Virus record (IMG/VR): IMGVR_UViG_3300050821_005436
Span: 1-64,000 of that record
Origin: a virus
Length of the DNA: 64,000 nucleotides
Reading direction: 5' to 3' (one strand)
How positions within the stretch are numbered: the stretch's first letter is position 1; each line of letters begins with the position of its first letter. Below the pieces are notes generated by a model. It did not search any database, had not been told where the DNA came from, and saw nothing but the letters and a program-made list of their open reading frames with translations. Shown one piece after another: positions 1 through 64,000 of this stretch. The position numbers were made by a program, and so were the translations under genes.

Positions 1-189
1 TTGCACGAAATGACTGATTATTTCTTCAAGTTCATGATGGACAACTTCAAGACCGAAATGTGCGTGATGGGTGCGAAGACTGCACTTGCAACGTATGATT
101 TGCCGGTCGATGTTTCGAGCCTCAAGAACTTCGATGAATTCTTCAAGCGTTTCAACAAGCAAATTACGGATGCCATCAATATGAAGTGA
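1..189 (+). CDS. C-terminal part of an unidentified phage protein
   Basis: This is an open frame of 62 codons running in from the left edge of the window and ending at TGA 187-189; the true start lies upstream. The visible part is rich in Phe, Lys and Asp and looks like a soluble helical C-terminus. I do not recognise it. A metallopeptidase/VWA gene lies about 1 kb downstream, and in bacteria such proteins are often encoded with a MoxR-type AAA ATPase. This fragment could be the tail of such an ATPase, but no ATPase motif is visible, so that is only context. Confidence 0.6.
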   Translation: MHEMTDYFFKFMMDNFKTEMCVMGAKTALATYDLPVDVSSLKNFDEFFKRFNKQITDAINMK

Positions 190-190
190 C

Positions 191-197
191 ATAAATA
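191..197 (+). promoter_or_regulatory. T4-late-type promoter motif (ATAAATA)
   Basis: ATAAATA lies just after the stop codon at 187-189. A T4-type start would fall near 203, giving a leader of about 57 bases before the ATG at 260. The run of G and C at 208-229 in that leader could form weak structure but has no clear hairpin with a T tract. Confidence 0.4.
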
Positions 198-259
198 GTA
201 GTAAGTTGGGCGGGGGAGAAATCCCCCGTTTTCACGTCTAAACTAATTGGAGATTTAAA

Positions 260-427
260 ATGGAAAACGCAATTGACTATTCGAATGATCCGTATGTTGT
301 GATGTTGGAAAACCGCATTGCTTATCTGATGCGACTCGTGGACCAACTTGGTGTCAATGAACCAGAAGTGTTCCAAAGTCCCGCTTTTCAAGCTTTTCAA
401 GAACAAGAGCGTTTGCAATACAACTAA
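260..427 (+). CDS. small hypothetical protein (55 aa)
   Basis: The frame opens with ATG 260 preceded by a good ribosome site (GGAG at 249-252) and ends at TAA 425-427. It encodes 55 residues, acidic at the N-terminus and Gln/Glu-rich at the C-terminus, with a predicted helix around residues 14-32. No signal peptide or membrane segment is visible and I do not recognise a family. It is the first of a run of five small genes whose spacing (1-2 bases between most of them) suggests one transcription unit. Confidence 0.6.
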   Translation: MENAIDYSNDPYVVMLENRIAYLMRLVDQLGVNEPEVFQSPAFQAFQEQERLQYN

Positions 428-428
428 A

Positions 429-521
429 ATGCGCGATCTATTAAAAAATGATTTATTGGGTATCTTGATTGTATTCGTATGTGTATTTGGTGTAGTAACA
501 GCAACTTTATTGAGTCGATAA
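429..521 (+). CDS. single-pass membrane peptide (30 aa)
   Basis: ATG 429 starts one base after the previous stop and the frame ends at TAA 519-521. The 30-residue product has a short charged N-terminus (about 8 residues) followed by roughly 18 hydrophobic residues (Leu, Ile, Val, Phe, Gly) and a terminal Ser-Arg. This is the shape of a one-pass membrane peptide with an N-in start. Function unknown. No clear Shine-Dalgarno is visible, so translation probably depends on coupling to the upstream gene. The shortness limits confidence. Confidence 0.45.
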   Translation: MRDLLKNDLLGILIVFVCVFGVVTATLLSR

Positions 522-522
522 A

Positions 523-702
523 ATGTCAAAACTATCTGTTGATGTAACTGAAATGGAAGTATTAAAAGCTGTTGCTGAATATCTGAACAAGAAATACAAC
601 GTCGAATTTACATCAGGTTCTTTGCGTCCATGTTATGATAAGGGTATCGGTTGCGCTGATATTACTGGATACCATTTCACTGGCTCTACTAAACAGGATT
701 AA
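523..702 (+). CDS. small hypothetical protein (59 aa)
   Basis: ATG 523 follows the preceding stop by one base; the frame ends at TAA 700-702. The 59-residue product has an N-terminal amphipathic helix, then a segment with two Cys residues (positions 37 and 44) and several Gly. I do not recognise it. The close packing with both neighbours supports that it is translated as part of the 260-1114 cluster. Confidence 0.5.
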   Translation: MSKLSVDVTEMEVLKAVAEYLNKKYNVEFTSGSLRPCYDKGIGCADITGYHFTGSTKQD

Positions 703-704
703 AA

Positions 705-887
705 ATGGTCTATACTAAAGATTCTGAAGGTTTTCCGAATGTTGGCAAGTATCATGCAATTCGGAATATCGAAGGTGGTCGCAAAGGCGAATGGATGGAA
801 GTGTTTGGTTCTTACATTTCATATCTTACTGATCCAGATTATGAAGTTATCAAATACGACAAACCAGGCGAAAAACTCCCTGACTAA
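705..887 (+). CDS. small hypothetical protein (60 aa)
   Basis: ATG 705 starts two bases after the stop of the previous gene and the frame ends at TAA 885-887. The product is 60 residues, with many Tyr, Gly and Asp and no membrane segment. The sequence reads like a small beta-rich domain. No family is recognised. A second frame of similar length overlaps it at 739-927, but that product is less protein-like and does not fit the tight spacing of the cluster. Confidence 0.5.
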   Translation: MVYTKDSEGFPNVGKYHAIRNIEGGRKGEWMEVFGSYISYLTDPDYEVIKYDKPGEKLPD

Positions 888-889
888 TT

Positions 890-1114
890 ATGGAAATCAA
901 TACACCTGTCACATTGTGGTATCGTAAAAATCAAGATAATGAATATGAATTCAATCATCTTGAAGATGGGCATGTCAATGCAATCGGAATAAAGTTAGGA
1001 ACTCTTTTTCCTGCACCGAAGCATGAAAACCATAAGAAAACTTGGTCGAAAGGTGTATGGATTTGCAAATTAGCTTACATGAAGATTACAGTTCCAACAG
1101 TAATAGAATTGTAA
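890..1114 (+). CDS. small hypothetical protein (74 aa)
   Basis: ATG 890 starts two bases after the stop at 885-887 and the frame ends at TAA 1112-1114. The 74-residue product contains two Trp-containing segments and a C-terminal beta-like stretch, and is soluble. No family is recognised. It is the last gene of the small cluster; the following 79 bases hold an inverted repeat and a promoter for the next gene. Confidence 0.5.
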   Translation: MEINTPVTLWYRKNQDNEYEFNHLEDGHVNAIGIKLGTLFPAPKHENHKKTWSKGVWICKLAYMKITVPTVIEL

Positions 1115-1132
1115 TGTTGTATTTTTACAACA
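1115..1132. repeat. perfect inverted repeat, 7-bp arms
   Basis: TGTTGTA (1115-1121) and TACAACA (1126-1132) are perfect complements around a TTTT loop, directly after the stop of the 890-1114 gene and about 27 bases before the -10 box of the next one. There is no T tract after it, so it is a weak terminator at best. It could instead be an operator. Confidence 0.4.
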
Positions 1133-1158
1133 AACGTGCATTAACCCAAATTTTGTAG

Positions 1159-1164
1159 TATAAT
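1159..1164 (+). promoter_or_regulatory. sigma70-type -10 box (TATAAT)
   Basis: A perfect TATAAT lies 30 bases before ATG 1194. The expected start near 1171 leaves a leader with AAGGA (1183-1187) at ribosome-site distance. No good -35 element sits 16-18 bases upstream, so it may need an activator or a phage factor. Confidence 0.45.
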
Positions 1165-1193
1165 TATCTTACTGAATACATTAAGGAACATAA

Positions 1194-2465
1194 ATGTCTA
1201 GCACAAAACAAGTCACGACCAATCTCACGTTTGACAAGGAACGCGATAAGAAAGCACTTGAAAAGCTTACTAATGCTCGCATCGCTTTGCTGCTTAAGCA
1301 ACCATTTTTCGGCAATCTTGCATTGCGTCTTGAACCTGTCAATTCTGACGAATGGCTTCCGACGCTCGCAACTGATGGTCGTAAGTTTTATTACAACAGC
1401 GAATTTGTTTTGAAGTTGTCAGACAAGGAACTGATTTTTGGTATTGCGCATGAAATTTTGCATTGCGCGTATGCACACGTCGGCTCTCTTGGTATGGCTC
1501 GTCAAGCAAATCGTGATAAGCAAATGTGGAATGTCGCACTCGATTTTTGCGTAAATGGCGACTTGGTCGATGCGCAAATCGGTGAAAAGATTACGACTGT
1601 CGAAATTTGCTATGACCGCAAGTATGTTGGTTGGACTGCGGAAGATGTGTATGATGATATCATGCAAAATCAGCAAAAGTTCAAGCAAATGAGCGCATTT
1701 GACGATCACCTTGACAATGATGGTGACGGCGACGAAGATGGCGATGGTGACGGTGATGGCGACAAGGATGGCAAGGGTCGTGGTCGTCCGACAGTCGGTG
1801 ATGTTGATAAGCTGCGCGATGAAATGCTTTCTGCTGTTATGCAAGCTGCGGCTGCTGCAGGTGCTGGTAAGACTCCTCTTGGTGTTCAGCGCTATCTTGA
1901 TCGTATCTTGAAGCCTGTTATTGATTGGCGCACTCTGGTTGAACAGCATATCCAAAGCCAAATCAAGTCTGACTTTACGTTTATGCGTCCGTCGCGTCGT
2001 TCGTTTAGCTGCGATGCAATTCTTCCTGGTTCGAATGTCGATACTATGGTTGAACTGCATGTTGCAATGGACATGTCTGGTTCTACTGCGCCTTACGCAA
2101 AAGACATGGTTTCGGAAGTGTTGAATATCGTTGATTCATATCAAGACTTCAAGCTCCATTTGTTCTGCTTCGATACTGCTGTCTATGATTATGTAACGAT
2201 TACGCCAGATAATATTGCTGACCTCGAAGAATATGAATTCCGTGGAGGTGGCGGTACTGACTTCGAATGCATCTTTGAACACTTGAAGGAACAAGACATT
2301 AACCCAAAGACTTTGGTTGTGTTCACTGACGGTTATCCTTGCGGTGGTTGGGGTGACGAAGATTATTGCGACACGATCTGGATCATTCACGGCAACGATG
2401 AAATCAAGGGTCCATTTGGTCAAACTTGCTCTTACGATGCTGCTGCAAAGGCTCAAGGAGCTTAA
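1194..2465 (+). CDS. metallopeptidase / VWA-like protein (DUF2201 type)
   Basis: The 423-residue protein has the layout of the DUF2201 family: an N-terminal zincin-like domain with an HEILH motif (His86, Glu87, His90), a very acidic Asp/Gly linker (about residues 170-195), and a C-terminal von Willebrand factor A-like domain with a DxSxS metal site (Asp293, Ser295, Ser297) and a later TDG motif. In bacteria such proteins usually pair with a MoxR-type AAA ATPase and may act in complex remodelling. Substrate here is unknown. A ribosome site (AAGGA) precedes the ATG. The gene reads visibly richer in G+C than the AT-rich genes that follow and ends in a strong terminator, so it forms its own unit. 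Confidence 0.8.
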   Translation: MSSTKQVTTNLTFDKERDKKALEKLTNARIALLLKQPFFGNLALRLEPVNSDEWLPTLATDGRKFYYNSEFVLKLSDKELIFGIAHEILHCAYAHVGSLGMARQANRDKQMWNVALDFCVNGDLVDAQIGEKITTVEICYDRKYVGWTAEDVYDDIMQNQQKFKQMSAFDDHLDNDGDGDEDGDGDGDGDKDGKGRGRPTVGDVDKLRDEMLSAVMQAAAAAGAGKTPLGVQRYLDRILKPVIDWRTLVEQHIQSQIKSDFTFMRPSRRSFSCDAILPGSNVDTMVELHVAMDMSGSTAPYAKDMVSEVLNIVDSYQDFKLHLFCFDTAVYDYVTITPDNIADLEEYEFRGGGGTDFECIFEHLKEQDINPKTLVVFTDGYPCGGWGDEDYCDTIWIIHGNDEIKGPFGQTCSYDAAAKAQGA

Positions 2466-2495
2466 TTAACAAAAACTAAGTAAGACTCAAAATTT

Positions 2496-2521
2496 AAAGC
2501 GCTCTCTGGAGCGCTTTTTTT
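2496..2521 (+). terminator. rho-independent terminator
   Basis: A nine-base-pair stem (AAAGCGCTC at 2496-2504 with GAGCGCTTT at 2509-2517) with a TCTG loop runs into seven T residues (2515-2521). It closes the unit containing the metallopeptidase/VWA gene. Confidence 0.9.
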
Positions 2522-2545
2522 CGGCTATACAAAACATAATAGCCA

Positions 2546-2552
2546 ATAAATA
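2546..2552 (+). promoter_or_regulatory. T4-late-type promoter, start codon at predicted +1
   Basis: ATAAATA (2546-2552) is followed by exactly five bases and then ATG 2558. There is no Shine-Dalgarno between the terminator at 2521 and the ATG. The preceding same-strand gene ends 92 bases upstream beyond a terminator, so translational coupling cannot explain initiation. A leaderless transcript is the simplest reading. Confidence 0.65.
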
Positions 2553-2557
2553 CTTAT

Positions 2558-3217
2558 ATGAAACTATTTGAACTAGACCAAGGCGCGCGACAAAGTGTGC
2601 CGTATCATGGCATGGAACGTATAATTGACGTCCTAGAATCTGAATGTGGAGATGCATTGCAGGCAGTAAAAAGTACTCACAGATTTATATACCGCGGCGT
2701 AAAGGTAGGTGGTTCAAATGTAGGGACATTTTGGAAACCAAGACATTTGCAAGGTAGCGCACCAACTATCTTTAAATCATCATCTAGAGAAAATAGAAAG
2801 CCAATGGATACTCCAGGGCAAATTCAAAATATGATTGATGGTGCTCTAGAAGCAACCGGGTTTAAAGCACTGCGAAGTAATTCAATATTTTGTTCTGGTT
2901 ACAAAGCTGCTGCAATTAATTATGGTGTGCCGTATATTATTTTTCCCCTGAATGGATTCGACTTTACTTGGTCAAGAAGATATGCTGATTTATTTTCTGA
3001 CGTTATCGATAATCTAACAGTAAATGATGAAGCTAGAGAAAAATTCTTCGATCAATTCGAATATGATCCAGGCGAATGGATCTTCGATATTGCAAAATAT
3101 AATAACAGTGGTTTAGAAAATGCTATCAATTCTAATCATGAAATTATGATTAGAGGCGAATATTACGCAATACATCATCAATTCGAACCTGTCTTAAAAA
3201 GCTATTTGATGTATTAA
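2558..3217 (+). CDS. ADP-ribosyltransferase-like protein, paralogue 1
   Basis: The 219-residue protein is one of six paralogues in this window. All begin with an MK-hydrophobic-x-E-hydrophobic segment. They share YRG (Arg46 here), an R-E-N-R box (77-80), GF-x-A-L-RSNSIF (101-111), a hydrophobic IFP-x-NG-F-x-x-TWS strand (128-139) and E-I-M-x-x-G-x-YYA near the C-terminus (Glu195). The order Arg, Ser-x-Ser, Glu matches the R-S-E signature of arginine-type ADP-ribosyltransferases such as T4 Alt and Mod. This is inference from motif order; the first Glu of the usual ExE pair is absent. The start is fixed by the paralogues. It stands alone between a terminator and the tailspike genes. Confidence 0.6.
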   Translation: MKLFELDQGARQSVPYHGMERIIDVLESECGDALQAVKSTHRFIYRGVKVGGSNVGTFWKPRHLQGSAPTIFKSSSRENRKPMDTPGQIQNMIDGALEATGFKALRSNSIFCSGYKAAAINYGVPYIIFPLNGFDFTWSRRYADLFSDVIDNLTVNDEAREKFFDQFEYDPGEWIFDIAKYNNSGLENAINSNHEIMIRGEYYAIHHQFEPVLKSYLMY

Positions 3218-3235
3218 ATTTTGTCCATTTTGTTA

Positions 3236-3242
3236 ATAAATA
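3236..3242 (+). promoter_or_regulatory. T4-late-type promoter (ATAAATA)
   Basis: The motif precedes the first tailspike gene. Six bases after it an ATG (3249) opens a five-codon mini-frame whose TGA overlaps the tailspike start codon (ATGA at 3263-3266). A transcript from here would have a leader of about 15 bases with a weak GGA ribosome site at 3251-3253. Confidence 0.55.
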
Positions 3243-3248
3243 CATAAT

Positions 3249-3266
3249 ATGGAATTGACAAAATGA
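3249..3266 (+). other. possible five-codon leader frame coupled to the tailspike gene
   Basis: ATG 3249, four sense codons (Glu, Leu, Thr, Lys) and TGA 3264-3266 end in the ATGA that also starts the tailspike gene. Its ATG lies six bases after TAAATA. If read from a leaderless transcript, reinitiation could feed the tailspike. It may also be chance, because GGA within it can act as a plain ribosome site. Confidence 0.25.
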
Positions 3267-5143
3267 CCCAACAAATAATCAATATAGGTTCAACCCCAAA
3301 CGACGGAACGGGTGATAATCTTCGTTCTGGCATGACTAAGGTGAATGCAAACTTCACTGATCTTTACAATGAGAATGTTACTCTAGCGGGAAGTACTGGA
3401 TCTAATCTTGTGGGATTCCTGCAGGCTGGGACTGGTGGTGTCTTAAGAACAGTTCAATCCAAGCTTCAAGATATAGTAAATGTTAAAGATTTCAATGCGA
3501 AAGGAGATGGAGTAACGAATGACTCTACAGCAATTCAAGCTGCTATTGATGCAGTATATGCAACGGGTGGCGGATTTGTTCAATTAACTGCGCATACATA
3601 TAGAGCAGCAGGTTTAATATTGCGAAGTGGTGTTGTATTATGTGGGGTAGGCAGAGACGCTACGATCATTATGGCACCGGACGGTTGGAATAGCACTTCA
3701 ATCATAGACACATACAATTTCGATTTCTATAAATTTACAACAGGAAATCCTACTGACGCAAATACTCCAAATGCATGTGGATTAGTAAATCTCATCTTGG
3801 ATGGCAATAATTATAATTTTGCAGGAACTCCTTCAGTAACATCTGGATATGTTGCTCGTATCGCTGCATTACGCCCCATTATCGACAATGTTACTGTTCG
3901 TGGTGCGCCTGGTGCAGGGCTACACACATCCTTAGGATCAATAACTCGCCTAACTACCGATTGGTGGCGCAATGCCGCTGCTGTTGCTAATGGCTATATA
4001 AACAACTTGAGCATATATGGTTGTGGAAATGATGGTTGGGTTCATGATGGTCCAGGTGATTTATTTCTTACTGGTATCATCGCTGGTTCTAGCGGTTGGC
4101 CAGATACTGCTGCATATGCTGGTAGCTTTCCCTCATTTCTAGAACCTGGAAGACGCGTCTCTAACATAACTATTAATACTGCATGTGAAATTGGCAAACT
4201 ACACACATTCGGTTGTCGTCAAGGATTTGGTATCATAATCGGACGGGCATCGTACGGTAGCGGAACTATTCGTATTAAATGGGATGAAATTATTGCTGAA
4301 TCTTGCAATAGCGGTATGTGGGCTCGTAACGGTGCTTACTATCAAGGAAGTATCCTGGATTTACATAATAATTTTGGAGTTAATGGAACTGCTGTAGGTA
4401 ATGAATATTTCCGAGATGACGGTACTGTATTACAAGGTCATATCGATCAAGTTCAATGTGATTTGGGATCAAATAATGCAGGACAAAATATCATTGTTTT
4501 GGCAGGACAATTTAAGTCTATCGGCAAGTTGATGGTTGATGGGCGTTATTTTCCATCTCAGGCACTTGTTATGGATGGTACGCAAAACCGAGTATTAGAT
4601 GGGGATATTGCTCGTATGGGTCCACAGGGCGGTAAGACAGGAATCCTGTCTGCAATCCATATTCTATCTACAGCAGCAAACTGGACAATTCGCTGCAAGG
4701 TTCGTGATAGCGATATTATTGCAACAATTGATGCAAATGCTGGCGTCGTAGGAACTCCAGAAGACTCGCATATTGTAGGTGCATTCCTTAATAGCACTAC
4801 TGATTTCGTTGGATTCAGTGCTATGACGACGCCGCAGCGAAAAAATATCATGCTACATAACTTATCAGGGGACAAGCGTTCTCGTGGATATAGTTTTGCA
4901 TCCACCACAATATCAGCTACGGTGACAACATTGCAAACTATTAATATCCCGATTACAGCGCTATTCGCTCCCAATGCAGATGAAATTACATTGTCAATGA
5001 TGTATGTGTCAGGAGGCCAGCCCACTTTGAATATCCCGCCGATGTTTAACGGATCCAACCAGACAGCATCGCAGATTCAGACTTATTTGCAATTTGCTGC
5101 AACTAATAGCGGCGTTGTCAAATTAGTAGTCAATGTTCCTTAA
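3263..5143 (+). CDS. tailspike / tail fibre with pectate-lyase-like beta-helix
   Basis: The 626-residue protein starts with a short virion-attachment module (residues 1-36: Q-I-I-N-I-G, N-D-G-T-G-D, V-N-A-N-F-T-D-L-Y) found again in the next gene. A segment ending in SKLQD leads into V-K-D-F-N-A-K-GDGVTND-x-x-AIQAAIDA (about 73-93), the classic entry of a pectate_lyase_3 right-handed beta-helix as in polysaccharide-degrading tailspikes. The remainder is Gly/Asn-rich helix rungs and a C-terminal trimerisation-like region. Probably binds or degrades a surface glycan; the catalytic residues cannot be read off. Its stop codon TAA is the first half of the promoter motif of the next gene. Confidence 0.8.
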   Translation: MTQQIINIGSTPNDGTGDNLRSGMTKVNANFTDLYNENVTLAGSTGSNLVGFLQAGTGGVLRTVQSKLQDIVNVKDFNAKGDGVTNDSTAIQAAIDAVYATGGGFVQLTAHTYRAAGLILRSGVVLCGVGRDATIIMAPDGWNSTSIIDTYNFDFYKFTTGNPTDANTPNACGLVNLILDGNNYNFAGTPSVTSGYVARIAALRPIIDNVTVRGAPGAGLHTSLGSITRLTTDWWRNAAAVANGYINNLSIYGCGNDGWVHDGPGDLFLTGIIAGSSGWPDTAAYAGSFPSFLEPGRRVSNITINTACEIGKLHTFGCRQGFGIIIGRASYGSGTIRIKWDEIIAESCNSGMWARNGAYYQGSILDLHNNFGVNGTAVGNEYFRDDGTVLQGHIDQVQCDLGSNNAGQNIIVLAGQFKSIGKLMVDGRYFPSQALVMDGTQNRVLDGDIARMGPQGGKTGILSAIHILSTAANWTIRCKVRDSDIIATIDANAGVVGTPEDSHIVGAFLNSTTDFVGFSAMTTPQRKNIMLHNLSGDKRSRGYSFASTTISATVTTLQTINIPITALFAPNADEITLSMMYVSGGQPTLNIPPMFNGSNQTASQIQTYLQFAATNSGVVKLVVNVP

Positions 5144-5146
5144 ATA
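5140..5146 (+). promoter_or_regulatory. T4-late-type promoter (TTAAATA) overlapping a stop codon
   Basis: TAAATA 5141-5146 includes the TAA stop (5141-5143) of the preceding tailspike gene. The predicted start near 5152 gives a leader of about 16 bases with AGG (5155-5157) before ATG 5168. Confidence 0.5.
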
Positions 5147-5167
5147 TATAATATAGGTATCCATAGT

Positions 5168-7663
5168 ATGGCACAACAAATAATCAATGTTGGAGCAAAT
5201 TCCAACGACGGGACTGGTGATAAGTTACGATATAGTATGCAAAAAGTAAATGCAAACTTTACAGATTTGTATTCTACTTCCTACGCATCAAATGTTTTAA
5301 ACACTTTCAATACTAGAAGTGGAGCAGTAACGTTGCTTTCAGCAGATGTTACTGGGGCACTGGGTTATACACCATATAGTTCAACAGGTGGCCTCGTTTC
5401 TGGTGCAGTTAATATAGGATCTACTGCTGCATCCACATCTACTACGACTGGTGCATTAATTGTGGCTGGTGGTGTTGGTGTTGGTGGAGCGATTAATAGC
5501 GGATCAATTTCAGCTGGTTCATTAACAGTAAATGGTACATTATTGTCATCTGGTTCAGGATCATCTTTAGTTGGATATATTCAAGGTGGTACCAATAGTG
5601 TCACTAGATCACTAACATCTAAATTACAAGATGAAGTTAGCGCAAAAGATTTTGGTGCGGTGGGTAACGGCGTAACTGACGACACAGCAGCAATCCAAGC
5701 TTGGGCAACGTATGTAGTTGCAAATCAAAAACGAGGATATTTGCCAGAAGGTACGTATATATTGTCGTCCGCTATTAGCATTCCGCAGGGAGGTAATTAT
5801 TCGTTTATAGGTGCTGGTCGTGCATCTAGTATTTTAAGACAAACTGTAAATAATTTACCAATATTTGATATGGGTGCAACTGGTTCTGCATCATGCGTTT
5901 TCATTGAAATTGCTGAAATTTGGTTTGATTATTCTGTGACTCCGGTTGTGGGAGCATATGCTATTAGCATGCATGCTAGTTATTTTTTAAATTCATTTCA
6001 CCATCTGAGAATGACTGGTTACTATTGTTTTAAAGTAGATTCTGGTCAGCCGGCTCCCCAAAATACCGTATTCAATGAAATCGATATGTTGAATTCATGT
6101 ACAGGCGGCATGATGGATTGGTCTGGAACTAGTAGCGCTGGTCCCAATAATGTTATCGGGCGTATGCAATTAGGTTGTGGGAATGCAGTAGGTCCCATAT
6201 TTAATAATATCAAAGGCGTCAATTTCGTAATCGATTGTTTAGAATTTCTGTCAGTAACTAATGCAACACTAATTGCACTACAAGCTGGCACAAATGTATC
6301 GATTAATTCTATAAAAATGGAATTTTTCACCTTCAATACTAGTGGCAATTTATTCAATTTTAATACAAATTGTAATGTGAAGTTGGGGCAATTTCATTGT
6401 TACGGAACCACTTCCATTTTTAATCCTGCTAGCGGTAGCTTCAACATTTTCAAAACTGATACAGGGGGAAATACTGGATCATTACATATAGATTTATTAG
6501 AACTAACAGCTAATACCGTCGGCAGCAATGTATATGCAATTGAAGCATTAAACGGATCTGTACAAATTAATTCTTATATTACTGATGGGAATGCCAATTG
6601 GAATCTATCGAGCACTAGCTCAGCTACAGCAGATGTATTGAATGTTGTTACTTATAACAATGATCACATTAGTGCAAACAAAGGAGATTCTGACTATACT
6701 GTTACTCTCGGAGATCCAAACATTATCAGTTTTGAGACTGCATTAACAGCGCCGAGAACCGTGAATCTTCCAGCTAATGCAAATAATTTGTTTAATGGAT
6801 TACGATATACTGTTAGGAGCAATGGGGCAATAAATGGGGCAAATACTATTACAATTGCTTGCAATGCTGTAACTAAATTTACATTAACTACTGATTTGTC
6901 TGCCGTCGATTTAATATGGCGGCGTGCAGGATCTGCACAAGCTGGTTGGATTATCGAACGGGCTTATGGATTGTCTGGCGGTATTAGTGGAACAGCAGGT
7001 GGCGATCTTGCAGGTTCTTATCCAAATCCAACAGTCTCTCAGGCGACTGGATTGAATTTATTTTTAGAATCAGCGAATACAGTCTCTCAATACAATGCCG
7101 CTAATGCACAAAATTATAGAATTTACAATTTTAGAAATTCGGTAAATGATTTTGAACGTGGCGGTGTTTCTTGGCAATCAAACACATTAAGGGTTTTTAC
7201 TGAACAAGGTGGTACTGGTGTAACTAGAAATATCGGATTCTATGTAAATGGCTCATTTAGATGGCAAATAGGACAAACCCAGTTATATCCTCAGGTTGAT
7301 GCAACTTATGATTTTGGTCAATCGTCTCAATCAGTCAGAAATGTGTATTCATCAGGAATAGATGTAAATAAGGGCACTAACGTTGCTGTTCCTACTACGG
7401 GCACTACAGTTACGGTAGCACAAACAACAAATTGCCAAATTTGTCAGCCAGCTGGATCATTGGCTGCATTAACGATTCAGTTTCCGACACCATTGGCAGA
7501 CGGACACACATTTGAATTAAGTATTACTAATTCAATTACAACCTTAACTCTAACTCCGAATGCAGGTGCATCAATAGTTGGGACATTTAGCGCAGTTACT
7601 ACGTATCTAGCAACAAAATATAGGTATGTTGCTTCTACGACGACGTGGTATGAAATTGCATAA
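5168..7663 (+). CDS. second tailspike / tail fibre, beta-helix type
   Basis: This 831-residue protein repeats the N-terminal attachment module of the preceding gene, then adds low-complexity fibre segments (Gly/Ser/Thr-rich, about 60-130). A second SKLQD leads into V-S-A-K-D-F-G-A-V-GNGVTDDTAAIQAW, the start of a pectate-lyase-type beta-helix near residue 155. After the helix comes the common fibre motif G-G-D-L-A-G-S-Y-P-N-P-T-V (about 615-627). The last 70 or so residues (FPTP-x-x-DG-x-x-FEL ... WYEIA) form a small end domain shared with the fibre at 23387-24166. The domain swap suggests recombination among receptor-binding proteins. Likely surface-glycan binding; enzymatic activity not shown. 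Confidence 0.8.
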   Translation: MAQQIINVGANSNDGTGDKLRYSMQKVNANFTDLYSTSYASNVLNTFNTRSGAVTLLSADVTGALGYTPYSSTGGLVSGAVNIGSTAASTSTTTGALIVAGGVGVGGAINSGSISAGSLTVNGTLLSSGSGSSLVGYIQGGTNSVTRSLTSKLQDEVSAKDFGAVGNGVTDDTAAIQAWATYVVANQKRGYLPEGTYILSSAISIPQGGNYSFIGAGRASSILRQTVNNLPIFDMGATGSASCVFIEIAEIWFDYSVTPVVGAYAISMHASYFLNSFHHLRMTGYYCFKVDSGQPAPQNTVFNEIDMLNSCTGGMMDWSGTSSAGPNNVIGRMQLGCGNAVGPIFNNIKGVNFVIDCLEFLSVTNATLIALQAGTNVSINSIKMEFFTFNTSGNLFNFNTNCNVKLGQFHCYGTTSIFNPASGSFNIFKTDTGGNTGSLHIDLLELTANTVGSNVYAIEALNGSVQINSYITDGNANWNLSSTSSATADVLNVVTYNNDHISANKGDSDYTVTLGDPNIISFETALTAPRTVNLPANANNLFNGLRYTVRSNGAINGANTITIACNAVTKFTLTTDLSAVDLIWRRAGSAQAGWIIERAYGLSGGISGTAGGDLAGSYPNPTVSQATGLNLFLESANTVSQYNAANAQNYRIYNFRNSVNDFERGGVSWQSNTLRVFTEQGGTGVTRNIGFYVNGSFRWQIGQTQLYPQVDATYDFGQSSQSVRNVYSSGIDVNKGTNVAVPTTGTTVTVAQTTNCQICQPAGSLAALTIQFPTPLADGHTFELSITNSITTLTLTPNAGASIVGTFSAVTTYLATKYRYVASTTTWYEIA

Positions 7664-7679
7664 TTAAACCACGTTTTTT
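7643..7679 (+). terminator. probable rho-independent terminator
   Basis: ACGTGGT (7643-7649, inside the 3' end of the tailspike gene) pairs with ACCACGT (7668-7674) and is followed by T residues to 7679. An inner AATT/AATT pairing (7654-7657 with 7662-7665) can extend the hairpin. The outer loop is long, so strength is uncertain. Confidence 0.5.
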
Positions 7680-7700
7680 CTCATGCCACATCTCTATTAG

Positions 7701-7707
7701 TTAAATA
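7701..7707 (+). promoter_or_regulatory. T4-late-type promoter (TTAAATA)
   Basis: The motif lies downstream of the tailspike terminator. A start near 7713 gives a leader carrying GGAG (7725-7728) at a usable distance before ATG 7739. It would drive the run of genes from 7739 onward. Confidence 0.55.
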
Positions 7708-7738
7708 TCTGTATATAACTCAATGGAGATGTAGCAAC

Positions 7739-7972
7739 ATGTCAGATGTAACCCAACAACCAGCACCAGAATTAGGCGTCCAGGATCTTCAAGTTGTTTT
7801 GCAAGTAATTGAACTTGCAAGCACACGTGGAGCATTTAAGGGTGGCGAATTAAGTGCTGTCGGTCAAATTTTTGATAAGATCAACAATTTTGTAACAGCA
7901 TTCACCAAACAAGCAGAAGAAGCCGCTGCAAATGAAGCACAACAAGAAGCAGCACCTGCTGCAGGAGAATAA
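7739..7972 (+). CDS. conserved small acidic phage protein (77 aa)
   Basis: The 77-residue protein has a Pro/Gln-rich start, a central block D-L-Q-V-V-L-Q-V-I-E-L-A-S-T-RGAF-K-x-x-E-L-S-x-V-G (about 16-44), and a Glu/Ala/Gln-rich tail. I associate this block with a small conserved protein of aquatic T4-like phages encoded next to the following two genes; its function is not known to me. GGAG precedes the ATG. The next gene starts one base after its stop, so the two are co-translated. Confidence 0.65.
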   Translation: MSDVTQQPAPELGVQDLQVVLQVIELASTRGAFKGGELSAVGQIFDKINNFVTAFTKQAEEAAANEAQQEAAPAAGE

Positions 7973-7973
7973 T

Positions 7974-8639
7974 ATGATTAAGCATATCGGACGTCACAAC
8001 AATAAAAAAGTTATCATCCTATATAGAGAAGTTCCTGAGGAAGCACATATGTGTTTAGTAACTTACAGTGACGCATTGCCACGTAAGTATCATGATACAA
8101 TTATGCCAATTCTTGAATCTCAACCAGGTCAAGCAGCAGACGTATTTGCAGAAGCATTACACCGCAATTTATTGCATGATGGTCGCAACATTCTAGGTAG
8201 CTTGCACAAAGAAGGGTTTATCAAGAAAGTTCCGACAAATCAAGTCATTGTGACAGCAACCCCAACAAGCCAAGTTCGTCTTGATGAATTGAACAACATT
8301 CTTTCTGAAATGAGAAAGGGTGAAGAAGCAATTAAGAAGATGGCTGACCTAGACTCAAATCGCGGCATGAATGGAAATAACAATCCATACAAACAAAAAG
8401 CACAAGATATTGCAGAACAATTTGCTGAGCCGCAAAGTAGTGTTGGTGTATTAGATGATACATATTTTGCACAACAGAATCTAGCCCAAGCTGCTAGAAT
8501 GAAAACTGAAGCAGAAGGTTTGCTAAAAGAGGCAGCGCGTTTGGAAGCGGAAGCAAAAAAGTTCCTTCCAGAAGAAAAAGAAGCAAAAGTAGTCAAGACA
8601 CGAGCTCCTCGCAATGCCAAGAAAGCAGTCCAAAGCTAA
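7974..8639 (+). CDS. conserved T4-like phage protein with coiled-coil tail
   Basis: I start this 221-residue protein at ATG 7974 (GGAG at 7963-7966), not at an in-frame ATG at 7932 that would overlap the previous gene by 41 bases and add a low-complexity extension. The N-terminal half (about 1-105) is a compact domain with K-V-I-I-L-Y-R-E-V and L-L-H-D-G-R-N-I-L; the C-terminal third is Ala/Glu/Lys-rich and should form a long coiled coil. This order recalls a conserved protein of cyanophage-like T4 relatives, but its function is not known to me. It may be a structural or assembly factor. Confidence 0.65.
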   Translation: MIKHIGRHNNKKVIILYREVPEEAHMCLVTYSDALPRKYHDTIMPILESQPGQAADVFAEALHRNLLHDGRNILGSLHKEGFIKKVPTNQVIVTATPTSQVRLDELNNILSEMRKGEEAIKKMADLDSNRGMNGNNNPYKQKAQDIAEQFAEPQSSVGVLDDTYFAQQNLAQAARMKTEAEGLLKEAARLEAEAKKFLPEEKEAKVVKTRAPRNAKKAVQS

Positions 8640-8961
8640 CTCAGGACCCAAAGCCCGAAAAATTTCAATCAACGCTAAAAAAGATTGGAAGAATATTCTC
8701 AAGCAGGTGGAGAAACAGGAAGTTCCCTTAGAACTCCTCAACTCCATCAATATTAGGTTAATAGACGGCACAGACATAAGTTTGGATGTGCCTGCTCTAT
8801 TAGAATCTTCTACTGATGCTGCACTAGTAGAAGCATACCTTAATGAAAAATTTGAGGAGTTGGATGCTTATATTCAAACTGTAGATTTCTTTATTAACTT
8901 AGAAGTCGTTTCTAAGACTGTTCAAGAAGCTACTAATCAACTTTTCAAAAACTTACCGTAA
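8614..8961 (+). CDS. conserved T4-like phage protein (115 aa)
   Basis: The 115-residue frame overlaps the previous gene by 26 bases in another frame. It has a basic N-terminus (residues 1-25) followed by W-K-N-I-L-K-Q-V-E-K-Q-E-V-P (about 25-38), a central L-I-D-G-T-D-I-S-L-D-V and an acidic helical C-terminus. This reads like a conserved small protein of aquatic T4-like phages. Function unknown. The basic tail could contact nucleic acid. The three genes 7739-8961 form a consistent conserved block. Confidence 0.6.
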   Translation: MPRKQSKANSGPKARKISINAKKDWKNILKQVEKQEVPLELLNSINIRLIDGTDISLDVPALLESSTDAALVEAYLNEKFEELDAYIQTVDFFINLEVVSKTVQEATNQLFKNLP

Positions 8962-8966
8962 AAATT

Positions 8967-9476
8967 ATGAAAGCTATATTTGCTGTTGACTCATCCGGCG
9001 GGATAGGCAACAAGGGGTCACTCCCTTGGCCAAAACACGCCGACGACCTAGCGTGGTTTAAAGAACACACACTGAACAATATCGTTGTAATGGGAAAAAA
9101 TACGTGGAAGGACAAGAAAATGCCCAAACCACTCAAAGATCGCATCAATGTTGTTGTAACAAACAATCCACCTGAAGATGCTTTGGCTAGATATTCTACT
9201 CCAGACAATCTCACTGAAACATTAATAACTCTTAAAGAAAGTTTCCCCGAAAAAGAAATTTTTGTCATCGGTGGCAAACAAGTTCTAGAATGGCTAAGAC
9301 CAGAAATCAAGACGATTTATTTGACACGCTTCAAGGGAAGGTATTATACTGACACTAGATTAGACTTGAATTCCTTTTTAACAGGATTCCGTTTAATGTC
9401 AGTCAAACCAGGTGATAATTGCACCTTCGAGGTTTGGGAAAAAATTACATTTCCATGGAAGGATAAAGAAGAATGA
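8967..9476 (+). CDS. folA: dihydrofolate reductase
   Basis: The 169-residue protein reduces dihydrofolate to tetrahydrofolate with NADPH, replacing the folate oxidised by thymidylate synthase. Visible features are the N-terminal strand with A-V-D-S-S-G-G-I-G, the substrate loop L-P-W-P-K-H-A-x-D-L-x-W-F-K (about 19-32), V-V-M-G-K-N-T-W (about 40-47) and V-I-G-G-K-Q (about 96-101), all in family order. Length is normal for bacterial and T4-type enzymes. Its stop codon overlaps the start of thyA (ATGA at 9473-9476), which ties the two enzymes together as in T4 (frd-td). Confidence 0.93.
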   Translation: MKAIFAVDSSGGIGNKGSLPWPKHADDLAWFKEHTLNNIVVMGKNTWKDKKMPKPLKDRINVVVTNNPPEDALARYSTPDNLTETLITLKESFPEKEIFVIGGKQVLEWLRPEIKTIYLTRFKGRYYTDTRLDLNSFLTGFRLMSVKPGDNCTFEVWEKITFPWKDKEE

Positions 9477-10378
9477 AACAATATTTAGAACTATTACAAG
9501 ACGTATTAGACAACGGAGTGCAGAAAACTGATAGAACAGGGACTGGCACTCTTTCTGTTTTCGGCAGACAATTGAGATTCGATCTATCAAAAGGGTTTCC
9601 TGCTGTAACGACAAAAAAACTTGCATTCAATGCAATGAAAGCAGAATTATTGTGGTTTATAAGTGGATCAGGAAATGAATTAGATTTGCGTGAAATTCTA
9701 CATGGTGATCGTAACTCAGAAAAATCCACAATCTGGACTGATAATGCAAATGCAGATTATTGGAAACCACATGCAGAATTTGAGGGTGATTTGGGACGCG
9801 TATATGGTGTGCAGTGGAGGCGCTGGATTACTCCGATTAATGAATTCGGTGTTCATCAAGGCTCTCCAGCATACACTACTGTAGAAATTGATCAATTAAC
9901 TGCATTGATCGATGGAATCAATACTGACCCAACTGGTCGCCGTCATATTATTTCTGCATGGAACGCAGGTGAGATTGCTACGAAACAATTTGCATTGCCA
10001 CCGTGTCACGTTATGGCGCAATTCAATGTTGTAAATAACAAACTGGATTGCATGATGACCCAAAGGAGTGTGGATACCTTCTTAGGATTGCCATTTAACA
10101 TCGCGTCATATGCGCTATTCACACACATGATTGCTCAAATATGCAATCTGGAAGTAGGTGAGTTAATTATGTCATTGGGTGATACACATATCTATTTAAA
10201 TCATATAGATCAGGTAAGAGAACAGCTTTCTAGAACTCCGTTGCAAGCACCTGCATTATGGCTCAATCCTGAAATAACTGGAAGTAACGGATTTAATATC
10301 GAAGATTTCGACATGGATGATATTCTGTTAGAAGATTATCAATCACATGCAGCCATCAAAGCTCCGATGGCGGTTTAA
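9473..10378 (+). CDS. thyA: thymidylate synthase
   Basis: The 301-residue enzyme makes dTMP from dUMP and methylene-tetrahydrofolate. It has D-R-T-G-T-G-T (20-26), the phosphate-binding R of G-R-Q-L-R-F, the G-D-L-G-R-V-Y-G-x-Q-W-R segment (106-116), the active-site Cys178 in L-P-P-C-H, Q-R-S-x-D and G-D-x-H-I-Y near the C-terminus. All key residues are present and the length is slightly above the usual 264-290. It follows folA with an ATGA overlap and is followed with no gap (TAA then ATG 10379) by a sugar epimerase gene. A dCMP deaminase that would supply dUMP is at 19017-19442. Confidence 0.96.
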   Translation: MKQYLELLQDVLDNGVQKTDRTGTGTLSVFGRQLRFDLSKGFPAVTTKKLAFNAMKAELLWFISGSGNELDLREILHGDRNSEKSTIWTDNANADYWKPHAEFEGDLGRVYGVQWRRWITPINEFGVHQGSPAYTTVEIDQLTALIDGINTDPTGRRHIISAWNAGEIATKQFALPPCHVMAQFNVVNNKLDCMMTQRSVDTFLGLPFNIASYALFTHMIAQICNLEVGELIMSLGDTHIYLNHIDQVREQLSRTPLQAPALWLNPEITGSNGFNIEDFDMDDILLEDYQSHAAIKAPMAV

Positions 10379-11323
10379 ATGACTAAGAAAATTCTAGTTA
10401 CTGGTGGAGACGGATTTATAGGAACGTATGTTGTAAAACTTCTCTCAGAGAAGTACGGTTCTGATAATATCCTAAGTATGGATAATCATACAACCTACCT
10501 TGATTTAATTCCTAGAGAAGAATTGACATTTCTATTAACAGAACGTCAAAAGATCGTAGGTGTTCCTCTAGCTTATTGCGATATTAATGACAAGAAACTA
10601 GTGAAACGAGCATTTGATATGTTCAAGCCGACACATGTTATTCATCTTGCAGCTTTTCCGCGTGCCAAAGTTGTTGATAAGAGCCCGTCATACGCCAGCG
10701 AAACCTTAGTGTCAGGACTGCTTAATATTTTAGAAAATTGCTCTACTGTAGAGCATTTTGTTTATATCAGTAGCTCGATGGTCTATGGTGATTTCAATCA
10801 TCCGATATCAGAAAATGAACTGTGTAATCCAAAAGGAACATATGGTATTCTTAAACTAGCAGGCGAGCAGCTAGTTAAAGATTGGGCATCTAGAATGGAT
10901 AAAAATTATACAATTCTACGTCCTAGCGCGGTTTATGGTCAGCTTGATGTTAAAGATCGTGTTGTTAGTAAATTCTTTGAAGCTGCAATGAAAGATGAAG
11001 CATTAAACGTTCATGGTGCCGAACAATTACTAGACTTTACGTATGTAGAAGATTTAGCAGCTGGCATTTGTTCTACAATAGAAACACATAAAAGCTTTGG
11101 ACACACATTCAATATGTCTAGAGGTTCTTCTCGGACATTATTAGATGCTGCTGAATGTATTACAAAAATTGTCGGTGCTGGACGAATCAATATTCAATCC
11201 AAACACCCGATGTATCCATCAAGAGATTCATTAGATTGCAGTAAAGCATATGAATTATTAGATTTTACTCCTACTACTGAAATTGAAGTAGGCTTTCTCA
11301 AATATTATGATTGGCTAAAATGA
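10379..11323 (+). CDS. NAD-dependent nucleotide-sugar epimerase/dehydratase
   Basis: The 314-residue protein is an extended short-chain dehydrogenase of the NDP-sugar type. It has the Rossmann motif T-G-G-D-G-F-I-G (8-15), a Ser triplet (131-133) and the catalytic YxxxK (Tyr155, Lys159), followed by L-R-P-S-A-V-Y-G. Such enzymes epimerise or dehydrate UDP-, GDP- or dTDP-sugars; the exact substrate is unclear. It directly follows thyA, and its stop overlaps the start of a DegT aminotransferase (ATGA at 11320-11323). The pair suggests synthesis of an amino- or deoxy-sugar for decorating the virion or the host surface. Confidence 0.88.
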   Translation: MTKKILVTGGDGFIGTYVVKLLSEKYGSDNILSMDNHTTYLDLIPREELTFLLTERQKIVGVPLAYCDINDKKLVKRAFDMFKPTHVIHLAAFPRAKVVDKSPSYASETLVSGLLNILENCSTVEHFVYISSSMVYGDFNHPISENELCNPKGTYGILKLAGEQLVKDWASRMDKNYTILRPSAVYGQLDVKDRVVSKFFEAAMKDEALNVHGAEQLLDFTYVEDLAAGICSTIETHKSFGHTFNMSRGSSRTLLDAAECITKIVGAGRINIQSKHPMYPSRDSLDCSKAYELLDFTPTTEIEVGFLKYYDWLK

Positions 11324-12426
11324 ATATTCCTTTCTTTGCACTAGACAGACAGTATCAAACGATTAGAACCGACATCCTCAATGCATATGACAAAGTAATG
11401 TCATCAGGCAAAGTAATCAGAGGTATTAATACTCAAATGCTTGAGGAGGAAATTGCTGCTAGATGTGATAGACAATTTGCAATCGCAGTTAATAGTGGCA
11501 CAAGTGCATTAATGGGTGCTATCATTTCTTTGCATTGCCAATCAAAGAATATCTTATGTCCAGCAGAAAGCTTTGTTGCTACAGCAAACGCAATCTACTC
11601 TACATCAAATAATCCTGTGATTGTAGATTCTGATTACAGTGGCTTACTTAATATTAAAAAATTAACTAAGTCAAAGTTAGAAAATGCTAGTGCATTGCTT
11701 TATGTAAATCTGTATGGTAATTGTTTGGATTATGATAACCTACGTGTAATGCTAGAGTTATATGGGATCAGCAATCTTCCTATCATTGAAGATGCTTGCC
11801 AAAGCTTTGGTTCATCATATAAAGGAATTCCATCTGGAAAACTAGGAACAATAAGTTGCTTGAGTTTTGATCCTACTAAAAATCTAAACAATTATGGATC
11901 AGGTGGAATGATCTTGACTGACGATATTCATGTTGCAGAATATATGCGAAACTTTAGATCAAATGGGACTGAAGTATATTCACACCGTTTAGAGTATGGA
12001 ATCAATGTTCAAATGTCTGAAATGGATGCAGCTGGATTACTTGTAAAGTTGAAACATTTTGATAAATGGCAAGCACGTAGAACACAAATTGCTAATCACT
12101 ATAATTCAGAATTTTCTAAAATATTTGCATTGGATATTCCTACCCAAACATTAGATTCTGTGTGCAACTGGCACAAATACGTGTTACGGGCATCACATGT
12201 TGATAGAAATAAACTCAAGGAACATCTAGAGAAGAATGGCATTGAAACTAGAATTCATTATGATATGTCATTGCGCCAACATCAAATGAATATTGACAAA
12301 TACGATACTAATACTATTTCTCATAAAAACTGTCAGGAAAAGCTTAGTTTGCCCATCTATCCAGAGCTAAAGGATGAGGAAGTCGAATACATCATAAAGG
12401 TAGTAAAAGAATACTACGGTAAATAG
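11320..12426 (+). CDS. DegT/DnrJ/EryC1/StrS-type sugar aminotransferase
   Basis: The 368-residue protein uses pyridoxal phosphate to aminate a keto-sugar nucleotide. It shows N-S-G-T-S-A-L (58-64), the PLP-ring Asp158 in E-D-A-C-Q, the Schiff-base Lys187 in F-D-P-T-K-N-L, and a G-S-G-G-M segment after it. I use ATG 11320, which overlaps the epimerase stop as ATGA, rather than a TTG nine bases upstream. The substrate is probably the product of the preceding epimerase. The last codons sit in the TAAATA motif that precedes the next gene. Confidence 0.9.
   Translation: MNIPFFALDRQYQTIRTDILNAYDKVMSSGKVIRGINTQMLEEEIAARCDRQFAIAVNSGTSALMGAIISLHCQSKNILCPAESFVATANAIYSTSNNPVIVDSDYSGLLNIKKLTKSKLENASALLYVNLYGNCLDYDNLRVMLELYGISNLPIIEDACQSFGSSYKGIPSGKLGTISCLSFDPTKNLNNYGSGGMILTDDIHVAEYMRNFRSNGTEVYSHRLEYGINVQMSEMDAAGLLVKLKHFDKWQARRTQIANHYNSEFSKIFALDIPTQTLDSVCNWHKYVLRASHVDRNKLKEHLEKNGIETRIHYDMSLRQHQMNIDKYDTNTISHKNCQEKLSLPIYPELKDEEVEYIIKVVKEYYGK
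12419..12425 (+). promoter_or_regulatory. T4-late-type motif (GTAAATA) with ATG at predicted +1
   Basis: TAAATA 12420-12425 is followed by exactly five bases and ATG 12431. It overlaps the TAG stop (12424-12426) of the aminotransferase gene. No Shine-Dalgarno is present. Here translational coupling to the upstream gene is an alternative. Confidence 0.5.
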
Positions 12427-12430
12427 TAGT

Positions 12431-13315
12431 ATGAGACTCTATGAACTTAAACCAGGCCGAAAGAAGGAATTTCACCCTTCAAACACCGAAGAACCTCAAT
12501 CATTCACTACATTTTTAGCGAATTGTAGTGAATCTATTGCTGCTATGCGCGAAGCTAAAAGTTTCTTATATCGCGGAACTTATGGCGCTCATGATATATT
12601 TTTGGGTCGCCCCAGGGAAAATAGAAAAACTACTGACACCTCTCCCACTTTGCAGAAAGAATGGGATAAAATTTATACCTCTGCAGGATTCACTGCACTT
12701 CGCTCTAATTCTATTTTTTGTTCTGCTGATATTCATGTTGCAGATTCTTATGGCCATTCATATATAATTTTTCCTATAAATGGATTCTCATTCACATGGA
12801 GTCCTAAGATTTACGATCTGTATAATCATATGCAACAACATGATATTAATAGGCCAGCAGATTTATACGTAAATCCAGATGCAAAAAAGAAGATTGATTC
12901 TATAGCAGATAAAATCTATACTAACCTTAGGTATCCGCCTGGCAGCACGTATGGTGAATTAGAAGATGATTTATATTCATTAAGTTATCTATTCCAAGAT
13001 ATTATTATTGTTGATGATTATTCTATAAAAGGTCCTGCAAAACTTCTTCAGAAGATTATTGCATCCACTGCCAAAATAGAAAAGAAACACAAAATAAATC
13101 TAGATAAAGTTCATGTTGCTATTAAAGAAATTCACGCGTTACTAAATTCATCAATAATGTCTCCAGAAACAGTCATTGAAAAATATCAATACTCAAATCA
13201 AGATTTTCCTGCAGCGTTAAAATCCAAAAAAGAAATAATTGTCAATGGTGAATATTATGCATTCATGAACAAGATATATTTCAAATATTTATGGGATGCA
13301 CTAATTACTAAATGA
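12431..13315 (+). CDS. ADP-ribosyltransferase-like protein, paralogue 2 (long form)
   Basis: This 294-residue member of the six-copy family has all conserved blocks: YRG, R-E-N-R, GF-x-A-L-RSNSIF, IFP-I-NG-F-S-F-TWS and E-I-I-V-N-G-E-YYA. It differs by an insert of about 80 residues, rich in Lys and helix formers, between the TWS strand and the Glu block. Paralogue 5 has a similar insert. It heads a three-gene operon joined by ATGA overlaps. The R-S-E order suggests transfer of ADP-ribose to a protein; this is inferred from motifs only. Confidence 0.6.
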   Translation: MRLYELKPGRKKEFHPSNTEEPQSFTTFLANCSESIAAMREAKSFLYRGTYGAHDIFLGRPRENRKTTDTSPTLQKEWDKIYTSAGFTALRSNSIFCSADIHVADSYGHSYIIFPINGFSFTWSPKIYDLYNHMQQHDINRPADLYVNPDAKKKIDSIADKIYTNLRYPPGSTYGELEDDLYSLSYLFQDIIIVDDYSIKGPAKLLQKIIASTAKIEKKHKINLDKVHVAIKEIHALLNSSIMSPETVIEKYQYSNQDFPAALKSKKEIIVNGEYYAFMNKIYFKYLWDALITK

Positions 13316-13914
13316 AGCTATACGAATTAGAAATCCAACCCGGTGAGAAACAAGAGCTAACACCAGAACTTAGTGAAACGTATATCTCACTTATTAGACG
13401 AGATTGTTCGGAAGCACTTGCGGCAATGAAAGCTACAGGAAGATTTTTGTATCGTGGCATACCGCATGTAGAGTCTCGCGCATTCAAAGGTGCATCAAGA
13501 GAAAATCGCAGACCACTCTCAACTAAAGCACATTTTCAAATATTAATTGATCAAATGTTGGAACAACGGGGATTCAAAGCATTACGATCTAATTCTATCT
13601 ATTGCACTTCTGCTGATGTTGAGGCTTCGTATTATACAAAAAGCGTAGGGCAAACTTACATGATATTTCCTATTAATGGATTTGATTACACCTGGAGTAG
13701 ATACTCTGGCGATTTGTATGCTATGATGAATTGGCAAGACTATCAAATGTTAAACAATCATGCATTTGATGATTTTATGGAAAAATTCCAATTTACAAAC
13801 AAGTATCTGAATGATGCCTTGACAGCTGGGCACGAAGTAATGGTCCATGGTCAATATTATGCATTTTCTAATAAAATATATGGCTATAATTTTGATAAGG
13901 AATTATTAGAATGA
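13312..13914 (+). CDS. ADP-ribosyltransferase-like protein, paralogue 3
   Basis: The shortest family member (200 residues) starts inside the stop of the previous gene (ATGA 13312-13315). It keeps YRG, R-E-N-R, GF-K-A-L-RSNSIY, IFP-I-NG-F-D-Y-TWS and E-V-M-V-H-G-Q-YYA. It lacks the long insert of paralogues 2 and 5. Three tandem, co-translated copies with clearly diverged sequences suggest distinct targets rather than dosage. Function inferred. Confidence 0.6.
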   Translation: MKLYELEIQPGEKQELTPELSETYISLIRRDCSEALAAMKATGRFLYRGIPHVESRAFKGASRENRRPLSTKAHFQILIDQMLEQRGFKALRSNSIYCTSADVEASYYTKSVGQTYMIFPINGFDYTWSRYSGDLYAMMNWQDYQMLNNHAFDDFMEKFQFTNKYLNDALTAGHEVMVHGQYYAFSNKIYGYNFDKELLE

Positions 13915-14549
13915 AAATATATGAAATCGAAGCTGGTGAAAAAGAACCTATTGCACCTGAAGACGAAATTACAGATAGACTTAATCATGTCATCCCATTG
14001 GTTCAACAGCATTGCACCCAATCACTCCATGCCATGAGAGAGACTGGTAAGTATTTGTATAGAGGCATCAAACAGTCTCCGCCTTTAGTATTCTTAGGTC
14101 AATCCAGAAATAATAGAAATCCATCGGCTTCGCCAGGACAGTTTCAACGAAATGTTGATGCAGCATTTAATATGGCAGGGTTCAAGGCATTACGTTCAAA
14201 TTCAATTTTCGTCTCCTCTTCTATAAGTGAAGCTAAAAATTATAGTTATGAAGGCGTATATTTGATTTTTCCTGTCGATGGATTTTCCTTTACATGGAGC
14301 CCAAGAATAAGTGATTTATATATTGATGAATATAATATATTTGATGATTATACCAAACGAACTTTATTTTTCAGAGAAGACGACGCTTCTCCAGAATTAC
14401 TAAAAGAATTTTTAGAAAGATCACTCTATAGAAACACTGATTTTACATCAGCGATTGAATCAACTAATGAAATCATGATAAGTGGCAAATATTATGCGAT
14501 TCATTCAAAATACGCAGAACAGCCTGGTCTTAAACAATTGATGATTTGA
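13911..14549 (+). CDS. ADP-ribosyltransferase-like protein, paralogue 4
   Basis: The 212-residue protein overlaps the previous gene by ATGA. It has YRG, R-N-N-R in place of R-E-N-R, GF-K-A-L-RSNSIF followed by V-S-S-S instead of C-[ST], IFP-V-DG-F-S-F-TWS and E-I-M-I-S-G-K-YYA. The N-terminal segment is slightly longer than in the other short forms. It ends the tandem operon and overlaps by 20 bases the 3' end of the opposite-strand repeat protein, with no hairpin terminator visible between the converging units. Confidence 0.6.
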   Translation: MKIYEIEAGEKEPIAPEDEITDRLNHVIPLVQQHCTQSLHAMRETGKYLYRGIKQSPPLVFLGQSRNNRNPSASPGQFQRNVDAAFNMAGFKALRSNSIFVSSSISEAKNYSYEGVYLIFPVDGFSFTWSPRISDLYIDEYNIFDDYTKRTLFFREDDASPELLKEFLERSLYRNTDFTSAIESTNEIMISGKYYAIHSKYAEQPGLKQLMI

Positions 14550-17427
14550 AATATTCATCCAACCATTTCCATTCGAAAGATAACAACAATTTACTTAGTT
14601 CGCCATTGACGCTTTCATAATATGTGATAGCGTCTTTTGCACCTTTAAGGCACATATCTGCATTCTCGCCTTCGGCAACATTCAACCAAATATCCAATCT
14701 TTCTTTTGCAATATAGTCGCCATTGTCTGCAAAATATTTCAGCTTGATGCATTCACGGAAGGCTGTTCTCCAACACACCTTACTATCTCTATTAAAGTGA
14801 CTAACACCGCTAAGCATAGGAACAACTTCATGTTCTGCTGACAATGTGAAGTCAAGACCGTGCGTATCGTCCATACCTAATACAATATGTTTGTTATAAG
14901 CAATAACAGCTTGGTGGCCATATTCTAATCCATTGACAGGATTCTTTGCATGAAAAATATAGTGTTTAGGTTTCTGTAGGCGGTCTGGCTGCCAATTAAA
15001 ATCAAAGGTCGTATCAATTTCTAACTTAGCAAATACGTTGAATGCCCATGGCGTCATACTTGCATTTGATGCTGCCTTATATGCTGCTGATCTACCATTC
15101 ACACCATCAACTCTAACAATACGATTTTCAAATCCTTTATCCAGAATATATTCGTTTAGTTTCATCCACATGTCATTAGCCATCGATTCACCGTTACTAA
15201 TAAACACAATATCAAGTGGATTACTTTGATACCAATCTTTCTTATCTGTTGTAATGAATGGATAATCGTATATTTGAGAATTGAAATAGTTCTTAACGTC
15301 TTTTGGGACCAATGCAAACTCTGCACCTTTACTCAACACATGCACTGATCTATCTTTGCCTGACCATAGATTTGGTGTATATGTAAGAACGTTCCCTTCA
15401 TATTTTTCAGGTAAAAACAATGCATAATTAGTAGAAAAAACGTGATTTTCGATTACTTGAGGCAAGGTTTCTTCAGTAAATCGCACAGTTTCAACGTCAT
15501 ACCTATTAACTGGCTGTACTGATACGTAATTCACTGTTTTAAAGTCCTCTAACTTACTAATTTGCTGTCTCTGCGCTTTAAATTCTGTAATTGGAACATA
15601 AAATGTATCACCATACTTCTGATCATTGCTAGGAAATACGTGCATCATGTTATGTTGCCAAGCACCTGGATGCCAGCTAAAATCAAATGTTGAATAATCA
15701 CATATGCTAGAGATAACCCAAATATATTTTGTCTCAGACTGATTAGCGCATCGCGTTATAGCATCCAAATAGTTATCAACAAATCGCATCGTTTTGATGT
15801 TAGAATACTTTTGCTTTAGAATATCTAATTGTGTTTTGCTTTCTGGATTAAAATGATCTAGATACCAAATATCAATTTGTTCCTCACTATTATCCACTGG
15901 TTGATTCTTGACAAAATTAAGATTTGGCCAATCTTTGATATCTTCACACCATGTTTTATTTCGATTTAACTCAAACCTGGACAATAGAATTGTATCAGTC
16001 CATTTATCCCATTTGCTACCGAATACATGCGTCATAGACAGTTCCCAGGGTTCTGGGGACCAACTGAAATCAAATTCATCATAAACAAATTCACTGCTGA
16101 TAATCCAGAATCTGTCTGTATTACATTTATTAGCACAACGGATTGCTGTTTGTTGCAAATTATTAACGAGTCTAGTTTTTTGTATCTGAGGATAGTTGTT
16201 CTTTAATGATTCAAATCTTTCAGCACTTTCTTTGTTGCCTTTGTCTAAAAAGAACATATCAAGTGATGCTGTATTTGTAGTCTTTATATCAGCAACGTAA
16301 TTCAATTCTTTATTACCAGCTAGATACGATGGTGCATTAATGAAATATGTTTCACTGTGCTGTTGCCATTGTGACGCAAATACATGAACAAGATCAATTT
16401 GACTTTGATCCGGATGCCAACTAAAATCGAATTTATCGTAATTCAATTCTTTACTCAATGCCCAAAACTTTTCAGTCGGATGTTCGCTTATTAAATCTTC
16501 TAACGTAGATAATATGAAATAGCGAGGGGAATTAATACCACTAAGATGAACCCGTACATCATTGATATAATTGCATCCACGAGGCGAGCTTGTTCCTGAA
16601 AAATATGAAGTCTCAGAAGTTTTTTGCCATTGCGAAGGGAAAACATGTTTATAATCCTTTTGACTTTCATCTGGATGCCATGAGAAATCAAACGTAGAAT
16701 AATCTGCATTAGGATCAAGCGTCCAATATTGCATTTCAGGTATTGCTTTAGCTTTTAACTGCGGGACATATTTTTCTTGTGTCGCATTTTTTGAAACATA
16801 TATTGGTCCGCCTGTCGTTTGCCACTGAGTTCCAAATTTATAAATATATGGAGGGTCATTAGGATGTGGGCACCAACTAAAATCAAAGCTACTCTTATCG
16901 ATATTGGCGGGAACAATCCAGTTATCAGATGGAATAGTTTTTGCTCGAAGTTCATTATGGAATTTTGGAGCAACTGCATTAATGCAATGATATTCGGGAC
17001 CACCAATGTCCCACCATACCGTACCGAATATGTGAATGTAAGATGGCTCGTCTGGGTCAGGGTGCCAGGAGAAGTCGAAACTATCTACATCTATGTTTTC
17101 AGGGACTACCCAGTTTTCGACACACGGTTTCCTAACAACTCGTTGCTCAGTTCTATAATTTTTAATTAACGTTGATTCAGTTAGATTTGCTGGAATGAAA
17201 TACGTTCCAGCATTGCGCTGCCACTGCGAACCAAACACATGAGTATGATGCTGCTCCCATTTAGGTGGCATCCAATAAAAATCAAAATTGTCGTAATCTG
17301 TATCTGCTGTAATCACCCAACAAAACTTAGTTCTGCTTTGTTTTGCAGCATCGAAAATATCTACAGCACGTTTTTCATGTGGAAATAGATTTGGTTTAGT
17401 AGAAGTGGTGTAGAATACGTCGAACAT
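14530..17427 (-). CDS. 965-aa repeat protein built from degenerate glycosyltransferase-like units
   Basis: The protein contains seven copies of a unit centred on F-D-F-S-W-H-P, each with W-x-[IV] about 14 residues before it and H-V-F-x-S-Q-W-Q and TYF after it. An eighth, altered copy (F-D-F-N-W-Q-P) lies in the C-terminal third. Around the later copies the preceding residues (D-I-W-Y-L-D ... R-F-V-D-N ... R-C-A-N) and the C-terminal segment (D-I-V-F-I-S ... R-V-D-G-V-N-G ... A-Y-K-A-A) match in order the N-terminal half of the glycosyltransferase-like protein at 35201-36139. I read it as a chain of GT-A-like units that have lost their DxD metal site. A sugar-binding or scaffolding role is inference. 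Its start codon lies exactly five bases after TAAATA. Confidence 0.65.
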   Translation of the reverse strand: MFDVFYTTSTKPNLFPHEKRAVDIFDAAKQSRTKFCWVITADTDYDNFDFYWMPPKWEQHHTHVFGSQWQRNAGTYFIPANLTESTLIKNYRTEQRVVRKPCVENWVVPENIDVDSFDFSWHPDPDEPSYIHIFGTVWWDIGGPEYHCINAVAPKFHNELRAKTIPSDNWIVPANIDKSSFDFSWCPHPNDPPYIYKFGTQWQTTGGPIYVSKNATQEKYVPQLKAKAIPEMQYWTLDPNADYSTFDFSWHPDESQKDYKHVFPSQWQKTSETSYFSGTSSPRGCNYINDVRVHLSGINSPRYFILSTLEDLISEHPTEKFWALSKELNYDKFDFSWHPDQSQIDLVHVFASQWQQHSETYFINAPSYLAGNKELNYVADIKTTNTASLDMFFLDKGNKESAERFESLKNNYPQIQKTRLVNNLQQTAIRCANKCNTDRFWIISSEFVYDEFDFSWSPEPWELSMTHVFGSKWDKWTDTILLSRFELNRNKTWCEDIKDWPNLNFVKNQPVDNSEEQIDIWYLDHFNPESKTQLDILKQKYSNIKTMRFVDNYLDAITRCANQSETKYIWVISSICDYSTFDFSWHPGAWQHNMMHVFPSNDQKYGDTFYVPITEFKAQRQQISKLEDFKTVNYVSVQPVNRYDVETVRFTEETLPQVIENHVFSTNYALFLPEKYEGNVLTYTPNLWSGKDRSVHVLSKGAEFALVPKDVKNYFNSQIYDYPFITTDKKDWYQSNPLDIVFISNGESMANDMWMKLNEYILDKGFENRIVRVDGVNGRSAAYKAASNASMTPWAFNVFAKLEIDTTFDFNWQPDRLQKPKHYIFHAKNPVNGLEYGHQAVIAYNKHIVLGMDDTHGLDFTLSAEHEVVPMLSGVSHFNRDSKVCWRTAFRECIKLKYFADNGDYIAKERLDIWLNVAEGENADMCLKGAKDAITYYESVNGELSKLLLSFEWKWLDEYFKSSIV

Positions 17428-17432
17428 AAATA

Positions 17433-17438
17433 TATTTA
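17433..17438 (-). promoter_or_regulatory. T4-late-type promoter, start codon at predicted +1
   Basis: On the minus strand TAAATA is followed by five bases and the ATG at 17427. No ribosome site is present and the upstream gene is divergent, so coupling is impossible. This is one of the three strongest leaderless candidates. Confidence 0.6.
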
Positions 17439-17442
17439 AATA
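17436..17442 (+). promoter_or_regulatory. T4-late-type promoter (TTAAATA), divergent with the minus-strand copy
   Basis: The motif overlaps the minus-strand one in an AT-only palindromic stretch. The predicted start at about 17448 leaves an 8-base leader before ATG 17456. A second ATAAATA (17426-17432) lies just upstream on the same strand. Confidence 0.5.
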
Positions 17443-17455
17443 TGCATATTATAAC

Positions 17456-18358
17456 ATGAAAATAAACGAACTTCAAGCTGGTGAGAAACAATCATTCGAT
17501 CCATCAAACACCAAAGAAGGTCATAAATTTAATGACTTCATGATTCAGTGTAGTCAATCTATTGCAGAAATGCAGAAGGTCGGTAAATTTTTGTTTCGAG
17601 GTATTAACAATGCACCTAAAATCTTCATTGGGGTGCCGCGAGCAAATAGAAAGGCCCTCGACACTGACCAAGACGTAAATAATGCATTTGATGAAATATT
17701 GAAAGCAAGTGGATTCAAGGCGTTGCGTGGCAATTCTATTTTTTGTTATGGTGGAGATCCATATGCTGTGTCAAACTTCGGAAAGCCCTATATGATTTTT
17801 CCTAAAAATGGATACCAATTAACTTGGAGTCCTAAGGTAGAAGATTTTACAAACAAGTTGCCATATCAATTCCAGCCAGAGGATTTTTGGCAATTTTCTG
17901 AAACAGCAATGAAAGCCAAAGAGGAAATGCAGGACGATGAGTCTCGAAATGAAATTTTCAATCTACTTGATAAGTTAGAAAACAAATTTTATCATTCTAA
18001 TACTCAGCCTGAGGAAAGACTGATCATACGAGACCTGAAGGCTGAATTGGGTAAGCTTGTATATAATGGTGATCAGAAGATATTCAATATCAAAAAATTA
18101 CTTAATTTTGATAAAGATACTGATTACTGCATGAACTATATGCCATACATTCGAAAACTTGCTGAAGCACAAAAATTATATCTTTCAACAAAAGGACATG
18201 CAGATTCAATGGATGTTATCAAAGGTTTGAATTATCAAAATACTAACTTAGCGGCAGCTATAGTAGCGAACAAAGAAATAATGATTAGCGGTGAATATTA
18301 TGCATTTTCTGCAAAAGACTATCTGAAACCAATGGAAGAGGCTTTGTTAGAAAAATGA
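17456..18358 (+). CDS. ADP-ribosyltransferase-like protein, paralogue 5 (long form)
   Basis: The 300-residue protein has FRG in place of YRG, R-A-N-R, GF-K-A-L-R-G-NSIF, IFP-K-NG-Y-Q-L-TWS and E-I-M-I-S-G-E-YYA. As in paralogue 2, a helix-rich, charged insert of about 85 residues separates the TWS strand from the catalytic-type Glu. It is transcribed divergently from the 965-residue repeat protein and coupled to paralogue 6 (ATGA 18355-18358). The leader is very short and has no Shine-Dalgarno. Confidence 0.6.
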   Translation: MKINELQAGEKQSFDPSNTKEGHKFNDFMIQCSQSIAEMQKVGKFLFRGINNAPKIFIGVPRANRKALDTDQDVNNAFDEILKASGFKALRGNSIFCYGGDPYAVSNFGKPYMIFPKNGYQLTWSPKVEDFTNKLPYQFQPEDFWQFSETAMKAKEEMQDDESRNEIFNLLDKLENKFYHSNTQPEERLIIRDLKAELGKLVYNGDQKIFNIKKLLNFDKDTDYCMNYMPYIRKLAEAQKLYLSTKGHADSMDVIKGLNYQNTNLAAAIVANKEIMISGEYYAFSAKDYLKPMEEALLEK

Positions 18359-19020
18359 AAATATACGAAATAGAAGCTGGTGAAAGAAATCCTGTCTCAA
18401 ATGATGCAAATGAAAAAATTATTGAACTACTTACTACAGAATGCAGTGATGCTATTTCAGCTATGCAGCAAGCTGGAACATTTTTGTATAGGGGGTTTAA
18501 AGATGCTGCTAATGTTCCAGAAGCATTCCATGCCAGACCAAGAGAAGATAGACGTGCATTACACTCTAATCCAAAAATTCAGATTGCATTTGATGAAAAT
18601 ATGAAGGTTTATGGCTTTGCTACCAATAGATCAAATTCTATATTTTGCACTTCTGTAAAAAAGAGGACCAGTATCTATGGATACCCTTACTTGATCTTCC
18701 CTAAGAATGGATTCAATTTTCTATGGAGCCCAGATGTTTATGATTTATTTTCCGACCCGCAGGTCGACGGTTGGGCTGAAACTATAATGCAAACATCTAA
18801 TAAAGAAGCGGCCGCACAAGAGTTTGTTAGGCGTTTCAAATACACTGACAGCAACTTCGTTGCTGCATTAGAAAAAGGCCACGAGATTATGGTAAGTGGT
18901 GAATATTATGCATTCTCTGCTAATAATACAAGTGAGGTATTTAAGCAGCATTATGGTGATAAGATTAATTTTGAAACTATCCTTTCTGCAACATTTAAAA
19001 TCCCATCGCAAGGTGATTAA
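18355..19020 (+). CDS. ADP-ribosyltransferase-like protein, paralogue 6
   Basis: The 221-residue protein has YRG, R-E-D-R, GF-A-T-N-RSNSIF, IFP-K-NG-F-N-F-L-WS and E-I-M-V-S-G-E-YYA. It is the most diverged at the third block. A C-terminal extension of about 30 residues follows the YYA motif. The stop codon overlaps the stop of the opposite-strand dCMP deaminase gene in a shared TTAA (19017-19020), an extreme case of convergent packing. Confidence 0.6.
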   Translation: MKIYEIEAGERNPVSNDANEKIIELLTTECSDAISAMQQAGTFLYRGFKDAANVPEAFHARPREDRRALHSNPKIQIAFDENMKVYGFATNRSNSIFCTSVKKRTSIYGYPYLIFPKNGFNFLWSPDVYDLFSDPQVDGWAETIMQTSNKEAAAQEFVRRFKYTDSNFVAALEKGHEIMVSGEYYAFSANNTSEVFKQHYGDKINFETILSATFKIPSQGD

Positions 19021-19442
19021 AGTTTAGTAACATTGATTCCACAGTGTTTTAAGAAATCAATACCAGACGCATCACGATAAACTTCATCATAGAAAACTTC
19101 TTTGATTCCAGCGCCTTGTATTGCTTTAGCACAATCCATACAAGGGCTCAAGGTGCAATACATTGTTGCACCATTTCCACTTTCTGTTCCTTTAGCTAAT
19201 TTTAGAATTGAATTCATTTCTGAATGCACTACTGATGGTTTTGTTTTTGTTGTGCCATCATCTAAAACATCTTCGCAACAATTATCAAAACCTGAGGGAG
19301 TGCCATTCCAAGCAGTAGAAATTATGTTACCATTCTTAACAATAACTGCTCCTACCTTGCGACGTTCTGCATAAGACATTTGGGCTGCACGTTTAGCAAC
19401 GTCCATGTAAAATTCATTGTATTTCTTTTCTTTATCGTTCAT
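19017..19442 (-). CDS. cd: deoxycytidylate (dCMP) deaminase
   Basis: The 141-residue zinc enzyme deaminates dCMP to dUMP, the substrate of thymidylate synthase at 9473-10378. Zinc ligands are His73 in H-S-E and Cys101 and Cys104 in S-P-C-x-x-C, with Glu75 as proton shuttle. The usual HAE is HSE here, a conservative change. It is shorter than T4 Cd (193 aa) but close to bacterial ComE-type enzymes. It is the last gene of the minus-strand carbamoyltransferase operon and overlaps that gene by four bases. Confidence 0.92.
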   Translation of the reverse strand: MNDKEKKYNEFYMDVAKRAAQMSYAERRKVGAVIVKNGNIISTAWNGTPSGFDNCCEDVLDDGTTKTKPSVVHSEMNSILKLAKGTESGNGATMYCTLSPCMDCAKAIQGAGIKEVFYDEVYRDASGIDFLKHCGINVTKL

Positions 19443-20929
19443 AACACTCTTACGTTATATTTTTGTTCAAACATTGCAGCATCCTGCAGATCATTTACCA
19501 TGGGAAATCCTCTAACGTTTAGTGACGTATTCAACAACATCGGGCATCCTGTCTTAGCATACCAAACTTCTAATAACTTTCTAACACCACTCTTAGAATT
19601 TATAGGAACTGTCTGAACGCGTGATGTGTTATCAGTATGAACAATAGCAGGGAATCGATTAGGAAATTTACATGGTGCGACCACTTGCATGTAATCACTC
19701 TTGTCCCAACCATGAGGCATAATAAAATATTGATGCACATGTTCCTCAAGTATGATGGGAGCGAATGGTCTGAAGTTCTGTCTGCGCTTAATAGAATTTA
19801 CTTGATCTTTAATCTCTGGGCCCCTTGGATCAGCTAACAAACTTCTATTGCCCAAAGCACGAGGACCAAACTCTGCACAACCATTCGCTACCCCGACAAT
19901 CTTATTTGTTTGAAGTTCATTAATTAGATCATCTACAGGATAAGGTCTATCGATATTATATCCTAGGTAGGGCCCTTGCCAAGACATTTGTTTGCCATAA
20001 TTCAATGCACATGCACCTAGGCTGCTACCAGCATCGCCCGGATTTGGCATTACCCATATATTCTCAAAATAATTTCCTATTAGTCTATTAGCTAAACAAT
20101 TCAATGCAACACCACCCATGAATACTAAATTATAAGATTTACCTATTGCCGCAGCACGACTCATTACATTACAAATCAATGTCTCAGTTATAGTTTGAAC
20201 ACTCGCAGCAACATCAATCTTATGTGTATGATGATTCGAATCTAAAAATGTAGGATCGATTCCGATATGCAAATTTTCTTTAAATTGAATTTCGTATTCG
20301 TTCGAGATATATTTGTTTTTGATTTCATCAGCATACTTTGGTTCGCCATATGCAGACATGCCCATCATAATGTATTCTTCATCCAACGGTTCCAATCCAA
20401 CATGCTTTGTAAATGCACTATAGAACAATCCAATGCTGTGCGGATACTTAGAAGACCAAAGCTTTTTATAAAATGCCTTTCCATTATAATCATATTGTGC
20501 ATGCCAAATCGTGATGCAATCAAACTCTCCGATTGCATCAATGACAACTACCGTAGCATGTTCGAAATTAGATGTTTGAAACCCTGCTGCTGCATGAGAC
20601 ATATGATGATCATAACTAACGAATGGAACTTTGCTTAAATTAAATTTCCGTAATATCTCAGATGTTGGATTACATCTGAATACATTATAATTTTCTCCGC
20701 TACGAAGTTGTCTAATTTTTTTCTTTGTATGATTTTCATAGTAAGCAATCGTGTCTGGCTTACCGAAATTATCTATAGCATATGATAGCATTGATTCACT
20801 TAAATCTTTATCGTGTTTCTTTTTAGAGAAACGTTCTGAATGGGATGCAAACAAAATATTTTCATCTTGTGTGATTGTCAATGCTGCGTCATGGAAGCCC
20901 GCTGAGATGCCATAGATTAATTTTGTCAT
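19439..20929 (-). CDS. carbamoyltransferase, NodU/CmcH/TobZ family
   Basis: The 496-residue protein moves a carbamoyl group from carbamoyl phosphate, via carbamoyl-AMP, to a hydroxyl of a sugar or similar acceptor. It starts with G-I-S-A-G-F-H-D-A-A, has S-E-R-F-S (31-35), D-H-H-M-S-H-A-A-A (105-115 region), G-G-V-A-L-N-C and the C-terminal nucleotide-site signature E-F-G-P-R-A-L-G-N-R-S. It is somewhat shorter than bacterial NodU-type proteins (about 550-600 aa). It lies in an operon with SGNH-like proteins and a small basic peptide, which points to decoration of a glycan. The acceptor is unknown. Confidence 0.92.
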   Translation of the reverse strand: MTKLIYGISAGFHDAALTITQDENILFASHSERFSKKKHDKDLSESMLSYAIDNFGKPDTIAYYENHTKKKIRQLRSGENYNVFRCNPTSEILRKFNLSKVPFVSYDHHMSHAAAGFQTSNFEHATVVVIDAIGEFDCITIWHAQYDYNGKAFYKKLWSSKYPHSIGLFYSAFTKHVGLEPLDEEYIMMGMSAYGEPKYADEIKNKYISNEYEIQFKENLHIGIDPTFLDSNHHTHKIDVAASVQTITETLICNVMSRAAAIGKSYNLVFMGGVALNCLANRLIGNYFENIWVMPNPGDAGSSLGACALNYGKQMSWQGPYLGYNIDRPYPVDDLINELQTNKIVGVANGCAEFGPRALGNRSLLADPRGPEIKDQVNSIKRRQNFRPFAPIILEEHVHQYFIMPHGWDKSDYMQVVAPCKFPNRFPAIVHTDNTSRVQTVPINSKSGVRKLLEVWYAKTGCPMLLNTSLNVRGFPMVNDLQDAAMFEQKYNVRVL

Positions 20930-21537
20930 AATAATTTCTTCTCAATGTGAGTAATCAATTCGTTAGCAACATCTGCTGTGCTGCCAAACTTCACTGCCCC
21001 GTTAGGAAATATAGTTTGATTCTTCAAATACATTTCCTTCATTACTGCTATGTTTTCTAATTTTGGGTTATCGTTTCTATACTTTTCTTCATGATCGTAT
21101 GCGGTGAATGTAATTGTAGGAACATCATAACAACTAAAGAATTCAGCTAGACCAAAACATGATGCATAGAATTGCGTTCCTAAATTTTCATCATTCAAAA
21201 ACTTTCTGCCAAACTTCACCAAATCTTTTGTATGTGGAAACTCTTTATGATGTTGATCCAAACTATCTAGATTCATTCCCATGTATTGTTTTAATTTGGG
21301 ATCGAAATAAGTAAAAATGTTTCTAGTGGTTTCTTGCACCACACAAACATACGTATCGTCAGGATAGGTTCCTTTAAGTTTAGTGTATGTGCTATATGCT
21401 GTAGCTGAGATTAATGATTGCCCAGATTTCGCCTTAGCATAGTTTTCTACTATCCAATCAGGTTTCTTGTTTTTGACAAGATCAACAATACCTGATTGTT
21501 CCGTATAGGCATCGCCAAAAAATAATATTCTATTCAT
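20926..21537 (-). CDS. SGNH-hydrolase-like paralogue, probably inactive
   Basis: This 203-residue protein resembles the 24885-25658 protein through its central part (Q-E-T-T-R-N, L-x-T-Q-F-Y-x-x-x-F, F-P-x-GA). The nucleophile block reads G-D-A-Y-T: the Ser of GDSxT is Ala (residue 10). The C-terminal His block (LPSxH) is missing. It therefore looks like a non-catalytic relative, perhaps a binding partner. It overlaps the carbamoyltransferase gene by four bases, which suggests it works with that enzyme (inference). Confidence 0.6.
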   Translation of the reverse strand: MNRILFFGDAYTEQSGIVDLVKNKKPDWIVENYAKAKSGQSLISATAYSTYTKLKGTYPDDTYVCVVQETTRNIFTYFDPKLKQYMGMNLDSLDQHHKEFPHTKDLVKFGRKFLNDENLGTQFYASCFGLAEFFSCYDVPTITFTAYDHEEKYRNDNPKLENIAVMKEMYLKNQTIFPNGAVKFGSTADVANELITHIEKKLL

Positions 21538-21540
21538 AAT

Positions 21541-21645
21541 TTATTTGTAGATAAATGGATCTCGTTCTTTCATCTTCTTAAGACGCTTGCGATATAACAC
21601 TTCCATCTTAAATTTCAACCACATTAGCTTAAACCAATTTTTCAT
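21541..21645 (-). CDS. 34-aa basic peptide ending in DPFIYK
   Basis: The frame starts at ATG 21645, overlapping the stop of the previous gene as ATGA, and ends at TAA 21541, three bases before the next gene. It encodes 34 residues with many Lys, Arg, Trp and Met, and finishes with E-R-D-P-F-I-Y-K. From memory, tiny basic proteins with a similar end accompany carbamoyltransferase genes in aquatic phages; I cannot check this. The overlap on one side and 3-base gap on the other support that it is real. Confidence 0.65.
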   Translation of the reverse strand: MKNWFKLMWLKFKMEVLYRKRLKKMKERDPFIYK

Positions 21646-22466
21646 AATATTTTCCTTTTTTGCATTTCTTCTACTAACCATTTTCCTATAACTTTGTGTG
21701 AATCACAATTTACATGCAAGCCAGGCAGATAAAAATTTTTGTTACCATAATAATCTTCTAGCTTATAAACCATTGCTATAGGCATACAATACTTATCATC
21801 AAAAAATACATCATGCATAAATGACATATCCAAATTTGATTCGCCTATCTTGTGTTGATTATCCCACATGATAAAGTGCAGAAAATCTATATTATTATCG
21901 ATGCAATATTTTTGCACCATTGCACTCTGCATATAATAATCAAAATGTATTTGTTCTACTTTAGAATACTTCAAATAGATATCTTTGATTTCATATGCTT
22001 CTAACTCATCATAATAATATCGTTCTAGCAAAGGCAACACATAACTTTTCAGCCCATTGATAGGTCTATTATAGACTCGATTTGGGTCTCTGTCTTTTAT
22101 CCAAATCCTGTCAGGACTAGTATCTTGCATGATACAAATGATTTTTTCAGTAGGATAATTTTTCTTCACTTCATCCAAAGTAATTAACGTTTTTTGCGCT
22201 ATCTCTTGTTGTGATGCGCCACCCATTCCTACATTTATTACTTCGCATTCTAATATATTTTTTAATGTTCCGCTGTAAGACAGATTGCGGGCCTTTTCAT
22301 CAATATTACTGTGTGCGCCTTTGTTGCCAGGTGGTTTATTAAAAAAATCCTCTGATATTTTCGTTCCTTCTTCGTAGGTTTTTGCTTGACTGTAGAAGGG
22401 GATAGTTTTTTCTTCCCAAAGTTCAGCACCATGTGTAAATGAACATCCAGAGCAAACAATAATCAC
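21642..22466 (-). CDS. SGNH-hydrolase-like protein with GCS nucleophile block
   Basis: The 274-residue protein has the family start M-I-I-V-C-S-G-C-S-F-T-H-G-A-E-L-W-E-E. The usual Asp of GDSxT is Cys (residue 8) but Ser9 is kept. Other shared blocks are N-V-G-M-G-G-A-S-Q (Gly block), M-Q-D-T, and L-P-G-L-H-V-N-C near the end. The catalytic Asp of the usual D-x-x-H is Pro. SGNH enzymes deacylate sugars or lipids; here the triad may be incomplete. It overlaps the neighbouring paralogue and the 34-aa peptide by four bases each. Confidence 0.7.
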   Translation of the reverse strand: MIIVCSGCSFTHGAELWEEKTIPFYSQAKTYEEGTKISEDFFNKPPGNKGAHSNIDEKARNLSYSGTLKNILECEVINVGMGGASQQEIAQKTLITLDEVKKNYPTEKIICIMQDTSPDRIWIKDRDPNRVYNRPINGLKSYVLPLLERYYYDELEAYEIKDIYLKYSKVEQIHFDYYMQSAMVQKYCIDNNIDFLHFIMWDNQHKIGESNLDMSFMHDVFFDDKYCMPIAMVYKLEDYYGNKNFYLPGLHVNCDSHKVIGKWLVEEMQKRKIL

Positions 22467-23239
22467 ACTAAACCCCTGATTTTTAACTCTTCAAATAGCA
22501 ACTTTGCAATTATTTTTTGTGCTTCGCAATTCACATGTAATCCAGGCAATACAAAATTATTATGTTGATAGTATTCTACTAGCATATTCGTCATATTATC
22601 TTTTACAGTGTGATTAGGATCAAAATATATTTTTTCGATCATTGATAGTTCCACAGTCTTATTCCATTGGTCATCGCGTTTCCAATTTCGGAACATTTGA
22701 AAATGCAAAAAATCTATATCATTATTAATACAGAAATTTTTAACTGCAAGTCCTTGAAGGTAATATTCAGATAACAGCATTTCAGTTGGTTGTTTAGTCA
22801 GATAAATATGTTTTATTTCATATCCGTCTATTTTGTTTCCAGGAAAAAAGGTTTCTGCTCCCGATACAATAACATTAAGATTTTTTTCAAACTCATCACA
22901 CCAAAGCCACACACGTTCAAGTTGTGTATCTTGCATAATGCACACAATTTTCTCATAAGGGAACTCATTTCTAATTTTATTCAATTTGTTTATAGTTTTT
23001 TGTGAGATGGCGTGCTCTGAACAGCCATCTTCTCCTATATTAAATGATCTACAATTTAATTTTTGTGCTAATGCATAAGGCCAGGTTAGTTGTAACCTTG
23101 CTTCCTCATTGTCTAATGTTTTTACTTTTGCATCAAGTGCTTCTTCTTTAGTTTTCAATTCAGTATAACCAGGAACGTTCTTTTCTTCCCAAAGTTCCAT
23201 ACCATGCGTAAATGAATCACCTGAACAAACTAGTATCAT
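22463..23239 (-). CDS. SGNH-hydrolase-like protein
   Basis: The 258-residue protein has G-D-S-F-T-H-G-M-E-L-W-E-E (Ser9), N-I-G-E-D-G-C-S-E (Gly block), M-Q-D-T, and L-P-G-L-H-V-N-C-E-A at the C-terminus, with Pro at the position of the usual Asp. It is the first gene of the minus-strand operon 23239-19017 and the only one there with its own perfect TATAAATA promoter and ribosome site (AGAGGA). The family may remove or add acyl groups on a glycan made by the neighbouring sugar genes (inference). Confidence 0.72.
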   Translation of the reverse strand: MILVCSGDSFTHGMELWEEKNVPGYTELKTKEEALDAKVKTLDNEEARLQLTWPYALAQKLNCRSFNIGEDGCSEHAISQKTINKLNKIRNEFPYEKIVCIMQDTQLERVWLWCDEFEKNLNVIVSGAETFFPGNKIDGYEIKHIYLTKQPTEMLLSEYYLQGLAVKNFCINNDIDFLHFQMFRNWKRDDQWNKTVELSMIEKIYFDPNHTVKDNMTNMLVEYYQHNNFVLPGLHVNCEAQKIIAKLLFEELKIRGLV

Positions 23240-23255
23240 AATTTTCCTCTACTAT

Positions 23256-23263
23256 TATTTATA
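23256..23263 (-). promoter_or_regulatory. perfect T4 late promoter octamer (TATAAATA)
   Basis: The minus strand reads TATAAATA, the exact T4 late consensus. A start near 23250 gives a leader of about 10 bases with AGAGGA before ATG 23239. It would drive six genes ending with dCMP deaminase. Confidence 0.75.
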
Positions 23264-23300
23264 GAGTAATAGCACGATATAATTCTTATTTCACTGACAC

Positions 23301-23306
23301 TAAATA
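23301..23306 (+). promoter_or_regulatory. T4-late-type promoter (TAAATA), divergent
   Basis: TAAATA lies 81 bases before ATG 23387. The leader ends in a strong ribosome site (AAGGAG at 23373-23378). The 147-base gap between 23240 and 23386 holds only this promoter, the divergent TATAAATA and the leader. Confidence 0.5.
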
Positions 23307-23386
23307 TTAATCCATACTTGCACAATGTAGGTATGTAATGATATTGAAGAAATCAAAAGTTTTACTAACATATAAAGGAGAAAATT

Positions 23387-24166
23387 ATGACAACTTCAAA
23401 CCTTTCCACAACGCTGACAGCGATTCTGCCATCAGCAACCTCTACCACTCTTGGTGGTGTCTTAGTAGATTCAACTTCATCTGGCTTACTTGCTATGTCT
23501 GATGGACATATTGCTGTGAAATACAGTACTGGTCTTCAGATTGATAGTACAGGTCACTTACATGTTGATTCAACACAATTTTTAACTACATCTGATGCAT
23601 TTGCTGAATATGCACAAATATCATCTTTGTCTAATTATTTGCCAGTTACTGGCGGTATTGTATATGGGCCAACACAAATTGATAGTACTGGATCTCTTCA
23701 TCCTGGTAATATTCAATTCAATGTTGACGGTACTGGTGCATTTTTAGAATTCAACGTTGGTGTGAGCGGAGTTAATGGTGGCATCGTATTTTCAGATGGC
23801 TCTACACAAACCACTGCATTTACAGTCCAAAAATTACTCAATATTACAGACTGGGTGAGTAACTCACAAACCGGTGTATGGACTGGTTCGCCCTCTAGCA
23901 TTACTCTTGGTCCAGACAATAATTGTGAAATTATTCAATTATCATCTTATCCAACTACTCTTAACGTAATTTTCCCTACGCCAGCAAACGATGGACAGTT
24001 CTTCGAACTAGTCATTATTGGCGGTAGCGGCGGATATGCATTCAGTGGATTGGGAATTGATGGTGTAACTTCTGTCACAATCCTCAATGACATTGGATCT
24101 ACTGCATATGAGAAAGGCGGATTCAGATACAAAACTAGTACTAATACTTGGTATCAAGTTTCGTAA
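23387..24166 (+). CDS. short tail fibre protein
   Basis: The 259-residue protein is Ser/Thr/Gly-rich with repeats of I-D-S-T-G-x-L and V-D-S-T typical of fibre shafts. It has a G-G-I-V-F-S-D-G-S-T-Q-T-T-A-F segment (about 125-145) often seen in phage fibres. The last 70 residues (V-I-F-P-T-P-A-N-DG-x-F-FEL ... W-Y-Q-V-S) match the end domain of the 831-residue tailspike at 5168-7663. No attachment module like that of the tailspikes is present at the N-terminus. Probably a receptor-binding or accessory fibre. It ends just before a bidirectional terminator. Confidence 0.75.
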   Translation: MTTSNLSTTLTAILPSATSTTLGGVLVDSTSSGLLAMSDGHIAVKYSTGLQIDSTGHLHVDSTQFLTTSDAFAEYAQISSLSNYLPVTGGIVYGPTQIDSTGSLHPGNIQFNVDGTGAFLEFNVGVSGVNGGIVFSDGSTQTTAFTVQKLLNITDWVSNSQTGVWTGSPSSITLGPDNNCEIIQLSSYPTTLNVIFPTPANDGQFFELVIIGGSGGYAFSGLGIDGVTSVTILNDIGSTAYEKGGFRYKTSTNTWYQVS

Positions 24167-24888
24167 GTAATAAAAACGGGACATAATGTCCCGTTTTTCA
24201 TTTTATCAATCAACCACTCTGCTATATGTTTATGTGCTTCACAATTTAAATGCCCGCTCGGAAGCAAAACCTCTGTTGTACCCAATTTATCATAAAACCA
24301 ATTTATTGACAAATCATTTTGTATTTCTTCTTGTTGTAATAGCTTAAATTCTAAGAAATCTATATTTAGAATGTTACATACATATTTTACTGCTAATATT
24401 TGCAAATAATAATTATCTTCTAAGATCCTCTCATCAATAAAATCTATACAAACATTTTGTATTTCGTATGCTTCCAATTTATCTCCGTGGTGTGTTTCTA
24501 TAATTGACGGGATAATAATACTGAAATTTTTATTATAGATATTATTATACAACCATAATCTATATTTTTCAGTCATCTGATGTATGCACAATATAGATTC
24601 ATTAGGATTATTTTTTCTAATCTTGTTTAATGCCACACATAAATTTTGCAATATTTCTAGTTGAGAAGCACCACTAATGCCTAGGTTTAAAACTTCACAG
24701 CATAATATATTTTTCAAATGACCAGAATAAGTTAAATCTCGTCGTTCTAAATCATTGTCGTTAGAAATTGACCGTATTATTTTGTATGCCTCATATGGAT
24801 CAGTAATTAATGTATAACCAGGAACATTCTTTTCTTCCCAAAGTTCTGCTCCAGCAGTAAATGAGTCTCCAGCACAAACAATAATCAT
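24154..24888 (-). CDS. SGNH-hydrolase-like protein (3' end reads through a terminator hairpin)
   Basis: The 244-residue protein has G-D-S-F-T-A-G-A-E-L-W-E-E (Ser9), N-L-G-I-S-G-A-S-Q, H-Q-M-T in place of M-Q-D-T, and L-P-S-G-H-L-N-C-E-A-H. The last 15 or so codons pass through the hairpin at 24172-24198 and overlap the end of the tail fibre gene by 13 bases. These residues follow the end of the shared domain, so this tail looks like recent extension into non-coding DNA. It is coupled to the next upstream paralogue by ATGA. Confidence 0.7.
   Translation of the reverse strand: MIIVCAGDSFTAGAELWEEKNVPGYTLITDPYEAYKIIRSISNDNDLERRDLTYSGHLKNILCCEVLNLGISGASQLEILQNLCVALNKIRKNNPNESILCIHQMTEKYRLWLYNNIYNKNFSIIIPSIIETHHGDKLEAYEIQNVCIDFIDERILEDNYYLQILAVKYVCNILNIDFLEFKLLQQEEIQNDLSINWFYDKLGTTEVLLPSGHLNCEAHKHIAEWLIDKMKNGTLCPVFITYET
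24172..24198. terminator. bidirectional rho-independent terminator
   Basis: A perfect 12-base-pair stem (AAAAACGGGACA with TGTCCCGTTTTT) with a TAA loop has T tracts in both directions. It ends the tail fibre gene on the plus strand and lies within the last codons of the SGNH gene on the minus strand. Confidence 0.9.
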
Positions 24889-25658
24889 AAAAATTTATCC
24901 TCGACATACTCAATCAAATCATTTGCAATTATCTCATGATATTGACCTTTCAAATGCCAAGAAGGTAACACTGCATCCTTCTCTTTTATTCGATAGTAAT
25001 CATATGCTCTCTGTAATGCGCCCATCGGAAAAATATCAACGGTTTTCATATACTCAGACTTCATTGCACGTATTTTTTCAGACATATCAAATCTGTATGT
25101 GTATGCATGATTATAAAAAGAAAAATTTAAGAATGATATGTTAAGTTTCTTGAAGAAGTCTCGTATAATAAATGCTTGAGAATAAAATTGTGTCGCCAAT
25201 GTTTCTTCATCTATAAATTTCTTAATATAACTTACTAATTCTGAAGTCTCTGGATAGTTGTTCATATGAATGTCAATTTTATCAACATTCAACCCCTCTA
25301 ATTGATATTTTTGGCTACTGCAAAAAGTCATTCTATTTCTGAACGTGTCTTGGGTGACGCAGATAATTTTTTCGTTTGGATATTCCATCCTAATTCTAAC
25401 AAAATTGTTGAACATGTTTTCGGTGATCATTTGTTGTGATGCGCCACCTTTCCCAAAATTGTGTATTGACCAATCTGTTCTCATTTCCTTCATGAATCCA
25501 GTATAAGTTAGATCCTTTCTAAGAACATCAGTAGTTGGATTATACACCATACTACTTCTAGCAATGTCAGGTGTCATTAAGCAATATCCTGGCACATTTT
25601 GTTCTTCCCACAATTCAGTTCCATCCGTATATGAATCACCAACACAAATAACGATCAT
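24885..25658 (-). CDS. SGNH-hydrolase-like protein
   Basis: The 257-residue protein has G-D-S-Y-T-D-G-T-E-L-W-E-E (Ser9), N-F-G-K-G-G-A-S-Q, T-Q-D-T, and L-P-S-W-H-L-K-G-Q-Y-H. Its central region (L-A-T-Q-F-Y-S-Q-A-F, F-P-M-GA) groups it with the probably inactive paralogue at 20926-21537, while that one has lost both catalytic blocks. A ribosome site (GAGGAAG) and a late promoter motif lie upstream. It heads a two-gene unit. Confidence 0.72.
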   Translation of the reverse strand: MIVICVGDSYTDGTELWEEQNVPGYCLMTPDIARSSMVYNPTTDVLRKDLTYTGFMKEMRTDWSIHNFGKGGASQQMITENMFNNFVRIRMEYPNEKIICVTQDTFRNRMTFCSSQKYQLEGLNVDKIDIHMNNYPETSELVSYIKKFIDEETLATQFYSQAFIIRDFFKKLNISFLNFSFYNHAYTYRFDMSEKIRAMKSEYMKTVDIFPMGALQRAYDYYRIKEKDAVLPSWHLKGQYHEIIANDLIEYVEDKFL

Positions 25659-25676
25659 TTTATCTTCCTCATGAAT

Positions 25677-25682
25677 TATTTA
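25677..25682 (-). promoter_or_regulatory. T4-late-type promoter, minus-strand half of a divergent palindrome
   Basis: Minus-strand TAAATA forms one half of the perfect palindrome TATTTAC/GTAAATA (25677-25690). The start near 25671 gives a leader with GAGGAAG before ATG 25658. Confidence 0.6.
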
Positions 25683-25684
25683 CG

Positions 25685-25690
25685 TAAATA
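25685..25690 (+). promoter_or_regulatory. T4-late-type promoter, plus-strand half; ATG at predicted +1
   Basis: TAAATA is followed by five bases and ATG 25696. There is no ribosome site upstream and the neighbouring gene is divergent, so a leaderless mRNA is likely if this promoter is used. Confidence 0.65.
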
Positions 25691-25695
25691 TTCGC

Positions 25696-26550
25696 ATGAC
25701 TACGATTAAAATCACTTTTAATACGCACTACACGTTAGATTTTACATTAACTGAATCTGAGATATCAGAGCGATGGCTCACTGTGTTAAAAGATGCTATC
25801 AAAAATTACAGTATAGATGATCCAATGAGATTCTATGGCTTTTCTTCCAATGCTGATATTGCACTCCAAAAAATAAACACAACAATAGATACGATAAACA
25901 ACCATAAACCGTTAATTGATAGAAACGTGTTATCAGTTCATGATTATGATACTCTGAATTACTTGCACAGCATTTTTGAAAAACACCATGGACTATCAGA
26001 TGCGCAAACAAATGAATTCAAAAGTATGCCAGAAGAATACCAGAAAGCATTGTGCCAATTGAACATAGATGTTCATAGATGCGAGTCTGTCCTCAGAGGT
26101 AACAAACCCAGGGTCGTCGTAACGTATTTTGAGCAACCAAAGACAGAAAAATTCAATGATGCTGATTTTGATTTGATGACTAATCGATATGAATTCGGAA
26201 CTGTTTATCTTAATTATGTGAATATCGGAAAAACTTTAGAAGATTTAGCACAAGACAATGATGAATATATCAGTAGAGAAGCATTCAAGCCATTCATAAA
26301 TTTTAGTTCTGATTTCAATATCAAATTTTGGGACACTGATGTTCCAAAAGCAAAGATAGTAGAAAAAATGATGGACGAATATTACATTGAGCATCAAGAA
26401 TTTTTCAATTCGTTGGGCTATGAAAGAAATCATCCGTATTTAAAACCAGGCTCAATTCCTGTAGCAAAATTGTCTAGCAGTGAAGATCGTGAATCTATCA
26501 TTAACAACATAAAGAACAATCAACTCATTACAAAGATATTAATAGAATGA
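25696..26550 (+). CDS. uncharacterised phage protein coupled to a radical SAM gene
   Basis: The 284-residue soluble protein begins with a beta-hairpin-like segment (T-I-K-I-T-F-N-x-H-Y-x-L-D-F-T-L) and continues with helices. A central V-V-V-T-Y-F and a C-terminal N-H-P-Y-L-K-P-G-S-I-P-V segment stand out. No catalytic motif is recognised. It overlaps the radical SAM gene by four bases (ATGA 26547-26550), so it may be that enzyme's partner or substrate carrier. It has no ribosome site; see the promoter at 25685. Confidence 0.6.
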   Translation: MTTIKITFNTHYTLDFTLTESEISERWLTVLKDAIKNYSIDDPMRFYGFSSNADIALQKINTTIDTINNHKPLIDRNVLSVHDYDTLNYLHSIFEKHHGLSDAQTNEFKSMPEEYQKALCQLNIDVHRCESVLRGNKPRVVVTYFEQPKTEKFNDADFDLMTNRYEFGTVYLNYVNIGKTLEDLAQDNDEYISREAFKPFINFSSDFNIKFWDTDVPKAKIVEKMMDEYYIEHQEFFNSLGYERNHPYLKPGSIPVAKLSSSEDRESIINNIKNNQLITKILIE

Positions 26551-27500
26551 AACGAATCATAGAAATTTTCTCAGAAAAGCCAAACACATTTCATATTGAT
26601 TTTTTGATCAACAATATTTGCCAAAATTCTTGCTGGTATTGTGAGCCAAATCTATACAATGGTTCTAATCATCATTTCGAAGATGAAGAATTATTTGCAT
26701 TCATTGATAATCTGAATTCGAATCTAAAAGATAAAAAAGTTCATATCGCATTTAGTGGTGGCGAGCCAACTCTCTATCCCAAATTTATAGAGTTAGTTCA
26801 ACGAATGAAATCCTTAGGATGGACAGTAGGACTTACTTCAAATGGACAAAGAACTGCTAGATACTTTTCTGAACTCGCACCACACTGTGCATATATTGCA
26901 ATGTCGTATCATTCAGAATTTGCTAAAGAGGATTGGATGAATACTGCGTTAGCTGCTGCTGAACATACACAAGTGCTCGTGCGTGTTATGATGGATCCAT
27001 ATAATTGGGATCATTGCTATGCTAAGTTTAATGAGTTTGCTGCAAATCCCAATTTAGCTGTTGAAGCTGTCAGATTATATAGACATGAAGGTATGAGTCT
27101 AGGGGCAGACGGGAAGGATGTGGGTTATATTGATGAACAAGACGCATGGTTAAACAGCGTATCAAGAGTAGAACGTAAGAATTGGATTCAAACCGAAGTC
27201 AATACAACTGATGCATTCGCCAAGTTCAATGATAGTGAATTCAAAAAGATCAATACGATTGATTTAGTTAATTCAAAGCAGAATTCATTTGTAGGATTTG
27301 AATGTGATATCGGTAAAGCGAGTTTGTTTATAAATTATGATGGCCAAGTGAAGCGGGGGAATTGCTTCAATGATGGATGGGAGGGAAGATTTAATGAAGT
27401 GGATTTAGAAAAACTCTTATCCACTTCTACCAAATGTCGGACGCCATTCTGTTATTGCGGGATTGACGTTACTGTCCCTAAGAGAAAATTACCTAAATAA
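26547..27500 (+). CDS. radical SAM protein
   Basis: The 317-residue protein has the CxxxCxxC cluster (Cys25, Cys29, Cys32) and G-G-E-P-T (71-75), the signature of S-adenosylmethionine radical enzymes. The C-terminal 70 residues hold further Cys residues, including a closely spaced C-R-T-P-F-C-Y-C-G group, as in SPASM or twitch domains that bind auxiliary iron-sulfur clusters. Unlike the five minus-strand radical SAM proteins, its extra Cys residues follow the core domain. The substrate is unknown. It converges with the minus-strand operon, overlapping by 12 bases. Confidence 0.85.
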   Translation: MKRIIEIFSEKPNTFHIDFLINNICQNSCWYCEPNLYNGSNHHFEDEELFAFIDNLNSNLKDKKVHIAFSGGEPTLYPKFIELVQRMKSLGWTVGLTSNGQRTARYFSELAPHCAYIAMSYHSEFAKEDWMNTALAAAEHTQVLVRVMMDPYNWDHCYAKFNEFAANPNLAVEAVRLYRHEGMSLGADGKDVGYIDEQDAWLNSVSRVERKNWIQTEVNTTDAFAKFNDSEFKKINTIDLVNSKQNSFVGFECDIGKASLFINYDGQVKRGNCFNDGWEGRFNEVDLEKLLSTSTKCRTPFCYCGIDVTVPKRKLPK

Positions 27501-28649
27501 TTTATGATTTGTTCCGCGCGTTTCATCTAATCCATTCAACACCTCTTTCATTTTCTTACGTTCAGTATAGTCAGGTTTATTGTTTTCTAACCAAGAATTC
27601 ACAGTAGAAACAATCTGTTGATTATCAATCTTTGTGATACTTTCTTTAACTTGCTCTTGCTCTTGCTCCGTTAATGCTGAGGCAGAATAATAAGATGGTG
27701 AATAGACTGGATTCACATGCATATCTAAATTATAGTTTTTTAACCAATTATACATGCATGGAACTTCTACATAATTGATTGCTGATAGTGTTTGACACAC
27801 CATGTAATATACATTGTCAGGCTTATTCGCAATGAACCATTCTAAGTTAGCAACGATGTTTTCAAATTTAGAACCCCATCGCAAATAATCATTAAATTCA
27901 CCTAGTGCATCAATACTGAATTGCACAACTACGCGCTTAAACTGACTCCAAAGTTCAATAAATTCTTCATCTTTGATCGTTAAATTGATACTGTATTCAA
28001 TATGAATGTTCTTAGCAACTCCCATATCAATAAGTTTTTGAAGCAATACCTTGTGTTGCTTGATTAGAAGTGGTTCTCCACCATTGATATAAATTTTCTG
28101 AACATGTTTGCTTATAGCTGCTAGATTTTCGTAAAATTCTTCGCTTTCGAACCAACGAGTTTGCTTAGAATTTTCAAAAGCTTTGAACCATTCAATTTTC
28201 TTTGTAAGAAACTGTTCATCCTTACTCCACTTAGAACTAGATATGCTGTTACACGTAATGCAGGCCAGGTTACACGTATTACCCAACCGTAACTCGATGA
28301 ATTGTAAAGGTGAATCAATGCTACCATCCACATACGTAAATGTGTCATCTTCTTTCCAGTTATATAAATGATTTTCTAACTGTCTCTTACTTCTTCCGCC
28401 AGATCGCTCTGTTTCATAGCATCTATGGCATTGGGAAGGTTCAATTCCAGCAAGCATATTTAGACGAACTTGTTTAAATGATTCACTGTTGCGAATTTCA
28501 TCTAATGTATTTTTACCTAAGAAAAGCATCTGCCCGTTTGTTCTAGCAAATGTATCTGAATTAGAAAAATCACCTTGACAACATACACTTACAGAACCAT
28601 TTGGATGTGATGCAAGATGATTCCACATCAATGCACATGATTTAAACAT
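27489..28649 (-). CDS. radical SAM protein with N-terminal cysteine domain
   Basis: The 386-residue protein has an N-terminal Cys domain (Cys5, Cys23-Cys24, then C-H-R-C at 74-77 followed by Y-E-T-E) ahead of the radical SAM core CxxxCxxC (Cys126, 130, 133) and N-G-G-E-P-L-L. The Cys pattern is that of a SPASM/twitch auxiliary domain, placed before the core instead of after it. The enzyme should cleave SAM and modify an unknown target. It is the last gene of the operon from 38436 and overlaps the preceding radical SAM gene by eight bases. Confidence 0.85.
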   Translation of the reverse strand: MFKSCALMWNHLASHPNGSVSVCCQGDFSNSDTFARTNGQMLFLGKNTLDEIRNSESFKQVRLNMLAGIEPSQCHRCYETERSGGRSKRQLENHLYNWKEDDTFTYVDGSIDSPLQFIELRLGNTCNLACITCNSISSSKWSKDEQFLTKKIEWFKAFENSKQTRWFESEEFYENLAAISKHVQKIYINGGEPLLIKQHKVLLQKLIDMGVAKNIHIEYSINLTIKDEEFIELWSQFKRVVVQFSIDALGEFNDYLRWGSKFENIVANLEWFIANKPDNVYYMVCQTLSAINYVEVPCMYNWLKNYNLDMHVNPVYSPSYYSASALTEQEQEQVKESITKIDNQQIVSTVNSWLENNKPDYTERKKMKEVLNGLDETRGTNHKLFR

Positions 28650-29931
28650 TTTTCCACCATTCTAACGCATCACCAGTCAATATTGTATTCATAGATAAAG
28701 CTGTTTTCCTATGTTCCTCTAACTTCATATATCGTTCCTTACCCCATTTGATACCTTGTTCATAGTTATCATATTTTTGATCAAACGTCTGACGATTCTT
28801 CATGTCTTTAAATGTATCTGCATATACTTTTGTATAAGGTGAATTCAAAGTGCTTTCATATGAAATCAAATCATCCAAGATTGGATCTAGAATTGCATGC
28901 GGAAGACACATCGGGCTCATGATTGCAGAACTTTCAAAATCAAACGTAATCTTAACATAAGATTTTACTTGCAATTCTGCTGCAAGTCTCATTAAATTTT
29001 TCATATCAAACAGACCAGGCAAAGTTATCGTCACATCAATAACCATTCCGTTCATTCCGAACAGATTATTTAAGAACATACCTTCTTTAAAGTTCTCTAA
29101 CCATTGCTCCCATTTAAGTCCAGTTCTAATGTATTCTGCAACATCGCCTGTTGCATCCATGCTTGCACATACATTCACCCCCTTAAAGTAAGGTAACAAA
29201 TCATATAGATTTCTTACATTGCTTAGATTTGTATTGTATCGCACGATTACATTTTTACTCTGACCAGACTCTACAAGATGATTCATTATCGACCAGTGAA
29301 TAGGATACATAAGTGGCTCTCCACCAACCCAATATATTTCTTCAATACGATTTTCTTTGACTGCATCCCAAAGTTCTTGTTCCAAGACTTGTTGAAAATT
29401 TTCTATCTTCGCTTTGTTATCAGCATTCATCCATTTTTCAGTTTGCGGATTCCAAGTGCCTAGCATTCTTTTTTCACTTTCCCATGCAGAACTAAGTTCT
29501 GGGCCACACATACGACATTTGAAGTTACACAGATTGCTAACACGGTAATCATAGCTCATTGGCTTCAATGAAGTATATCCATTTTCGTCAATAGAATCAA
29601 ACGCTTCTTGAATCTTCTGTGAAAACAATGTTTCATTAAAATATTGTTTATATGTATGAAGATTCAAGATATTATCATTGCATATTTCGCACTGCGAGGG
29701 AACTTCACCATTTTTCATTTTCAATCGTATGCTTCGAATGTATTCGCTATTCCACCAATCATCTAGGGGAATAGGATTATAGTCTGAGTGTTTTGCTTCA
29801 CCCTTATCAATATACCCTTTAAAGAATTGCGGTTCCTCTCTACTAGCACAACATAATCTGCGCTCTCCTGTAGGATGCGCCATAGTATGCAATACCGAAG
29901 CAGTGCAAAATGATTTTGGTATTTGAGACAT
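28642..29931 (-). CDS. radical SAM protein with N-terminal cysteine domain
   Basis: The 429-residue protein has the same order: Cys9, Cys27-Cys28 and C-E-I-C (81-84) in the N-terminal domain, the core cluster Cys135, 139, 142, then V-G-G-E-P-L-M. A C-G-P-E-L-S-S-A-W segment follows the core cluster and recurs in the 419-residue paralogue (C-G-P-Q-L-S-S-T). It starts on the stop of a small protein gene (TAATG at 29931), so the two are coupled. Confidence 0.85.
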   Translation of the reverse strand: MSQIPKSFCTASVLHTMAHPTGERRLCCASREEPQFFKGYIDKGEAKHSDYNPIPLDDWWNSEYIRSIRLKMKNGEVPSQCEICNDNILNLHTYKQYFNETLFSQKIQEAFDSIDENGYTSLKPMSYDYRVSNLCNFKCRMCGPELSSAWESEKRMLGTWNPQTEKWMNADNKAKIENFQQVLEQELWDAVKENRIEEIYWVGGEPLMYPIHWSIMNHLVESGQSKNVIVRYNTNLSNVRNLYDLLPYFKGVNVCASMDATGDVAEYIRTGLKWEQWLENFKEGMFLNNLFGMNGMVIDVTITLPGLFDMKNLMRLAAELQVKSYVKITFDFESSAIMSPMCLPHAILDPILDDLISYESTLNSPYTKVYADTFKDMKNRQTFDQKYDNYEQGIKWGKERYMKLEEHRKTALSMNTILTGDALEWWKNV

Positions 29932-30224
29932 TATAAGTGTTTAATTATGAATTCTAGTGCTTCTTTTTCGCAATCGAAGACTAAAATAATTCTTGAGTAA
30001 AGGGATGTTCCAGCAAATCCCTGAGGATAAATTGGTGTTTCTAATTCTAATTTTGATCTTACAGATTTTCCTTGAAGGAAATTTGATTGTGCAGTAGTTA
30101 GCCACATGCGAGTTTCGAAACATAATGAATCATTTTCTACTGTTTTCATTTCAGTATATGCTCCTGGCCATGAGGCGTCTAAATTGATTCTATTCCAGGA
30201 TTTCAAAACTACTTCAGTTGCCAT
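29931..30224 (-). CDS. small protein between radical SAM genes (97 aa)
   Basis: The 97-residue protein is mostly beta-like with a C-terminal R-I-I-L-V-F-D-C-E-K-E-A-L-E-F. The same C-terminal pattern (aromatic strand, acidic turn, [DE]A-hydrophobic-x-F, basic end) occurs in the small proteins at 30224-30523 and 31748-32047. It shares single-base stop/start overlaps with both neighbours (TAATG). It could be a substrate or adaptor of the adjacent radical SAM enzymes; there is no Cys-rich or leader-like core as in typical RiPP precursors. Confidence 0.6.
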   Translation of the reverse strand: MATEVVLKSWNRINLDASWPGAYTEMKTVENDSLCFETRMWLTTAQSNFLQGKSVRSKLELETPIYPQGFAGTSLYSRIILVFDCEKEALEFIIKHL

Positions 30225-30523
30225 TAATTCGCCATTCTATTGTTGTATCTTAAACTAAATTCAAACGCATCCTGGTCAGTATCAAATTCTATATAATAAT
30301 GTATAGAATACTTTTGGCCAGGCCATTCAGTGTGAGTCTGTTTTACAATTGTCTCTCTAATTATCCTATATGATTTTTGTTTTAACCAATCGAGAGACAA
30401 TATTTCCTTATACAGAGAAAATGGATTCTTCTCTATTTCTTTTTTATCATAAACAACTTTCCCAACTTCCATCGTCCTCAAGAAGTTTGGTTCAATTTTT
30501 TCGAGTAATACTCTGCTTGTCAT
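30224..30523 (-). CDS. small protein between radical SAM genes (99 aa)
   Basis: The 99-residue protein ends with Y-Y-I-E-F-D-T-D-Q-D-A-F-E-F-S, the shared C-terminal pattern of this group. The N-terminal half is Lys/Glu-rich and helical. It overlaps the upstream radical SAM gene by 32 bases and shares its stop with the start of the next small gene. Function unknown; likely the same role as its two relatives. Confidence 0.6.
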   Translation of the reverse strand: MTSRVLLEKIEPNFLRTMEVGKVVYDKKEIEKNPFSLYKEILSLDWLKQKSYRIIRETIVKQTHTEWPGQKYSIHYYIEFDTDQDAFEFSLRYNNRMAN

Positions 30524-31751
30524 AAAGAGTTTTATTAATTAACAACTCAGCTAGTTCTGGAGCAACATCGAAAATATTTTCGTTCCTCTGAAAATCCAAT
30601 AATTCAGTGCTAATTGTTAATTGGTCACTTAAGTCTTGCCCAGGTTGCATCATAAAGCTGATCAATCCTTCAGCAGAAGAAACCAAATTGTTATCAAACT
30701 CAAATTTAGATTTCTTCAAATATTCAACATAGCTTTCTAGTTTAATTTTTGCATATTGTTTAAATTCATCACTTGTATTCTTAACACAATAATATTCTTG
30801 TGTGTGCAAAAGGTTAAACAAAATTTCTGGTCTTGCACCATCTAACCAACCAGCTTCTCTAAAATATTTATGAATGTCTTCTAGACGTGCAATATTAAAA
30901 ACACTGATTGTAGGAGCAAACCAAACACAAACATTTGTATGTTCTTTAGTATAAATCATCATTTCATCAATATTTTTCTTAACGACTGACCAATCTGTTC
31001 CATAGCGCCAATATTCAGCACGATCCTCAATTTCATCTATACTAAAATTCATAGTAACACAATCAAATTTATGCCAGGCATCCCTGAAATCAAATGATTT
31101 ATAAGTTAATTTACTACCATTGGTAGAATATTGAATATTCACATCCGTTCTATTTTCTTCAATCAACTTATTGATAATTTTATAGTGATCTTCCATTAAT
31201 AATGGTTCGCCGCCCGCAAAATGCATTGCCTTAACTTGATTAGTATTCTGTTCAATAATTTGATTAAGACCAATTTCTGATGCACTTCGAATGTGTGTTA
31301 CTTTGTCACTTTTAATTCCTGATGCCCTATCTGACAGTTGCTTATATGTGCTACTCAATTGTGGTCCGCATGTTCTGCATGCATAGTTGCATAAATTGCT
31401 TGATCTAAAATCCCAATTCAACATTTTTACATCTGCTGTTCCATCTTCTTGTGTAGAATCTATCAACTCTTGGGCATGATCTAAAAATTGGTGATTGTAT
31501 GATTTTCTAAGAGATACTTGTCCAGCCTCTTCTGCTTTCCAACATGTTTTGCATACATCTAGTTTTTTATCTGCTAGAATGTCAATTCTAAATTTCTTAA
31601 ATTTTTCATTGTTCATTATAGCGATGCCAGACTCATCTAGCTGCCCAAATGAATCAGCAGGATTCACTGCACAGCATGGATACACGTTGTTGTTTGGCCA
31701 TAAGTGCATAGAGACCCATGGCGCCACACAGAGATGTTTTCTTTCAGTCAT
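30492..31751 (-). CDS. radical SAM protein with N-terminal cysteine domain
   Basis: The 419-residue protein has Cys8, Cys26-Cys27 and C-K-T-C (67-70) before the core cluster Cys121, 125, 128, then A-G-G-E-P-L-L. The C-V-A-P-W start followed by C-C is the classic entry of SPASM-type domains. It is coupled upstream to a 99-residue small protein (ATGA) and downstream to two more, so each enzyme in this part of the operon sits beside small proteins of one type. Confidence 0.85.
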   Translation of the reverse strand: MTERKHLCVAPWVSMHLWPNNNVYPCCAVNPADSFGQLDESGIAIMNNEKFKKFRIDILADKKLDVCKTCWKAEEAGQVSLRKSYNHQFLDHAQELIDSTQEDGTADVKMLNWDFRSSNLCNYACRTCGPQLSSTYKQLSDRASGIKSDKVTHIRSASEIGLNQIIEQNTNQVKAMHFAGGEPLLMEDHYKIINKLIEENRTDVNIQYSTNGSKLTYKSFDFRDAWHKFDCVTMNFSIDEIEDRAEYWRYGTDWSVVKKNIDEMMIYTKEHTNVCVWFAPTISVFNIARLEDIHKYFREAGWLDGARPEILFNLLHTQEYYCVKNTSDEFKQYAKIKLESYVEYLKKSKFEFDNNLVSSAEGLISFMMQPGQDLSDQLTISTELLDFQRNENIFDVAPELAELLINKTLYDKQSITRKN

Positions 31752-32047
31752 TTCTTCAATTTAAACGCCAATGCGTCTAACCTATTTTCAAATTTAATAA
31801 AGAATTTGGCTTGCACAAAGGGGGAACAATTAACGTCTTGCTCTTCCTTTGTTTCTACTAATATTTTTACACTTTTATACATAGAAAAATCTATAGTTGA
31901 TAATATCTTTTGCACTGCATGATTTACAAAACGAATATGACCTAGATCATATTCATGTTCTGTATCGTAAAAAGACGCATCATATCTATCTTCAATAATG
32001 CCATAGCTTTGTGTATAAACTAAAACTTTTAGATCGTCATCATTCAT
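31748..32047 (-). CDS. small protein between radical SAM genes (99 aa)
   Basis: The 99-residue protein ends with F-F-I-K-F-E-N-R-L-D-A-L-A-F, the third example of the shared C-terminal pattern. The rest is a mixed alpha/beta sequence with no known motif. It overlaps both flanking radical SAM genes by four to eight bases, which indicates strict co-translation. Confidence 0.6.
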   Translation of the reverse strand: MNDDDLKVLVYTQSYGIIEDRYDASFYDTEHEYDLGHIRFVNHAVQKILSTIDFSMYKSVKILVETKEEQDVNCSPFVQAKFFIKFENRLDALAFKLKK

Positions 32048-33578
32048 TTGAGTCAGGATTAATAATATCCCTGACAGTCTGAGGTTCTACATATTCTTGA
32101 CTGCCAGGATTTGCTTTTGAGGGTGAAAGAATCCATCCCTCCTCTTTAGCTTTATTTAACAACTCCTTATGCACGAACTCCATCGCTTTGGTGTTATCAC
32201 CATTAATCAATTCTTTAATTGGTTTCAACTCTGTCATCGGAAGACTTAGATACCAATCTTTCAATGCAGGAAACGTTTCAACGAAGTTTTTACCTCTACG
32301 TTGATCGTATTCAGCAAAGAATGTTCTAAAATCCCTTTGGCGAGATTCCAAACTACTAACGTTGCTATGTCCCTCATCAACTTCACGAATATATGTTATC
32401 ATGCGTTCGATACCTTCGACTTCATGTTGAGCTAATCTGTATTTGTTTGCACTCAACCAACGTTCTATCCACAGTGCTTGCTTTAATCGAATATCTTCTG
32501 GTAGTGTATTAACACTCATAAAGCTAGGGAAACGAAGTATATTGAAACTCATACAAGCATGATGGTCTCCATATGTTCGTTTCAGGTCAAGCATATCATC
32601 CATGAAGTCTGTAATGCTTCCTAAGCACAATGCATTTATTGTCATCATAACATGCGTGTTTTTGCAATTCCCTTCTCGCAGCATGTAATCAAAATTATTG
32701 AGCCATTCATCATAGTTGAGTCCATCGCGAATATATTCTGCTTGTTCTCCCCAAGCTTCGCAACTTGTATAAAGATGAAAATCTTCAAAACTGTGTGTTG
32801 CATTACATAGACGTTCAATCAACTCTTTCTTTGCACCAAGATTACTATTGACTGCTAAACGAACTTTACAATCTGGATTCTGTTCCCACCAGTCTATAAG
32901 CTTCCAGAAGTCTGGGCTCATAGTTCCTTCTCCGCCTGTAACACGTAGTTCAACTAAACTATGCTGTAACTCATTATTCCACCATTGCCAAAATGCTTCA
33001 GTATATGGATTGTCCTTATTCTTAATTCCATATGGCATTGCCCAACTTCCATCTTGATGATAGGCACCTGCACCATCACTTACGAGGTTTTGATAAGCGC
33101 CATTAACTTTAATATCATGCGCCCAAGTTGAGCTAAAACTTGCATTGCAGTATGAACAAGCAAAGTTGCACAAATTATCAAACGAAATTTCTAATGTCTT
33201 TGGGGCAATATCTTCAAAATTTTTATATTGTTCAATGCTCTTTTGAATGTCTTCCTCTGAATGAATGATACTTTTATAAACTCTATCACTCACTAAATCC
33301 TTGCCTAAATTTTCTACTCGCCAACAGTAATCGCATTCTTTGGTTTGTATGCCATCAATCATTTCTTTTCTTACTGTCTTTCTATATTCTGTGTTTAGCA
33401 ATGCTTTGTAACTTGCTTTTAGTTCAGTAAGAGGAATCTTTGATGCTGGTGGATGATGGCATGCAGTGGAAGTTCCAGACCCTAACCAAACTGTTCCGTT
33501 AAGTCCTTTTGCTGCACAATAAGTTGGGCTAATTGCATCCAATACCCGTTTCTTGTAATCTGAGTTTGATTCATTCAT
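32040..33578 (-). CDS. radical SAM protein, CHH subtype
   Basis: The 512-residue protein has Cys21, a C-H-H group (40-42) instead of the Cys-Cys pair, C-D-Y-C-W (82-86) and the core cluster Cys137, 141, 144. The SAM-binding G-G-E-P motif reads G-G-E-G-T-M, an unusual change. It shares with the 461-residue neighbour the order C-x-A-K ... C-H-H ... C-x-Y-C-W-x-x-E-x-L-G and an F-Y-x-EYDQRRG segment near the end, so the two are a close paralogous pair. Substrate unknown. Confidence 0.85.
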   Translation of the reverse strand: MNESNSDYKKRVLDAISPTYCAAKGLNGTVWLGSGTSTACHHPPASKIPLTELKASYKALLNTEYRKTVRKEMIDGIQTKECDYCWRVENLGKDLVSDRVYKSIIHSEEDIQKSIEQYKNFEDIAPKTLEISFDNLCNFACSYCNASFSSTWAHDIKVNGAYQNLVSDGAGAYHQDGSWAMPYGIKNKDNPYTEAFWQWWNNELQHSLVELRVTGGEGTMSPDFWKLIDWWEQNPDCKVRLAVNSNLGAKKELIERLCNATHSFEDFHLYTSCEAWGEQAEYIRDGLNYDEWLNNFDYMLREGNCKNTHVMMTINALCLGSITDFMDDMLDLKRTYGDHHACMSFNILRFPSFMSVNTLPEDIRLKQALWIERWLSANKYRLAQHEVEGIERMITYIREVDEGHSNVSSLESRQRDFRTFFAEYDQRRGKNFVETFPALKDWYLSLPMTELKPIKELINGDNTKAMEFVHKELLNKAKEEGWILSPSKANPGSQEYVEPQTVRDIINPDSNE

Positions 33579-34956
33579 AAAATTCTCTATATTCTGGGAA
33601 CGTGGTTAAAAAATCTGTTCCTCTACGTTGATCGTATTCTTTGTAAAAACTTTTAAAATCTGCCAATCGTTTTTGTAAATCAACATTGTCGAGTGGTGTC
33701 AAAGCATATTCCTTTAGTCGCGCAATTTGATCCAATTCTTCTAGATAAAATCTACCAGCCGCATCCTCGCTATGATTTCTATCATGCATATTCATCCATT
33801 GATCAATATCATTAAGATACTTTAACTTAAATTCAGTAGGTAAAATTCTAACGTCTTGAAACTGTGGCCACCGCAAATAACTAATTACAAACGGGATGCG
33901 GTTAAATCCATCATCCTCGTTGTATGCTCGCCTGAAACTCCATATATCATACATGAAACCCTTGAATGAAGTCAAACTCAATGCATTAAACGTAATCATA
34001 AAATTTATACGGTAATTACTAGGTGTTTCGTCTAAGTATCTATCTACATTTTTTATAAATGTATCATAATCCATTCCATATCTGATATAATTAGCTTGAA
34101 TGTCTGACGCTTCGCAGCTTGTATATAATTCAAATTCTTTGACCTTGCCGTTTAGCTTATTTGCATAGTCAATTATTTTGTCTATTAATTGGTCAGGAAC
34201 CATCATGTTTGAATTTACTGATAATTTCAAATTTGGCATAGGATTCTGATAAATCATATCGAGCAATTTCCAGAAATCTTTACTTAACAATGGTTCGCCG
34301 CCCGTAATTCTTAGCTCTACTAACGTTTTACTTAGTTCAGGCCACCAACCCCAGAATGCATCTACATATGGATTATGATCTTTGTGAGGAATTGGCATCT
34401 TCCCTTGTTGCTTAATCCATTCTATATTACCTATCCCAACTTTATATTCACCATACCGCTCAATTTCTTCCATCCAACTAGAAGAAACGTCAGGGGAACA
34501 ATACATACAAGACATTTGACATACACTGCTAAACGAAATTTCTACGTATGTTGGCGTTATATTGTTTAATGGGCCATTCGTTAATACTTTATCAGCATAC
34601 GGATATGCCCAGCTTTCATCTGTGCTTTTGTATGTCCTATCACTGATATGATCATTACCTAAATCCTCAATGTTCCAACAATAGTTGCATGCAGATGGGC
34701 GACGAGATTCCATCATATCCAATCGTTCTAGCTTCTTTTCTTTTGTATTATGTAGTGCTGAATAATTGTTCTTAAGTTCATCCACTGAAATTTTATTTGA
34801 CTTACAATGATGACAGGATGACGTATGACCGTTGTGTAAGTTGATAGTCGTTTGTAGCCATTTAGCTAAACAAATACTATCGCTACCTGCCTTAATTTCT
34901 ATTTCAGTCATTCTCGATAACATGTTATCGACGTTGATCTGGTTTGGTGATTTCAT
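33571..34956 (-). CDS. radical SAM protein, CHH subtype
   Basis: The 461-residue protein has Cys29, C-H-H-C (48-51), C-N-Y-C-W (90-94), the core cluster Cys146, 150, 153 and T-G-G-E-P-L-L. It is the closest paralogue of the 512-residue protein, including the C-terminal EYDQRRG-T-D-F segment. It starts on the stop of an 82-residue small protein (TAATG at 34956) and overlaps the next gene by eight bases. Confidence 0.85.
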   Translation of the reverse strand: MKSPNQINVDNMLSRMTEIEIKAGSDSICLAKWLQTTINLHNGHTSSCHHCKSNKISVDELKNNYSALHNTKEKKLERLDMMESRRPSACNYCWNIEDLGNDHISDRTYKSTDESWAYPYADKVLTNGPLNNITPTYVEISFSSVCQMSCMYCSPDVSSSWMEEIERYGEYKVGIGNIEWIKQQGKMPIPHKDHNPYVDAFWGWWPELSKTLVELRITGGEPLLSKDFWKLLDMIYQNPMPNLKLSVNSNMMVPDQLIDKIIDYANKLNGKVKEFELYTSCEASDIQANYIRYGMDYDTFIKNVDRYLDETPSNYRINFMITFNALSLTSFKGFMYDIWSFRRAYNEDDGFNRIPFVISYLRWPQFQDVRILPTEFKLKYLNDIDQWMNMHDRNHSEDAAGRFYLEELDQIARLKEYALTPLDNVDLQKRLADFKSFYKEYDQRRGTDFLTTFPEYREFYE

Positions 34957-35204
34957 TAACTGTGTTTTAATCTCTCTACTAATTTTTCTTGGTCTGTCAA
35001 TTCTTTATTATAAATTATGATTCTTCCTTCAAGCAAGCATTCTTCATAATCGTGAATATCTGACAGGAACGAGTCTTCACCTTCATATTGAACTTCAATA
35101 TATGGCCATTTTGAATCTGAGTCTATGACCCTTATAATCATTCCAAACTCGTGTATAGTTTTAGAATATATTGAGCAACCAACCGGAATCGTCATTTGGC
35201 TCAT
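34956..35204 (-). CDS. small protein upstream of a radical SAM gene (82 aa)
   Basis: The 82-residue protein has an N-terminal beta-like half (I-P-V-G-C-S-I ... G-M-I-I-R-V-I, W-P-Y-I-E-V-Q-Y) that recalls small beta-barrel modules. It ends with D-Q-E-K-L-V-E-R-L. Its end differs from the DA-x-F group of the other small proteins. Start ATG 35204 overlaps the preceding glycosyltransferase-like gene by four bases. Confidence 0.6.
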   Translation of the reverse strand: MSQMTIPVGCSIYSKTIHEFGMIIRVIDSDSKWPYIEVQYEGEDSFLSDIHDYEECLLEGRIIIYNKELTDQEKLVERLKHS

Positions 35205-36139
35205 TGTAACCCTCTGTTGAAATTGAGAACATCCATTTCAGTAATCATTGCATTAGAAACATTCTTATGTGCGTTTGCATAATGATGCTTAAAAAACTTG
35301 CTTTGTTCAGCATTCATGTCGATTATAGGAAGATTCAATCTACTCCTGAGCATCGGAGTAATGTGATTAATATCATGGACTTGGTTCCAAATTTCTTTAA
35401 TCTTGTCAAAGTCATGCACTTCAATATAATCCCAATCTGTTAGCATTGTTAGATACGTTCCTAAGCGGGCACCGTAAATTGCATAATTGCCATTTTCTAT
35501 ATCAGCACCAACATTCATCCAGATCATTAAATTATCTAAATTGCGAGAATGCACTTTCTTTTCAAAATCTACAAGTGATGGCTTAGAACCTCTATCCAAA
35601 CACATCTTCACACCTTCTCTAAATCCTGCACGAAATGCTTGAAACGCACTTTGATTAGGATATGTTGTGCTATACGTATTATGTAGTGCGATATATTTAG
35701 GATCAAAGCAAAATTCAACATTGTTTTCGTCTTTTCCGTCGCTGTTTTCATGTGTCTTCATGTTGTTTATGAAATCTTTAGTCCATAAACTTAACCCACC
35801 GTTACCATAACAAAGACCATTGATATGGTTGCGTGCTTTCCAACGAAATACGCAATCATCTTGCCAATCCTGAATACATAATTGTAGATTAAAGAATTCA
35901 GGATCAGGAATATTGTCGCCGTCAATCAAAATAAATCTATCTGTCTCACTTACAGCGGCAGCGGCTTTATGGGCAGAATCTGAACCCTTGACTCCATCGA
36001 TGCGTTTTGCCCAGGGCACTATGTTTTGAACTTTAATCCAAAATTCCTCTTTTTTCGGCTCATCATAGGTCAAAAAGATAATATCTAAATCTGCTACGTC
36101 TATAATCTTATCACTACTAATGTATTCATTTTGAAACAT
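35201..36139 (-). CDS. glycosyltransferase-like protein (GT-A fold)
   Basis: The 312-residue protein has D-I-I-F-L-T-Y-D-E-P (19-28), R-I-D-G-V-K-G (46-52), and I-D-G-D-N (72-76), a DxD-type metal/nucleotide-sugar site. The N-H-I-N-G-L-C-Y-G-N-G-G segment follows and should close the sugar pocket. This is a common phage glycosyltransferase type. Its N-terminal half aligns in motif order with the degenerate units of the 965-residue repeat protein. The ATG at 36139 overlaps the previous gene by 14 bases. Confidence 0.75.
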   Translation of the reverse strand: MFQNEYISSDKIIDVADLDIIFLTYDEPKKEEFWIKVQNIVPWAKRIDGVKGSDSAHKAAAAVSETDRFILIDGDNIPDPEFFNLQLCIQDWQDDCVFRWKARNHINGLCYGNGGLSLWTKDFINNMKTHENSDGKDENNVEFCFDPKYIALHNTYSTTYPNQSAFQAFRAGFREGVKMCLDRGSKPSLVDFEKKVHSRNLDNLMIWMNVGADIENGNYAIYGARLGTYLTMLTDWDYIEVHDFDKIKEIWNQVHDINHITPMLRSRLNLPIIDMNAEQSKFFKHHYANAHKNVSNAMITEMDVLNFNRGLQ

Positions 36140-36470
36140 AAGAATCTCTCTCAGTTATCGAATCATCTGCTAAAATTAGCATATTATTCTTTACGGTTTT
36201 AAAATTTCCATCTTCTACTTTTTCTAAGTAGATAGTGTTAATACTAGATAGGGACATATTATGAATCTCACCATTCTTTACTTTATATTTTCCCATCTGA
36301 ATTGCTATAAATGCGTCAAGATCAACTACGATATAATCACCATCTTTATCTTCTATAGTGCAATCCGTAATATTTCCTTTAGCATCATAATATATTTTAT
36401 GCTCTATTGGTGGCGGTGCGACAAAAGTTGAGTCTGCTAATGCCTTCCAAAATTCATCCTCATTGGACAT
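36126..36470 (-). CDS. conserved small phage protein (114 aa)
   Basis: I start this gene at ATG 36470, giving 114 residues. A longer frame opens at 36566 but its extra 32 residues overlap the previous gene heavily and look unlike a protein start. The protein has W-K-A-L-A-D, I-Y-Y-D-A-K-G-N-I-T and a beta-rich C-terminal half. It lies between two glycosyltransferase-like genes. No function is recognised; it may be an accessory subunit. Confidence 0.6.
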   Translation of the reverse strand: MSNEDEFWKALADSTFVAPPPIEHKIYYDAKGNITDCTIEDKDGDYIVVDLDAFIAIQMGKYKVKNGEIHNMSLSSINTIYLEKVEDGNFKTVKNNMLILADDSITERDSYVSK

Positions 36471-37317
36471 ATTTCTGTATAACCTCATCTGTTGCGTAAT
36501 CTTTTTGATAATAATGAAATGGATACAATTGTCTAGTAAAACCAACTGTATGATTACAATCATCATCTATTTGTGAATAGAGTTTAGTGGTCCAATCCTC
36601 ATCGATACCCCAACCCTGAATTCCACCTTTCATATGAACAATTTTCGGGATGCTTAGGTCAGGAATGTAAAAATTTTCTTCCCCTAATATCTTTGCTGCA
36701 ATAGCAAAAACAACATCTGTGGTTGGATATGTATCTCTACAATTAATAAGCAATTCGTCTCTGAAGTAATCCCAATCTTGATAAATCTTTCTTGATAAAT
36801 CAAAGAACTCTGCTGATTGCATTGAATATCTGAAATAGAAAAATGCTGAATATAGATTTGGTAAGCTATTTTCATCAAACAATCGCCTATATGCTCTAGA
36901 ATTTGAAACATTTCCCAGATAATCAACGACTTTTGTTGTGAATAAAACATCTTTCAACTGATATACTGACCACCAATGGTCTATGTTGCGATTGAAAGTC
37001 ATGTCACAATCTAGCTTAACTGTTTCTTTGAATGGCGTAAGCCAATAAGCTTTCCATTCGTCACCTAGTTTCCAACTTGGGTCTTCATTCTCATTTGAAT
37101 CAGGAATCTCTATCACATAATCAAACACTTTTTTATGTTTGTCAGTAATTTCCTTGAACGTCTCTGAATCAACTGCAACTGCATATAAATTAGTTTCTTG
37201 TGTTTTTTTAATTGACGCTGCTTGCAAATATGCTAGACGCAAGTAATCACATTTGCTAGTATTTTTCGCAAATGTGAAGTATCCTTTTTGTGCAGAGAAT
37301 TCACCTCTAATTAGCAT
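36460..37317 (-). CDS. glycosyltransferase-like protein (GT-8-like)
   Basis: The 285-residue protein has a DxD site K-L-D-C-D-M (Asp103, Asp105), preceded by W-x-A-Y-W-L-T-P-F-K-E-T-V. A later S-A-F-F-Y-F-R resembles the strand after the active site in GT-8 or related enzymes. It would transfer a sugar from a nucleotide donor. It overlaps the preceding paralogue by seven bases, and the two share the spacing of DxD to the end of the domain. Confidence 0.7.
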   Translation of the reverse strand: MLIRGEFSAQKGYFTFAKNTSKCDYLRLAYLQAASIKKTQETNLYAVAVDSETFKEITDKHKKVFDYVIEIPDSNENEDPSWKLGDEWKAYWLTPFKETVKLDCDMTFNRNIDHWWSVYQLKDVLFTTKVVDYLGNVSNSRAYRRLFDENSLPNLYSAFFYFRYSMQSAEFFDLSRKIYQDWDYFRDELLINCRDTYPTTDVVFAIAAKILGEENFYIPDLSIPKIVHMKGGIQGWGIDEDWTTKLYSQIDDDCNHTVGFTRQLYPFHYYQKDYATDEVIQKYVQ

Positions 37318-38138
37318 TCGTATTTCTCCAACTTGTCTAGTAATTCTTCATCTTGACACGACCATTTTCCTAAGATATGCACGTTATGATTTTTTATGTA
37401 ATCAACATATTTTTTAGAATTCTTCTCGTATGTGTAGATCAGCCCTCTACCTTCTTTATAATCAATTATTTTAACATCCGTCGATAGCATGCACATTTCT
37501 CCCGGAAGAGATTCTGCTCCAACATTACCTCGTGCTGCTAATGCAATAGTTAATGCATAATCATTTCTATATGGTTGAGGGTCTACTCCAAATAATTTAT
37601 GATAATAATCATATCTGTCTCTTACTTGTTTCATCATGTAAAATGTTGATCCTGCTGCATACGATCGGTCAAAATAACATACTGTCGCCCAACTCATAGG
37701 TAACGTATATTTTGATATTAGACTGCTGCCAGCAAAAGAATCTCTGTTAGTAGGATCGAATACTTTAGAATAGCACATGAATTTATTGTTCGTTGCAAAT
37801 AGCATTTTCAGTGATGGTTCCAAAACAAAATAATCAGCATCAATAAGTAATGTTTTATCGTAAGGAGATAAATCATATGCATCTGGACGAGATTGATTGA
37901 ACCATTTTATATTTTGGTATTCCTCCCCATCAAACATTGCCCTATTCGTATAAGACCCTTTATCTATAATGATACTATCTTCTGCATGTTTGAAGTTGCA
38001 GTCTTTATCTGTAATGATAGTTGTAGGTATTCCCAAATTTTTCTTGACAAATCCAGCTGCAACATCTGCTAATCTAGTGTATTCAAAATCGCCGTTGTTT
38101 ATAGCGAAAATTATGCATCCCTTAGATTTGTTTGCCAT
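37311..38138 (-). CDS. glycosyltransferase-like protein (GT-8-like)
   Basis: The 275-residue protein has L-L-I-D-A-D-Y-F-V (Asp100, Asp102), the DxD site of GT-A enzymes, after an N-terminal A-I-N-N-G-D-F-E-Y segment that starts the Rossmann-like fold. The W-F-N-Q-S-R-P-D block before the DxD is typical of such phage proteins. It overlaps the preceding 104-residue gene by 17 bases. Donor and acceptor are unknown. Confidence 0.7.
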   Translation of the reverse strand: MANKSKGCIIFAINNGDFEYTRLADVAAGFVKKNLGIPTTIITDKDCNFKHAEDSIIIDKGSYTNRAMFDGEEYQNIKWFNQSRPDAYDLSPYDKTLLIDADYFVLEPSLKMLFATNNKFMCYSKVFDPTNRDSFAGSSLISKYTLPMSWATVCYFDRSYAAGSTFYMMKQVRDRYDYYHKLFGVDPQPYRNDYALTIALAARGNVGAESLPGEMCMLSTDVKIIDYKEGRGLIYTYEKNSKKYVDYIKNHNVHILGKWSCQDEELLDKLEKYEC

Positions 38139-38436
38139 TTCTGATCCTCAGAATTTTCTGATACTCAACTTCCCAATCATTCATGATTGTTTGGTAACAT
38201 TGCTTTAGTTCATCTAATAATTTTTCACGTTCGATTCGGATTGGATTTCCATAACTATCCTCAATTACATTGACTTCTACAATTGATAGGAATGTAATAA
38301 GTTCCGGGGAAGCCTTAAATAAGCCACCGTTATGTGCGACGTATAATTGTTGTTGAGATTTTTCTTTGAGTTCTAGCTTTTTGGCTGCATGATTAAATGC
38401 AGCCTGAGCCATACTATTGATATTTGAGTTATTCAT
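38122..38436 (-). CDS. conserved phage protein (104 aa), first gene of the radical SAM operon
   Basis: The 104-residue protein has N-G-G-L-F-K-A-S-P-E-L-I (37-48) and I-E-D-S-Y-G-N-P-I (58-66), blocks that I associate with a small conserved protein of aquatic T4-like phages. Function is unknown. No Shine-Dalgarno is seen: the start codon lies seven bases after the -10 box of a sigma70-type promoter, so its mRNA would be nearly leaderless. Everything downstream to 27489 is packed behind it. Confidence 0.65.
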   Translation of the reverse strand: MNNSNINSMAQAAFNHAAKKLELKEKSQQQLYVAHNGGLFKASPELITFLSIVEVNVIEDSYGNPIRIEREKLLDELKQCYQTIMNDWEVEYQKILRIRNGKQI

Positions 38437-38442
38437 ACAAAC

Positions 38443-38471
38443 ACTGTAGCAGGTTTTGTATGAAATGTCAA
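38443..38471 (-). promoter_or_regulatory. sigma70-type promoter of the radical SAM/glycosyltransferase operon
   Basis: The minus strand has TTGACA (38466-38471), a 17-base spacer and TACAGT (38443-38448), then six bases and ATG 38436. Both boxes and spacing fit the bacterial housekeeping consensus. No TAAATA motif lies here, so the operon may be expressed earlier than the structural genes. Confidence 0.75.
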
Positions 38472-38473
38472 AT

Positions 38474-39448
38474 TTAACTACCTGTTACTGTACCGCCTGA
38501 GATTATGGGAGTGCCCCAAGTGTTGGATAGGTATGTCGTAGGCGGCATACCTGCTGACCAATTTAGTTGCGATACACCATCAACTATATCAGTAGGAGGT
38601 CCAAATGTATCAGATGCTGCGTCAGTCCAAACGATAGAGAATGTCAATACTGAACCTACATCACCGTTTGATCCTTGGTGTCCGTTTGAATTTACGTTTG
38701 TTTGAATAAAATTGACGTTTGCATATGGTGCTGCACCTGCAGAATATTGCTTTTGAATGGTTTGGGCGCCAATTGTCTGTTGCCAATAACCTATAGCAAC
38801 AGGAGGCACAAGAGTTCCAGTTCCACCAGCAGTATTCCCAGAAGCAGTCGTTGTATTATACCCAAAGCTTATAGTTCCGCATGCGGCACATAAATTTACC
38901 CATGACGTATTTTTATTATTTGTAGTTACTGGTGTATGTGTGAATGAGAAATTGATTGTTCCGCCAGCATTGAAGAAATATCTAGCTGCATCTCCAGAGG
39001 TAAAAGTGACAGTGACAGGAAAAGTTAATGCATTTTGCCAACGATTATTATTTGCTGCGCTGTATGCGGATGATCCAGATGCTGCAGTCGTTCTAGTAGT
39101 TACTTTGCCGATATTATTAGTGACTGTGTTGATATCTCCACTAAGAACTGATACGGCTTGAATTAAGTTACCTGTTGTTGGATTCGTCAGTGCAGAAATT
39201 GATGTGCCTTGATGATTTGCAGATGCAGTGATTTTCGAGAACATAGAAGACCATTGTGCTGCTGTTACTAATGTTCCGGTGGTTACCGGTGATAATACTG
39301 ATCCTTGACCGTAACCCTTGCTTCCGTTGCCAACGCCCCAAATTGTATTAACGTTAGCGACTGAGTTGTTAGCTACACCATTTGCTGATCCAGTCGCGAA
39401 AGTGTTGTAATCCCCATTTGCGATTATTTGGCCTGTTGCGTAAGTCAT
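38474..39448 (-). CDS. virion protein, fibre-associated
   Basis: The 324-residue protein is Gly/Ser/Thr/Asn-rich, with almost no charged residues, as expected of a secreted fibre or baseplate-associated protein. It starts with M-T-Y-A-T-G-Q-I-I-A-N-G-D-Y-N and has F-F-N-A-G-G-T-I-N-F in the middle, a pattern that I associate with structural proteins of aquatic phages. It has a ribosome site (AGGA) and lies at the 3' end of the late tail cluster. Role unknown. Confidence 0.7.
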   Translation of the reverse strand: MTYATGQIIANGDYNTFATGSANGVANNSVANVNTIWGVGNGSKGYGQGSVLSPVTTGTLVTAAQWSSMFSKITASANHQGTSISALTNPTTGNLIQAVSVLSGDINTVTNNIGKVTTRTTAASGSSAYSAANNNRWQNALTFPVTVTFTSGDAARYFFNAGGTINFSFTHTPVTTNNKNTSWVNLCAACGTISFGYNTTTASGNTAGGTGTLVPPVAIGYWQQTIGAQTIQKQYSAGAAPYANVNFIQTNVNSNGHQGSNGDVGSVLTFSIVWTDAASDTFGPPTDIVDGVSQLNWSAGMPPTTYLSNTWGTPIISGGTVTGS

Positions 39449-39468
39449 GTATAGTTCCTATTCTTAAT

Positions 39469-40845
39469 TTAACTATTTAACTTAACAATTGCTTCAACAA
39501 TGCCTAATCCGGTAGTATCTTTATCTTCTAACGAACGACCAATAACATTAAATGCTGATGCCTCACCTGGTTGCGCTGCACGCGCTAAACCATTTCCTGC
39601 TGAAACTAGACGGTCGCCTTTCTTAACAATACCGGTGACATTAACTGGCACTCGACCATTAACAGCAACCGGTGGATGAGTATCTGTAGTTCCTGCGCCA
39701 GCATTCATTAGATATGCAGGTTGTGTGCTAATAACTCCAAAAACTGCTTCACTCAAATCTTCATTTGTCATAGTAATTTCATTGACACCACCTAGAGATA
39801 CCACTGTTCCAGGCGCATATATTGAATCTGATTCGAAGCGTTCTGCCACGTCGGCGTAGAGTGCTTGGCTAGAAGTTCCGTTGAATGTAGTAGCATAAAT
39901 GTTACTGAATACTAAACTTGGACTACCGATTGTTTGTGTATTTGTGGTAGTGGGCAATAATGCTGCATTCAATGTTACGTTGGACGTTGCACCTGCAATA
40001 GTAAGTGCAGGTGTCTGAGTTCCGCCTTTATTGACTTGAATATATAAATTACCATTCAAATCTGTATTTTGAATGTATGCATTTTGTGCGACGATAGAAA
40101 ACTGCAAATCATTGCCAGCACCAACAGTAAGTCCTGTATTATTAACAACACCTAAAGTTCCTGTCGTAGATGTATTAGTATCTGAGCGCATGAACTGAGT
40201 TGCTAGTAATCCACCCACAGTATTAGAGTTTGTAGCCGTTCCAGTCAATTGAATTCCTGGAATAGCACCAGTTGTTGCTAAATTAAAACCAGGAGCAATA
40301 GTCGGGAAACCAGGGATAGTTGTCTGTGGTGTAAATAATGAGTCTTTACTTAAAATACCAACTGCGATATTACTTACATAGAAATAAACAATAACGTGAC
40401 TAGTTGATGTTGTATCAATAACTGTGCTAACAATAGCGCCTGACTGACCAGTTGCTGAGGTAAATGATGGTCCAATCAATGTAAATGATGATCCATTGAA
40501 TACATTCAACTGTTGATTGACAGTATCGAACCACAAATCTCCGATAACTGCACCGACAGGAGCAGTGGCTGATGCAGTTGAACTACTAATCGGTTTAAAT
40601 GTAGTTCCTGTATAAACTTTTAGAACGTTATGACTCGAATCCCACCATAGCTGTCCCACTAGTGGATTAACAGGGGCAGTCGTATTTGCAAAGTTTTCTA
40701 GCAAATAAACAAAGTTTTCATCAATGAACTGGCCATAACCTGCGTAGTTTTTACCTACTAGTGTCAAGTTGGTTGTTGTATCAACTGTGCCATCATTAAC
40801 TGTCGTTAGAGCGGCACCATTATAATGTGTTATTGTATAGGGCAT
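39469..40845 (-). CDS. tail fibre protein
   Basis: The 458-residue protein has an N-terminal domain with L-L-E-N-F-A-N and V-G-Q-L-W-W-D, a repeated G-D-L-W-F-D segment and a long Thr/Asn-rich shaft. The C-terminal domain starts with A-L-Y-A-D-V-A-E-R-F-E-S-D (about 326-338) and continues to G-R-V-P-V-N-V and the end. This end domain is common in tail fibres of T4-like phages; I do not see the catalytic residues of a peptidase S74 chaperone. Its start may be coupled to a mini-frame read from the promoter at 40869. Confidence 0.75.
   Translation of the reverse strand: MPYTITHYNGAALTTVNDGTVDTTTNLTLVGKNYAGYGQFIDENFVYLLENFANTTAPVNPLVGQLWWDSSHNVLKVYTGTTFKPISSSTASATAPVGAVIGDLWFDTVNQQLNVFNGSSFTLIGPSFTSATGQSGAIVSTVIDTTSTSHVIVYFYVSNIAVGILSKDSLFTPQTTIPGFPTIAPGFNLATTGAIPGIQLTGTATNSNTVGGLLATQFMRSDTNTSTTGTLGVVNNTGLTVGAGNDLQFSIVAQNAYIQNTDLNGNLYIQVNKGGTQTPALTIAGATSNVTLNAALLPTTTNTQTIGSPSLVFSNIYATTFNGTSSQALYADVAERFESDSIYAPGTVVSLGGVNEITMTNEDLSEAVFGVISTQPAYLMNAGAGTTDTHPPVAVNGRVPVNVTGIVKKGDRLVSAGNGLARAAQPGEASAFNVIGRSLEDKDTTGLGIVEAIVKLNS
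39474..39479 (-). promoter_or_regulatory. T4-late-type promoter (TAAATA)
   Basis: Lies in the last codons of the tail fibre gene; the stop TAA is in the five bases after it. A start near 39468 gives a 20-base leader with AGGA before ATG 39448. Confidence 0.5.
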
Positions 40846-40863
40846 TTAAAATTCCATAATCAT
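40846..40863 (-). other. possible five-codon leader frame before the tail fibre gene
   Basis: On the minus strand ATG 40863 lies exactly five bases after TAAATA and opens Met-Ile-Met-Glu-Phe-stop. The stop TAA (40846-40848) is directly followed by the tail fibre ATG 40845. GGA within it could also act as a ribosome site for the fibre gene. Confidence 0.3.
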
Positions 40864-40868
40864 AAGTG

Positions 40869-40874
40869 TATTTA
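40869..40874 (-). promoter_or_regulatory. T4-late-type promoter overlapping a stop codon
   Basis: TAAATA on the minus strand; its TAA (40872-40874) is the stop of the 198-residue gene. The predicted +1 is the ATG of the mini-frame at 40863. Confidence 0.6.
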
Positions 40875-41468
40875 TGCTAAATTAGTCAATGATTGGATGC
40901 GTAATGTATAATCAATTTGCAACATACGATTCAGTGACTTTTGAACTGGACTAAAAATAACATGAGTTAATAATAATCCTGCTCCTGGTGTTCCGTTCCA
41001 ACTTTTAAGACCCAACTCATCAAATGTAAATGTGTCGTTAAAGTTAGTTGAATTATCAAATGCTGATTGTCCTGATGGTTCTCCAAAATCCAACAAACAG
41101 GAAATTAAAATATCTGTATATACTTGTCCTTGCGAGTGATTTACTTGCATGAAATTCACTCCTGGATTAGGATTTAATGAACTTTGGTCATTAACCACTT
41201 TGTAATAAGTGTCATTATACAAACTAGCATTTTGTCCTGTAACATTAGGCGGCAAATAAGTAATGATACCAGTCGAACTGACGCTGGTTCCGCCATTACC
41301 AAAATGCATTTCTTGAATCCACCCAGTTGTTCTGTTTGCTAAGGTTAATGCCATTGCATTAGAAATATTTTCATAATGCACAGCGTTGTCTTTATCAACA
41401 AAAATTTCTTTTGAAATCGGATCAAAAATTTTAATGTGTCCATGGACACTCATAGGAATATTAATCAT
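40872..41468 (-). CDS. virion structural protein (198 aa)
   Basis: The 198-residue protein starts with a short segment G-H-I-K-I-F-D-P-x-S-K-E-I-F-V (10-24) that repeats in the 47-residue peptide encoded just upstream. The rest is beta-rich with W-I-Q-E-M-H-F-G-N-G-G and L-T-H-V-I-F-S-P, features that I associate with tail or neck proteins of T4-like phages. Its stop codon is part of the next late promoter. Confidence 0.65.
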   Translation of the reverse strand: MINIPMSVHGHIKIFDPISKEIFVDKDNAVHYENISNAMALTLANRTTGWIQEMHFGNGGTSVSSTGIITYLPPNVTGQNASLYNDTYYKVVNDQSSLNPNPGVNFMQVNHSQGQVYTDILISCLLDFGEPSGQSAFDNSTNFNDTFTFDELGLKSWNGTPGAGLLLTHVIFSPVQKSLNRMLQIDYTLRIQSLTNLA

Positions 41469-41472
41469 CTGT

Positions 41473-41616
41473 TCATGCCCTTATTTCGACAAAAACTTCA
41501 TTTGTCTGTGGATCGAAGATTTTGATTTTGCCTTGTGTCAAAATACCCGACTTCTCGTCGGGTTTTTGATCTTTGGTCTTAACATCTTCATTAGGTTTAA
41601 TAGGTTTTTCTTGCAT
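41473..41616 (-). CDS. 47-aa peptide related to the N-terminus of the next protein
   Basis: The frame runs from ATG 41616 to TGA 41473 and encodes 47 residues: a charged, Lys/Pro/Glu-rich N-terminal half and a second half G-K-I-K-I-F-D-P-x-T-N-E-V-F-V. That half matches the segment at residues 10-24 of the 198-residue protein. The gene is four bases from its neighbour and starts six bases after TAAATA. A stem-loop lies in its middle (41546-41562). It may be a free copy of an attachment motif. Confidence 0.6.
   Translation of the reverse strand: MQEKPIKPNEDVKTKDQKPDEKSGILTQGKIKIFDPQTNEVFVEIRA
41546..41562. terminator. hairpin with T tract inside the 47-aa gene
   Basis: CCCGAC and GTCGGG form a six-base-pair stem with a five-base loop. 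On the plus strand it is followed by TTTTT (41563-41567); on the minus strand, the coding direction, by TATTTTG. It looks like a weak bidirectional terminator embedded in a coding region. Confidence 0.45.
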
Positions 41617-41622
41617 AAAGAA

Positions 41623-41628
41623 TATTTA
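41623..41628 (-). promoter_or_regulatory. T4-late-type promoter overlapping the stop of the giant gene
   Basis: The minus strand reads TAAATA; TAA 41626-41628 is the stop of the 4425-residue gene. Six bases separate it from ATG 41616, one more than in the strict leaderless cases. Confidence 0.55.
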
Positions 41629-44600
41629 TCCTATATAAAATGTCGGTTGTTCCTTCAAGAATATTGCCTGGGTTGTCTCTGCATTTATCAATGATTGACC
41701 GTTAGATGGAGTAGTTGCGCCAGGCGCATACCAAGTAACTCCCGCAGCATTCGGTATTTCTTGACCCATACTTGCATCTTCAACTAAAGTTCCTACAGGA
41801 ATAGTTGTTTGTGTTGCTCCTGTTCCTGCTGTTCCTCTTCTAATTTGTAGAAGTGCATTATTAGCTTTATCTATTTGCCAATATGTAATTCTTTCTCCGC
41901 CAATGAAGATTACGCCAGGGATTAATATCTCTACATTCGGAATTCCCAAAGTAGAAACATCCTTAACAAATATTTCTGTATCAGTTATATGTAAAGCTTG
42001 AACTAGAGTAGTTGTATTAGCTTGACTTAATCTCAAATAAGACCAATTGTCTCTCATATCCTTAAACATGCGGAATCCAATCGGAGATTGTTGAACAATT
42101 TCTGTCAGGCTAGTAATCACAACAATATCTGTTGGCTGAACGTTCAATTTTGAACTCAATGTGATAATTGATGGTGTCAATAATGAAAAATCGCTATAAG
42201 GGATCAATCGTCTTCCATTGAATGTAACAATCAAATAATTCAAATTAGCTGCGGGCCTGCTTAGTGCATAGTTAGGAACAATAAGCTCAACTGTTGATGG
42301 TGCATCAAAACCTGCTGTATCATAAGGTGCTGCTGAGAAACCATTTAATGTTGAAGCACCAATGATCTGTCCTCCCATAAACACTTGGGTTCTTATAGAT
42401 TCAAGATCATCACATTGGACACTGATGATTGAAATAATATCACCGGGCACTAGTGTAACCTCAGAGGAATTAATAGTGAATTGATTGTTTCCGATTGGTG
42501 ATCCCCCAGTCATTACATATTGCGCCCCAGTATTCACACCAATTGAAATTTGTGCTCCAACTGGTGGTGCAGTATGGAATTGAATCTGCCTTGGATTTGT
42601 TCCTGACGGTGGTAATATAGTATAAGAACTAGAAAAATACGGAACATTATTAATCCATATATCAAAGTCGCCTGGTTGAACGGTTGCTGGATTAATATTT
42701 TGAGTTCCTTGTGATGCAAATATAGTAGTTGTTCCATCGCCAGTGTAATACGCTGTATTAGTAGGAATCAATCTATTTCCATTACGATTTACAATGATAG
42801 AACCACCGATCGGTCCCGCATTGAAAATAGTCCTGTCCATGTTAATCACATATGACCCAGCAGTGATCGGGCCTGCAATAACTACTTCTTGAACATGAAC
42901 TTCTGCTCTAGTCAAATGAGTGCTATACAAATGCACATGAACATTCAAACCGTTCAATGCGGCGGCAGTAATTGTTAATAAAGTATTTCTGCCGTCTGGC
43001 GCTGCTGATAACGTGTAAGCGCTAGTTGTCAATCCATTAAATAGAACCAAACTATCCAAAACTTCAGCATAAGGTGCATTTAATTCAATGACATTCGTAT
43101 TGCCTGTCAGGATGAAGGTTTCAGCAAAAATCTGATTACCGCCTGCATCATCAATAACGTATATATAAACATTATCACTAGCTGCTAGTGGAAATTTAAA
43201 TGTAATTGTTTTACTATTAAATGAAATAGTATAATTTACACCTGGAATTTGCATACCACCATTTTGAGTGAAAACTAAAACGTTATCACCTAATAAGTTC
43301 GTTGCAGCATATGAATATGTTTGTGTAAAACCTGTTCCTGGGTAGCTGAACAATTCAACAGGAACTCCCTTAGGATTCGTTGAATTAACTGTGGGATCAT
43401 TAGTGACAACCTTAAAGTCTAATGTATCAAATACTGAACCAGGCACTAATTCTTCTGGAGCATGACTTGCGAATGCATCAATATACGCGCCACCATCAAC
43501 AATGATATCAGCTGGACGAATTCCTAGTTCCGAATCTGTATATAGACTAGAAACCTCTACGTCATACAGAGAATCAGATGGAACTGGGAAACCTTCTGGC
43601 CCAATTTTAGTTGCATCAAACGGTTCAGAGTCAAATCCACCCACGTCCCAGACTGGAGTTTGTTCATATGTCAATCCAGTCATCTTTACGCCAGGGTAAT
43701 CAATACCTGCTTGAACTTGATTTAAGAAATCGCCTGGCATTCCAGATGTAGGATCATATAATGCAGCAATCCTATCATTTGCATTCGTATAGCTTGAATC
43801 ATTTAGTAAGAATAAGTATGTTGCATCAAATGTATTTCCTGATACAAATGATCCTTCTGTTTCATCAGATGATATTAATGTGTTATCATCTGATACTAAT
43901 GAATCATCAACTGACCCATTGAAATTGACATTCACACCATACACTAAACCATTAAAAGTAATAATTTGATTTGTAGTAAATCTTGTATTTGGAGTCCATG
44001 GCACAACATTTGTATTATAGCTAATACGATCAAATTTCATAGTCAAATCAAATGATCGAATTAGATTATTTCCTATGATAGCGATTGCTGTTGCACCCAC
44101 TCCACCACCGCCAGAAATTGTGATTGTAGGTGCTGTCACATAATTAATACCCTCTGACAATATTTCGATTGATGCGACTGCAGAGCCATTCATGATGGCA
44201 ATTGCTGTTGCGCCTATGCCACCGCCACCAGTAACATAAACTGTAGGAGTGCTAATAAAGCCTGAACCACCATTAATCAATTCGATACTAAGTAAATTTT
44301 TAGACAGGTGATAATTATTCCACATTTCATATTGTGGTTTGGTATCTAACAAGAATTGATCGTTAGGTTGAGTTCCATTGGGACTTCTGTAGTAGCCTAA
44401 GCTCGAATCAAAATATGGTGGCAAATCAAAGTCAGTAACATCACCTAGATAAGTATCTTGCCAAGTATAATCTAAGACATAATCTCTAATCACAGTATGA
44501 TATGGCAATACTTCATTTAAGTAATCTTGGAAGTATGTCTGATTATCAATTTGATAACTAGGAACCTGACTCAATTCACGAATTTGGTGCAGGATTGAGA

Positions 44601-47600
44601 CAAAACTTGTCTTGAAAATCCAATCAACCCATTTTTGTTCAGACAGAATATAATTAACCATTCTGAAGAACAAACTGTTAGCATTGATTGCTAGATCATC
44701 CACAAAAATGTTGTTAAAAATACAATTAATAATATTCCTTGTTTCTTGAACAGGGAACTTGTCAAATGATTGCACATCAAATCGTTGATTATCCCAACCC
44801 AACTGGTTATCAATAAAATCATATAAGCTACTATCAAATTGAATCGTTGCATTATCTATTGCTAGAGTTGTATAGTTCCCAACAGAATTGAACAAGACGA
44901 TTTCTGAATCTCCTGATCCATTATCGTTAATTTTAATTATATCGCCAGACTTAACAGTAGTTAAAAATGCAATATCAACTAAGGTATCTACAACAAAATC
45001 TGGTGTAGATGCAGGATTATAATCTGGACTATACCAAGTCACATATTGCCAAAACTGCCTAGTATCATAGCTCTGCATTTGAACAGCAACCCATACATTA
45101 GATTTTGTTTTAGCATAAATTGCCCAAAAGCCATTGAAATTAAAATCATTAGTTACGAGAACTTTGTAACCTACCGGTAGCGCAGCAATAGGCAAGAAAG
45201 TTAGTGTTTCATAGTTCGGCACTGTTTGATTGTAATTTACAACTCCATTGTTACTAGTCGCTGGAGGAATAGGATCAAATTGCTTAATAGAGCTTAAGTT
45301 TTTCGAGAATGCAATCTGATTAACAGCACATACAGAATTCACGTATTGAACTAAGACTTTCAATCCTGTGAGTCTATCTATCACCATGCTTTGGATCGGA
45401 CGCAAACCTATACCATATTTCTCACTGACAGGTAATGTCGAATCAGGTACATTATTTCCTAGCTTATCTACACCAACAAGACTATCAGTTAATTTACTGA
45501 TAATTTGTGGAGGAATATGACTAGAAACATTGCCATTTTGAACCAATTGATATTCATTATGAATTAAATTGTTAGAGACAGCATTGTTATATTCAATGTG
45601 AAGAATCGTGTCATCACTAGAAACGGTATTAATTACATTGTATAACGCAAGTGCATTAGTATCCAATATTGCAGCAAATTCAATTCCTTGTGCTTGAGGA
45701 TTAGCAATGATTTGAGCAACAGAATTGACAGGCAACGTTTTTGGACTAGTGACATTTATAGAAGTCTTATTTTTTACCCAATAAAAATACGTAATAACTT
45801 GATTACCTGTTATTGAATCATATGTTATTTGAGAACTATAAACTGAATCATCTGCATGCTTAGGAACACCATCTCCAACCTGAGAAACATATTGGGATGG
45901 AAGGTATATAGTAGATACCCATTCATACACATCAATAGAACTGCCTGGCATCAATGATGCCCAATTTGCTGCACGATATGCCAAGTCACCTTGTTTATAA
46001 TCTACAAACCTGACTGTATCTAAGTCCCACCATACCATTCCCACTTGCTCTTTGCCCCATGGAGCTAGAGGATTTAAAATCAAACCACTTTCTGTATTCT
46101 GGACCACTTCATATACAGCTGGATCGACACTAGCAGAAAAATCAATGTTTTGTTTTGCTTCACCAGGAATCATACCGAATAATGGATCAACTGTTTCTAT
46201 ATTCTGTAAAATAGTATTTGTTTGTTTGCTATAGACAAACATCTTATTAACAGGATTAGGAATGATAGGGGATGATTGTGAGCGCAATACTTCCCATCCT
46301 AGAGTCCCTGAAGAATTCACATACTGTTGGACTGTTCCCGCTTGAGGATTTCTATCGAACGCATTAGGAGATCCCACAAAAATGTCTGTGCCTGAACTAT
46401 CTATCGCTGATCCGAACAAGTCTCCAGATACTTGAACACCAGATACAAGTTGTTGAACTTCTACATACTTTCCTAAATTAGAACCGTCAATATCTGGCTC
46501 TAATTCAAATACAAATACACTTCCACTAGGAATACCATCTACAAAATGTGTAGTCGTCTTGTCAAATGTGGTTGTTTTAGTATCAAATGTAGTATCCTCA
46601 TATGTGCTTGCGAATGGACTACCCACCATCATTTCCGTACCACCTGCCTGTATCGCTACTTTGTATCCGAATCTAGCATTTGACGTAATGATAGGATTAG
46701 TAATTTGTTGTATCTGTTGTATAGGAGCAAAACCTAAATTTTTATACGTGTTTCCTAGTACTGGTCCGATCGCAAGTTTATTTGAAACTGCTGCTGAACT
46801 ACTAGTAATTACTAGCATATTGTTTAACGCTGATGCAGTGATTCCGGTGATTTTTGCAGAATTAATATTAGTCGCAAAACCACTCAAAGTTGCATTCGTT
46901 ACAGTAACATAGAATCCATTAATGGAAATAATGTCCCCTGCTATCAACGTTGGATTTGTAACTGACGATAAAGTTCCGGTACTAGAACCCGCATCGATGT
47001 ATCGATAAGCTGCACCAGAATAATAAATTGCTTCATCTGTTTCATTCGGGGCGCCGACAATTAAGTTTCCACTAAAATCATCGTATGCAATTGATTGGCC
47101 GAAATTGACAGTTTGTTGTGTTGTATTTCCTCCCAATTTTTGAATCTGATTAAAGTTTCCATACACAACTTTGACAATAGACCCCGCAGCTGGCGCATTT
47201 AAGAATACAATAGTATTGTTAGAAGTATTAATAATAACATTATATGTATTAGGATTAAAAATATTTGATGGTTGATATACCCCATCAATGGTTACTGTCA
47301 CGTTATTTGATATAGGAAGCGTAGGAACAACCACGGTTGTCGAACCGTCCATTACAAATTGCTGTCCCGATCTTGCGAAACAATATACTGCACCAGCTTT
47401 AAATTCATGAGAATTCCCAACATTGTTGGGAGCAGAAACATACAATCTATTACCCAATGCATTACATGTTAGATCAAATCCAAACATATCATTTAGTGCT
47501 GAATCTGCTGTTGTAATAGTTGAAATATAGTTATAAAATTGTGTCGGTTGAGTAACAATCACATTTGTTGTGGGTGCTACGTTAAACACGATATTCGTAC

Positions 47601-50600
47601 CGCTAATGGTATAATCTATATTAGGTACGTATGCGATTAAGCCGCTGTTATCTAAAACATTTAATGAATTTATACTGATCGGTGTAAATCCTAATGCAAA
47701 AGTAGTAGTTACATTGTCTGCGATCAATGTAATTTGATTATACGCTGCACCTTGAACCAGACCATAAACATATACTTCATTAACATTTGGTGCGCCTATA
47801 AACAAATATGATCCATCAGATGACGCGCATATACTTCCGCCGAAATTACTTAGCACACCGAAATCAGGTGCTACTATAGTTTGTGTAATTACGAATCCAG
47901 CGTTTTTGATAATACCCGCATATACATATCCTGTTCCACTTCGGCTTCCAGGCGCGGATGCTATCCAACCTACCGGAGTATTGATTACTTTTTGTCCTAG
48001 ATTTGCTATCTGTGTGCTTGTAATTTCAAGTTCTTGTGCCGGAACTAAACTTCCTGTATTAGATTTTACAAACAATGCAAGAGTACCACCATTAGCATTA
48101 AAACCTTGACCTGGTGCGCCCACTAATACAAAATTATTTGTAGAAGATGCTGCGATAGAAGATCCAAAGTTTGCTCCTATATTTGTAGTAAATCTTGATA
48201 GATAATTAGTAAAATCGAATGGACTCTGTTTTTGCAGCACTGCCCATTGTCCTAAATTTTGATAATTATCAACCCAAGTCATATCACCATCAAGCCATGC
48301 ATTTATAGGAGTAAATGAAGACATATCTGATGCTACAGTAAATCTAACACTTTGCAATGTGAATACTAAGCCAGTTCCAGTAGCTTGGATAAATCCTGTC
48401 AGGCTAGCTGAATAAGCAACCAGAATATTCTGAAGATCAACAACTTGCAATACTTGATAAAATCCATCAAATGCAGTGCTAAAATTCTTTAATGCAATAA
48501 TTTGTCCCACAGTAAATTGGTGATATTGTGCAAATGATAATTGAATCAATCCATCAAGTGCATTAGATACCGTCTCACAAGTTACACCTGTCTCAGAAAC
48601 CCTGAAAACATTCCAATCATTGCTGAAGTCTTTCGCAGTCCAAATAGTATATCCACTGCCAATATTTGGAATCACGTTGTCAATAGAAGAAATGTCAGTG
48701 ATATCAAAAATGATTGCATCAACATCACTTGGCCTTACATATCCAGCAGTGGGCAACTGTTGTTCGACAGGGGTTCCTGGCCCAATTATAAATGGTACCG
48801 AATTCCAATCCAGTGGTGCTGAATATAATTCTGACGGTGCATAACTAACAGCCGGAACAACGCTATCAGAAGTATCTACAACTGTAGGATTAAATTCAAT
48901 GATCTGTGGATTTCCTGTAAAGGTAGCACTGTTCAACTGAACTTCTACATCCAATTTCGTTTGGGTTGCTCCGAACGATCCCACACGAATTGCCCACTCT
49001 TCGAACAATTCTACATTACTGCTTAGATTTCCGAAGTTTGCACGCGTAAATGCATCAACTGCTGTAGTCGTTCCTTTTTGTTTAATAAATCCTTGATAGA
49101 ACTTAATTTGACTACTACTTTCAACATCAAGATCCGTTAAATAAGTTCGTGGTCTAAAGCCAATTAATCCCTTAGCATGCTCATCTGCTTGATCATTAAA
49201 ATTCACATAATCAACATTGTAAAAATTTTGATATTGCTGTGCAGTATTTGCAAAGTTAGGAATCAAACCAGTCTTAATGACTGTTGAATCAATCTGTTGC
49301 CATACATTAAAGTTAAATGTGGAGCTAGGATAAACAATTTGTTTAGCTGTATAGAATACACCCTTAAAGCTTACTAAATCGTTTGTATTATATGTTGCAT
49401 TAGGATTCCACTCTTGAACATTATTTTGATTAATAAAGAATCCTGGAGTAGATAATGATCCATTCCAATCTGTAGTCTTATAACCATTCAGCTTTACGCG
49501 GAATTGTCTATCGCTTGTTACAGGTTGATAGATGATGTCATTAAACGATGTGATATTATCAAATACCAACACATGTTCCCATTGGACTAAATTAACAGTC
49601 AATAATCCTATCGTAGTTCCATCAACAACTTCTACTGCAAATATATTAGGAGATGCTGAAGAGTCACGCAATATTGTGTAACGAGTATTATCTACAACAT
49701 TAAAATTCAAATCTAAGATTCTAGCGCCGAAAGCATTATCCTGCAAAGAATCTGCCACTGACAATGTTGATAATAATTGCAATTTATTTGCCACTGGACT
49801 CAAAACAATGGCACTGCCCAAATCCCAACCCTGTTGGCTCCAAGACAAAAATTCATTCGCACTTAGGTACCAATCTTGTTGTTGATTCAATGCTGAACTT
49901 CTATCTGAAAAATTAAATCCGACTGCATTCAAATATCGTTGATAGCTGACTAAGAAATCCACAAGTTGTTGTTTAGTAGTGAATGTAGATCCGTAAGCAA
50001 CTGACATTAATACAGGATCATAGTCTTGATATATTGTTGCTGTAGCACCAGCTTGTGAAATAGTTACTGAATTTCCACTTGAAATGCTAGGAACTATATT
50101 GAAGAATGGTGCTGTCGTATCATATCCTCTCACAGAATAGCCAGCAGAAGTTAGTTCAACAATAACAGCACTATACGTTGCTGTGGTTATTGGGGCAGAT
50201 TTAATCAACGACACGCTGTAATTATCAACTGGTACTAAAATACCTTGAGTAGTTACTGCAGGAGTATTTTGTTCCAAAATTACATTCAAATAATTTTGAT
50301 CAGTAAATGCTCCCATTTTATACGCCAATTGGATAGTCATTGCATTGATATCAGACAGCAATGTTATTGATGGATTAATACCTTGAGTTCTAATATAATC
50401 CGCAATCCAGTTTGTATAACTTGCTTGTCTAACAATACTACCGTTGAGTGTAGTTCCATTCAATGATACATCAATTTGTTTGAATCGCTCATTATCCGTA
50501 AATAAAAATTGATTAAGTGAAGAATTTTTTTGGTATCCATTATCAATTAGTAACCCAAAATACTTAGCGGGTTTAGCTAATGCAGCCAAAATTTGCAAGG

Positions 50601-53600
50601 AGAATGGATATTCACTAGAACTTCTCCAAGAGTATTCTGGTGGTGCAATATCACCGAATGAATAATTCGCATCTGCTAACGTCGAATCAAAGTTTTTTGT
50701 AATGACTTGAGTGGGAGGTAGCAAATTACCCGCTAGATCGACTGGAATGTATTTTGACAATCCTGGTCTAGCATATAATGGGTTTATGCCTATATTATTT
50801 CCGCCAGCAATATAACCTGCTTCTAAGTCTTGCCACAGTAAAGTGTTGCCTTTAGTATATGGTGCAGGACCGTATTGGCTAATCCACCAGCTTGGAATTT
50901 GCGAGAATCCCAACATTTCCCACGGACGAGAGTCTGGATGAGTTGTATCATAGAAATATTCATAGATGCCTCTCCAATAACCACTAAGTGCTTTGCTATC
51001 CTTATCTAAGAAAGAACTATAGTTCCAAGTAAATGCATTACTATTTTGAAACCATTTATTGTCAGTGTAATCTACTTTGTTAATTCCTGCCCAAGTTAAG
51101 AACTCACCAGATAAAATTTGATTTATTTCTGCAATAGAATAATCAGTAGTTCTGAACTTACCAGGAATTATTGCATTGATATCAAGTTTATTTGTATATG
51201 TTGTTTTGATATTGTTATAGATGCGTAATTCAAGTTCCAACAATAATTGATCTCTAAAATCACCGAACGATGGTGTATAGCTACCATCGTGCCCGATAAT
51301 AACATTCATAGGAGTTTGATACGTATCATCTAGTGTAATTTGAGGAACGAAGGATGGATACAAACCCAATTTAGTCGGAGTTTCTGGAACCAATGAGCCA
51401 TCCGTACTAGAATAATCAACAATATCGATTACATCGCCTGCAGCAAATACAATATTATTAAACTCAATAACTGCATTGGTTTTACTAAACTGATAATTAA
51501 TTCCTTTAACTAATTGAGTTCCGTTATGATACACTAATACTGCTCTATTAGATAATGCAGTTGGATCAAAAATTGCAGAAATATTATAATTTAATTGCGT
51601 AGGATTAGAAATATTATAAGTTGTTGTAACTCCTGTAGTTCCGTAAGGAATCATATCACTATAGTAATATGGGAATGAAATATCTTTATTCGCATTAATA
51701 TATTTCATTATAGTATCAATTGCTACTGGAGCAGTTAATTGATCTATATCACCAATGGTAATTGCCGCTTGCAAGAATTTTATCTTGAACGTATTATATT
51801 CATATCGTGCTTGACGAATAGCATTAACAAAATTATAATTATTGTTCAACAAAAACAATTCAGCATATTGAAGTCCAGCACTATTCTGAATAATTTTCCC
51901 TTTGTATTTGTATATGTTAGGAAAATCTCGAAGATTTTGTGTTTCTACTCCTGTTCCGCCATAAGTTAAATTAGGCGATGATACATTGTCGCTAGAATAC
52001 AGCATTGTATCAGCATCAAATAATGTTGTATCAGAAGTTAATATTTGATTTTGAGTATTTTCAGCAAATGCGAATACATTAGTTTTTTGTGAAGAAAACT
52101 GTGATACATTATCAGAAGTAACGATTGCTGTATCAGATGTAATCTGTGTTGTGTCAGAAGTATCAACGACTGCTGGTGAATAATTTGCAACTGCAAGACC
52201 AGGAATAATACCCAATGATTGTGTCGCTGAGATAAATTGCTCGCTAATATGATTTCTGTATTGTCCTAATGTAACTGTTCCGATGGTCGCATTTTGTGCA
52301 TTATCTTCTAAGTTGTCTGGGATTTCATAGTAACCAATTGATGTTGATTCTTGGCTATAGATAAAAATATCCACTTTATCACCGGCAGTCAATATAACAT
52401 TTAGAACAACAAACAAACCAGCATCAAGTTGTTCAATAGAATAAAGATCATTTTCAACAAACAAATCATTTACATACAACAACATATTTTCAACCAAAGT
52501 TGAAATCTGTGGTGTTATATCGATAGCGAATTGAGTTGCTCCGCCTGTATAGGTATATGTGAAATGTTGATATTGTTTGCTATCTTCTATCGCCGTAGAC
52601 CAGACATTTCTTAAATCATATCCTAAAACTTCTGCTGAATTTGTTTTATGCAGGAATCCTATATTGATATTTTTAGTGATAGTCAATCCATTACTCAAAT
52701 ACGAGAATGTATCAGTATCAAAAAAGTTTGTAAATTGAATATCTCCTACATTATTGAAAGTTCTATGTGTAATAGGGAATCCTAGTGCTGAGTCAGGATT
52801 TCCAGAACCAATGGTATATCCGAAAATCTTTGTCCCTATGAACGTTGTTCCTGGATATAACGCTTGATCCGTAAAACTATTTCCATTTGTATCGAAAACA
52901 TCAAATAAAATAGGTTGATTAACAGAAAATTTTTCTTGATTAGATACCCAATTGGTTCCGTCATAATGCATCGAAACGCCAGCATAACTAAATCCCTCTG
53001 ATATAATAATGTTTTGACCTTCTTCTGCTACTTCTACTGGTGTCAAATTCAACTGAGGATTGGATCCTGCTGTAACTGTAATTAGCTGAGCTTCATACAC
53101 TGTTTTTCTAACTGTAGGATCTGTTGCAGCAGCAAATATTACTTTTATACCATTGGTCAAATTAACTCTATCAACATAGAATCCTAATTTACCTTCAACT
53201 TGCGAAAATGGATCAGTAACAGAAAAATCGATCAAATTGATAACGTCGAAAAACGATGATCCACTATTTACAAGTTGATAATTTTTTTCAAATTCAACAA
53301 TAGGTCTGACCGCACGTTTCGTAGGATCTAATACTAACGAAGTGCTATTATAATTTGCAGCAGATTGCAACACATCAACGTGGAACCAACGGTTTGATCT
53401 TGCCCATGGATTTCTATCTTCACTAGATCGTTGCATAGTGAGATAATCTGGTTCTGTCAAACCGATGACTGTATTTGCGTATGCCTCTGGAGTAACAAGT
53501 GTATTGACTGGAACCAACTCAATGGATTGTCCTACACCCTCAACATAATATGCATTAAATTGATAATTCGATGGAGAAACATCATCCCCAAAAATAATTT

Positions 53601-54903
53601 TTAATCCATTTGTGAATTGCACGCCATCTGGGCTAGTATATGTTGTCCTTCCTAGAATTTCATTAGTTACATCAATAATTGCTGATGTAGGAGTATTAAC
53701 GATGTTAATAACTCCAAATTGTGTAGCATCATTGCTAGTTTGATAATACAACTTTTGAAGATTCGCTGTAATGACAGGAATCAATTCGAAAGAATTATCA
53801 TAATTCGTGCTTCTAGTAAACTCTCTGTTAGCGTAAGTATCACCCTCAAGGACGTGAACCTTTTGTCCAATTGGTACTACATTTAGTGGTGATAAGCGAA
53901 TATAATTATTCGTATCCACAGTGAGCAACCAAGTCCCGAATCTTTCAGATGATGGAACTACAGTATGTGTCTGAGTGGATGTCCATGCTGAATCAGCATT
54001 CGTTTGATTCGAGAAAATGATTATTTTATTATTAACATAGCGAAGGCCATCAATTCCATCGTAATTAGAAATAATAGTATTGAGCGGCATATCAGCAATT
54101 TGCGCATATGTTAAATCTGATGCAATATTAACTGTTGCAGCGACTGTCATGTTGATATAACCATCCTGAGCATCTGCTTGAGGCACAGTGAATGTTACCG
54201 TCTGAAGTGAGGAGGCGCCATTATTGCTTACACCATCAATTTGTCTAGTAGGAACAGTAGTTAATACAGTATTAAATCCGCTAAGGCCTGGCTGTGTTTG
54301 AATCCAAAAATTTTGAACATCTGTATTTAAAACAAAGGAATATGATCCTCCTCTAGAGAGATTCAGAGTAGGATTTGCATCATTTCCAGTTTGATCAAAT
54401 TGAACATGGTTTGCTTGATTGTTTGACGATACTAAAAATGATTCATTTAATGGAACAGTTACTGTGCTTACATTAACGACTGGAGGACCCTCAGGAATCC
54501 AATAGTATTGGAAGAAGTTTATAAATTTATCTTCATCAATCAATGGGTTGAAGTTATAGTATTCGTTTTCAAACAGTCTAGAATGATTGTTAGTAGGAAC
54601 GTTATAGTTCGCTAACTTATTAATCAAGTCAGGATAAGTGGTAACTGATGATACTAAACCAATGGTTTTGTCTGTAATAACAAGACTAGGTTCTAATTGA
54701 TAATTAGTTCTGTCCGTTGTTGTTTCGACAACATATCCATCACCTTGCTTCCATGTTGGTGTAAATGTTCTACCTACAAAAGCACTAATCTTTTGTAGTT
54801 GTGGTTCCGTAGTTAATTTATCTAGGGTTGATCCTAAAAATTTTCTGTTTGTATCAGTGCGGAAAATACCTGGGAGAAAGTCTAAACTGCGCAATGTAGC
54901 CAT
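41626..54903 (-). CDS. giant baseplate/tail structural protein (4425 aa)
   Basis: This single uninterrupted frame of 13.3 kb lies where T4 has gene 7, directly after gp6. The N-terminus (R-S-L-D-F-L-P-G-I-F-R-T-D-T-N) is folded and non-repetitive. Further on there are many short beta units of the type V-N-G-x-x-L-x-x-x-x-D-Y-x-[IV] (about 814, 1128, 2418, 2538, 3881, 3958, 4038, 4088, 4231). There is an FG-GAP beta-propeller-like block with V-G-A-P or V-G-S-P repeats (about 2230-2870), two G-G-G-[IV]-G-A-T-A repeats (about 3555 and 3595), and Ser-Asp-Thr repeats (about 920 and 3674). A multi-domain baseplate or fibre scaffold is likely. It may include the function of gp7 or of gp10, but that is inference. 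Confidence 0.8.
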   Translation of the reverse strand: MATLRSLDFLPGIFRTDTNRKFLGSTLDKLTTEPQLQKISAFVGRTFTPTWKQGDGYVVETTTDRTNYQLEPSLVITDKTIGLVSSVTTYPDLINKLANYNVPTNNHSRLFENEYYNFNPLIDEDKFINFFQYYWIPEGPPVVNVSTVTVPLNESFLVSSNNQANHVQFDQTGNDANPTLNLSRGGSYSFVLNTDVQNFWIQTQPGLSGFNTVLTTVPTRQIDGVSNNGASSLQTVTFTVPQADAQDGYINMTVAATVNIASDLTYAQIADMPLNTIISNYDGIDGLRYVNNKIIIFSNQTNADSAWTSTQTHTVVPSSERFGTWLLTVDTNNYIRLSPLNVVPIGQKVHVLEGDTYANREFTRSTNYDNSFELIPVITANLQKLYYQTSNDATQFGVINIVNTPTSAIIDVTNEILGRTTYTSPDGVQFTNGLKIIFGDDVSPSNYQFNAYYVEGVGQSIELVPVNTLVTPEAYANTVIGLTEPDYLTMQRSSEDRNPWARSNRWFHVDVLQSAANYNSTSLVLDPTKRAVRPIVEFEKNYQLVNSGSSFFDVINLIDFSVTDPFSQVEGKLGFYVDRVNLTNGIKVIFAAATDPTVRKTVYEAQLITVTAGSNPQLNLTPVEVAEEGQNIIISEGFSYAGVSMHYDGTNWVSNQEKFSVNQPILFDVFDTNGNSFTDQALYPGTTFIGTKIFGYTIGSGNPDSALGFPITHRTFNNVGDIQFTNFFDTDTFSYLSNGLTITKNINIGFLHKTNSAEVLGYDLRNVWSTAIEDSKQYQHFTYTYTGGATQFAIDITPQISTLVENMLLYVNDLFVENDLYSIEQLDAGLFVVLNVILTAGDKVDIFIYSQESTSIGYYEIPDNLEDNAQNATIGTVTLGQYRNHISEQFISATQSLGIIPGLAVANYSPAVVDTSDTTQITSDTAIVTSDNVSQFSSQKTNVFAFAENTQNQILTSDTTLFDADTMLYSSDNVSSPNLTYGGTGVETQNLRDFPNIYKYKGKIIQNSAGLQYAELFLLNNNYNFVNAIRQARYEYNTFKIKFLQAAITIGDIDQLTAPVAIDTIMKYINANKDISFPYYYSDMIPYGTTGVTTTYNISNPTQLNYNISAIFDPTALSNRAVLVYHNGTQLVKGINYQFSKTNAVIEFNNIVFAAGDVIDIVDYSSTDGSLVPETPTKLGLYPSFVPQITLDDTYQTPMNVIIGHDGSYTPSFGDFRDQLLLELELRIYNNIKTTYTNKLDINAIIPGKFRTTDYSIAEINQILSGEFLTWAGINKVDYTDNKWFQNSNAFTWNYSSFLDKDSKALSGYWRGIYEYFYDTTHPDSRPWEMLGFSQIPSWWISQYGPAPYTKGNTLLWQDLEAGYIAGGNNIGINPLYARPGLSKYIPVDLAGNLLPPTQVITKNFDSTLADANYSFGDIAPPEYSWRSSSEYPFSLQILAALAKPAKYFGLLIDNGYQKNSSLNQFLFTDNERFKQIDVSLNGTTLNGSIVRQASYTNWIADYIRTQGINPSITLLSDINAMTIQLAYKMGAFTDQNYLNVILEQNTPAVTTQGILVPVDNYSVSLIKSAPITTATYSAVIVELTSAGYSVRGYDTTAPFFNIVPSISSGNSVTISQAGATATIYQDYDPVLMSVAYGSTFTTKQQLVDFLVSYQRYLNAVGFNFSDRSSALNQQQDWYLSANEFLSWSQQGWDLGSAIVLSPVANKLQLLSTLSVADSLQDNAFGARILDLNFNVVDNTRYTILRDSSASPNIFAVEVVDGTTIGLLTVNLVQWEHVLVFDNITSFNDIIYQPVTSDRQFRVKLNGYKTTDWNGSLSTPGFFINQNNVQEWNPNATYNTNDLVSFKGVFYTAKQIVYPSSTFNFNVWQQIDSTVIKTGLIPNFANTAQQYQNFYNVDYVNFNDQADEHAKGLIGFRPRTYLTDLDVESSSQIKFYQGFIKQKGTTTAVDAFTRANFGNLSSNVELFEEWAIRVGSFGATQTKLDVEVQLNSATFTGNPQIIEFNPTVVDTSDSVVPAVSYAPSELYSAPLDWNSVPFIIGPGTPVEQQLPTAGYVRPSDVDAIIFDITDISSIDNVIPNIGSGYTIWTAKDFSNDWNVFRVSETGVTCETVSNALDGLIQLSFAQYHQFTVGQIIALKNFSTAFDGFYQVLQVVDLQNILVAYSASLTGFIQATGTGLVFTLQSVRFTVASDMSSFTPINAWLDGDMTWVDNYQNLGQWAVLQKQSPFDFTNYLSRFTTNIGANFGSSIAASSTNNFVLVGAPGQGFNANGGTLALFVKSNTGSLVPAQELEITSTQIANLGQKVINTPVGWIASAPGSRSGTGYVYAGIIKNAGFVITQTIVAPDFGVLSNFGGSICASSDGSYLFIGAPNVNEVYVYGLVQGAAYNQITLIADNVTTTFALGFTPISINSLNVLDNSGLIAYVPNIDYTISGTNIVFNVAPTTNVIVTQPTQFYNYISTITTADSALNDMFGFDLTCNALGNRLYVSAPNNVGNSHEFKAGAVYCFARSGQQFVMDGSTTVVVPTLPISNNVTVTIDGVYQPSNIFNPNTYNVIINTSNNTIVFLNAPAAGSIVKVVYGNFNQIQKLGGNTTQQTVNFGQSIAYDDFSGNLIVGAPNETDEAIYYSGAAYRYIDAGSSTGTLSSVTNPTLIAGDIISINGFYVTVTNATLSGFATNINSAKITGITASALNNMLVITSSSAAVSNKLAIGPVLGNTYKNLGFAPIQQIQQITNPIITSNARFGYKVAIQAGGTEMMVGSPFASTYEDTTFDTKTTTFDKTTTHFVDGIPSGSVFVFELEPDIDGSNLGKYVEVQQLVSGVQVSGDLFGSAIDSSGTDIFVGSPNAFDRNPQAGTVQQYVNSSGTLGWEVLRSQSSPIIPNPVNKMFVYSKQTNTILQNIETVDPLFGMIPGEAKQNIDFSASVDPAVYEVVQNTESGLILNPLAPWGKEQVGMVWWDLDTVRFVDYKQGDLAYRAANWASLMPGSSIDVYEWVSTIYLPSQYVSQVGDGVPKHADDSVYSSQITYDSITGNQVITYFYWVKNKTSINVTSPKTLPVNSVAQIIANPQAQGIEFAAILDTNALALYNVINTVSSDDTILHIEYNNAVSNNLIHNEYQLVQNGNVSSHIPPQIISKLTDSLVGVDKLGNNVPDSTLPVSEKYGIGLRPIQSMVIDRLTGLKVLVQYVNSVCAVNQIAFSKNLSSIKQFDPIPPATSNNGVVNYNQTVPNYETLTFLPIAALPVGYKVLVTNDFNFNGFWAIYAKTKSNVWVAVQMQSYDTRQFWQYVTWYSPDYNPASTPDFVVDTLVDIAFLTTVKSGDIIKINDNGSGDSEIVLFNSVGNYTTLAIDNATIQFDSSLYDFIDNQLGWDNQRFDVQSFDKFPVQETRNIINCIFNNIFVDDLAINANSLFFRMVNYILSEQKWVDWIFKTSFVSILHQIRELSQVPSYQIDNQTYFQDYLNEVLPYHTVIRDYVLDYTWQDTYLGDVTDFDLPPYFDSSLGYYRSPNGTQPNDQFLLDTKPQYEMWNNYHLSKNLLSIELINGGSGFISTPTVYVTGGGGIGATAIAIMNGSAVASIEILSEGINYVTAPTITISGGGGVGATAIAIIGNNLIRSFDLTMKFDRISYNTNVVPWTPNTRFTTNQIITFNGLVYGVNVNFNGSVDDSLVSDDNTLISSDETEGSFVSGNTFDATYLFLLNDSSYTNANDRIAALYDPTSGMPGDFLNQVQAGIDYPGVKMTGLTYEQTPVWDVGGFDSEPFDATKIGPEGFPVPSDSLYDVEVSSLYTDSELGIRPADIIVDGGAYIDAFASHAPEELVPGSVFDTLDFKVVTNDPTVNSTNPKGVPVELFSYPGTGFTQTYSYAATNLLGDNVLVFTQNGGMQIPGVNYTISFNSKTITFKFPLAASDNVYIYVIDDAGGNQIFAETFILTGNTNVIELNAPYAEVLDSLVLFNGLTTSAYTLSAAPDGRNTLLTITAAALNGLNVHVHLYSTHLTRAEVHVQEVVIAGPITAGSYVINMDRTIFNAGPIGGSIIVNRNGNRLIPTNTAYYTGDGTTTIFASQGTQNINPATVQPGDFDIWINNVPYFSSSYTILPPSGTNPRQIQFHTAPPVGAQISIGVNTGAQYVMTGGSPIGNNQFTINSSEVTLVPGDIISIISVQCDDLESIRTQVFMGGQIIGASTLNGFSAAPYDTAGFDAPSTVELIVPNYALSRPAANLNYLIVTFNGRRLIPYSDFSLLTPSIITLSSKLNVQPTDIVVITSLTEIVQQSPIGFRMFKDMRDNWSYLRLSQANTTTLVQALHITDTEIFVKDVSTLGIPNVEILIPGVIFIGGERITYWQIDKANNALLQIRRGTAGTGATQTTIPVGTLVEDASMGQEIPNAAGVTWYAPGATTPSNGQSLINAETTQAIFLKEQPTFYIG

Positions 54904-54932
54904 AGGTTTATCAAGTTAATATCTGTTAAAGA

Positions 54933-54940
54933 TATTTATG
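54933..54940 (-). promoter_or_regulatory. T4-late-type promoter (CATAAATA)
   Basis: Lies between the terminator at 54945-54981 and the giant gene. Predicted start near 54927 gives a 24-base leader without a clear ribosome site. Confidence 0.6.
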
Positions 54941-54944
54941 CCAT

Positions 54945-54981
54945 AAAAAAGCCCACTTTTTGAATCTGTGGGCTTCTTTTT
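54945..54981 (-). terminator. rho-independent terminator after gene 6
   Basis: AAGCCCAC (54949-54956) pairs with GTGGGCTT (54968-54975) around an 11-base loop. On the minus strand it is followed by six T residues (complement of 54945-54950). On the plus strand C and TTTTT follow, so it may work both ways. Confidence 0.8.
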
Positions 54982-54998
54982 AGATTTACTAAGTGAAT

Positions 54999-57900
54999 TT
55001 AACTAAAAATAACATTACTAGCTTTGATTTGACTTGCTGTTATAGAAGAAATAATTTGAACATTTGCCACAGTTGCTGCTGAAATTAAAATTTCATTGAA
55101 GTTTGCATTTACTTGCATCAAACTACCAAATGATTGATTATTTGCTGCAGGAACTAACAAAACTGAGCTAATTTCTGATGCTAACTGTGTGTGTAAATAT
55201 GCCGCCAAATCAGAATAATAAAATGTCTGGCCAAAATCCCAATTGCTTATAGAGAAATAATTATTAATAGCACCAATGATGCTAGTCTGTACTTCATTCG
55301 GCGTAGCATTTGTAGAAGGGTTCATAACTACTAGGAAATTCGCTTGCAATGACGGATCTGCCTTAGATCCAAATAATGGCTTATACACTGCACTATTAAA
55401 GATCAGTTCATCACTTATCATCTTAAAATTATTCAACGAACTATATGCATCAAATAATTCGTCTGTTGTGGGAGCACTAGGTTCCGTCACTGTTCCTGTG
55501 GTGTCTTGAATCCAATTTCTAAAGGCTGTATCGAATGATTGAGTGAGCAAATAGATGTCAATCAAATTCATAGGGCTAGGATCAATGCGTCTATTGCCTG
55601 GCGCATTATGTTTGTATTGGAAATACAAACCATAACGACCTACCCTAGTGATATAATTTGTTACAATATTCAATGTAGTTGCCGTGAATAATCCTGTTAC
55701 TGAATTTATTGTATTTGCAGATTGATAAAACACTCCTTCACTAGTAGCATAAAATACTGTTCCTATTGCGAAGGTATTTACTGCCGATTTGATTTGTGCT
55801 TGAGTTGCATATGCATTAATGATTACGCCTGGAGCGACTGGAGTATATTTAATATATCCACCGTAAGTAGTAGATTGCTTAAAAAACACAATTTTGTTAT
55901 TGACATTTACCGTAGGATTTACTATGTTTATAAAAAAATCAGGATTATCAGGAGCACCATTACCATTTATGCTACTGAATGTCACCTTAACTCTGTTCGG
56001 ATCGACAAAACCATCACTTGCCGTAATTGAGTTTAATACTGAGCATGAGATATCATTCGGGAATCCAACTGAAGTGTCAGGCTGCGCATTAATTTTCAAT
56101 ACATTGATTGTATCTGCAACTACTTGACCTGTAGATGAATCATATACTTTTGCTAGTGGATCAAAATAAAATGTTGTTTCACTAACACTTTCAAAGATAT
56201 AAGCTAATCCACGATAAAATGCATTATAACCAGTTGATGTTGGTTGAAACCAAATTAACCAACTGTTGTCTAAATTTTGATTTGATGTGTCTCCTGCAAA
56301 TTGCAATGAAAATGGCGTGGTTGTGTTCAAATTTTGAGAATTTATAATCACTAGGGAACCAGTAGAAACATCGTATCTGATACCAAAAGTAACATTAGTA
56401 ATAAAATTAGTTAGCATAGTCTTGCTAAGCGATGACGAAATTTGAAATTGATATTGAGGAATAATAGAAGTGACAATTGCGTTAGTCGGCAATACGCCAT
56501 CGATTACAACAGGCCCGAATCCTGTAGATAAAATGCCTGTTCCGTTAGCAGTTCCATCTCCAGTAACTGCTCCTATTTGAAAATACAATACAGTTGAATC
56601 ACCTGGATTCACCGGAGAGCCACTAGTCAGCAAACCTGCAGTTGAAAAATAAAATCCTGTGGGCGCAGTAAATTTAAGTAATGATCCTTGAGTAATATAT
56701 TTGTTATTTGTTTGAGAAAAACTTCCCAACTCAACAATTTTTCCAGTAGAATCTGTGAAATATCCTGTCGTATTACTAGTCGTTGCAGTCACTTGATTCC
56801 AAGTCAATGCAGAGGAAAATCTAGGAAAATTTGCATAGAAAAATTGGAGCATTTCTGGACCTTCTAGTGCTTCTTGAATTTCACCTGTAATAATGTTGTT
56901 GATATCATTATTGTTAGTAAAACTAAATGCAAAAGATTGATCATCTTCTTCTTCGTATATGATGCCATCATCACAAAACACATTAGTGCTACTATATGTT
57001 CCTGTCACATCGATTACATCAATGAATCTACTAATGCCGCTAGACACACGATTAACAGCTTTGGCTTTTACAATTGTGCTGAAGGATGTGTATGGTAAAA
57101 TGTTATAATCTTCACCATTCACCATTCGATTTTGTGTATAATACTGCTGCGGAGCTTTTAGTTTAATATCTGCTAATGATTCGCGACTAGTTGCAGTAGA
57201 AACTGTGTATTGTAGGCTAGCAGTCACCGTCATCGTTTCTATTCTACCTAGCCTACTAATATAATTGACAGGCACAACAATTCGTTGCATTTCAGTAGGG
57301 CTAATAACATATGTTAAACCGTTGCTAATACGATAGTAGACTCTAAACGTTCCTTGGGGAATATTCGCAAAAACACCATCACCAAATACTAAATCAACCT
57401 GATCATTTGCTCTAGAAACAACTTGATAGATATTTCTATTTGTCGCAGCGATACTGTTAAACGCAATATTCACTCCAGAAACTGCAGGGACTTGCTTCCA
57501 CAGTGTGGATGGATTATTATTTGCATCAAGTTGATACAACCAAATGTCTGTATTATTGATATTATCAAAATTTACGCTAATGACACGATTAGTCAAAACT
57601 TCAGTGATATTAAAATCTTGATATGCAAGGGTTCCTTGTGTAAATCTGACAAAGAAACCTGTATTAGGACTTGTGTTTCCTGCATTATCATTTTGATAAA
57701 ATAATGAGAATGGTGCGCCTGGAGTCGGATTCACTTCTGCTATAGTTCCAGAATTTATATCTGTTCCTGTCACTTCAAACGATGTATTAGTTCCATTGAC
57801 TTTATTTTGAAACGAAAACACAGGTAATACGTTTGACAACGAATTCACTTGATATACATTTGTAGAAATGTTATTTACTAGATTAGTGGCAGCAGGGGTG

Positions 57901-58400
57901 CCAACTTTTTGTGCGGGTGAAAATGATGCATTCAAAATCGAATTAAACTGTTCTTGCCAATTAAGATTCGATGCATCATTCCAATTTACTGAAATGTTTG
58001 CGATATTGTTCCCTAAACTATCAATGACACTTTCCGTTGTTGATAGTGAAACTATTTTCATCTGTCCGTTTGCAGGAATATTTCTACTTGAATTGTAGCT
58101 TACCAGGCGCGCCAATTTCAAGATGCTGTCTCTACGTTCAGCAGTATCAATAAAATTTTCTCGTGAATTTAAATCTCCACGGAATGCTAAATTCTGACCG
58201 AAAAATGCGATCAATTCAATTAATGCGATATATTCACTGCTATCAATGAAGTCATTGAAATTTTCTGCATAGTTCAAGCGCAGATAATCGATCATCGCTT
58301 TTCTGATAGTTTGAAAGTCATATGATTGAAAATCAGCCTTACTAAAGGCTTGATAGATTTTCGTCCAGTCATTTACTGCTTGTAGATTTTGTGAGGCCAT
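54999..58400 (-). CDS. 6: baseplate wedge protein gp6
   Basis: The 1133-residue protein has the gp6 / baseplate-J N-terminal region: I-R-K-A-M-I-D-Y-L-R-L-N-Y-A-E-N-F-N-D-F (29-48), S-S-E-Y-I-A-L-I-E-L-I-A-F-F-G-Q-N-L-A-F-R-G-D-L-N-S-R-E-N-F-I-D-T-A-E-R-R-D, and S-Y-N-S. In T4, gp6 dimers hold neighbouring wedges together. T4 gp6 is 660 aa; this version is about 470 residues longer, largely in central beta-rich inserts. It follows gene 25, as in T4. A late promoter lies 22 bases upstream with no strong ribosome site. Confidence 0.9.
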   Translation of the reverse strand: MASQNLQAVNDWTKIYQAFSKADFQSYDFQTIRKAMIDYLRLNYAENFNDFIDSSEYIALIELIAFFGQNLAFRGDLNSRENFIDTAERRDSILKLARLVSYNSSRNIPANGQMKIVSLSTTESVIDSLGNNIANISVNWNDASNLNWQEQFNSILNASFSPAQKVGTPAATNLVNNISTNVYQVNSLSNVLPVFSFQNKVNGTNTSFEVTGTDINSGTIAEVNPTPGAPFSLFYQNDNAGNTSPNTGFFVRFTQGTLAYQDFNITEVLTNRVISVNFDNINNTDIWLYQLDANNNPSTLWKQVPAVSGVNIAFNSIAATNRNIYQVVSRANDQVDLVFGDGVFANIPQGTFRVYYRISNGLTYVISPTEMQRIVVPVNYISRLGRIETMTVTASLQYTVSTATSRESLADIKLKAPQQYYTQNRMVNGEDYNILPYTSFSTIVKAKAVNRVSSGISRFIDVIDVTGTYSSTNVFCDDGIIYEEEDDQSFAFSFTNNNDINNIITGEIQEALEGPEMLQFFYANFPRFSSALTWNQVTATTSNTTGYFTDSTGKIVELGSFSQTNNKYITQGSLLKFTAPTGFYFSTAGLLTSGSPVNPGDSTVLYFQIGAVTGDGTANGTGILSTGFGPVVIDGVLPTNAIVTSIIPQYQFQISSSLSKTMLTNFITNVTFGIRYDVSTGSLVIINSQNLNTTTPFSLQFAGDTSNQNLDNSWLIWFQPTSTGYNAFYRGLAYIFESVSETTFYFDPLAKVYDSSTGQVVADTINVLKINAQPDTSVGFPNDISCSVLNSITASDGFVDPNRVKVTFSSINGNGAPDNPDFFINIVNPTVNVNNKIVFFKQSTTYGGYIKYTPVAPGVIINAYATQAQIKSAVNTFAIGTVFYATSEGVFYQSANTINSVTGLFTATTLNIVTNYITRVGRYGLYFQYKHNAPGNRRIDPSPMNLIDIYLLTQSFDTAFRNWIQDTTGTVTEPSAPTTDELFDAYSSLNNFKMISDELIFNSAVYKPLFGSKADPSLQANFLVVMNPSTNATPNEVQTSIIGAINNYFSISNWDFGQTFYYSDLAAYLHTQLASEISSVLLVPAANNQSFGSLMQVNANFNEILISAATVANVQIISSITASQIKASNVIFS

Positions 58401-58421
58401 GTATTAACCCGATAATATGAA

Positions 58422-58427
58422 TATTTA
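58422..58427 (-). promoter_or_regulatory. T4-late-type promoter (GATAAATA context)
   Basis: TAAATA on the minus strand lies in the 53-base gap between genes 25 and 6. The predicted start is about 58416 and the leader is 16 bases. Confidence 0.6.
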
Positions 58428-58453
58428 TCTTGATTCTTTAAGGCTAATTTTAG

Positions 58454-58840
58454 TTAAATTGTGGTTACTGTAGAGAATAATTGCTGATTTTCATTATAAA
58501 AACTTAGCAACATATTTGCGGTTTGATTTGTGGGTATGTATGTCAATGTGATTGCTAGTTGAATACCTTTGTTAAATTGCGTAACGACGATATTTGACAA
58601 TGAAACACGAGGGTCATTTCCAGCGATGGTCTGAATATCTTTAACCATTGCTGATTTCACATCTTCAGTGAAATTTTCAAATAGTAGATTCCAAATGATG
58701 GTGCCATAATTAGGATTCATTAATTTTTCACCTTTTCGGATGTTAAAATTATTTAGAATATCCCTAATAACTAAATCTATGTCAGACAAAGTAAATTTCT
58801 TTGTCTGACCGATGGTTGAAAAACCTATATAATTTGCCAT
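58454..58840 (-). CDS. 25: baseplate wedge protein gp25
   Basis: The 128-residue protein has the gp25/TssE pattern: F-S-T-I-G-Q-T-K-K-F-T-L-S-D-I-D-L-V-I-R-D-I-L-N (7-30), R-K-G-E-K-L-M-N-P-N-Y-G-T-I-I-W-N-L-L-F-E (37-56) and N-D-P-R-V (76-80). It nucleates sheath assembly in T4 and is conserved in contractile systems. T4 gp25 is 132 aa. Its ATG lies exactly five bases after a TAAATA motif, and the gp5 gene ends in that motif. Confidence 0.93.
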   Translation of the reverse strand: MANYIGFSTIGQTKKFTLSDIDLVIRDILNNFNIRKGEKLMNPNYGTIIWNLLFENFTEDVKSAMVKDIQTIAGNDPRVSLSNIVVTQFNKGIQLAITLTYIPTNQTANMLLSFYNENQQLFSTVTTI

Positions 58841-58845
58841 ACTAA

Positions 58846-58851
58846 TATTTA
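58846..58851 (-). promoter_or_regulatory. T4-late-type promoter overlapping a stop codon, ATG at predicted +1
   Basis: The TAA of TAAATA (58849-58851) is the stop codon of the gp5 gene. Five bases follow before ATG 58840. Coupling to gp5 translation is an alternative to leaderless initiation. Confidence 0.55.
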
Positions 58852-60885
58852 GCTAGATCCTGTTCCTGTCGTTGATGCAGCACCTAGAACAGTTACTCCA
58901 TATTTCCCCTGATTGAAATATTGTGACCCTGTTGTTCCGAAAGCATCTGATCCTGCTCCAGTATTTCTCCACTGGTTTGCACCGCCGGCACCCAATAGAT
59001 GTCCAACCTGAAGCATACCTCCTACAGTTCCTGGATCATCTCCAGGTTGAATTGCGCCATTCTTAATCATTGCATTATAGTTGCTTTGAGTGTAATTTGT
59101 CATAACAGTTTCTTGAACATTAGGATTATTCAAGAAATCTTGTGCAGAATTGATTCCGTTATGCCCAGTCCATGCTGATGGATCATTCACTACTGCATTG
59201 CCTTCAGCATTATATGATGCAGGTGAAATATAGCCTTGACTTACTAATGCTGCTGCTCCCATCTGATACTTTCCTAGAAAATGCCCGTTTGAGCCACCTT
59301 GAACACTATAATTATCTCCGCTTTCATTATATCCTACTTGGGCTAAGTATGCTTGCGTTTGCGCTGTAGATAACGTTCCAAGAGCTTTACTAGGAATAGG
59401 TTGATTTTGTAATACTGATAACGGTGCGCCCTTCTTGACTCCTTTACCTACTTGTGTTTTTACTGCATCTTGTGTTATTGTTTGCCCATTCTTAGTAACA
59501 GGGACAGTTGAGGTAGAACTAGCAACTGGTGCAGTTCCTGCAGGATCTACAGGTCTTTTCCATGGTTCATGCGTAGGAATTTTTTGAGAAACAGGATCAC
59601 TTAATGACGGGGCGGATGCTACTGGGGAACCTCCTCCATCATTTAATCCTATATGACTAGCATTAAAATTTAATGTTCCTGGCGATGTAACATTTGTTCC
59701 TGATCCACTGGACATGTTAAGCTGTGCGCCAGCCTTAAACAATAAATTGCTACCAGTTGTAAAATTAGTATCAGATTTACTATTCGTATATAGATTATTT
59801 CCTTGTAATTGCAGATTTCCTTTAGCATTTACTTGGAAATTACCGCCAGCGTCGATCCTAACATCTTTATCAAATTTCATGTTTAATGATCCGTTAGCGT
59901 GCAAATTAAAATCTCCTTGCACAAACATGTTAAAATCGCCAACGTTAGTCAGTTCAATCCATACTGTTCCTTTGGCGTTAGCAATATAAACTACTCCGCC
60001 ATTATCATGCATTAAAAATTGGTGTCCAGATGATGACCTCAATCTAAACAATTGATTGTCACCAAACACGTCACCGTCATCCATTACAAATGTGTGGCCA
60101 CCTTGACGTGCTGCAACATCAAAATCAGATTGTTGAAATGTTCCATTTTGCAACTTTGCAGCGAATTCAGGGTCTTGTGCTAAGTCGGGGTCGCGGCGGC
60201 CTGGCGAGCTTATTCCAAATACAGCGCCTGGAATATCTCGTTGGCTACTACTTGTAGTTGTCCCTCTAAGTGTATCTTTGTCTAAACCTTGAGTTTGCAA
60301 AATTTGATATTGGACAGTATGTAAAGGATGTGGGTTATTTAAAAAATCTGTTTTCTTCGCTTGTGCATCAATTTTATCATTAAATTCTACTACAGGTGCA
60401 TTGGGTGCTGCATTGTCTGCAACATTAGTGCTTGCGGCAAGGCCAGGCACCATATAATGATTCGTTCCGTCAGGAACACAAGCAAACCAATAACCTCTAT
60501 TTGGGTCGCCATTGACAAACATAACTAATACAACTGTTCCAGGATCAGGTGGCACAAACCACATACCATAACTTTGTTTAGTATAACCGAATTGATTTTG
60601 TTCTGTCTGTTGTGAACTTTTACCTGTATTAGGATTAACTACACCATAAAAAGGAGTAGCATAACTAACTGTTCTCCAAAATGTAGGATCTTCGGGATTT
60701 TGTGTTGAGGTGCTTGTATCATTTGCACCCAATTCTGGGATATACACTTGCAACCGACCATGGCGTGCAGGATCAACCACGTTTTTAACAACTGCTTCAT
60801 ATGGACCTGCATCAATTCTCACACCAGGTGCAAGATTTCTGTCGTAAATATCATTCTGCTTACGACCAACTCGTTTATCTAACAT
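58849..60885 (-). CDS. 5: baseplate hub / cell-puncturing protein gp5 with C-terminal lytic domain
   Basis: The 678-residue protein starts with the gp5/VgrG OB-fold region (P-G-V-R-I-D-A-G-P-Y-E-A-V-V-K-N-V, D-P-x-R-x-G-R-L-Q-V-Y-I-P-E). Its middle is the beta-helix needle (Q-F-L-M-H-D-N-G-G-V-V-Y-I-A-N ... V-R-I-D-A-G-G-N-F-Q-V-N-A-K-G-N-L-Q-L-Q-G-N). A C-terminal domain after a Pro/Thr linker has N-E-S-G-D-N-Y and G-x-Y-Q-M-G-A-A-A-L. That reads as a transglycosylase/lysozyme-like fold with Glu as catalyst. In T4 the lysozyme lies between the OB fold and needle; here it follows the needle. Confidence 0.85.
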   Translation of the reverse strand: MLDKRVGRKQNDIYDRNLAPGVRIDAGPYEAVVKNVVDPARHGRLQVYIPELGANDTSTSTQNPEDPTFWRTVSYATPFYGVVNPNTGKSSQQTEQNQFGYTKQSYGMWFVPPDPGTVVLVMFVNGDPNRGYWFACVPDGTNHYMVPGLAASTNVADNAAPNAPVVEFNDKIDAQAKKTDFLNNPHPLHTVQYQILQTQGLDKDTLRGTTTSSSQRDIPGAVFGISSPGRRDPDLAQDPEFAAKLQNGTFQQSDFDVAARQGGHTFVMDDGDVFGDNQLFRLRSSSGHQFLMHDNGGVVYIANAKGTVWIELTNVGDFNMFVQGDFNLHANGSLNMKFDKDVRIDAGGNFQVNAKGNLQLQGNNLYTNSKSDTNFTTGSNLLFKAGAQLNMSSGSGTNVTSPGTLNFNASHIGLNDGGGSPVASAPSLSDPVSQKIPTHEPWKRPVDPAGTAPVASSTSTVPVTKNGQTITQDAVKTQVGKGVKKGAPLSVLQNQPIPSKALGTLSTAQTQAYLAQVGYNESGDNYSVQGGSNGHFLGKYQMGAAALVSQGYISPASYNAEGNAVVNDPSAWTGHNGINSAQDFLNNPNVQETVMTNYTQSNYNAMIKNGAIQPGDDPGTVGGMLQVGHLLGAGGANQWRNTGAGSDAFGTTGSQYFNQGKYGVTVLGAASTTGTGSS

Positions 60886-60895
60886 TGTTTAACCT

Positions 60896-63634
60896 TTATT
60901 GTCGTCTATTATTAGGATTTTGAATTACTAATACATTTAATTCTGGATTCGGCATAGCGCCTTGTCCTGGAGCTAATATATCCGATACCGTTCCAGTAAA
61001 GTCACTAACAAACGGAGTTTGCCCTACCTGCACCCTATTTGTGGGCGGTGGTAAATTAGAAACTTGATCAGTTGCATTACTAACCAAATTATTCAAAGTG
61101 GATATTGCACCATTTCCAAATGATGCTCCAGCTAAAACAGAAGCATTAATTTGTGTAGAATTTATACCAGATGGAGTGTCATATCCAGTAACTGATCGTT
61201 CTGCACTTGTATCTGATGTTGTTGTTCCTTGTGCAGTGTAATCGTTAGTTTGATTAGGTAATCTAATCATACTTAGTTTTTGTGTAAATTGTCCTGACAC
61301 AAAGCTGGATGTAACTTGCAATACTCTATATAAGCCGTCAAACACATTATTAGTTGCTTGATATGTTGTTTTAGAAAGCAATCCAGTATTCATATCATAA
61401 TCACCAGCAGATTTAAACGTTAATCTAACATCCACTTCTCCAGTATCCATTGGAATGGAACCCTTCAAATTTGTGATATTGTTGCCCACATATAAAATAT
61501 CATCTTGTTTAATAAAATCAGGGTCACCAATTATTTCCATTGATACAGACAACATATCTGCTTGCGCTTTAGACAACAAATTAGCATGCAAGTCAGCTGC
61601 CATAGTTGTTTTAGTATCTTTAAATGCATATCCCGGGGCAGTAGCAGACATAATACCTGCTACTGGCTGAAAACTGCTGGGACTCAAATTACCTTGTGTT
61701 GCAATTAAATTGCTTTCAACCTGAGGATTATTGTTATCGGTTAGTGATTGTGAAGAGGTTGCCTGAGCTTGCGCTGGAAATGCAGTTACTGCGGTATAAA
61801 ATAGTGCCTCGAAACTCAAATCTAAATTGATAATACTAGTATTTTCTCCAGTGAATAAGTATTGATAATCCTTAACATACTTACTTGCTTTACCTTGAGG
61901 GGCATATGGATATCTCACATTAAACATAGTGTATTTGTTTATATAATATGTGATCTTTTTTGCATACTTATTTCTAGTTTTATCAAAATCCAATAGTTGC
62001 ACTTGTGTGGTAATTCTCCAATGTTCATATGGTTTATTTTGATTGTTTGTTGATGATCTTGGTGTTTCAGATGCTTGCGTTCCGCTTGTTGGATCCGTCA
62101 ATTGATTTGTCATATAATCACTATTTCTAATAATGTTATTGATTAAATCAATTATTGATGTGCCTGCATTTATTCTGAATGTGTTTGTTGTATAATCAAC
62201 AGTATAAGAACCTTGATTTTGGGAACTCTGCGCACCTTTGAGTTTGTAATCCTTTTCATCTTTATCATTCAAATATTGAACATTTTTAATATCTGTTCTT
62301 GATGGGATAGTGAGTTTCGCACTAGCGATTGCTGGATCAAATACAAACACATATTCATCCTGCTTTTGCATAGACTTATTTTGGACTAAATTAGCATTCC
62401 ATTGATTCAATGCATCCTTTACACCAGTGACTATCATCGTTTGACTAGATGCATCTGTAGTAGGTCCAGGATTAGTGCTTTGTGCATTAAGTAGTGCTTG
62501 TGTCTGGTTATCTGTTGTAGCTCCCTGGAGTTGCTGAATTCTCTGTGCCAATGCCACAGTAGTTGATTCTTGCCTATTAGTTGATGTGTTTGCCGGCTTC
62601 GCCGCGGTCGCATTGAAAAAATCATTTATTGTAGATGCAGAAATTTCAAAATTAGCTGGAATTATAACCTGAGTATCATTATACGCAGCATGATTGACAG
62701 GAATTGCATCAACCTTATACACAGTTCCTTTCTCATTATAATTAATCTTCATACTAATCAAATTGATAGGTATAATTTTAGTTGTCCCAGGAATAGGATT
62801 TACAGGATTACCATTCGAATCATATCCGACAAAATCAATTTGAAATATATATGGCATGCTGATGTAATTATGTCCGTTTATGGACGCTGTGCAATCGATC
62901 AACCTATTCAACAGAGTGCAACCATATGGTTCTATAATGTCAAATTTCATACTTATTGCATTTGACCCTCTTGTCTCAGCATTTAAGCCAATTACTGTGT
63001 CAATTTCGACATTTTCGAAATAAAAATCATCTGTAAATAATGAATTTCTAGTAAAAGTGTTATTGCCATATAATCCTGCACTAGCAATCAACACATTTGA
63101 CGGCACAAAGGATTCTGGATTTTCGATCGTATTATTATACGTGCCAGGAGGGACCATCATCAAAGAAAATCTATAAGTATATGTAGGATAACTATCTAAG
63201 ATATTTGGTTTAGGGGCACTGTTTGACGCTGCTTTTCCGCTAGAAGAAATATCTGAAATAGCTAATTGTCCGAAGCCTGCATCCACACCAAATAGCGAGC
63301 CAGGCAGATTACTTGCTGATACAGAATTTAGCGTTGTGCTATTCAGCAATGCTGCTGATGAGGATGTATCTGTTCCGTTTGGTGTAGTAAAATTGTATGA
63401 CGATGTTTGTGTTGTAGTAGCAAATAACCCAGGAGAACCTGGTTGTCCTGATATAGAAGATGTATTAACACTATCTGATGTATTAGTCAATCCAGTCGAA
63501 GGATTTTGTGGGATAGGTGGATTATTTAAACCCCTTCCTAAATCGGTTCCGCCTGGCAAGGGCTCGCCACCAGTATTAATGTTGTTTATAGCACTATCAG
63601 TAAGCTGCCCTAGACTATTAGTTAAACCAGGCAT
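60896..63634 (-). CDS. baseplate hub-like structural protein (912 aa)
   Basis: The 912-residue protein has a Gly/Pro/Ser-rich N-terminus (about 1-135), a middle domain with Y-R-F-S-L-M-M-V-P-P-G-T-Y and F-E-N-V-E-I-D-T-V-I-G-L-N, and a C-terminal region with I-G-D-P-D-F-I-K-Q-D-D-I-L-Y-V-G and G-L-Y-R-V-L-Q-V-T-S-S-F-V-S-G-Q-F-T-Q-K-L. The last pattern is typical of gp27/gpD-type hub proteins that sit on top of gp5. Its place just before gp5 in the operon fits. I do not assign gp27 firmly; the protein is much longer than T4 gp27 (391 aa). Confidence 0.65.
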   Translation of the reverse strand: MPGLTNSLGQLTDSAINNINTGGEPLPGGTDLGRGLNNPPIPQNPSTGLTNTSDSVNTSSISGQPGSPGLFATTTQTSSYNFTTPNGTDTSSSAALLNSTTLNSVSASNLPGSLFGVDAGFGQLAISDISSSGKAASNSAPKPNILDSYPTYTYRFSLMMVPPGTYNNTIENPESFVPSNVLIASAGLYGNNTFTRNSLFTDDFYFENVEIDTVIGLNAETRGSNAISMKFDIIEPYGCTLLNRLIDCTASINGHNYISMPYIFQIDFVGYDSNGNPVNPIPGTTKIIPINLISMKINYNEKGTVYKVDAIPVNHAAYNDTQVIIPANFEISASTINDFFNATAAKPANTSTNRQESTTVALAQRIQQLQGATTDNQTQALLNAQSTNPGPTTDASSQTMIVTGVKDALNQWNANLVQNKSMQKQDEYVFVFDPAIASAKLTIPSRTDIKNVQYLNDKDEKDYKLKGAQSSQNQGSYTVDYTTNTFRINAGTSIIDLINNIIRNSDYMTNQLTDPTSGTQASETPRSSTNNQNKPYEHWRITTQVQLLDFDKTRNKYAKKITYYINKYTMFNVRYPYAPQGKASKYVKDYQYLFTGENTSIINLDLSFEALFYTAVTAFPAQAQATSSQSLTDNNNPQVESNLIATQGNLSPSSFQPVAGIMSATAPGYAFKDTKTTMAADLHANLLSKAQADMLSVSMEIIGDPDFIKQDDILYVGNNITNLKGSIPMDTGEVDVRLTFKSAGDYDMNTGLLSKTTYQATNNVFDGLYRVLQVTSSFVSGQFTQKLSMIRLPNQTNDYTAQGTTTSDTSAERSVTGYDTPSGINSTQINASVLAGASFGNGAISTLNNLVSNATDQVSNLPPPTNRVQVGQTPFVSDFTGTVSDILAPGQGAMPNPELNVLVIQNPNNRRQ

Positions 63635-63635
63635 C

Positions 63636-63941
63636 TTAAATTCCTAATGCAGTCGTTAGAGTTTGCTTCGATGGAAGTTGTATATTCACACCTGATACGA
63701 AATCCCCGATAGGATCTTCTATAACATTCGGATTTCTAACGGCAAATACCCACCACAAGCCTGCATTTCCGTATAAGTCAAATGCCAAAAGGTCTGGGCG
63801 AAATTCGTAAATTTTATTGATCTGAAATATTTTATCATCTATATATTTCGGAAAATTTCTAAAATTAATAACATCTAGAAACTGACCAAAAGTATCAGTT
63901 GTATAATATGGAGAAGTTGCTGAATATTGTGCTGTGCTCAT
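63636..63941 (-). CDS. 53: gp53-like baseplate wedge protein
   Basis: The 101-residue protein has Y-E-F-R-P-D-L-L-A-F-D-L-Y-G-N-A-G-L-W-W-V-F-A-V-R-N (46-71) and D-P-I-G-D-F-V-S-G-V-N-I-Q-L-P (76-90). This is the LysM-like pattern of gp53 and similar baseplate proteins. T4 gp53 is 196 aa, so this is a minimal form. Its start overlaps the stop of the upstream gene (TAATG at 63941). Confidence 0.7.
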   Translation of the reverse strand: MSTAQYSATSPYYTTDTFGQFLDVINFRNFPKYIDDKIFQINKIYEFRPDLLAFDLYGNAGLWWVFAVRNPNVIEDPIGDFVSGVNIQLPSKQTLTTALGI

Positions 63942-64000
63942 TATATGAAGTTTCCTGCGCCTTGAATTAATTGACCAGCAGCAAATTGACTCAATGTAAA
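63941..64000 (-). CDS. C-terminus of an upstream tail/baseplate gene
   Basis: A frame enters from the right edge and ends at TAA 63941-63943, giving the last 19 residues (S-Q-F-A-A-G-Q-L-I-Q-G-A-G-N-F-I at the end). The stop overlaps the start of the gp53-like gene. Too short to identify. Confidence 0.6.
   Translation of the reverse strand, partial: FTLSQFAAGQLIQGAGNFI

Follow-up and report, generated by a model that had tools for sequence, protein, structure and literature searches.

T4-type phages in which fibres, glycosyltransferases and radical SAM enzymes are encoded together have been described among the pelagimyophages, where the host recognition cluster is a variable island of tail fibres, glycosyltransferases and radical SAM cassettes (PMC7029224). 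The marine and freshwater T4-type phages considered here resemble them in this combination. However, the pelagimyophage cassettes are variable additions and their glycosyltransferases are read as modifying LPS, whereas the s104-GT-rSAM-A arrangement described below is nearly invariant. The Campylobacter phages CP220 and CPt10, also of T4 type, are a second case of such genes grouped in a single block: they have 11–12 radical SAM genes, of which five share an exchangeable block, and a metabolic benefit was suggested (PMC2853527). Another aquatic T4-like phage rich in radical SAM genes, with 12 of them, is represented by the environmental genome TARA_ERS488813_N000010 (PMC5332604); the passages of that report concerning it present them as iron-sulfur gene content and describe no unit or function. 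In mycobacteriophages, virion proteins are glycosylated by enzymes that the phage itself encodes (Freeman et al. 2023, pmid 37329881, cited in PMC12619734). The acceptors named in the citing account are capsid and tail tube, not fibres, and radical SAM enzymes go unmentioned in what it says of these phages.

Structure of the radical SAM and glycosyltransferase operon

The window (the 64,000-nt stretch analyzed here, part of a 67-kb IMG/VR record of an uncultured aquatic virus of bacteria) contains 14 overlapping minus-strand genes (38436–27489): five for radical SAM enzymes, three for GT-A-like enzymes and six for small proteins. This operon had been proposed in an earlier note; every ORF was recovered in place, and all 13 gene junctions overlap, by 1–32 nt each. 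The operon is composed of two parts, a conserved front half with the order s104-GT1-GT2-small protein-GT3-rSAM-A, and a rear half of lineage-specific cargo (four further radical SAM genes and four small-protein genes). Codon changes relative to locus L007 are mostly synonymous (synonymous:nonsynonymous, GT3 100:23; rSAM-A 85:10; the 97-aa protein s97 7:0; the 99-aa protein s99b 13:2), therefore the ORFs of the operon are real genes, although constraint is much weaker in the 82-aa protein s82 (17 synonymous, 15 nonsynonymous). Other cargo in the window is of a glycan-decorating kind (epimerase, DegT aminotransferase, carbamoyltransferase).

All five radical SAM proteins of the operon, rSAM-A (33571–34956), rSAM-B (32040–33578), rSAM-C (30492–31751), rSAM-D (28642–29931) and rSAM-E (27489–28649), are members of NCBIfam N_Twi_rSAM (NF033640), scoring 314, 299, 323, 295 and 305 bits, respectively (E 1e-88 to 1e-96), against a curated cut-off of 170 bits scored over the full model, which was exceeded in none of 14 control genomes. 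Their alignment retains the CxxxCxxC motif, GGE and four N-terminal auxiliary-cluster cysteines (invariant positions C8, C27, C67, C70, C121, C125, C128 and GGE), with the N-terminal twitch cysteines preceding CxxxCxxC; in rSAM-C, Pfam SPASM matches at the N-terminus (8–71). The closest PDB sequence to rSAM-A is MoaA, in the core only. N_Twi_rSAM is a subfamily model with no assigned reaction, for which we found no characterised member, whereas here five paralogues occur with glycosyltransferases in one phage operon.

Given the multi-radical-SAM blocks of CP220 and CPt10, for which their authors suggested a metabolic benefit (PMC2853527), these enzymes could in principle supply the infected cell with a cofactor or nucleotide, by synthesis or by salvage. 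We consider such accessory metabolism very unlikely: the Campylobacter phage proteins reach at best 31 bits against the N_Twi_rSAM cut-off of 170 and so belong to a different family, and the unit described below forms part of the core, in company with fibre genes.

The pair of plus-strand genes converging on the operon, pointed out previously, is real, and its radical SAM protein (26547–27500) differs in type from the five of the operon. It matches only Radical_SAM in Pfam (5e-12), scores 26 bits against N_Twi_rSAM and lacks the N-terminal twitch. A viperin-like defence function was rejected for this protein, because its match (48 bits versus the NCBIfam viperin cut-off of 180) is confined to the radical SAM core. 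A relative of its partner (25696–26550) accompanies GT3 and rSAM-A in a cluster of Bdellovibrionota (L321:5360-6292, E 5.8e-28).

Of the three GT-A-like enzymes, GT3 (35201–36139), from a family without a Pfam model, has an invariant DxD and is predicted to adopt a GT-A fold, based on an AF2 model (pLDDT 84) that matches GT-A enzymes in the PDB (Foldseek: HddC 1.5e-4, SunS 1.6e-4, ArnC, GlyE; TM-scores low). GT1 (37311–38138) and GT2 (36460–37317) are putative GT-A glycosyltransferases that have no Pfam match above cut-off; the DxD is near-invariant in GT1, which is conserved in position, and invariant in GT2 (D89, D91).

Two of the six small proteins belong to the front half. The first gene of the operon, s104 (38122–38436), has relatives with a conserved core in 178 fetched loci and lacks a PHROG or Pfam match. 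The second small protein (36126–36470, about 114 aa) occupies the position of a beta protein of about 190–210 aa in relatives, here called s200, with which it shares very weak similarity (E 0.007 in a search against the window's own ORFs); an s200 relative was modelled at pLDDT 87 and the model had no PDB match. This ORF had been listed as 36126–36566. Two observations place the start most likely at 36470 (MSNEDEFW; 114 aa, overlapping GT2 by 11 nt): as listed, the ORF runs 107 nt into GT2, and the L007 relative starts within a few codons of 36470.

A conserved unit behind tail-fibre genes

In a large clade of uncultured T4-type phages, the tail-fibre genes are directly followed by a conserved unit with the order s104-GT1-GT2-small protein-GT3-rSAM-A. 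It was complete in 150 fetched loci (86 distinct GT3 among them), on the same strand as the tail-fibre genes, and in 45 of the 46 readable loci recruited by the tail fibre; the remaining locus, like the whole of its 278-kb record, is also without the fibre-like protein T300 (see below) and s104. The rSAM-A gene directly follows the last glycosyltransferase in 38 of 41 loci from the fibre-protein scan and in 42 of 47 from the GT3 scan (neither scan used rSAM-A for recruitment), and in most of the exceptions a gene has been inserted or the rSAM block is inverted. Searches of 50,697 phage records with s104, GT1, GT2 and GT3 returned zero matches.

Two genes precede the unit on the minus strand of the window. 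The outer one (TF, 39469–40845) encodes a tail-fibre/virion protein (PHROG tail fiber phrog_19602, 2e-12; virion structural matches), relatives of which sit immediately upstream of the unit in other loci. The inner one (T300, 38474–39448) encodes a fibre-like protein of about 300 aa with GYGQ, HQ and FFNSGG motifs in this order and no PHROG match of its own, and is the candidate acceptor. T300 was found in all 46 loci of the tail-fibre scan that have s104. Three tail-fibre loci at first appeared to be without the unit. L152 ends at a contig edge, and in the record of L168 the fibre protein and s104 lie at the other end, beside a contig edge; the only records still without both are L169 (278 kb) and L167 (67 kb). 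The unit and the fibre protein of about 300 aa occur all-or-none together. This co-occurrence might reflect only their membership of one exchangeable block.

The T4-late-promoter-like motif ATAAATA was present in 69 of 117 distinct loci, in most of these 32–36 nt upstream of s104, compared to 4 of 655 upstream of inner genes. Unlike in most relatives, the late motif before s104 is replaced in the window by a sigma-70-like site (38443–38471, minus strand; TTGACA-17-TACAGT with TG before the second hexamer) that heads the operon and has 10 of 12 matches, although such sites commonly occur by chance.

We tentatively favor, at somewhat less than an even chance, the reading that the front half is a late-expressed unit of the tail-fibre locus that both builds and edits a glycan, most likely on the adjacent fibre protein. 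The observations that bear on virion glycosylation are the gene linkage to fibre proteins and the late-type promoter motif. The reading is also favoured by the lack of membrane-like segments in the proteins, by the glycan-decorating cargo elsewhere in the window and by the linkage of GT3 to N_Twi_rSAM in Bdellovibrionota. Points against it are the sigma-70-like site that takes the place of the late motif in the window, the nearest solved structure to rSAM-A being the MoaA core only, the frequent action of SPASM/twitch enzymes on peptides, and the mixed neighbours of the Bdellovibrionota relatives. Among the targets considered in the earlier note, a phage component is the best-fitting one, with the conserved unit directly behind tail fibres, and its idea of a joint operon for glycosylation and radical SAM modification is supported.

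Counterparts in Bdellovibrionota

GT3 was found in 7 of 114 Bdellovibrionota genomes, all seven N_Twi-positive, and in none of 249 Pseudomonadota genomes. On Bdellovibrionota chromosomes the GT3 and N_Twi_rSAM genes are adjacent, and their neighbours are mixed, including filament genes and also surface-polysaccharide genes: in one genome the pair lies beside polysaccharide genes, and in another the rSAM-A relative adjoins flagellin and GT9 genes. One gene of a Bdellovibrionota array (L295:8991-10067), considered as an amidinotransferase like that of CP220, had no Pfam support for this assignment. GT2 of the operon was not found in the 114 genomes, so that only the GT3/GT4-rSAM part is common to phages and Bdellovibrionota, as far as tested. 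The sharing of rSAM-A, GT3, GT4 and the 25696–26550 partner suggests that Bdellovibrionota may be the host.

Because the front half is almost unchanged in about 150 related virus sequences and its key pair is present in Bdellovibrio-type bacteria, the unit probably serves to build and chemically edit a sugar coat, whether of the tail fibres or of the host surface. The latter is the main rival to our reading: late in infection, the unit would alter the LPS O-chain or capsule of the host, which would keep progeny from sticking to debris or shut out other phages, and its position next to the fibre genes would reflect co-evolution of receptor and fibre. Such a role was proposed for the glycosyltransferases of pelagimyophages, whose host-recognition island also holds radical SAM cassettes (PMC7029224); the Bdellovibrionota relatives have Bac_transf, Polysacc_synt_2, GT2 and amine-oxidase genes as neighbours, and the window's cargo includes sugar-nucleotide and carbamoyl enzymes. 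However, membrane proteins, flippases, polymerases and lipid-linked initiation enzymes are all missing from the unit, its proteins have no membrane-like segments (maximum KD19 1.42), and it is present all-or-none with the fibre protein. A host-surface target is the less expected outcome, unlikely but to be taken seriously.

In the rSAM-A tree, phage and Bdellovibrionota sequences are intermingled, and the stretch behind rSAM-A is hypervariable among relatives, as would be expected of passive cargo, i.e., genes swapped with bacteria and sharing no defined joint task. The strict gene order, overlapping reading frames and purifying selection argue against this; the conservation found already makes it unlikely, and we give it hardly any weight.

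Small proteins of the rear half

The earlier note gave prominence to the small proteins beside radical SAM genes, as if they marked the system, and proposed a search for their co-occurrence in phage and metagenome data. The four concerned, of 82 aa (34956–35204, weakly constrained), 99 aa (31748–32047), 99 aa (s99b, 30224–30523, constrained) and 97 aa (29931–30224, constrained), are lineage-specific: they were present only in three near-identical phage records (the window's own and two IMG/VR contigs) and absent from all of the approximately 230 other loci, in which rSAM-A to E relatives occur. Three dedicated IMG/VR scans, one for each 99-aa protein and one for the 97-aa protein, yielded nothing beyond the same two contigs, and profile comparison detected no mutual relation among the four; a common C-terminal motif suspected by eye was discarded (best pair, 4% probability). 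Having no detectable relatives, the small proteins do not accompany radical SAM enzymes in general, and the idea that they define the system is not supported. What is conserved is the unit from s104 to rSAM-A behind the tail fibres, which a single sequence could not reveal. The result that the earlier note named as refuting, a wide occurrence of the small proteins away from radical SAM genes, was neither found nor excluded with three records.

It is conceivable that the radical SAM enzymes modify the small proteins, in a RiPP-like or carrier-bound manner, and that the glycosyltransferases then decorate the product. In its favour are the alternation of small-protein and radical SAM genes, the clear constraint on two of the small proteins (7:0 and 13:2), and the Foldseek matches of GT3 to SunS and ThuS, which are peptide S-glycosyltransferases, at low TM-scores. 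Nevertheless, we regard this as improbable, given that the four are missing from the other loci despite the radical SAM relatives there, are mutually unrelated, and have 0–2 Cys and no leader/core layout. A precursor with leader and modifiable core, conserved with its maturase, was not found, in agreement with the earlier note's view that no RiPP-type precursor is visible.

Proposed function and significance

Under the fibre-glycan reading, we infer the glycan substrate, the reaction type, the fibre protein as carrier and the roles of the small proteins as follows. The soluble GT-A enzymes would most likely assemble a short glycan, with the adjacent fibre protein of about 300 aa as the most likely carrier and s104 as a possible client-binding or assembly helper, and rSAM-A would alter a sugar carbon on this glycan by radical chemistry (epimerisation, oxidation or deoxygenation). 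The four extra radical SAM enzymes and the small proteins may form a lineage-specific extension adding further edits, in which the small proteins are most likely dedicated helpers of the neighbouring radical SAM enzymes. A broader proposal, doubtful at present, is that GT3/GT4 and N_Twi_rSAM represent a new class of glycan modification, the radical SAM editing of sugars already on surface filaments (phage tail fibres; flagella, pili or envelope glycans of Bdellovibrionota), with genes exchanged from or with Bdellovibrionota, which these phages possibly infect.

Phage radical SAM genes have so far been listed as variable auxiliary metabolism. Here, hundreds of aquatic phage contigs have a tail-fibre locus in which one radical SAM gene is almost always present. 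The glycosyltransferases beside it belong to families that Pfam does not model and that have no counterpart among cultured phages. With a defined six-gene unit, a candidate acceptor and a Bdellovibrionota counterpart, a role for radical SAM enzymes in phages is now testable. If the fibres bear radically edited sugars, this would be a new route for a phage to diversify its contact with the host.

Layout of the operon

The 67,193-base IMG/VR virus record that contains the window carries 14 minus-strand genes at 38436-27489, which overlap by 1-32 nt at all 13 junctions. The gene list of the earlier note is correct overall, except for the open reading frame at 36126-36566, whose start most likely lies near 36470. 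The five radical SAM enzymes claimed there (rSAM-A to rSAM-E) were all confirmed as members of the NCBIfam family N_Twi_rSAM (NF033640), far above its cut-off, and their alignment retains every catalytic and auxiliary-cluster cysteine. A sixth radical SAM enzyme (26547-27500) is of a different type. Upstream of the operon, on the same strand, lie two fibre-like proteins, T300 (38474-39448) and the tail fibre TF (39469-40845), followed by an unusually long virion protein of 4425 aa (41626-54903; PHROG 10938) and baseplate genes, of which the baseplate wedge protein is nearest (~35% identity) to those of PBECO4-, Rak2-, and phiN3-type jumbo phages.

Elsewhere, the window encodes a 965-aa protein with a GT3-like part (14530-17427) and further glycan-decorating cargo: an epimerase (10379), a DegT aminotransferase (11311), and a carbamoyltransferase (19439). 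Five proteins at 20926-25658 have a similar start (GDSFTxGxELWEE-like in four), resemble SGNH hydrolases by eye without Pfam support, and may be glycan esterases or acyltransferases. Six plus-strand genes (2558-3217, 12431-13315, 13312-13914, 13911-14549, 17456-18358, and 18355-19020) apparently form a paralogous family, judging from the common start of their products (M-[KR]-[LI]-[YFN]-E-[ILK] ... [FY]LYRG); the three members tested had no Pfam match.

A conserved, probably late unit downstream of the tail fibre

The operon is composed of a core, the front unit, and an extension, its rear half. When viral contigs were scanned with rSAM-A, 213 related stretches emerged, and the fetched loci show the gene order TF, T300, s104 (a small protein, 38122-38436, minus strand), GT1 and GT2 (putative GT-A glycosyltransferases), a small protein, GT3 (35201-36139, minus strand), often GT4 (a second GT3-like gene), rSAM-A, and then variable genes. 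To avoid selection for rSAM-A, the scan was repeated with TF and with GT3 as queries; each matched at least 599 stretches, and 80 were retained from each. Of the TF loci, 49 extend 7 kb or more in the downstream direction, and 45 of these contain s104, GT1, GT2, GT3, and rSAM-A. One of the other four was cut before rSAM-A, and three had none of these genes: one stops at a contig edge, the second has T300 and s104 at the opposite end of its record, and the third, a 278-kb record, contains neither T300 nor s104 and no N_Twi_rSAM match above the cut-off. The unit therefore occurs in 45 of 46 readable TF loci. The rSAM-A gene immediately follows the last glycosyltransferase in 38/41 (TF scan) and 42/47 loci (GT3 scan); in most of the exceptions, a gene is inserted or the radical SAM block is inverted. 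The full unit was found in 150 loci (86 distinct GT3 proteins), which is not a number of phages because some contigs were fetched repeatedly. Searches of 50,697 phage records (tblastn; window proteins for s104, GT2, and GT3, a relative's proteins for GT1 and s104) gave no match to s104, GT1, GT2, or GT3.

The T4 late promoter has ATAAATA as its core. This motif precedes s104 in 69 of 117 distinct loci, usually at 32-36 nt from the start, and stands before only 4 of 655 inner genes; a looser motif, TAAATA[AT], precedes s104 in 100/117. Given this distribution, the relatives most likely transcribe the unit as a single late operon with its own promoter. The lineage of the window has TTGACA-17-TACAGT in place of the late motif, a promoter-like sequence that, as a single match, is by itself no evidence of function.

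A variable rear extension

Behind rSAM-A follow rSAM-B to rSAM-E, whose relatives occur in varying sets in other phages, and four small proteins. The latter are real genes: compared with the close relative L007, synonymous to nonsynonymous changes were 7:0 for the 97-aa and 13:2 for one 99-aa protein (both clearly constrained), 10:5 for another (moderately), and 17:15 for the 82-aa protein (weakly). A role as general partners of radical SAM enzymes was not borne out by a co-occurrence search of viral contigs, which recovered the four only in near-identical contigs. The rear half is fluid, since the L007 array is interrupted by an HNH-endonuclease-like gene flanked on both sides by radical SAM genes (L007:13107-13604) and by one more 97-aa gene ahead of rSAM-A (L007:6506-6799), both found in the closest relatives and missing from the window. 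In other phages (L018, L023, and L025), proteins of ~195 aa (WPSSICxxFPExPxN... type) lie between the genes of radical SAM arrays, which adjoin a tail-sheath-like gene in L023 and L025.

A bacterial counterpart in Bdellovibrionota

Among 84,980 bacterial and archaeal genomes searched, strong rSAM-A matches came almost all from Bdellovibrionota; the genomes named are mostly metagenome bins, and several matches lie on clearly chromosomal contigs. N_Twi_rSAM proteins above the cut-off were found in 30/114 Bdellovibrionota, 2/249 Pseudomonadota (Fisher 1e-14 between the two), and 0/149 Bacillota genomes. One Bdellovibrionota genome has about 31 matches, many in a single array; very large N-terminal-twitch radical SAM arrays were seen on Bdellovibrionota chromosomes (L295, L296 [G004:C192], and L297 [G002:C15]). 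GT3 occurs in seven of the 114 genomes, all N_Twi-positive (p 5e-5), and in 0/249 Pseudomonadota. In most bacterial cases, GT3 or GT4 has N_Twi_rSAM genes within 3 kb, and one genome (G104) has the phage order GT3-GT4-rSAM, with a radical SAM enzyme nearest to type C. A relative of 25696-26550, the partner of the converging sixth radical SAM enzyme, lies within one such GT3/N_Twi_rSAM cluster. In the rSAM-A tree, phage and bacterial sequences interleave, and the well-supported branches require no fewer than five label changes, so that gene exchange took place repeatedly.

Predicted chemistry and target

The AF2 model of GT3 (pLDDT 84, pTM 0.83) matched the GT-A proteins HddC (1.5e-4), SunS S-glycosyltransferase (1.6e-4), ArnC (5.6e-4), and GlyE (1.6e-3); the TM-scores were low (0.2-0.4), so that the model supports the fold class and not a specificity. 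DxD is retained in GT1 and GT2. In a relative, the small protein between GT2 and GT3 (s200) was modeled as a beta protein, and its PDB comparison gave no match. The nearest solved sequence to rSAM-A is the MoaA core. Several twitch/SPASM enzymes act on sugars (BtrN, NeoN) and many on peptides, so that family membership does not reveal the reaction; because the glycosyltransferase partners are constant in phages and bacteria, we infer that the radical step would act on a sugar.

The main rival to a fibre target is that the unit modifies a host glycan. The host-recognition island of pelagimyophages holds radical SAM cassettes and glycosyltransferases, the latter interpreted as LPS modification (PMC7029224), and polysaccharide genes are among the neighbors in some Bdellovibrionota genomes. 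In a Bdellovibrio metagenome bin (L247:6623-13532), an rSAM-A relative lies in an 834-aa open frame that has a flagellin gene on either side, and genes for FliD and two GT9 enzymes are nearby. Phage virion glycosylation is established in mycobacteriophages (cited in PMC12619734). Campylobacter phages have radical SAM blocks (PMC2853527), but of a different family from N_Twi_rSAM, and a T4-like environmental genome carries 12 radical SAM genes (PMC5332604). A literature search, mostly outside subscription journals, found no paper on the conserved unit, on its late promoter, or on the link to Bdellovibrionota. The unit is best explained as a late-expressed set of enzymes, soluble glycosyltransferases together with one radical SAM enzyme, that would modify the fibre protein with which the unit comes and goes.
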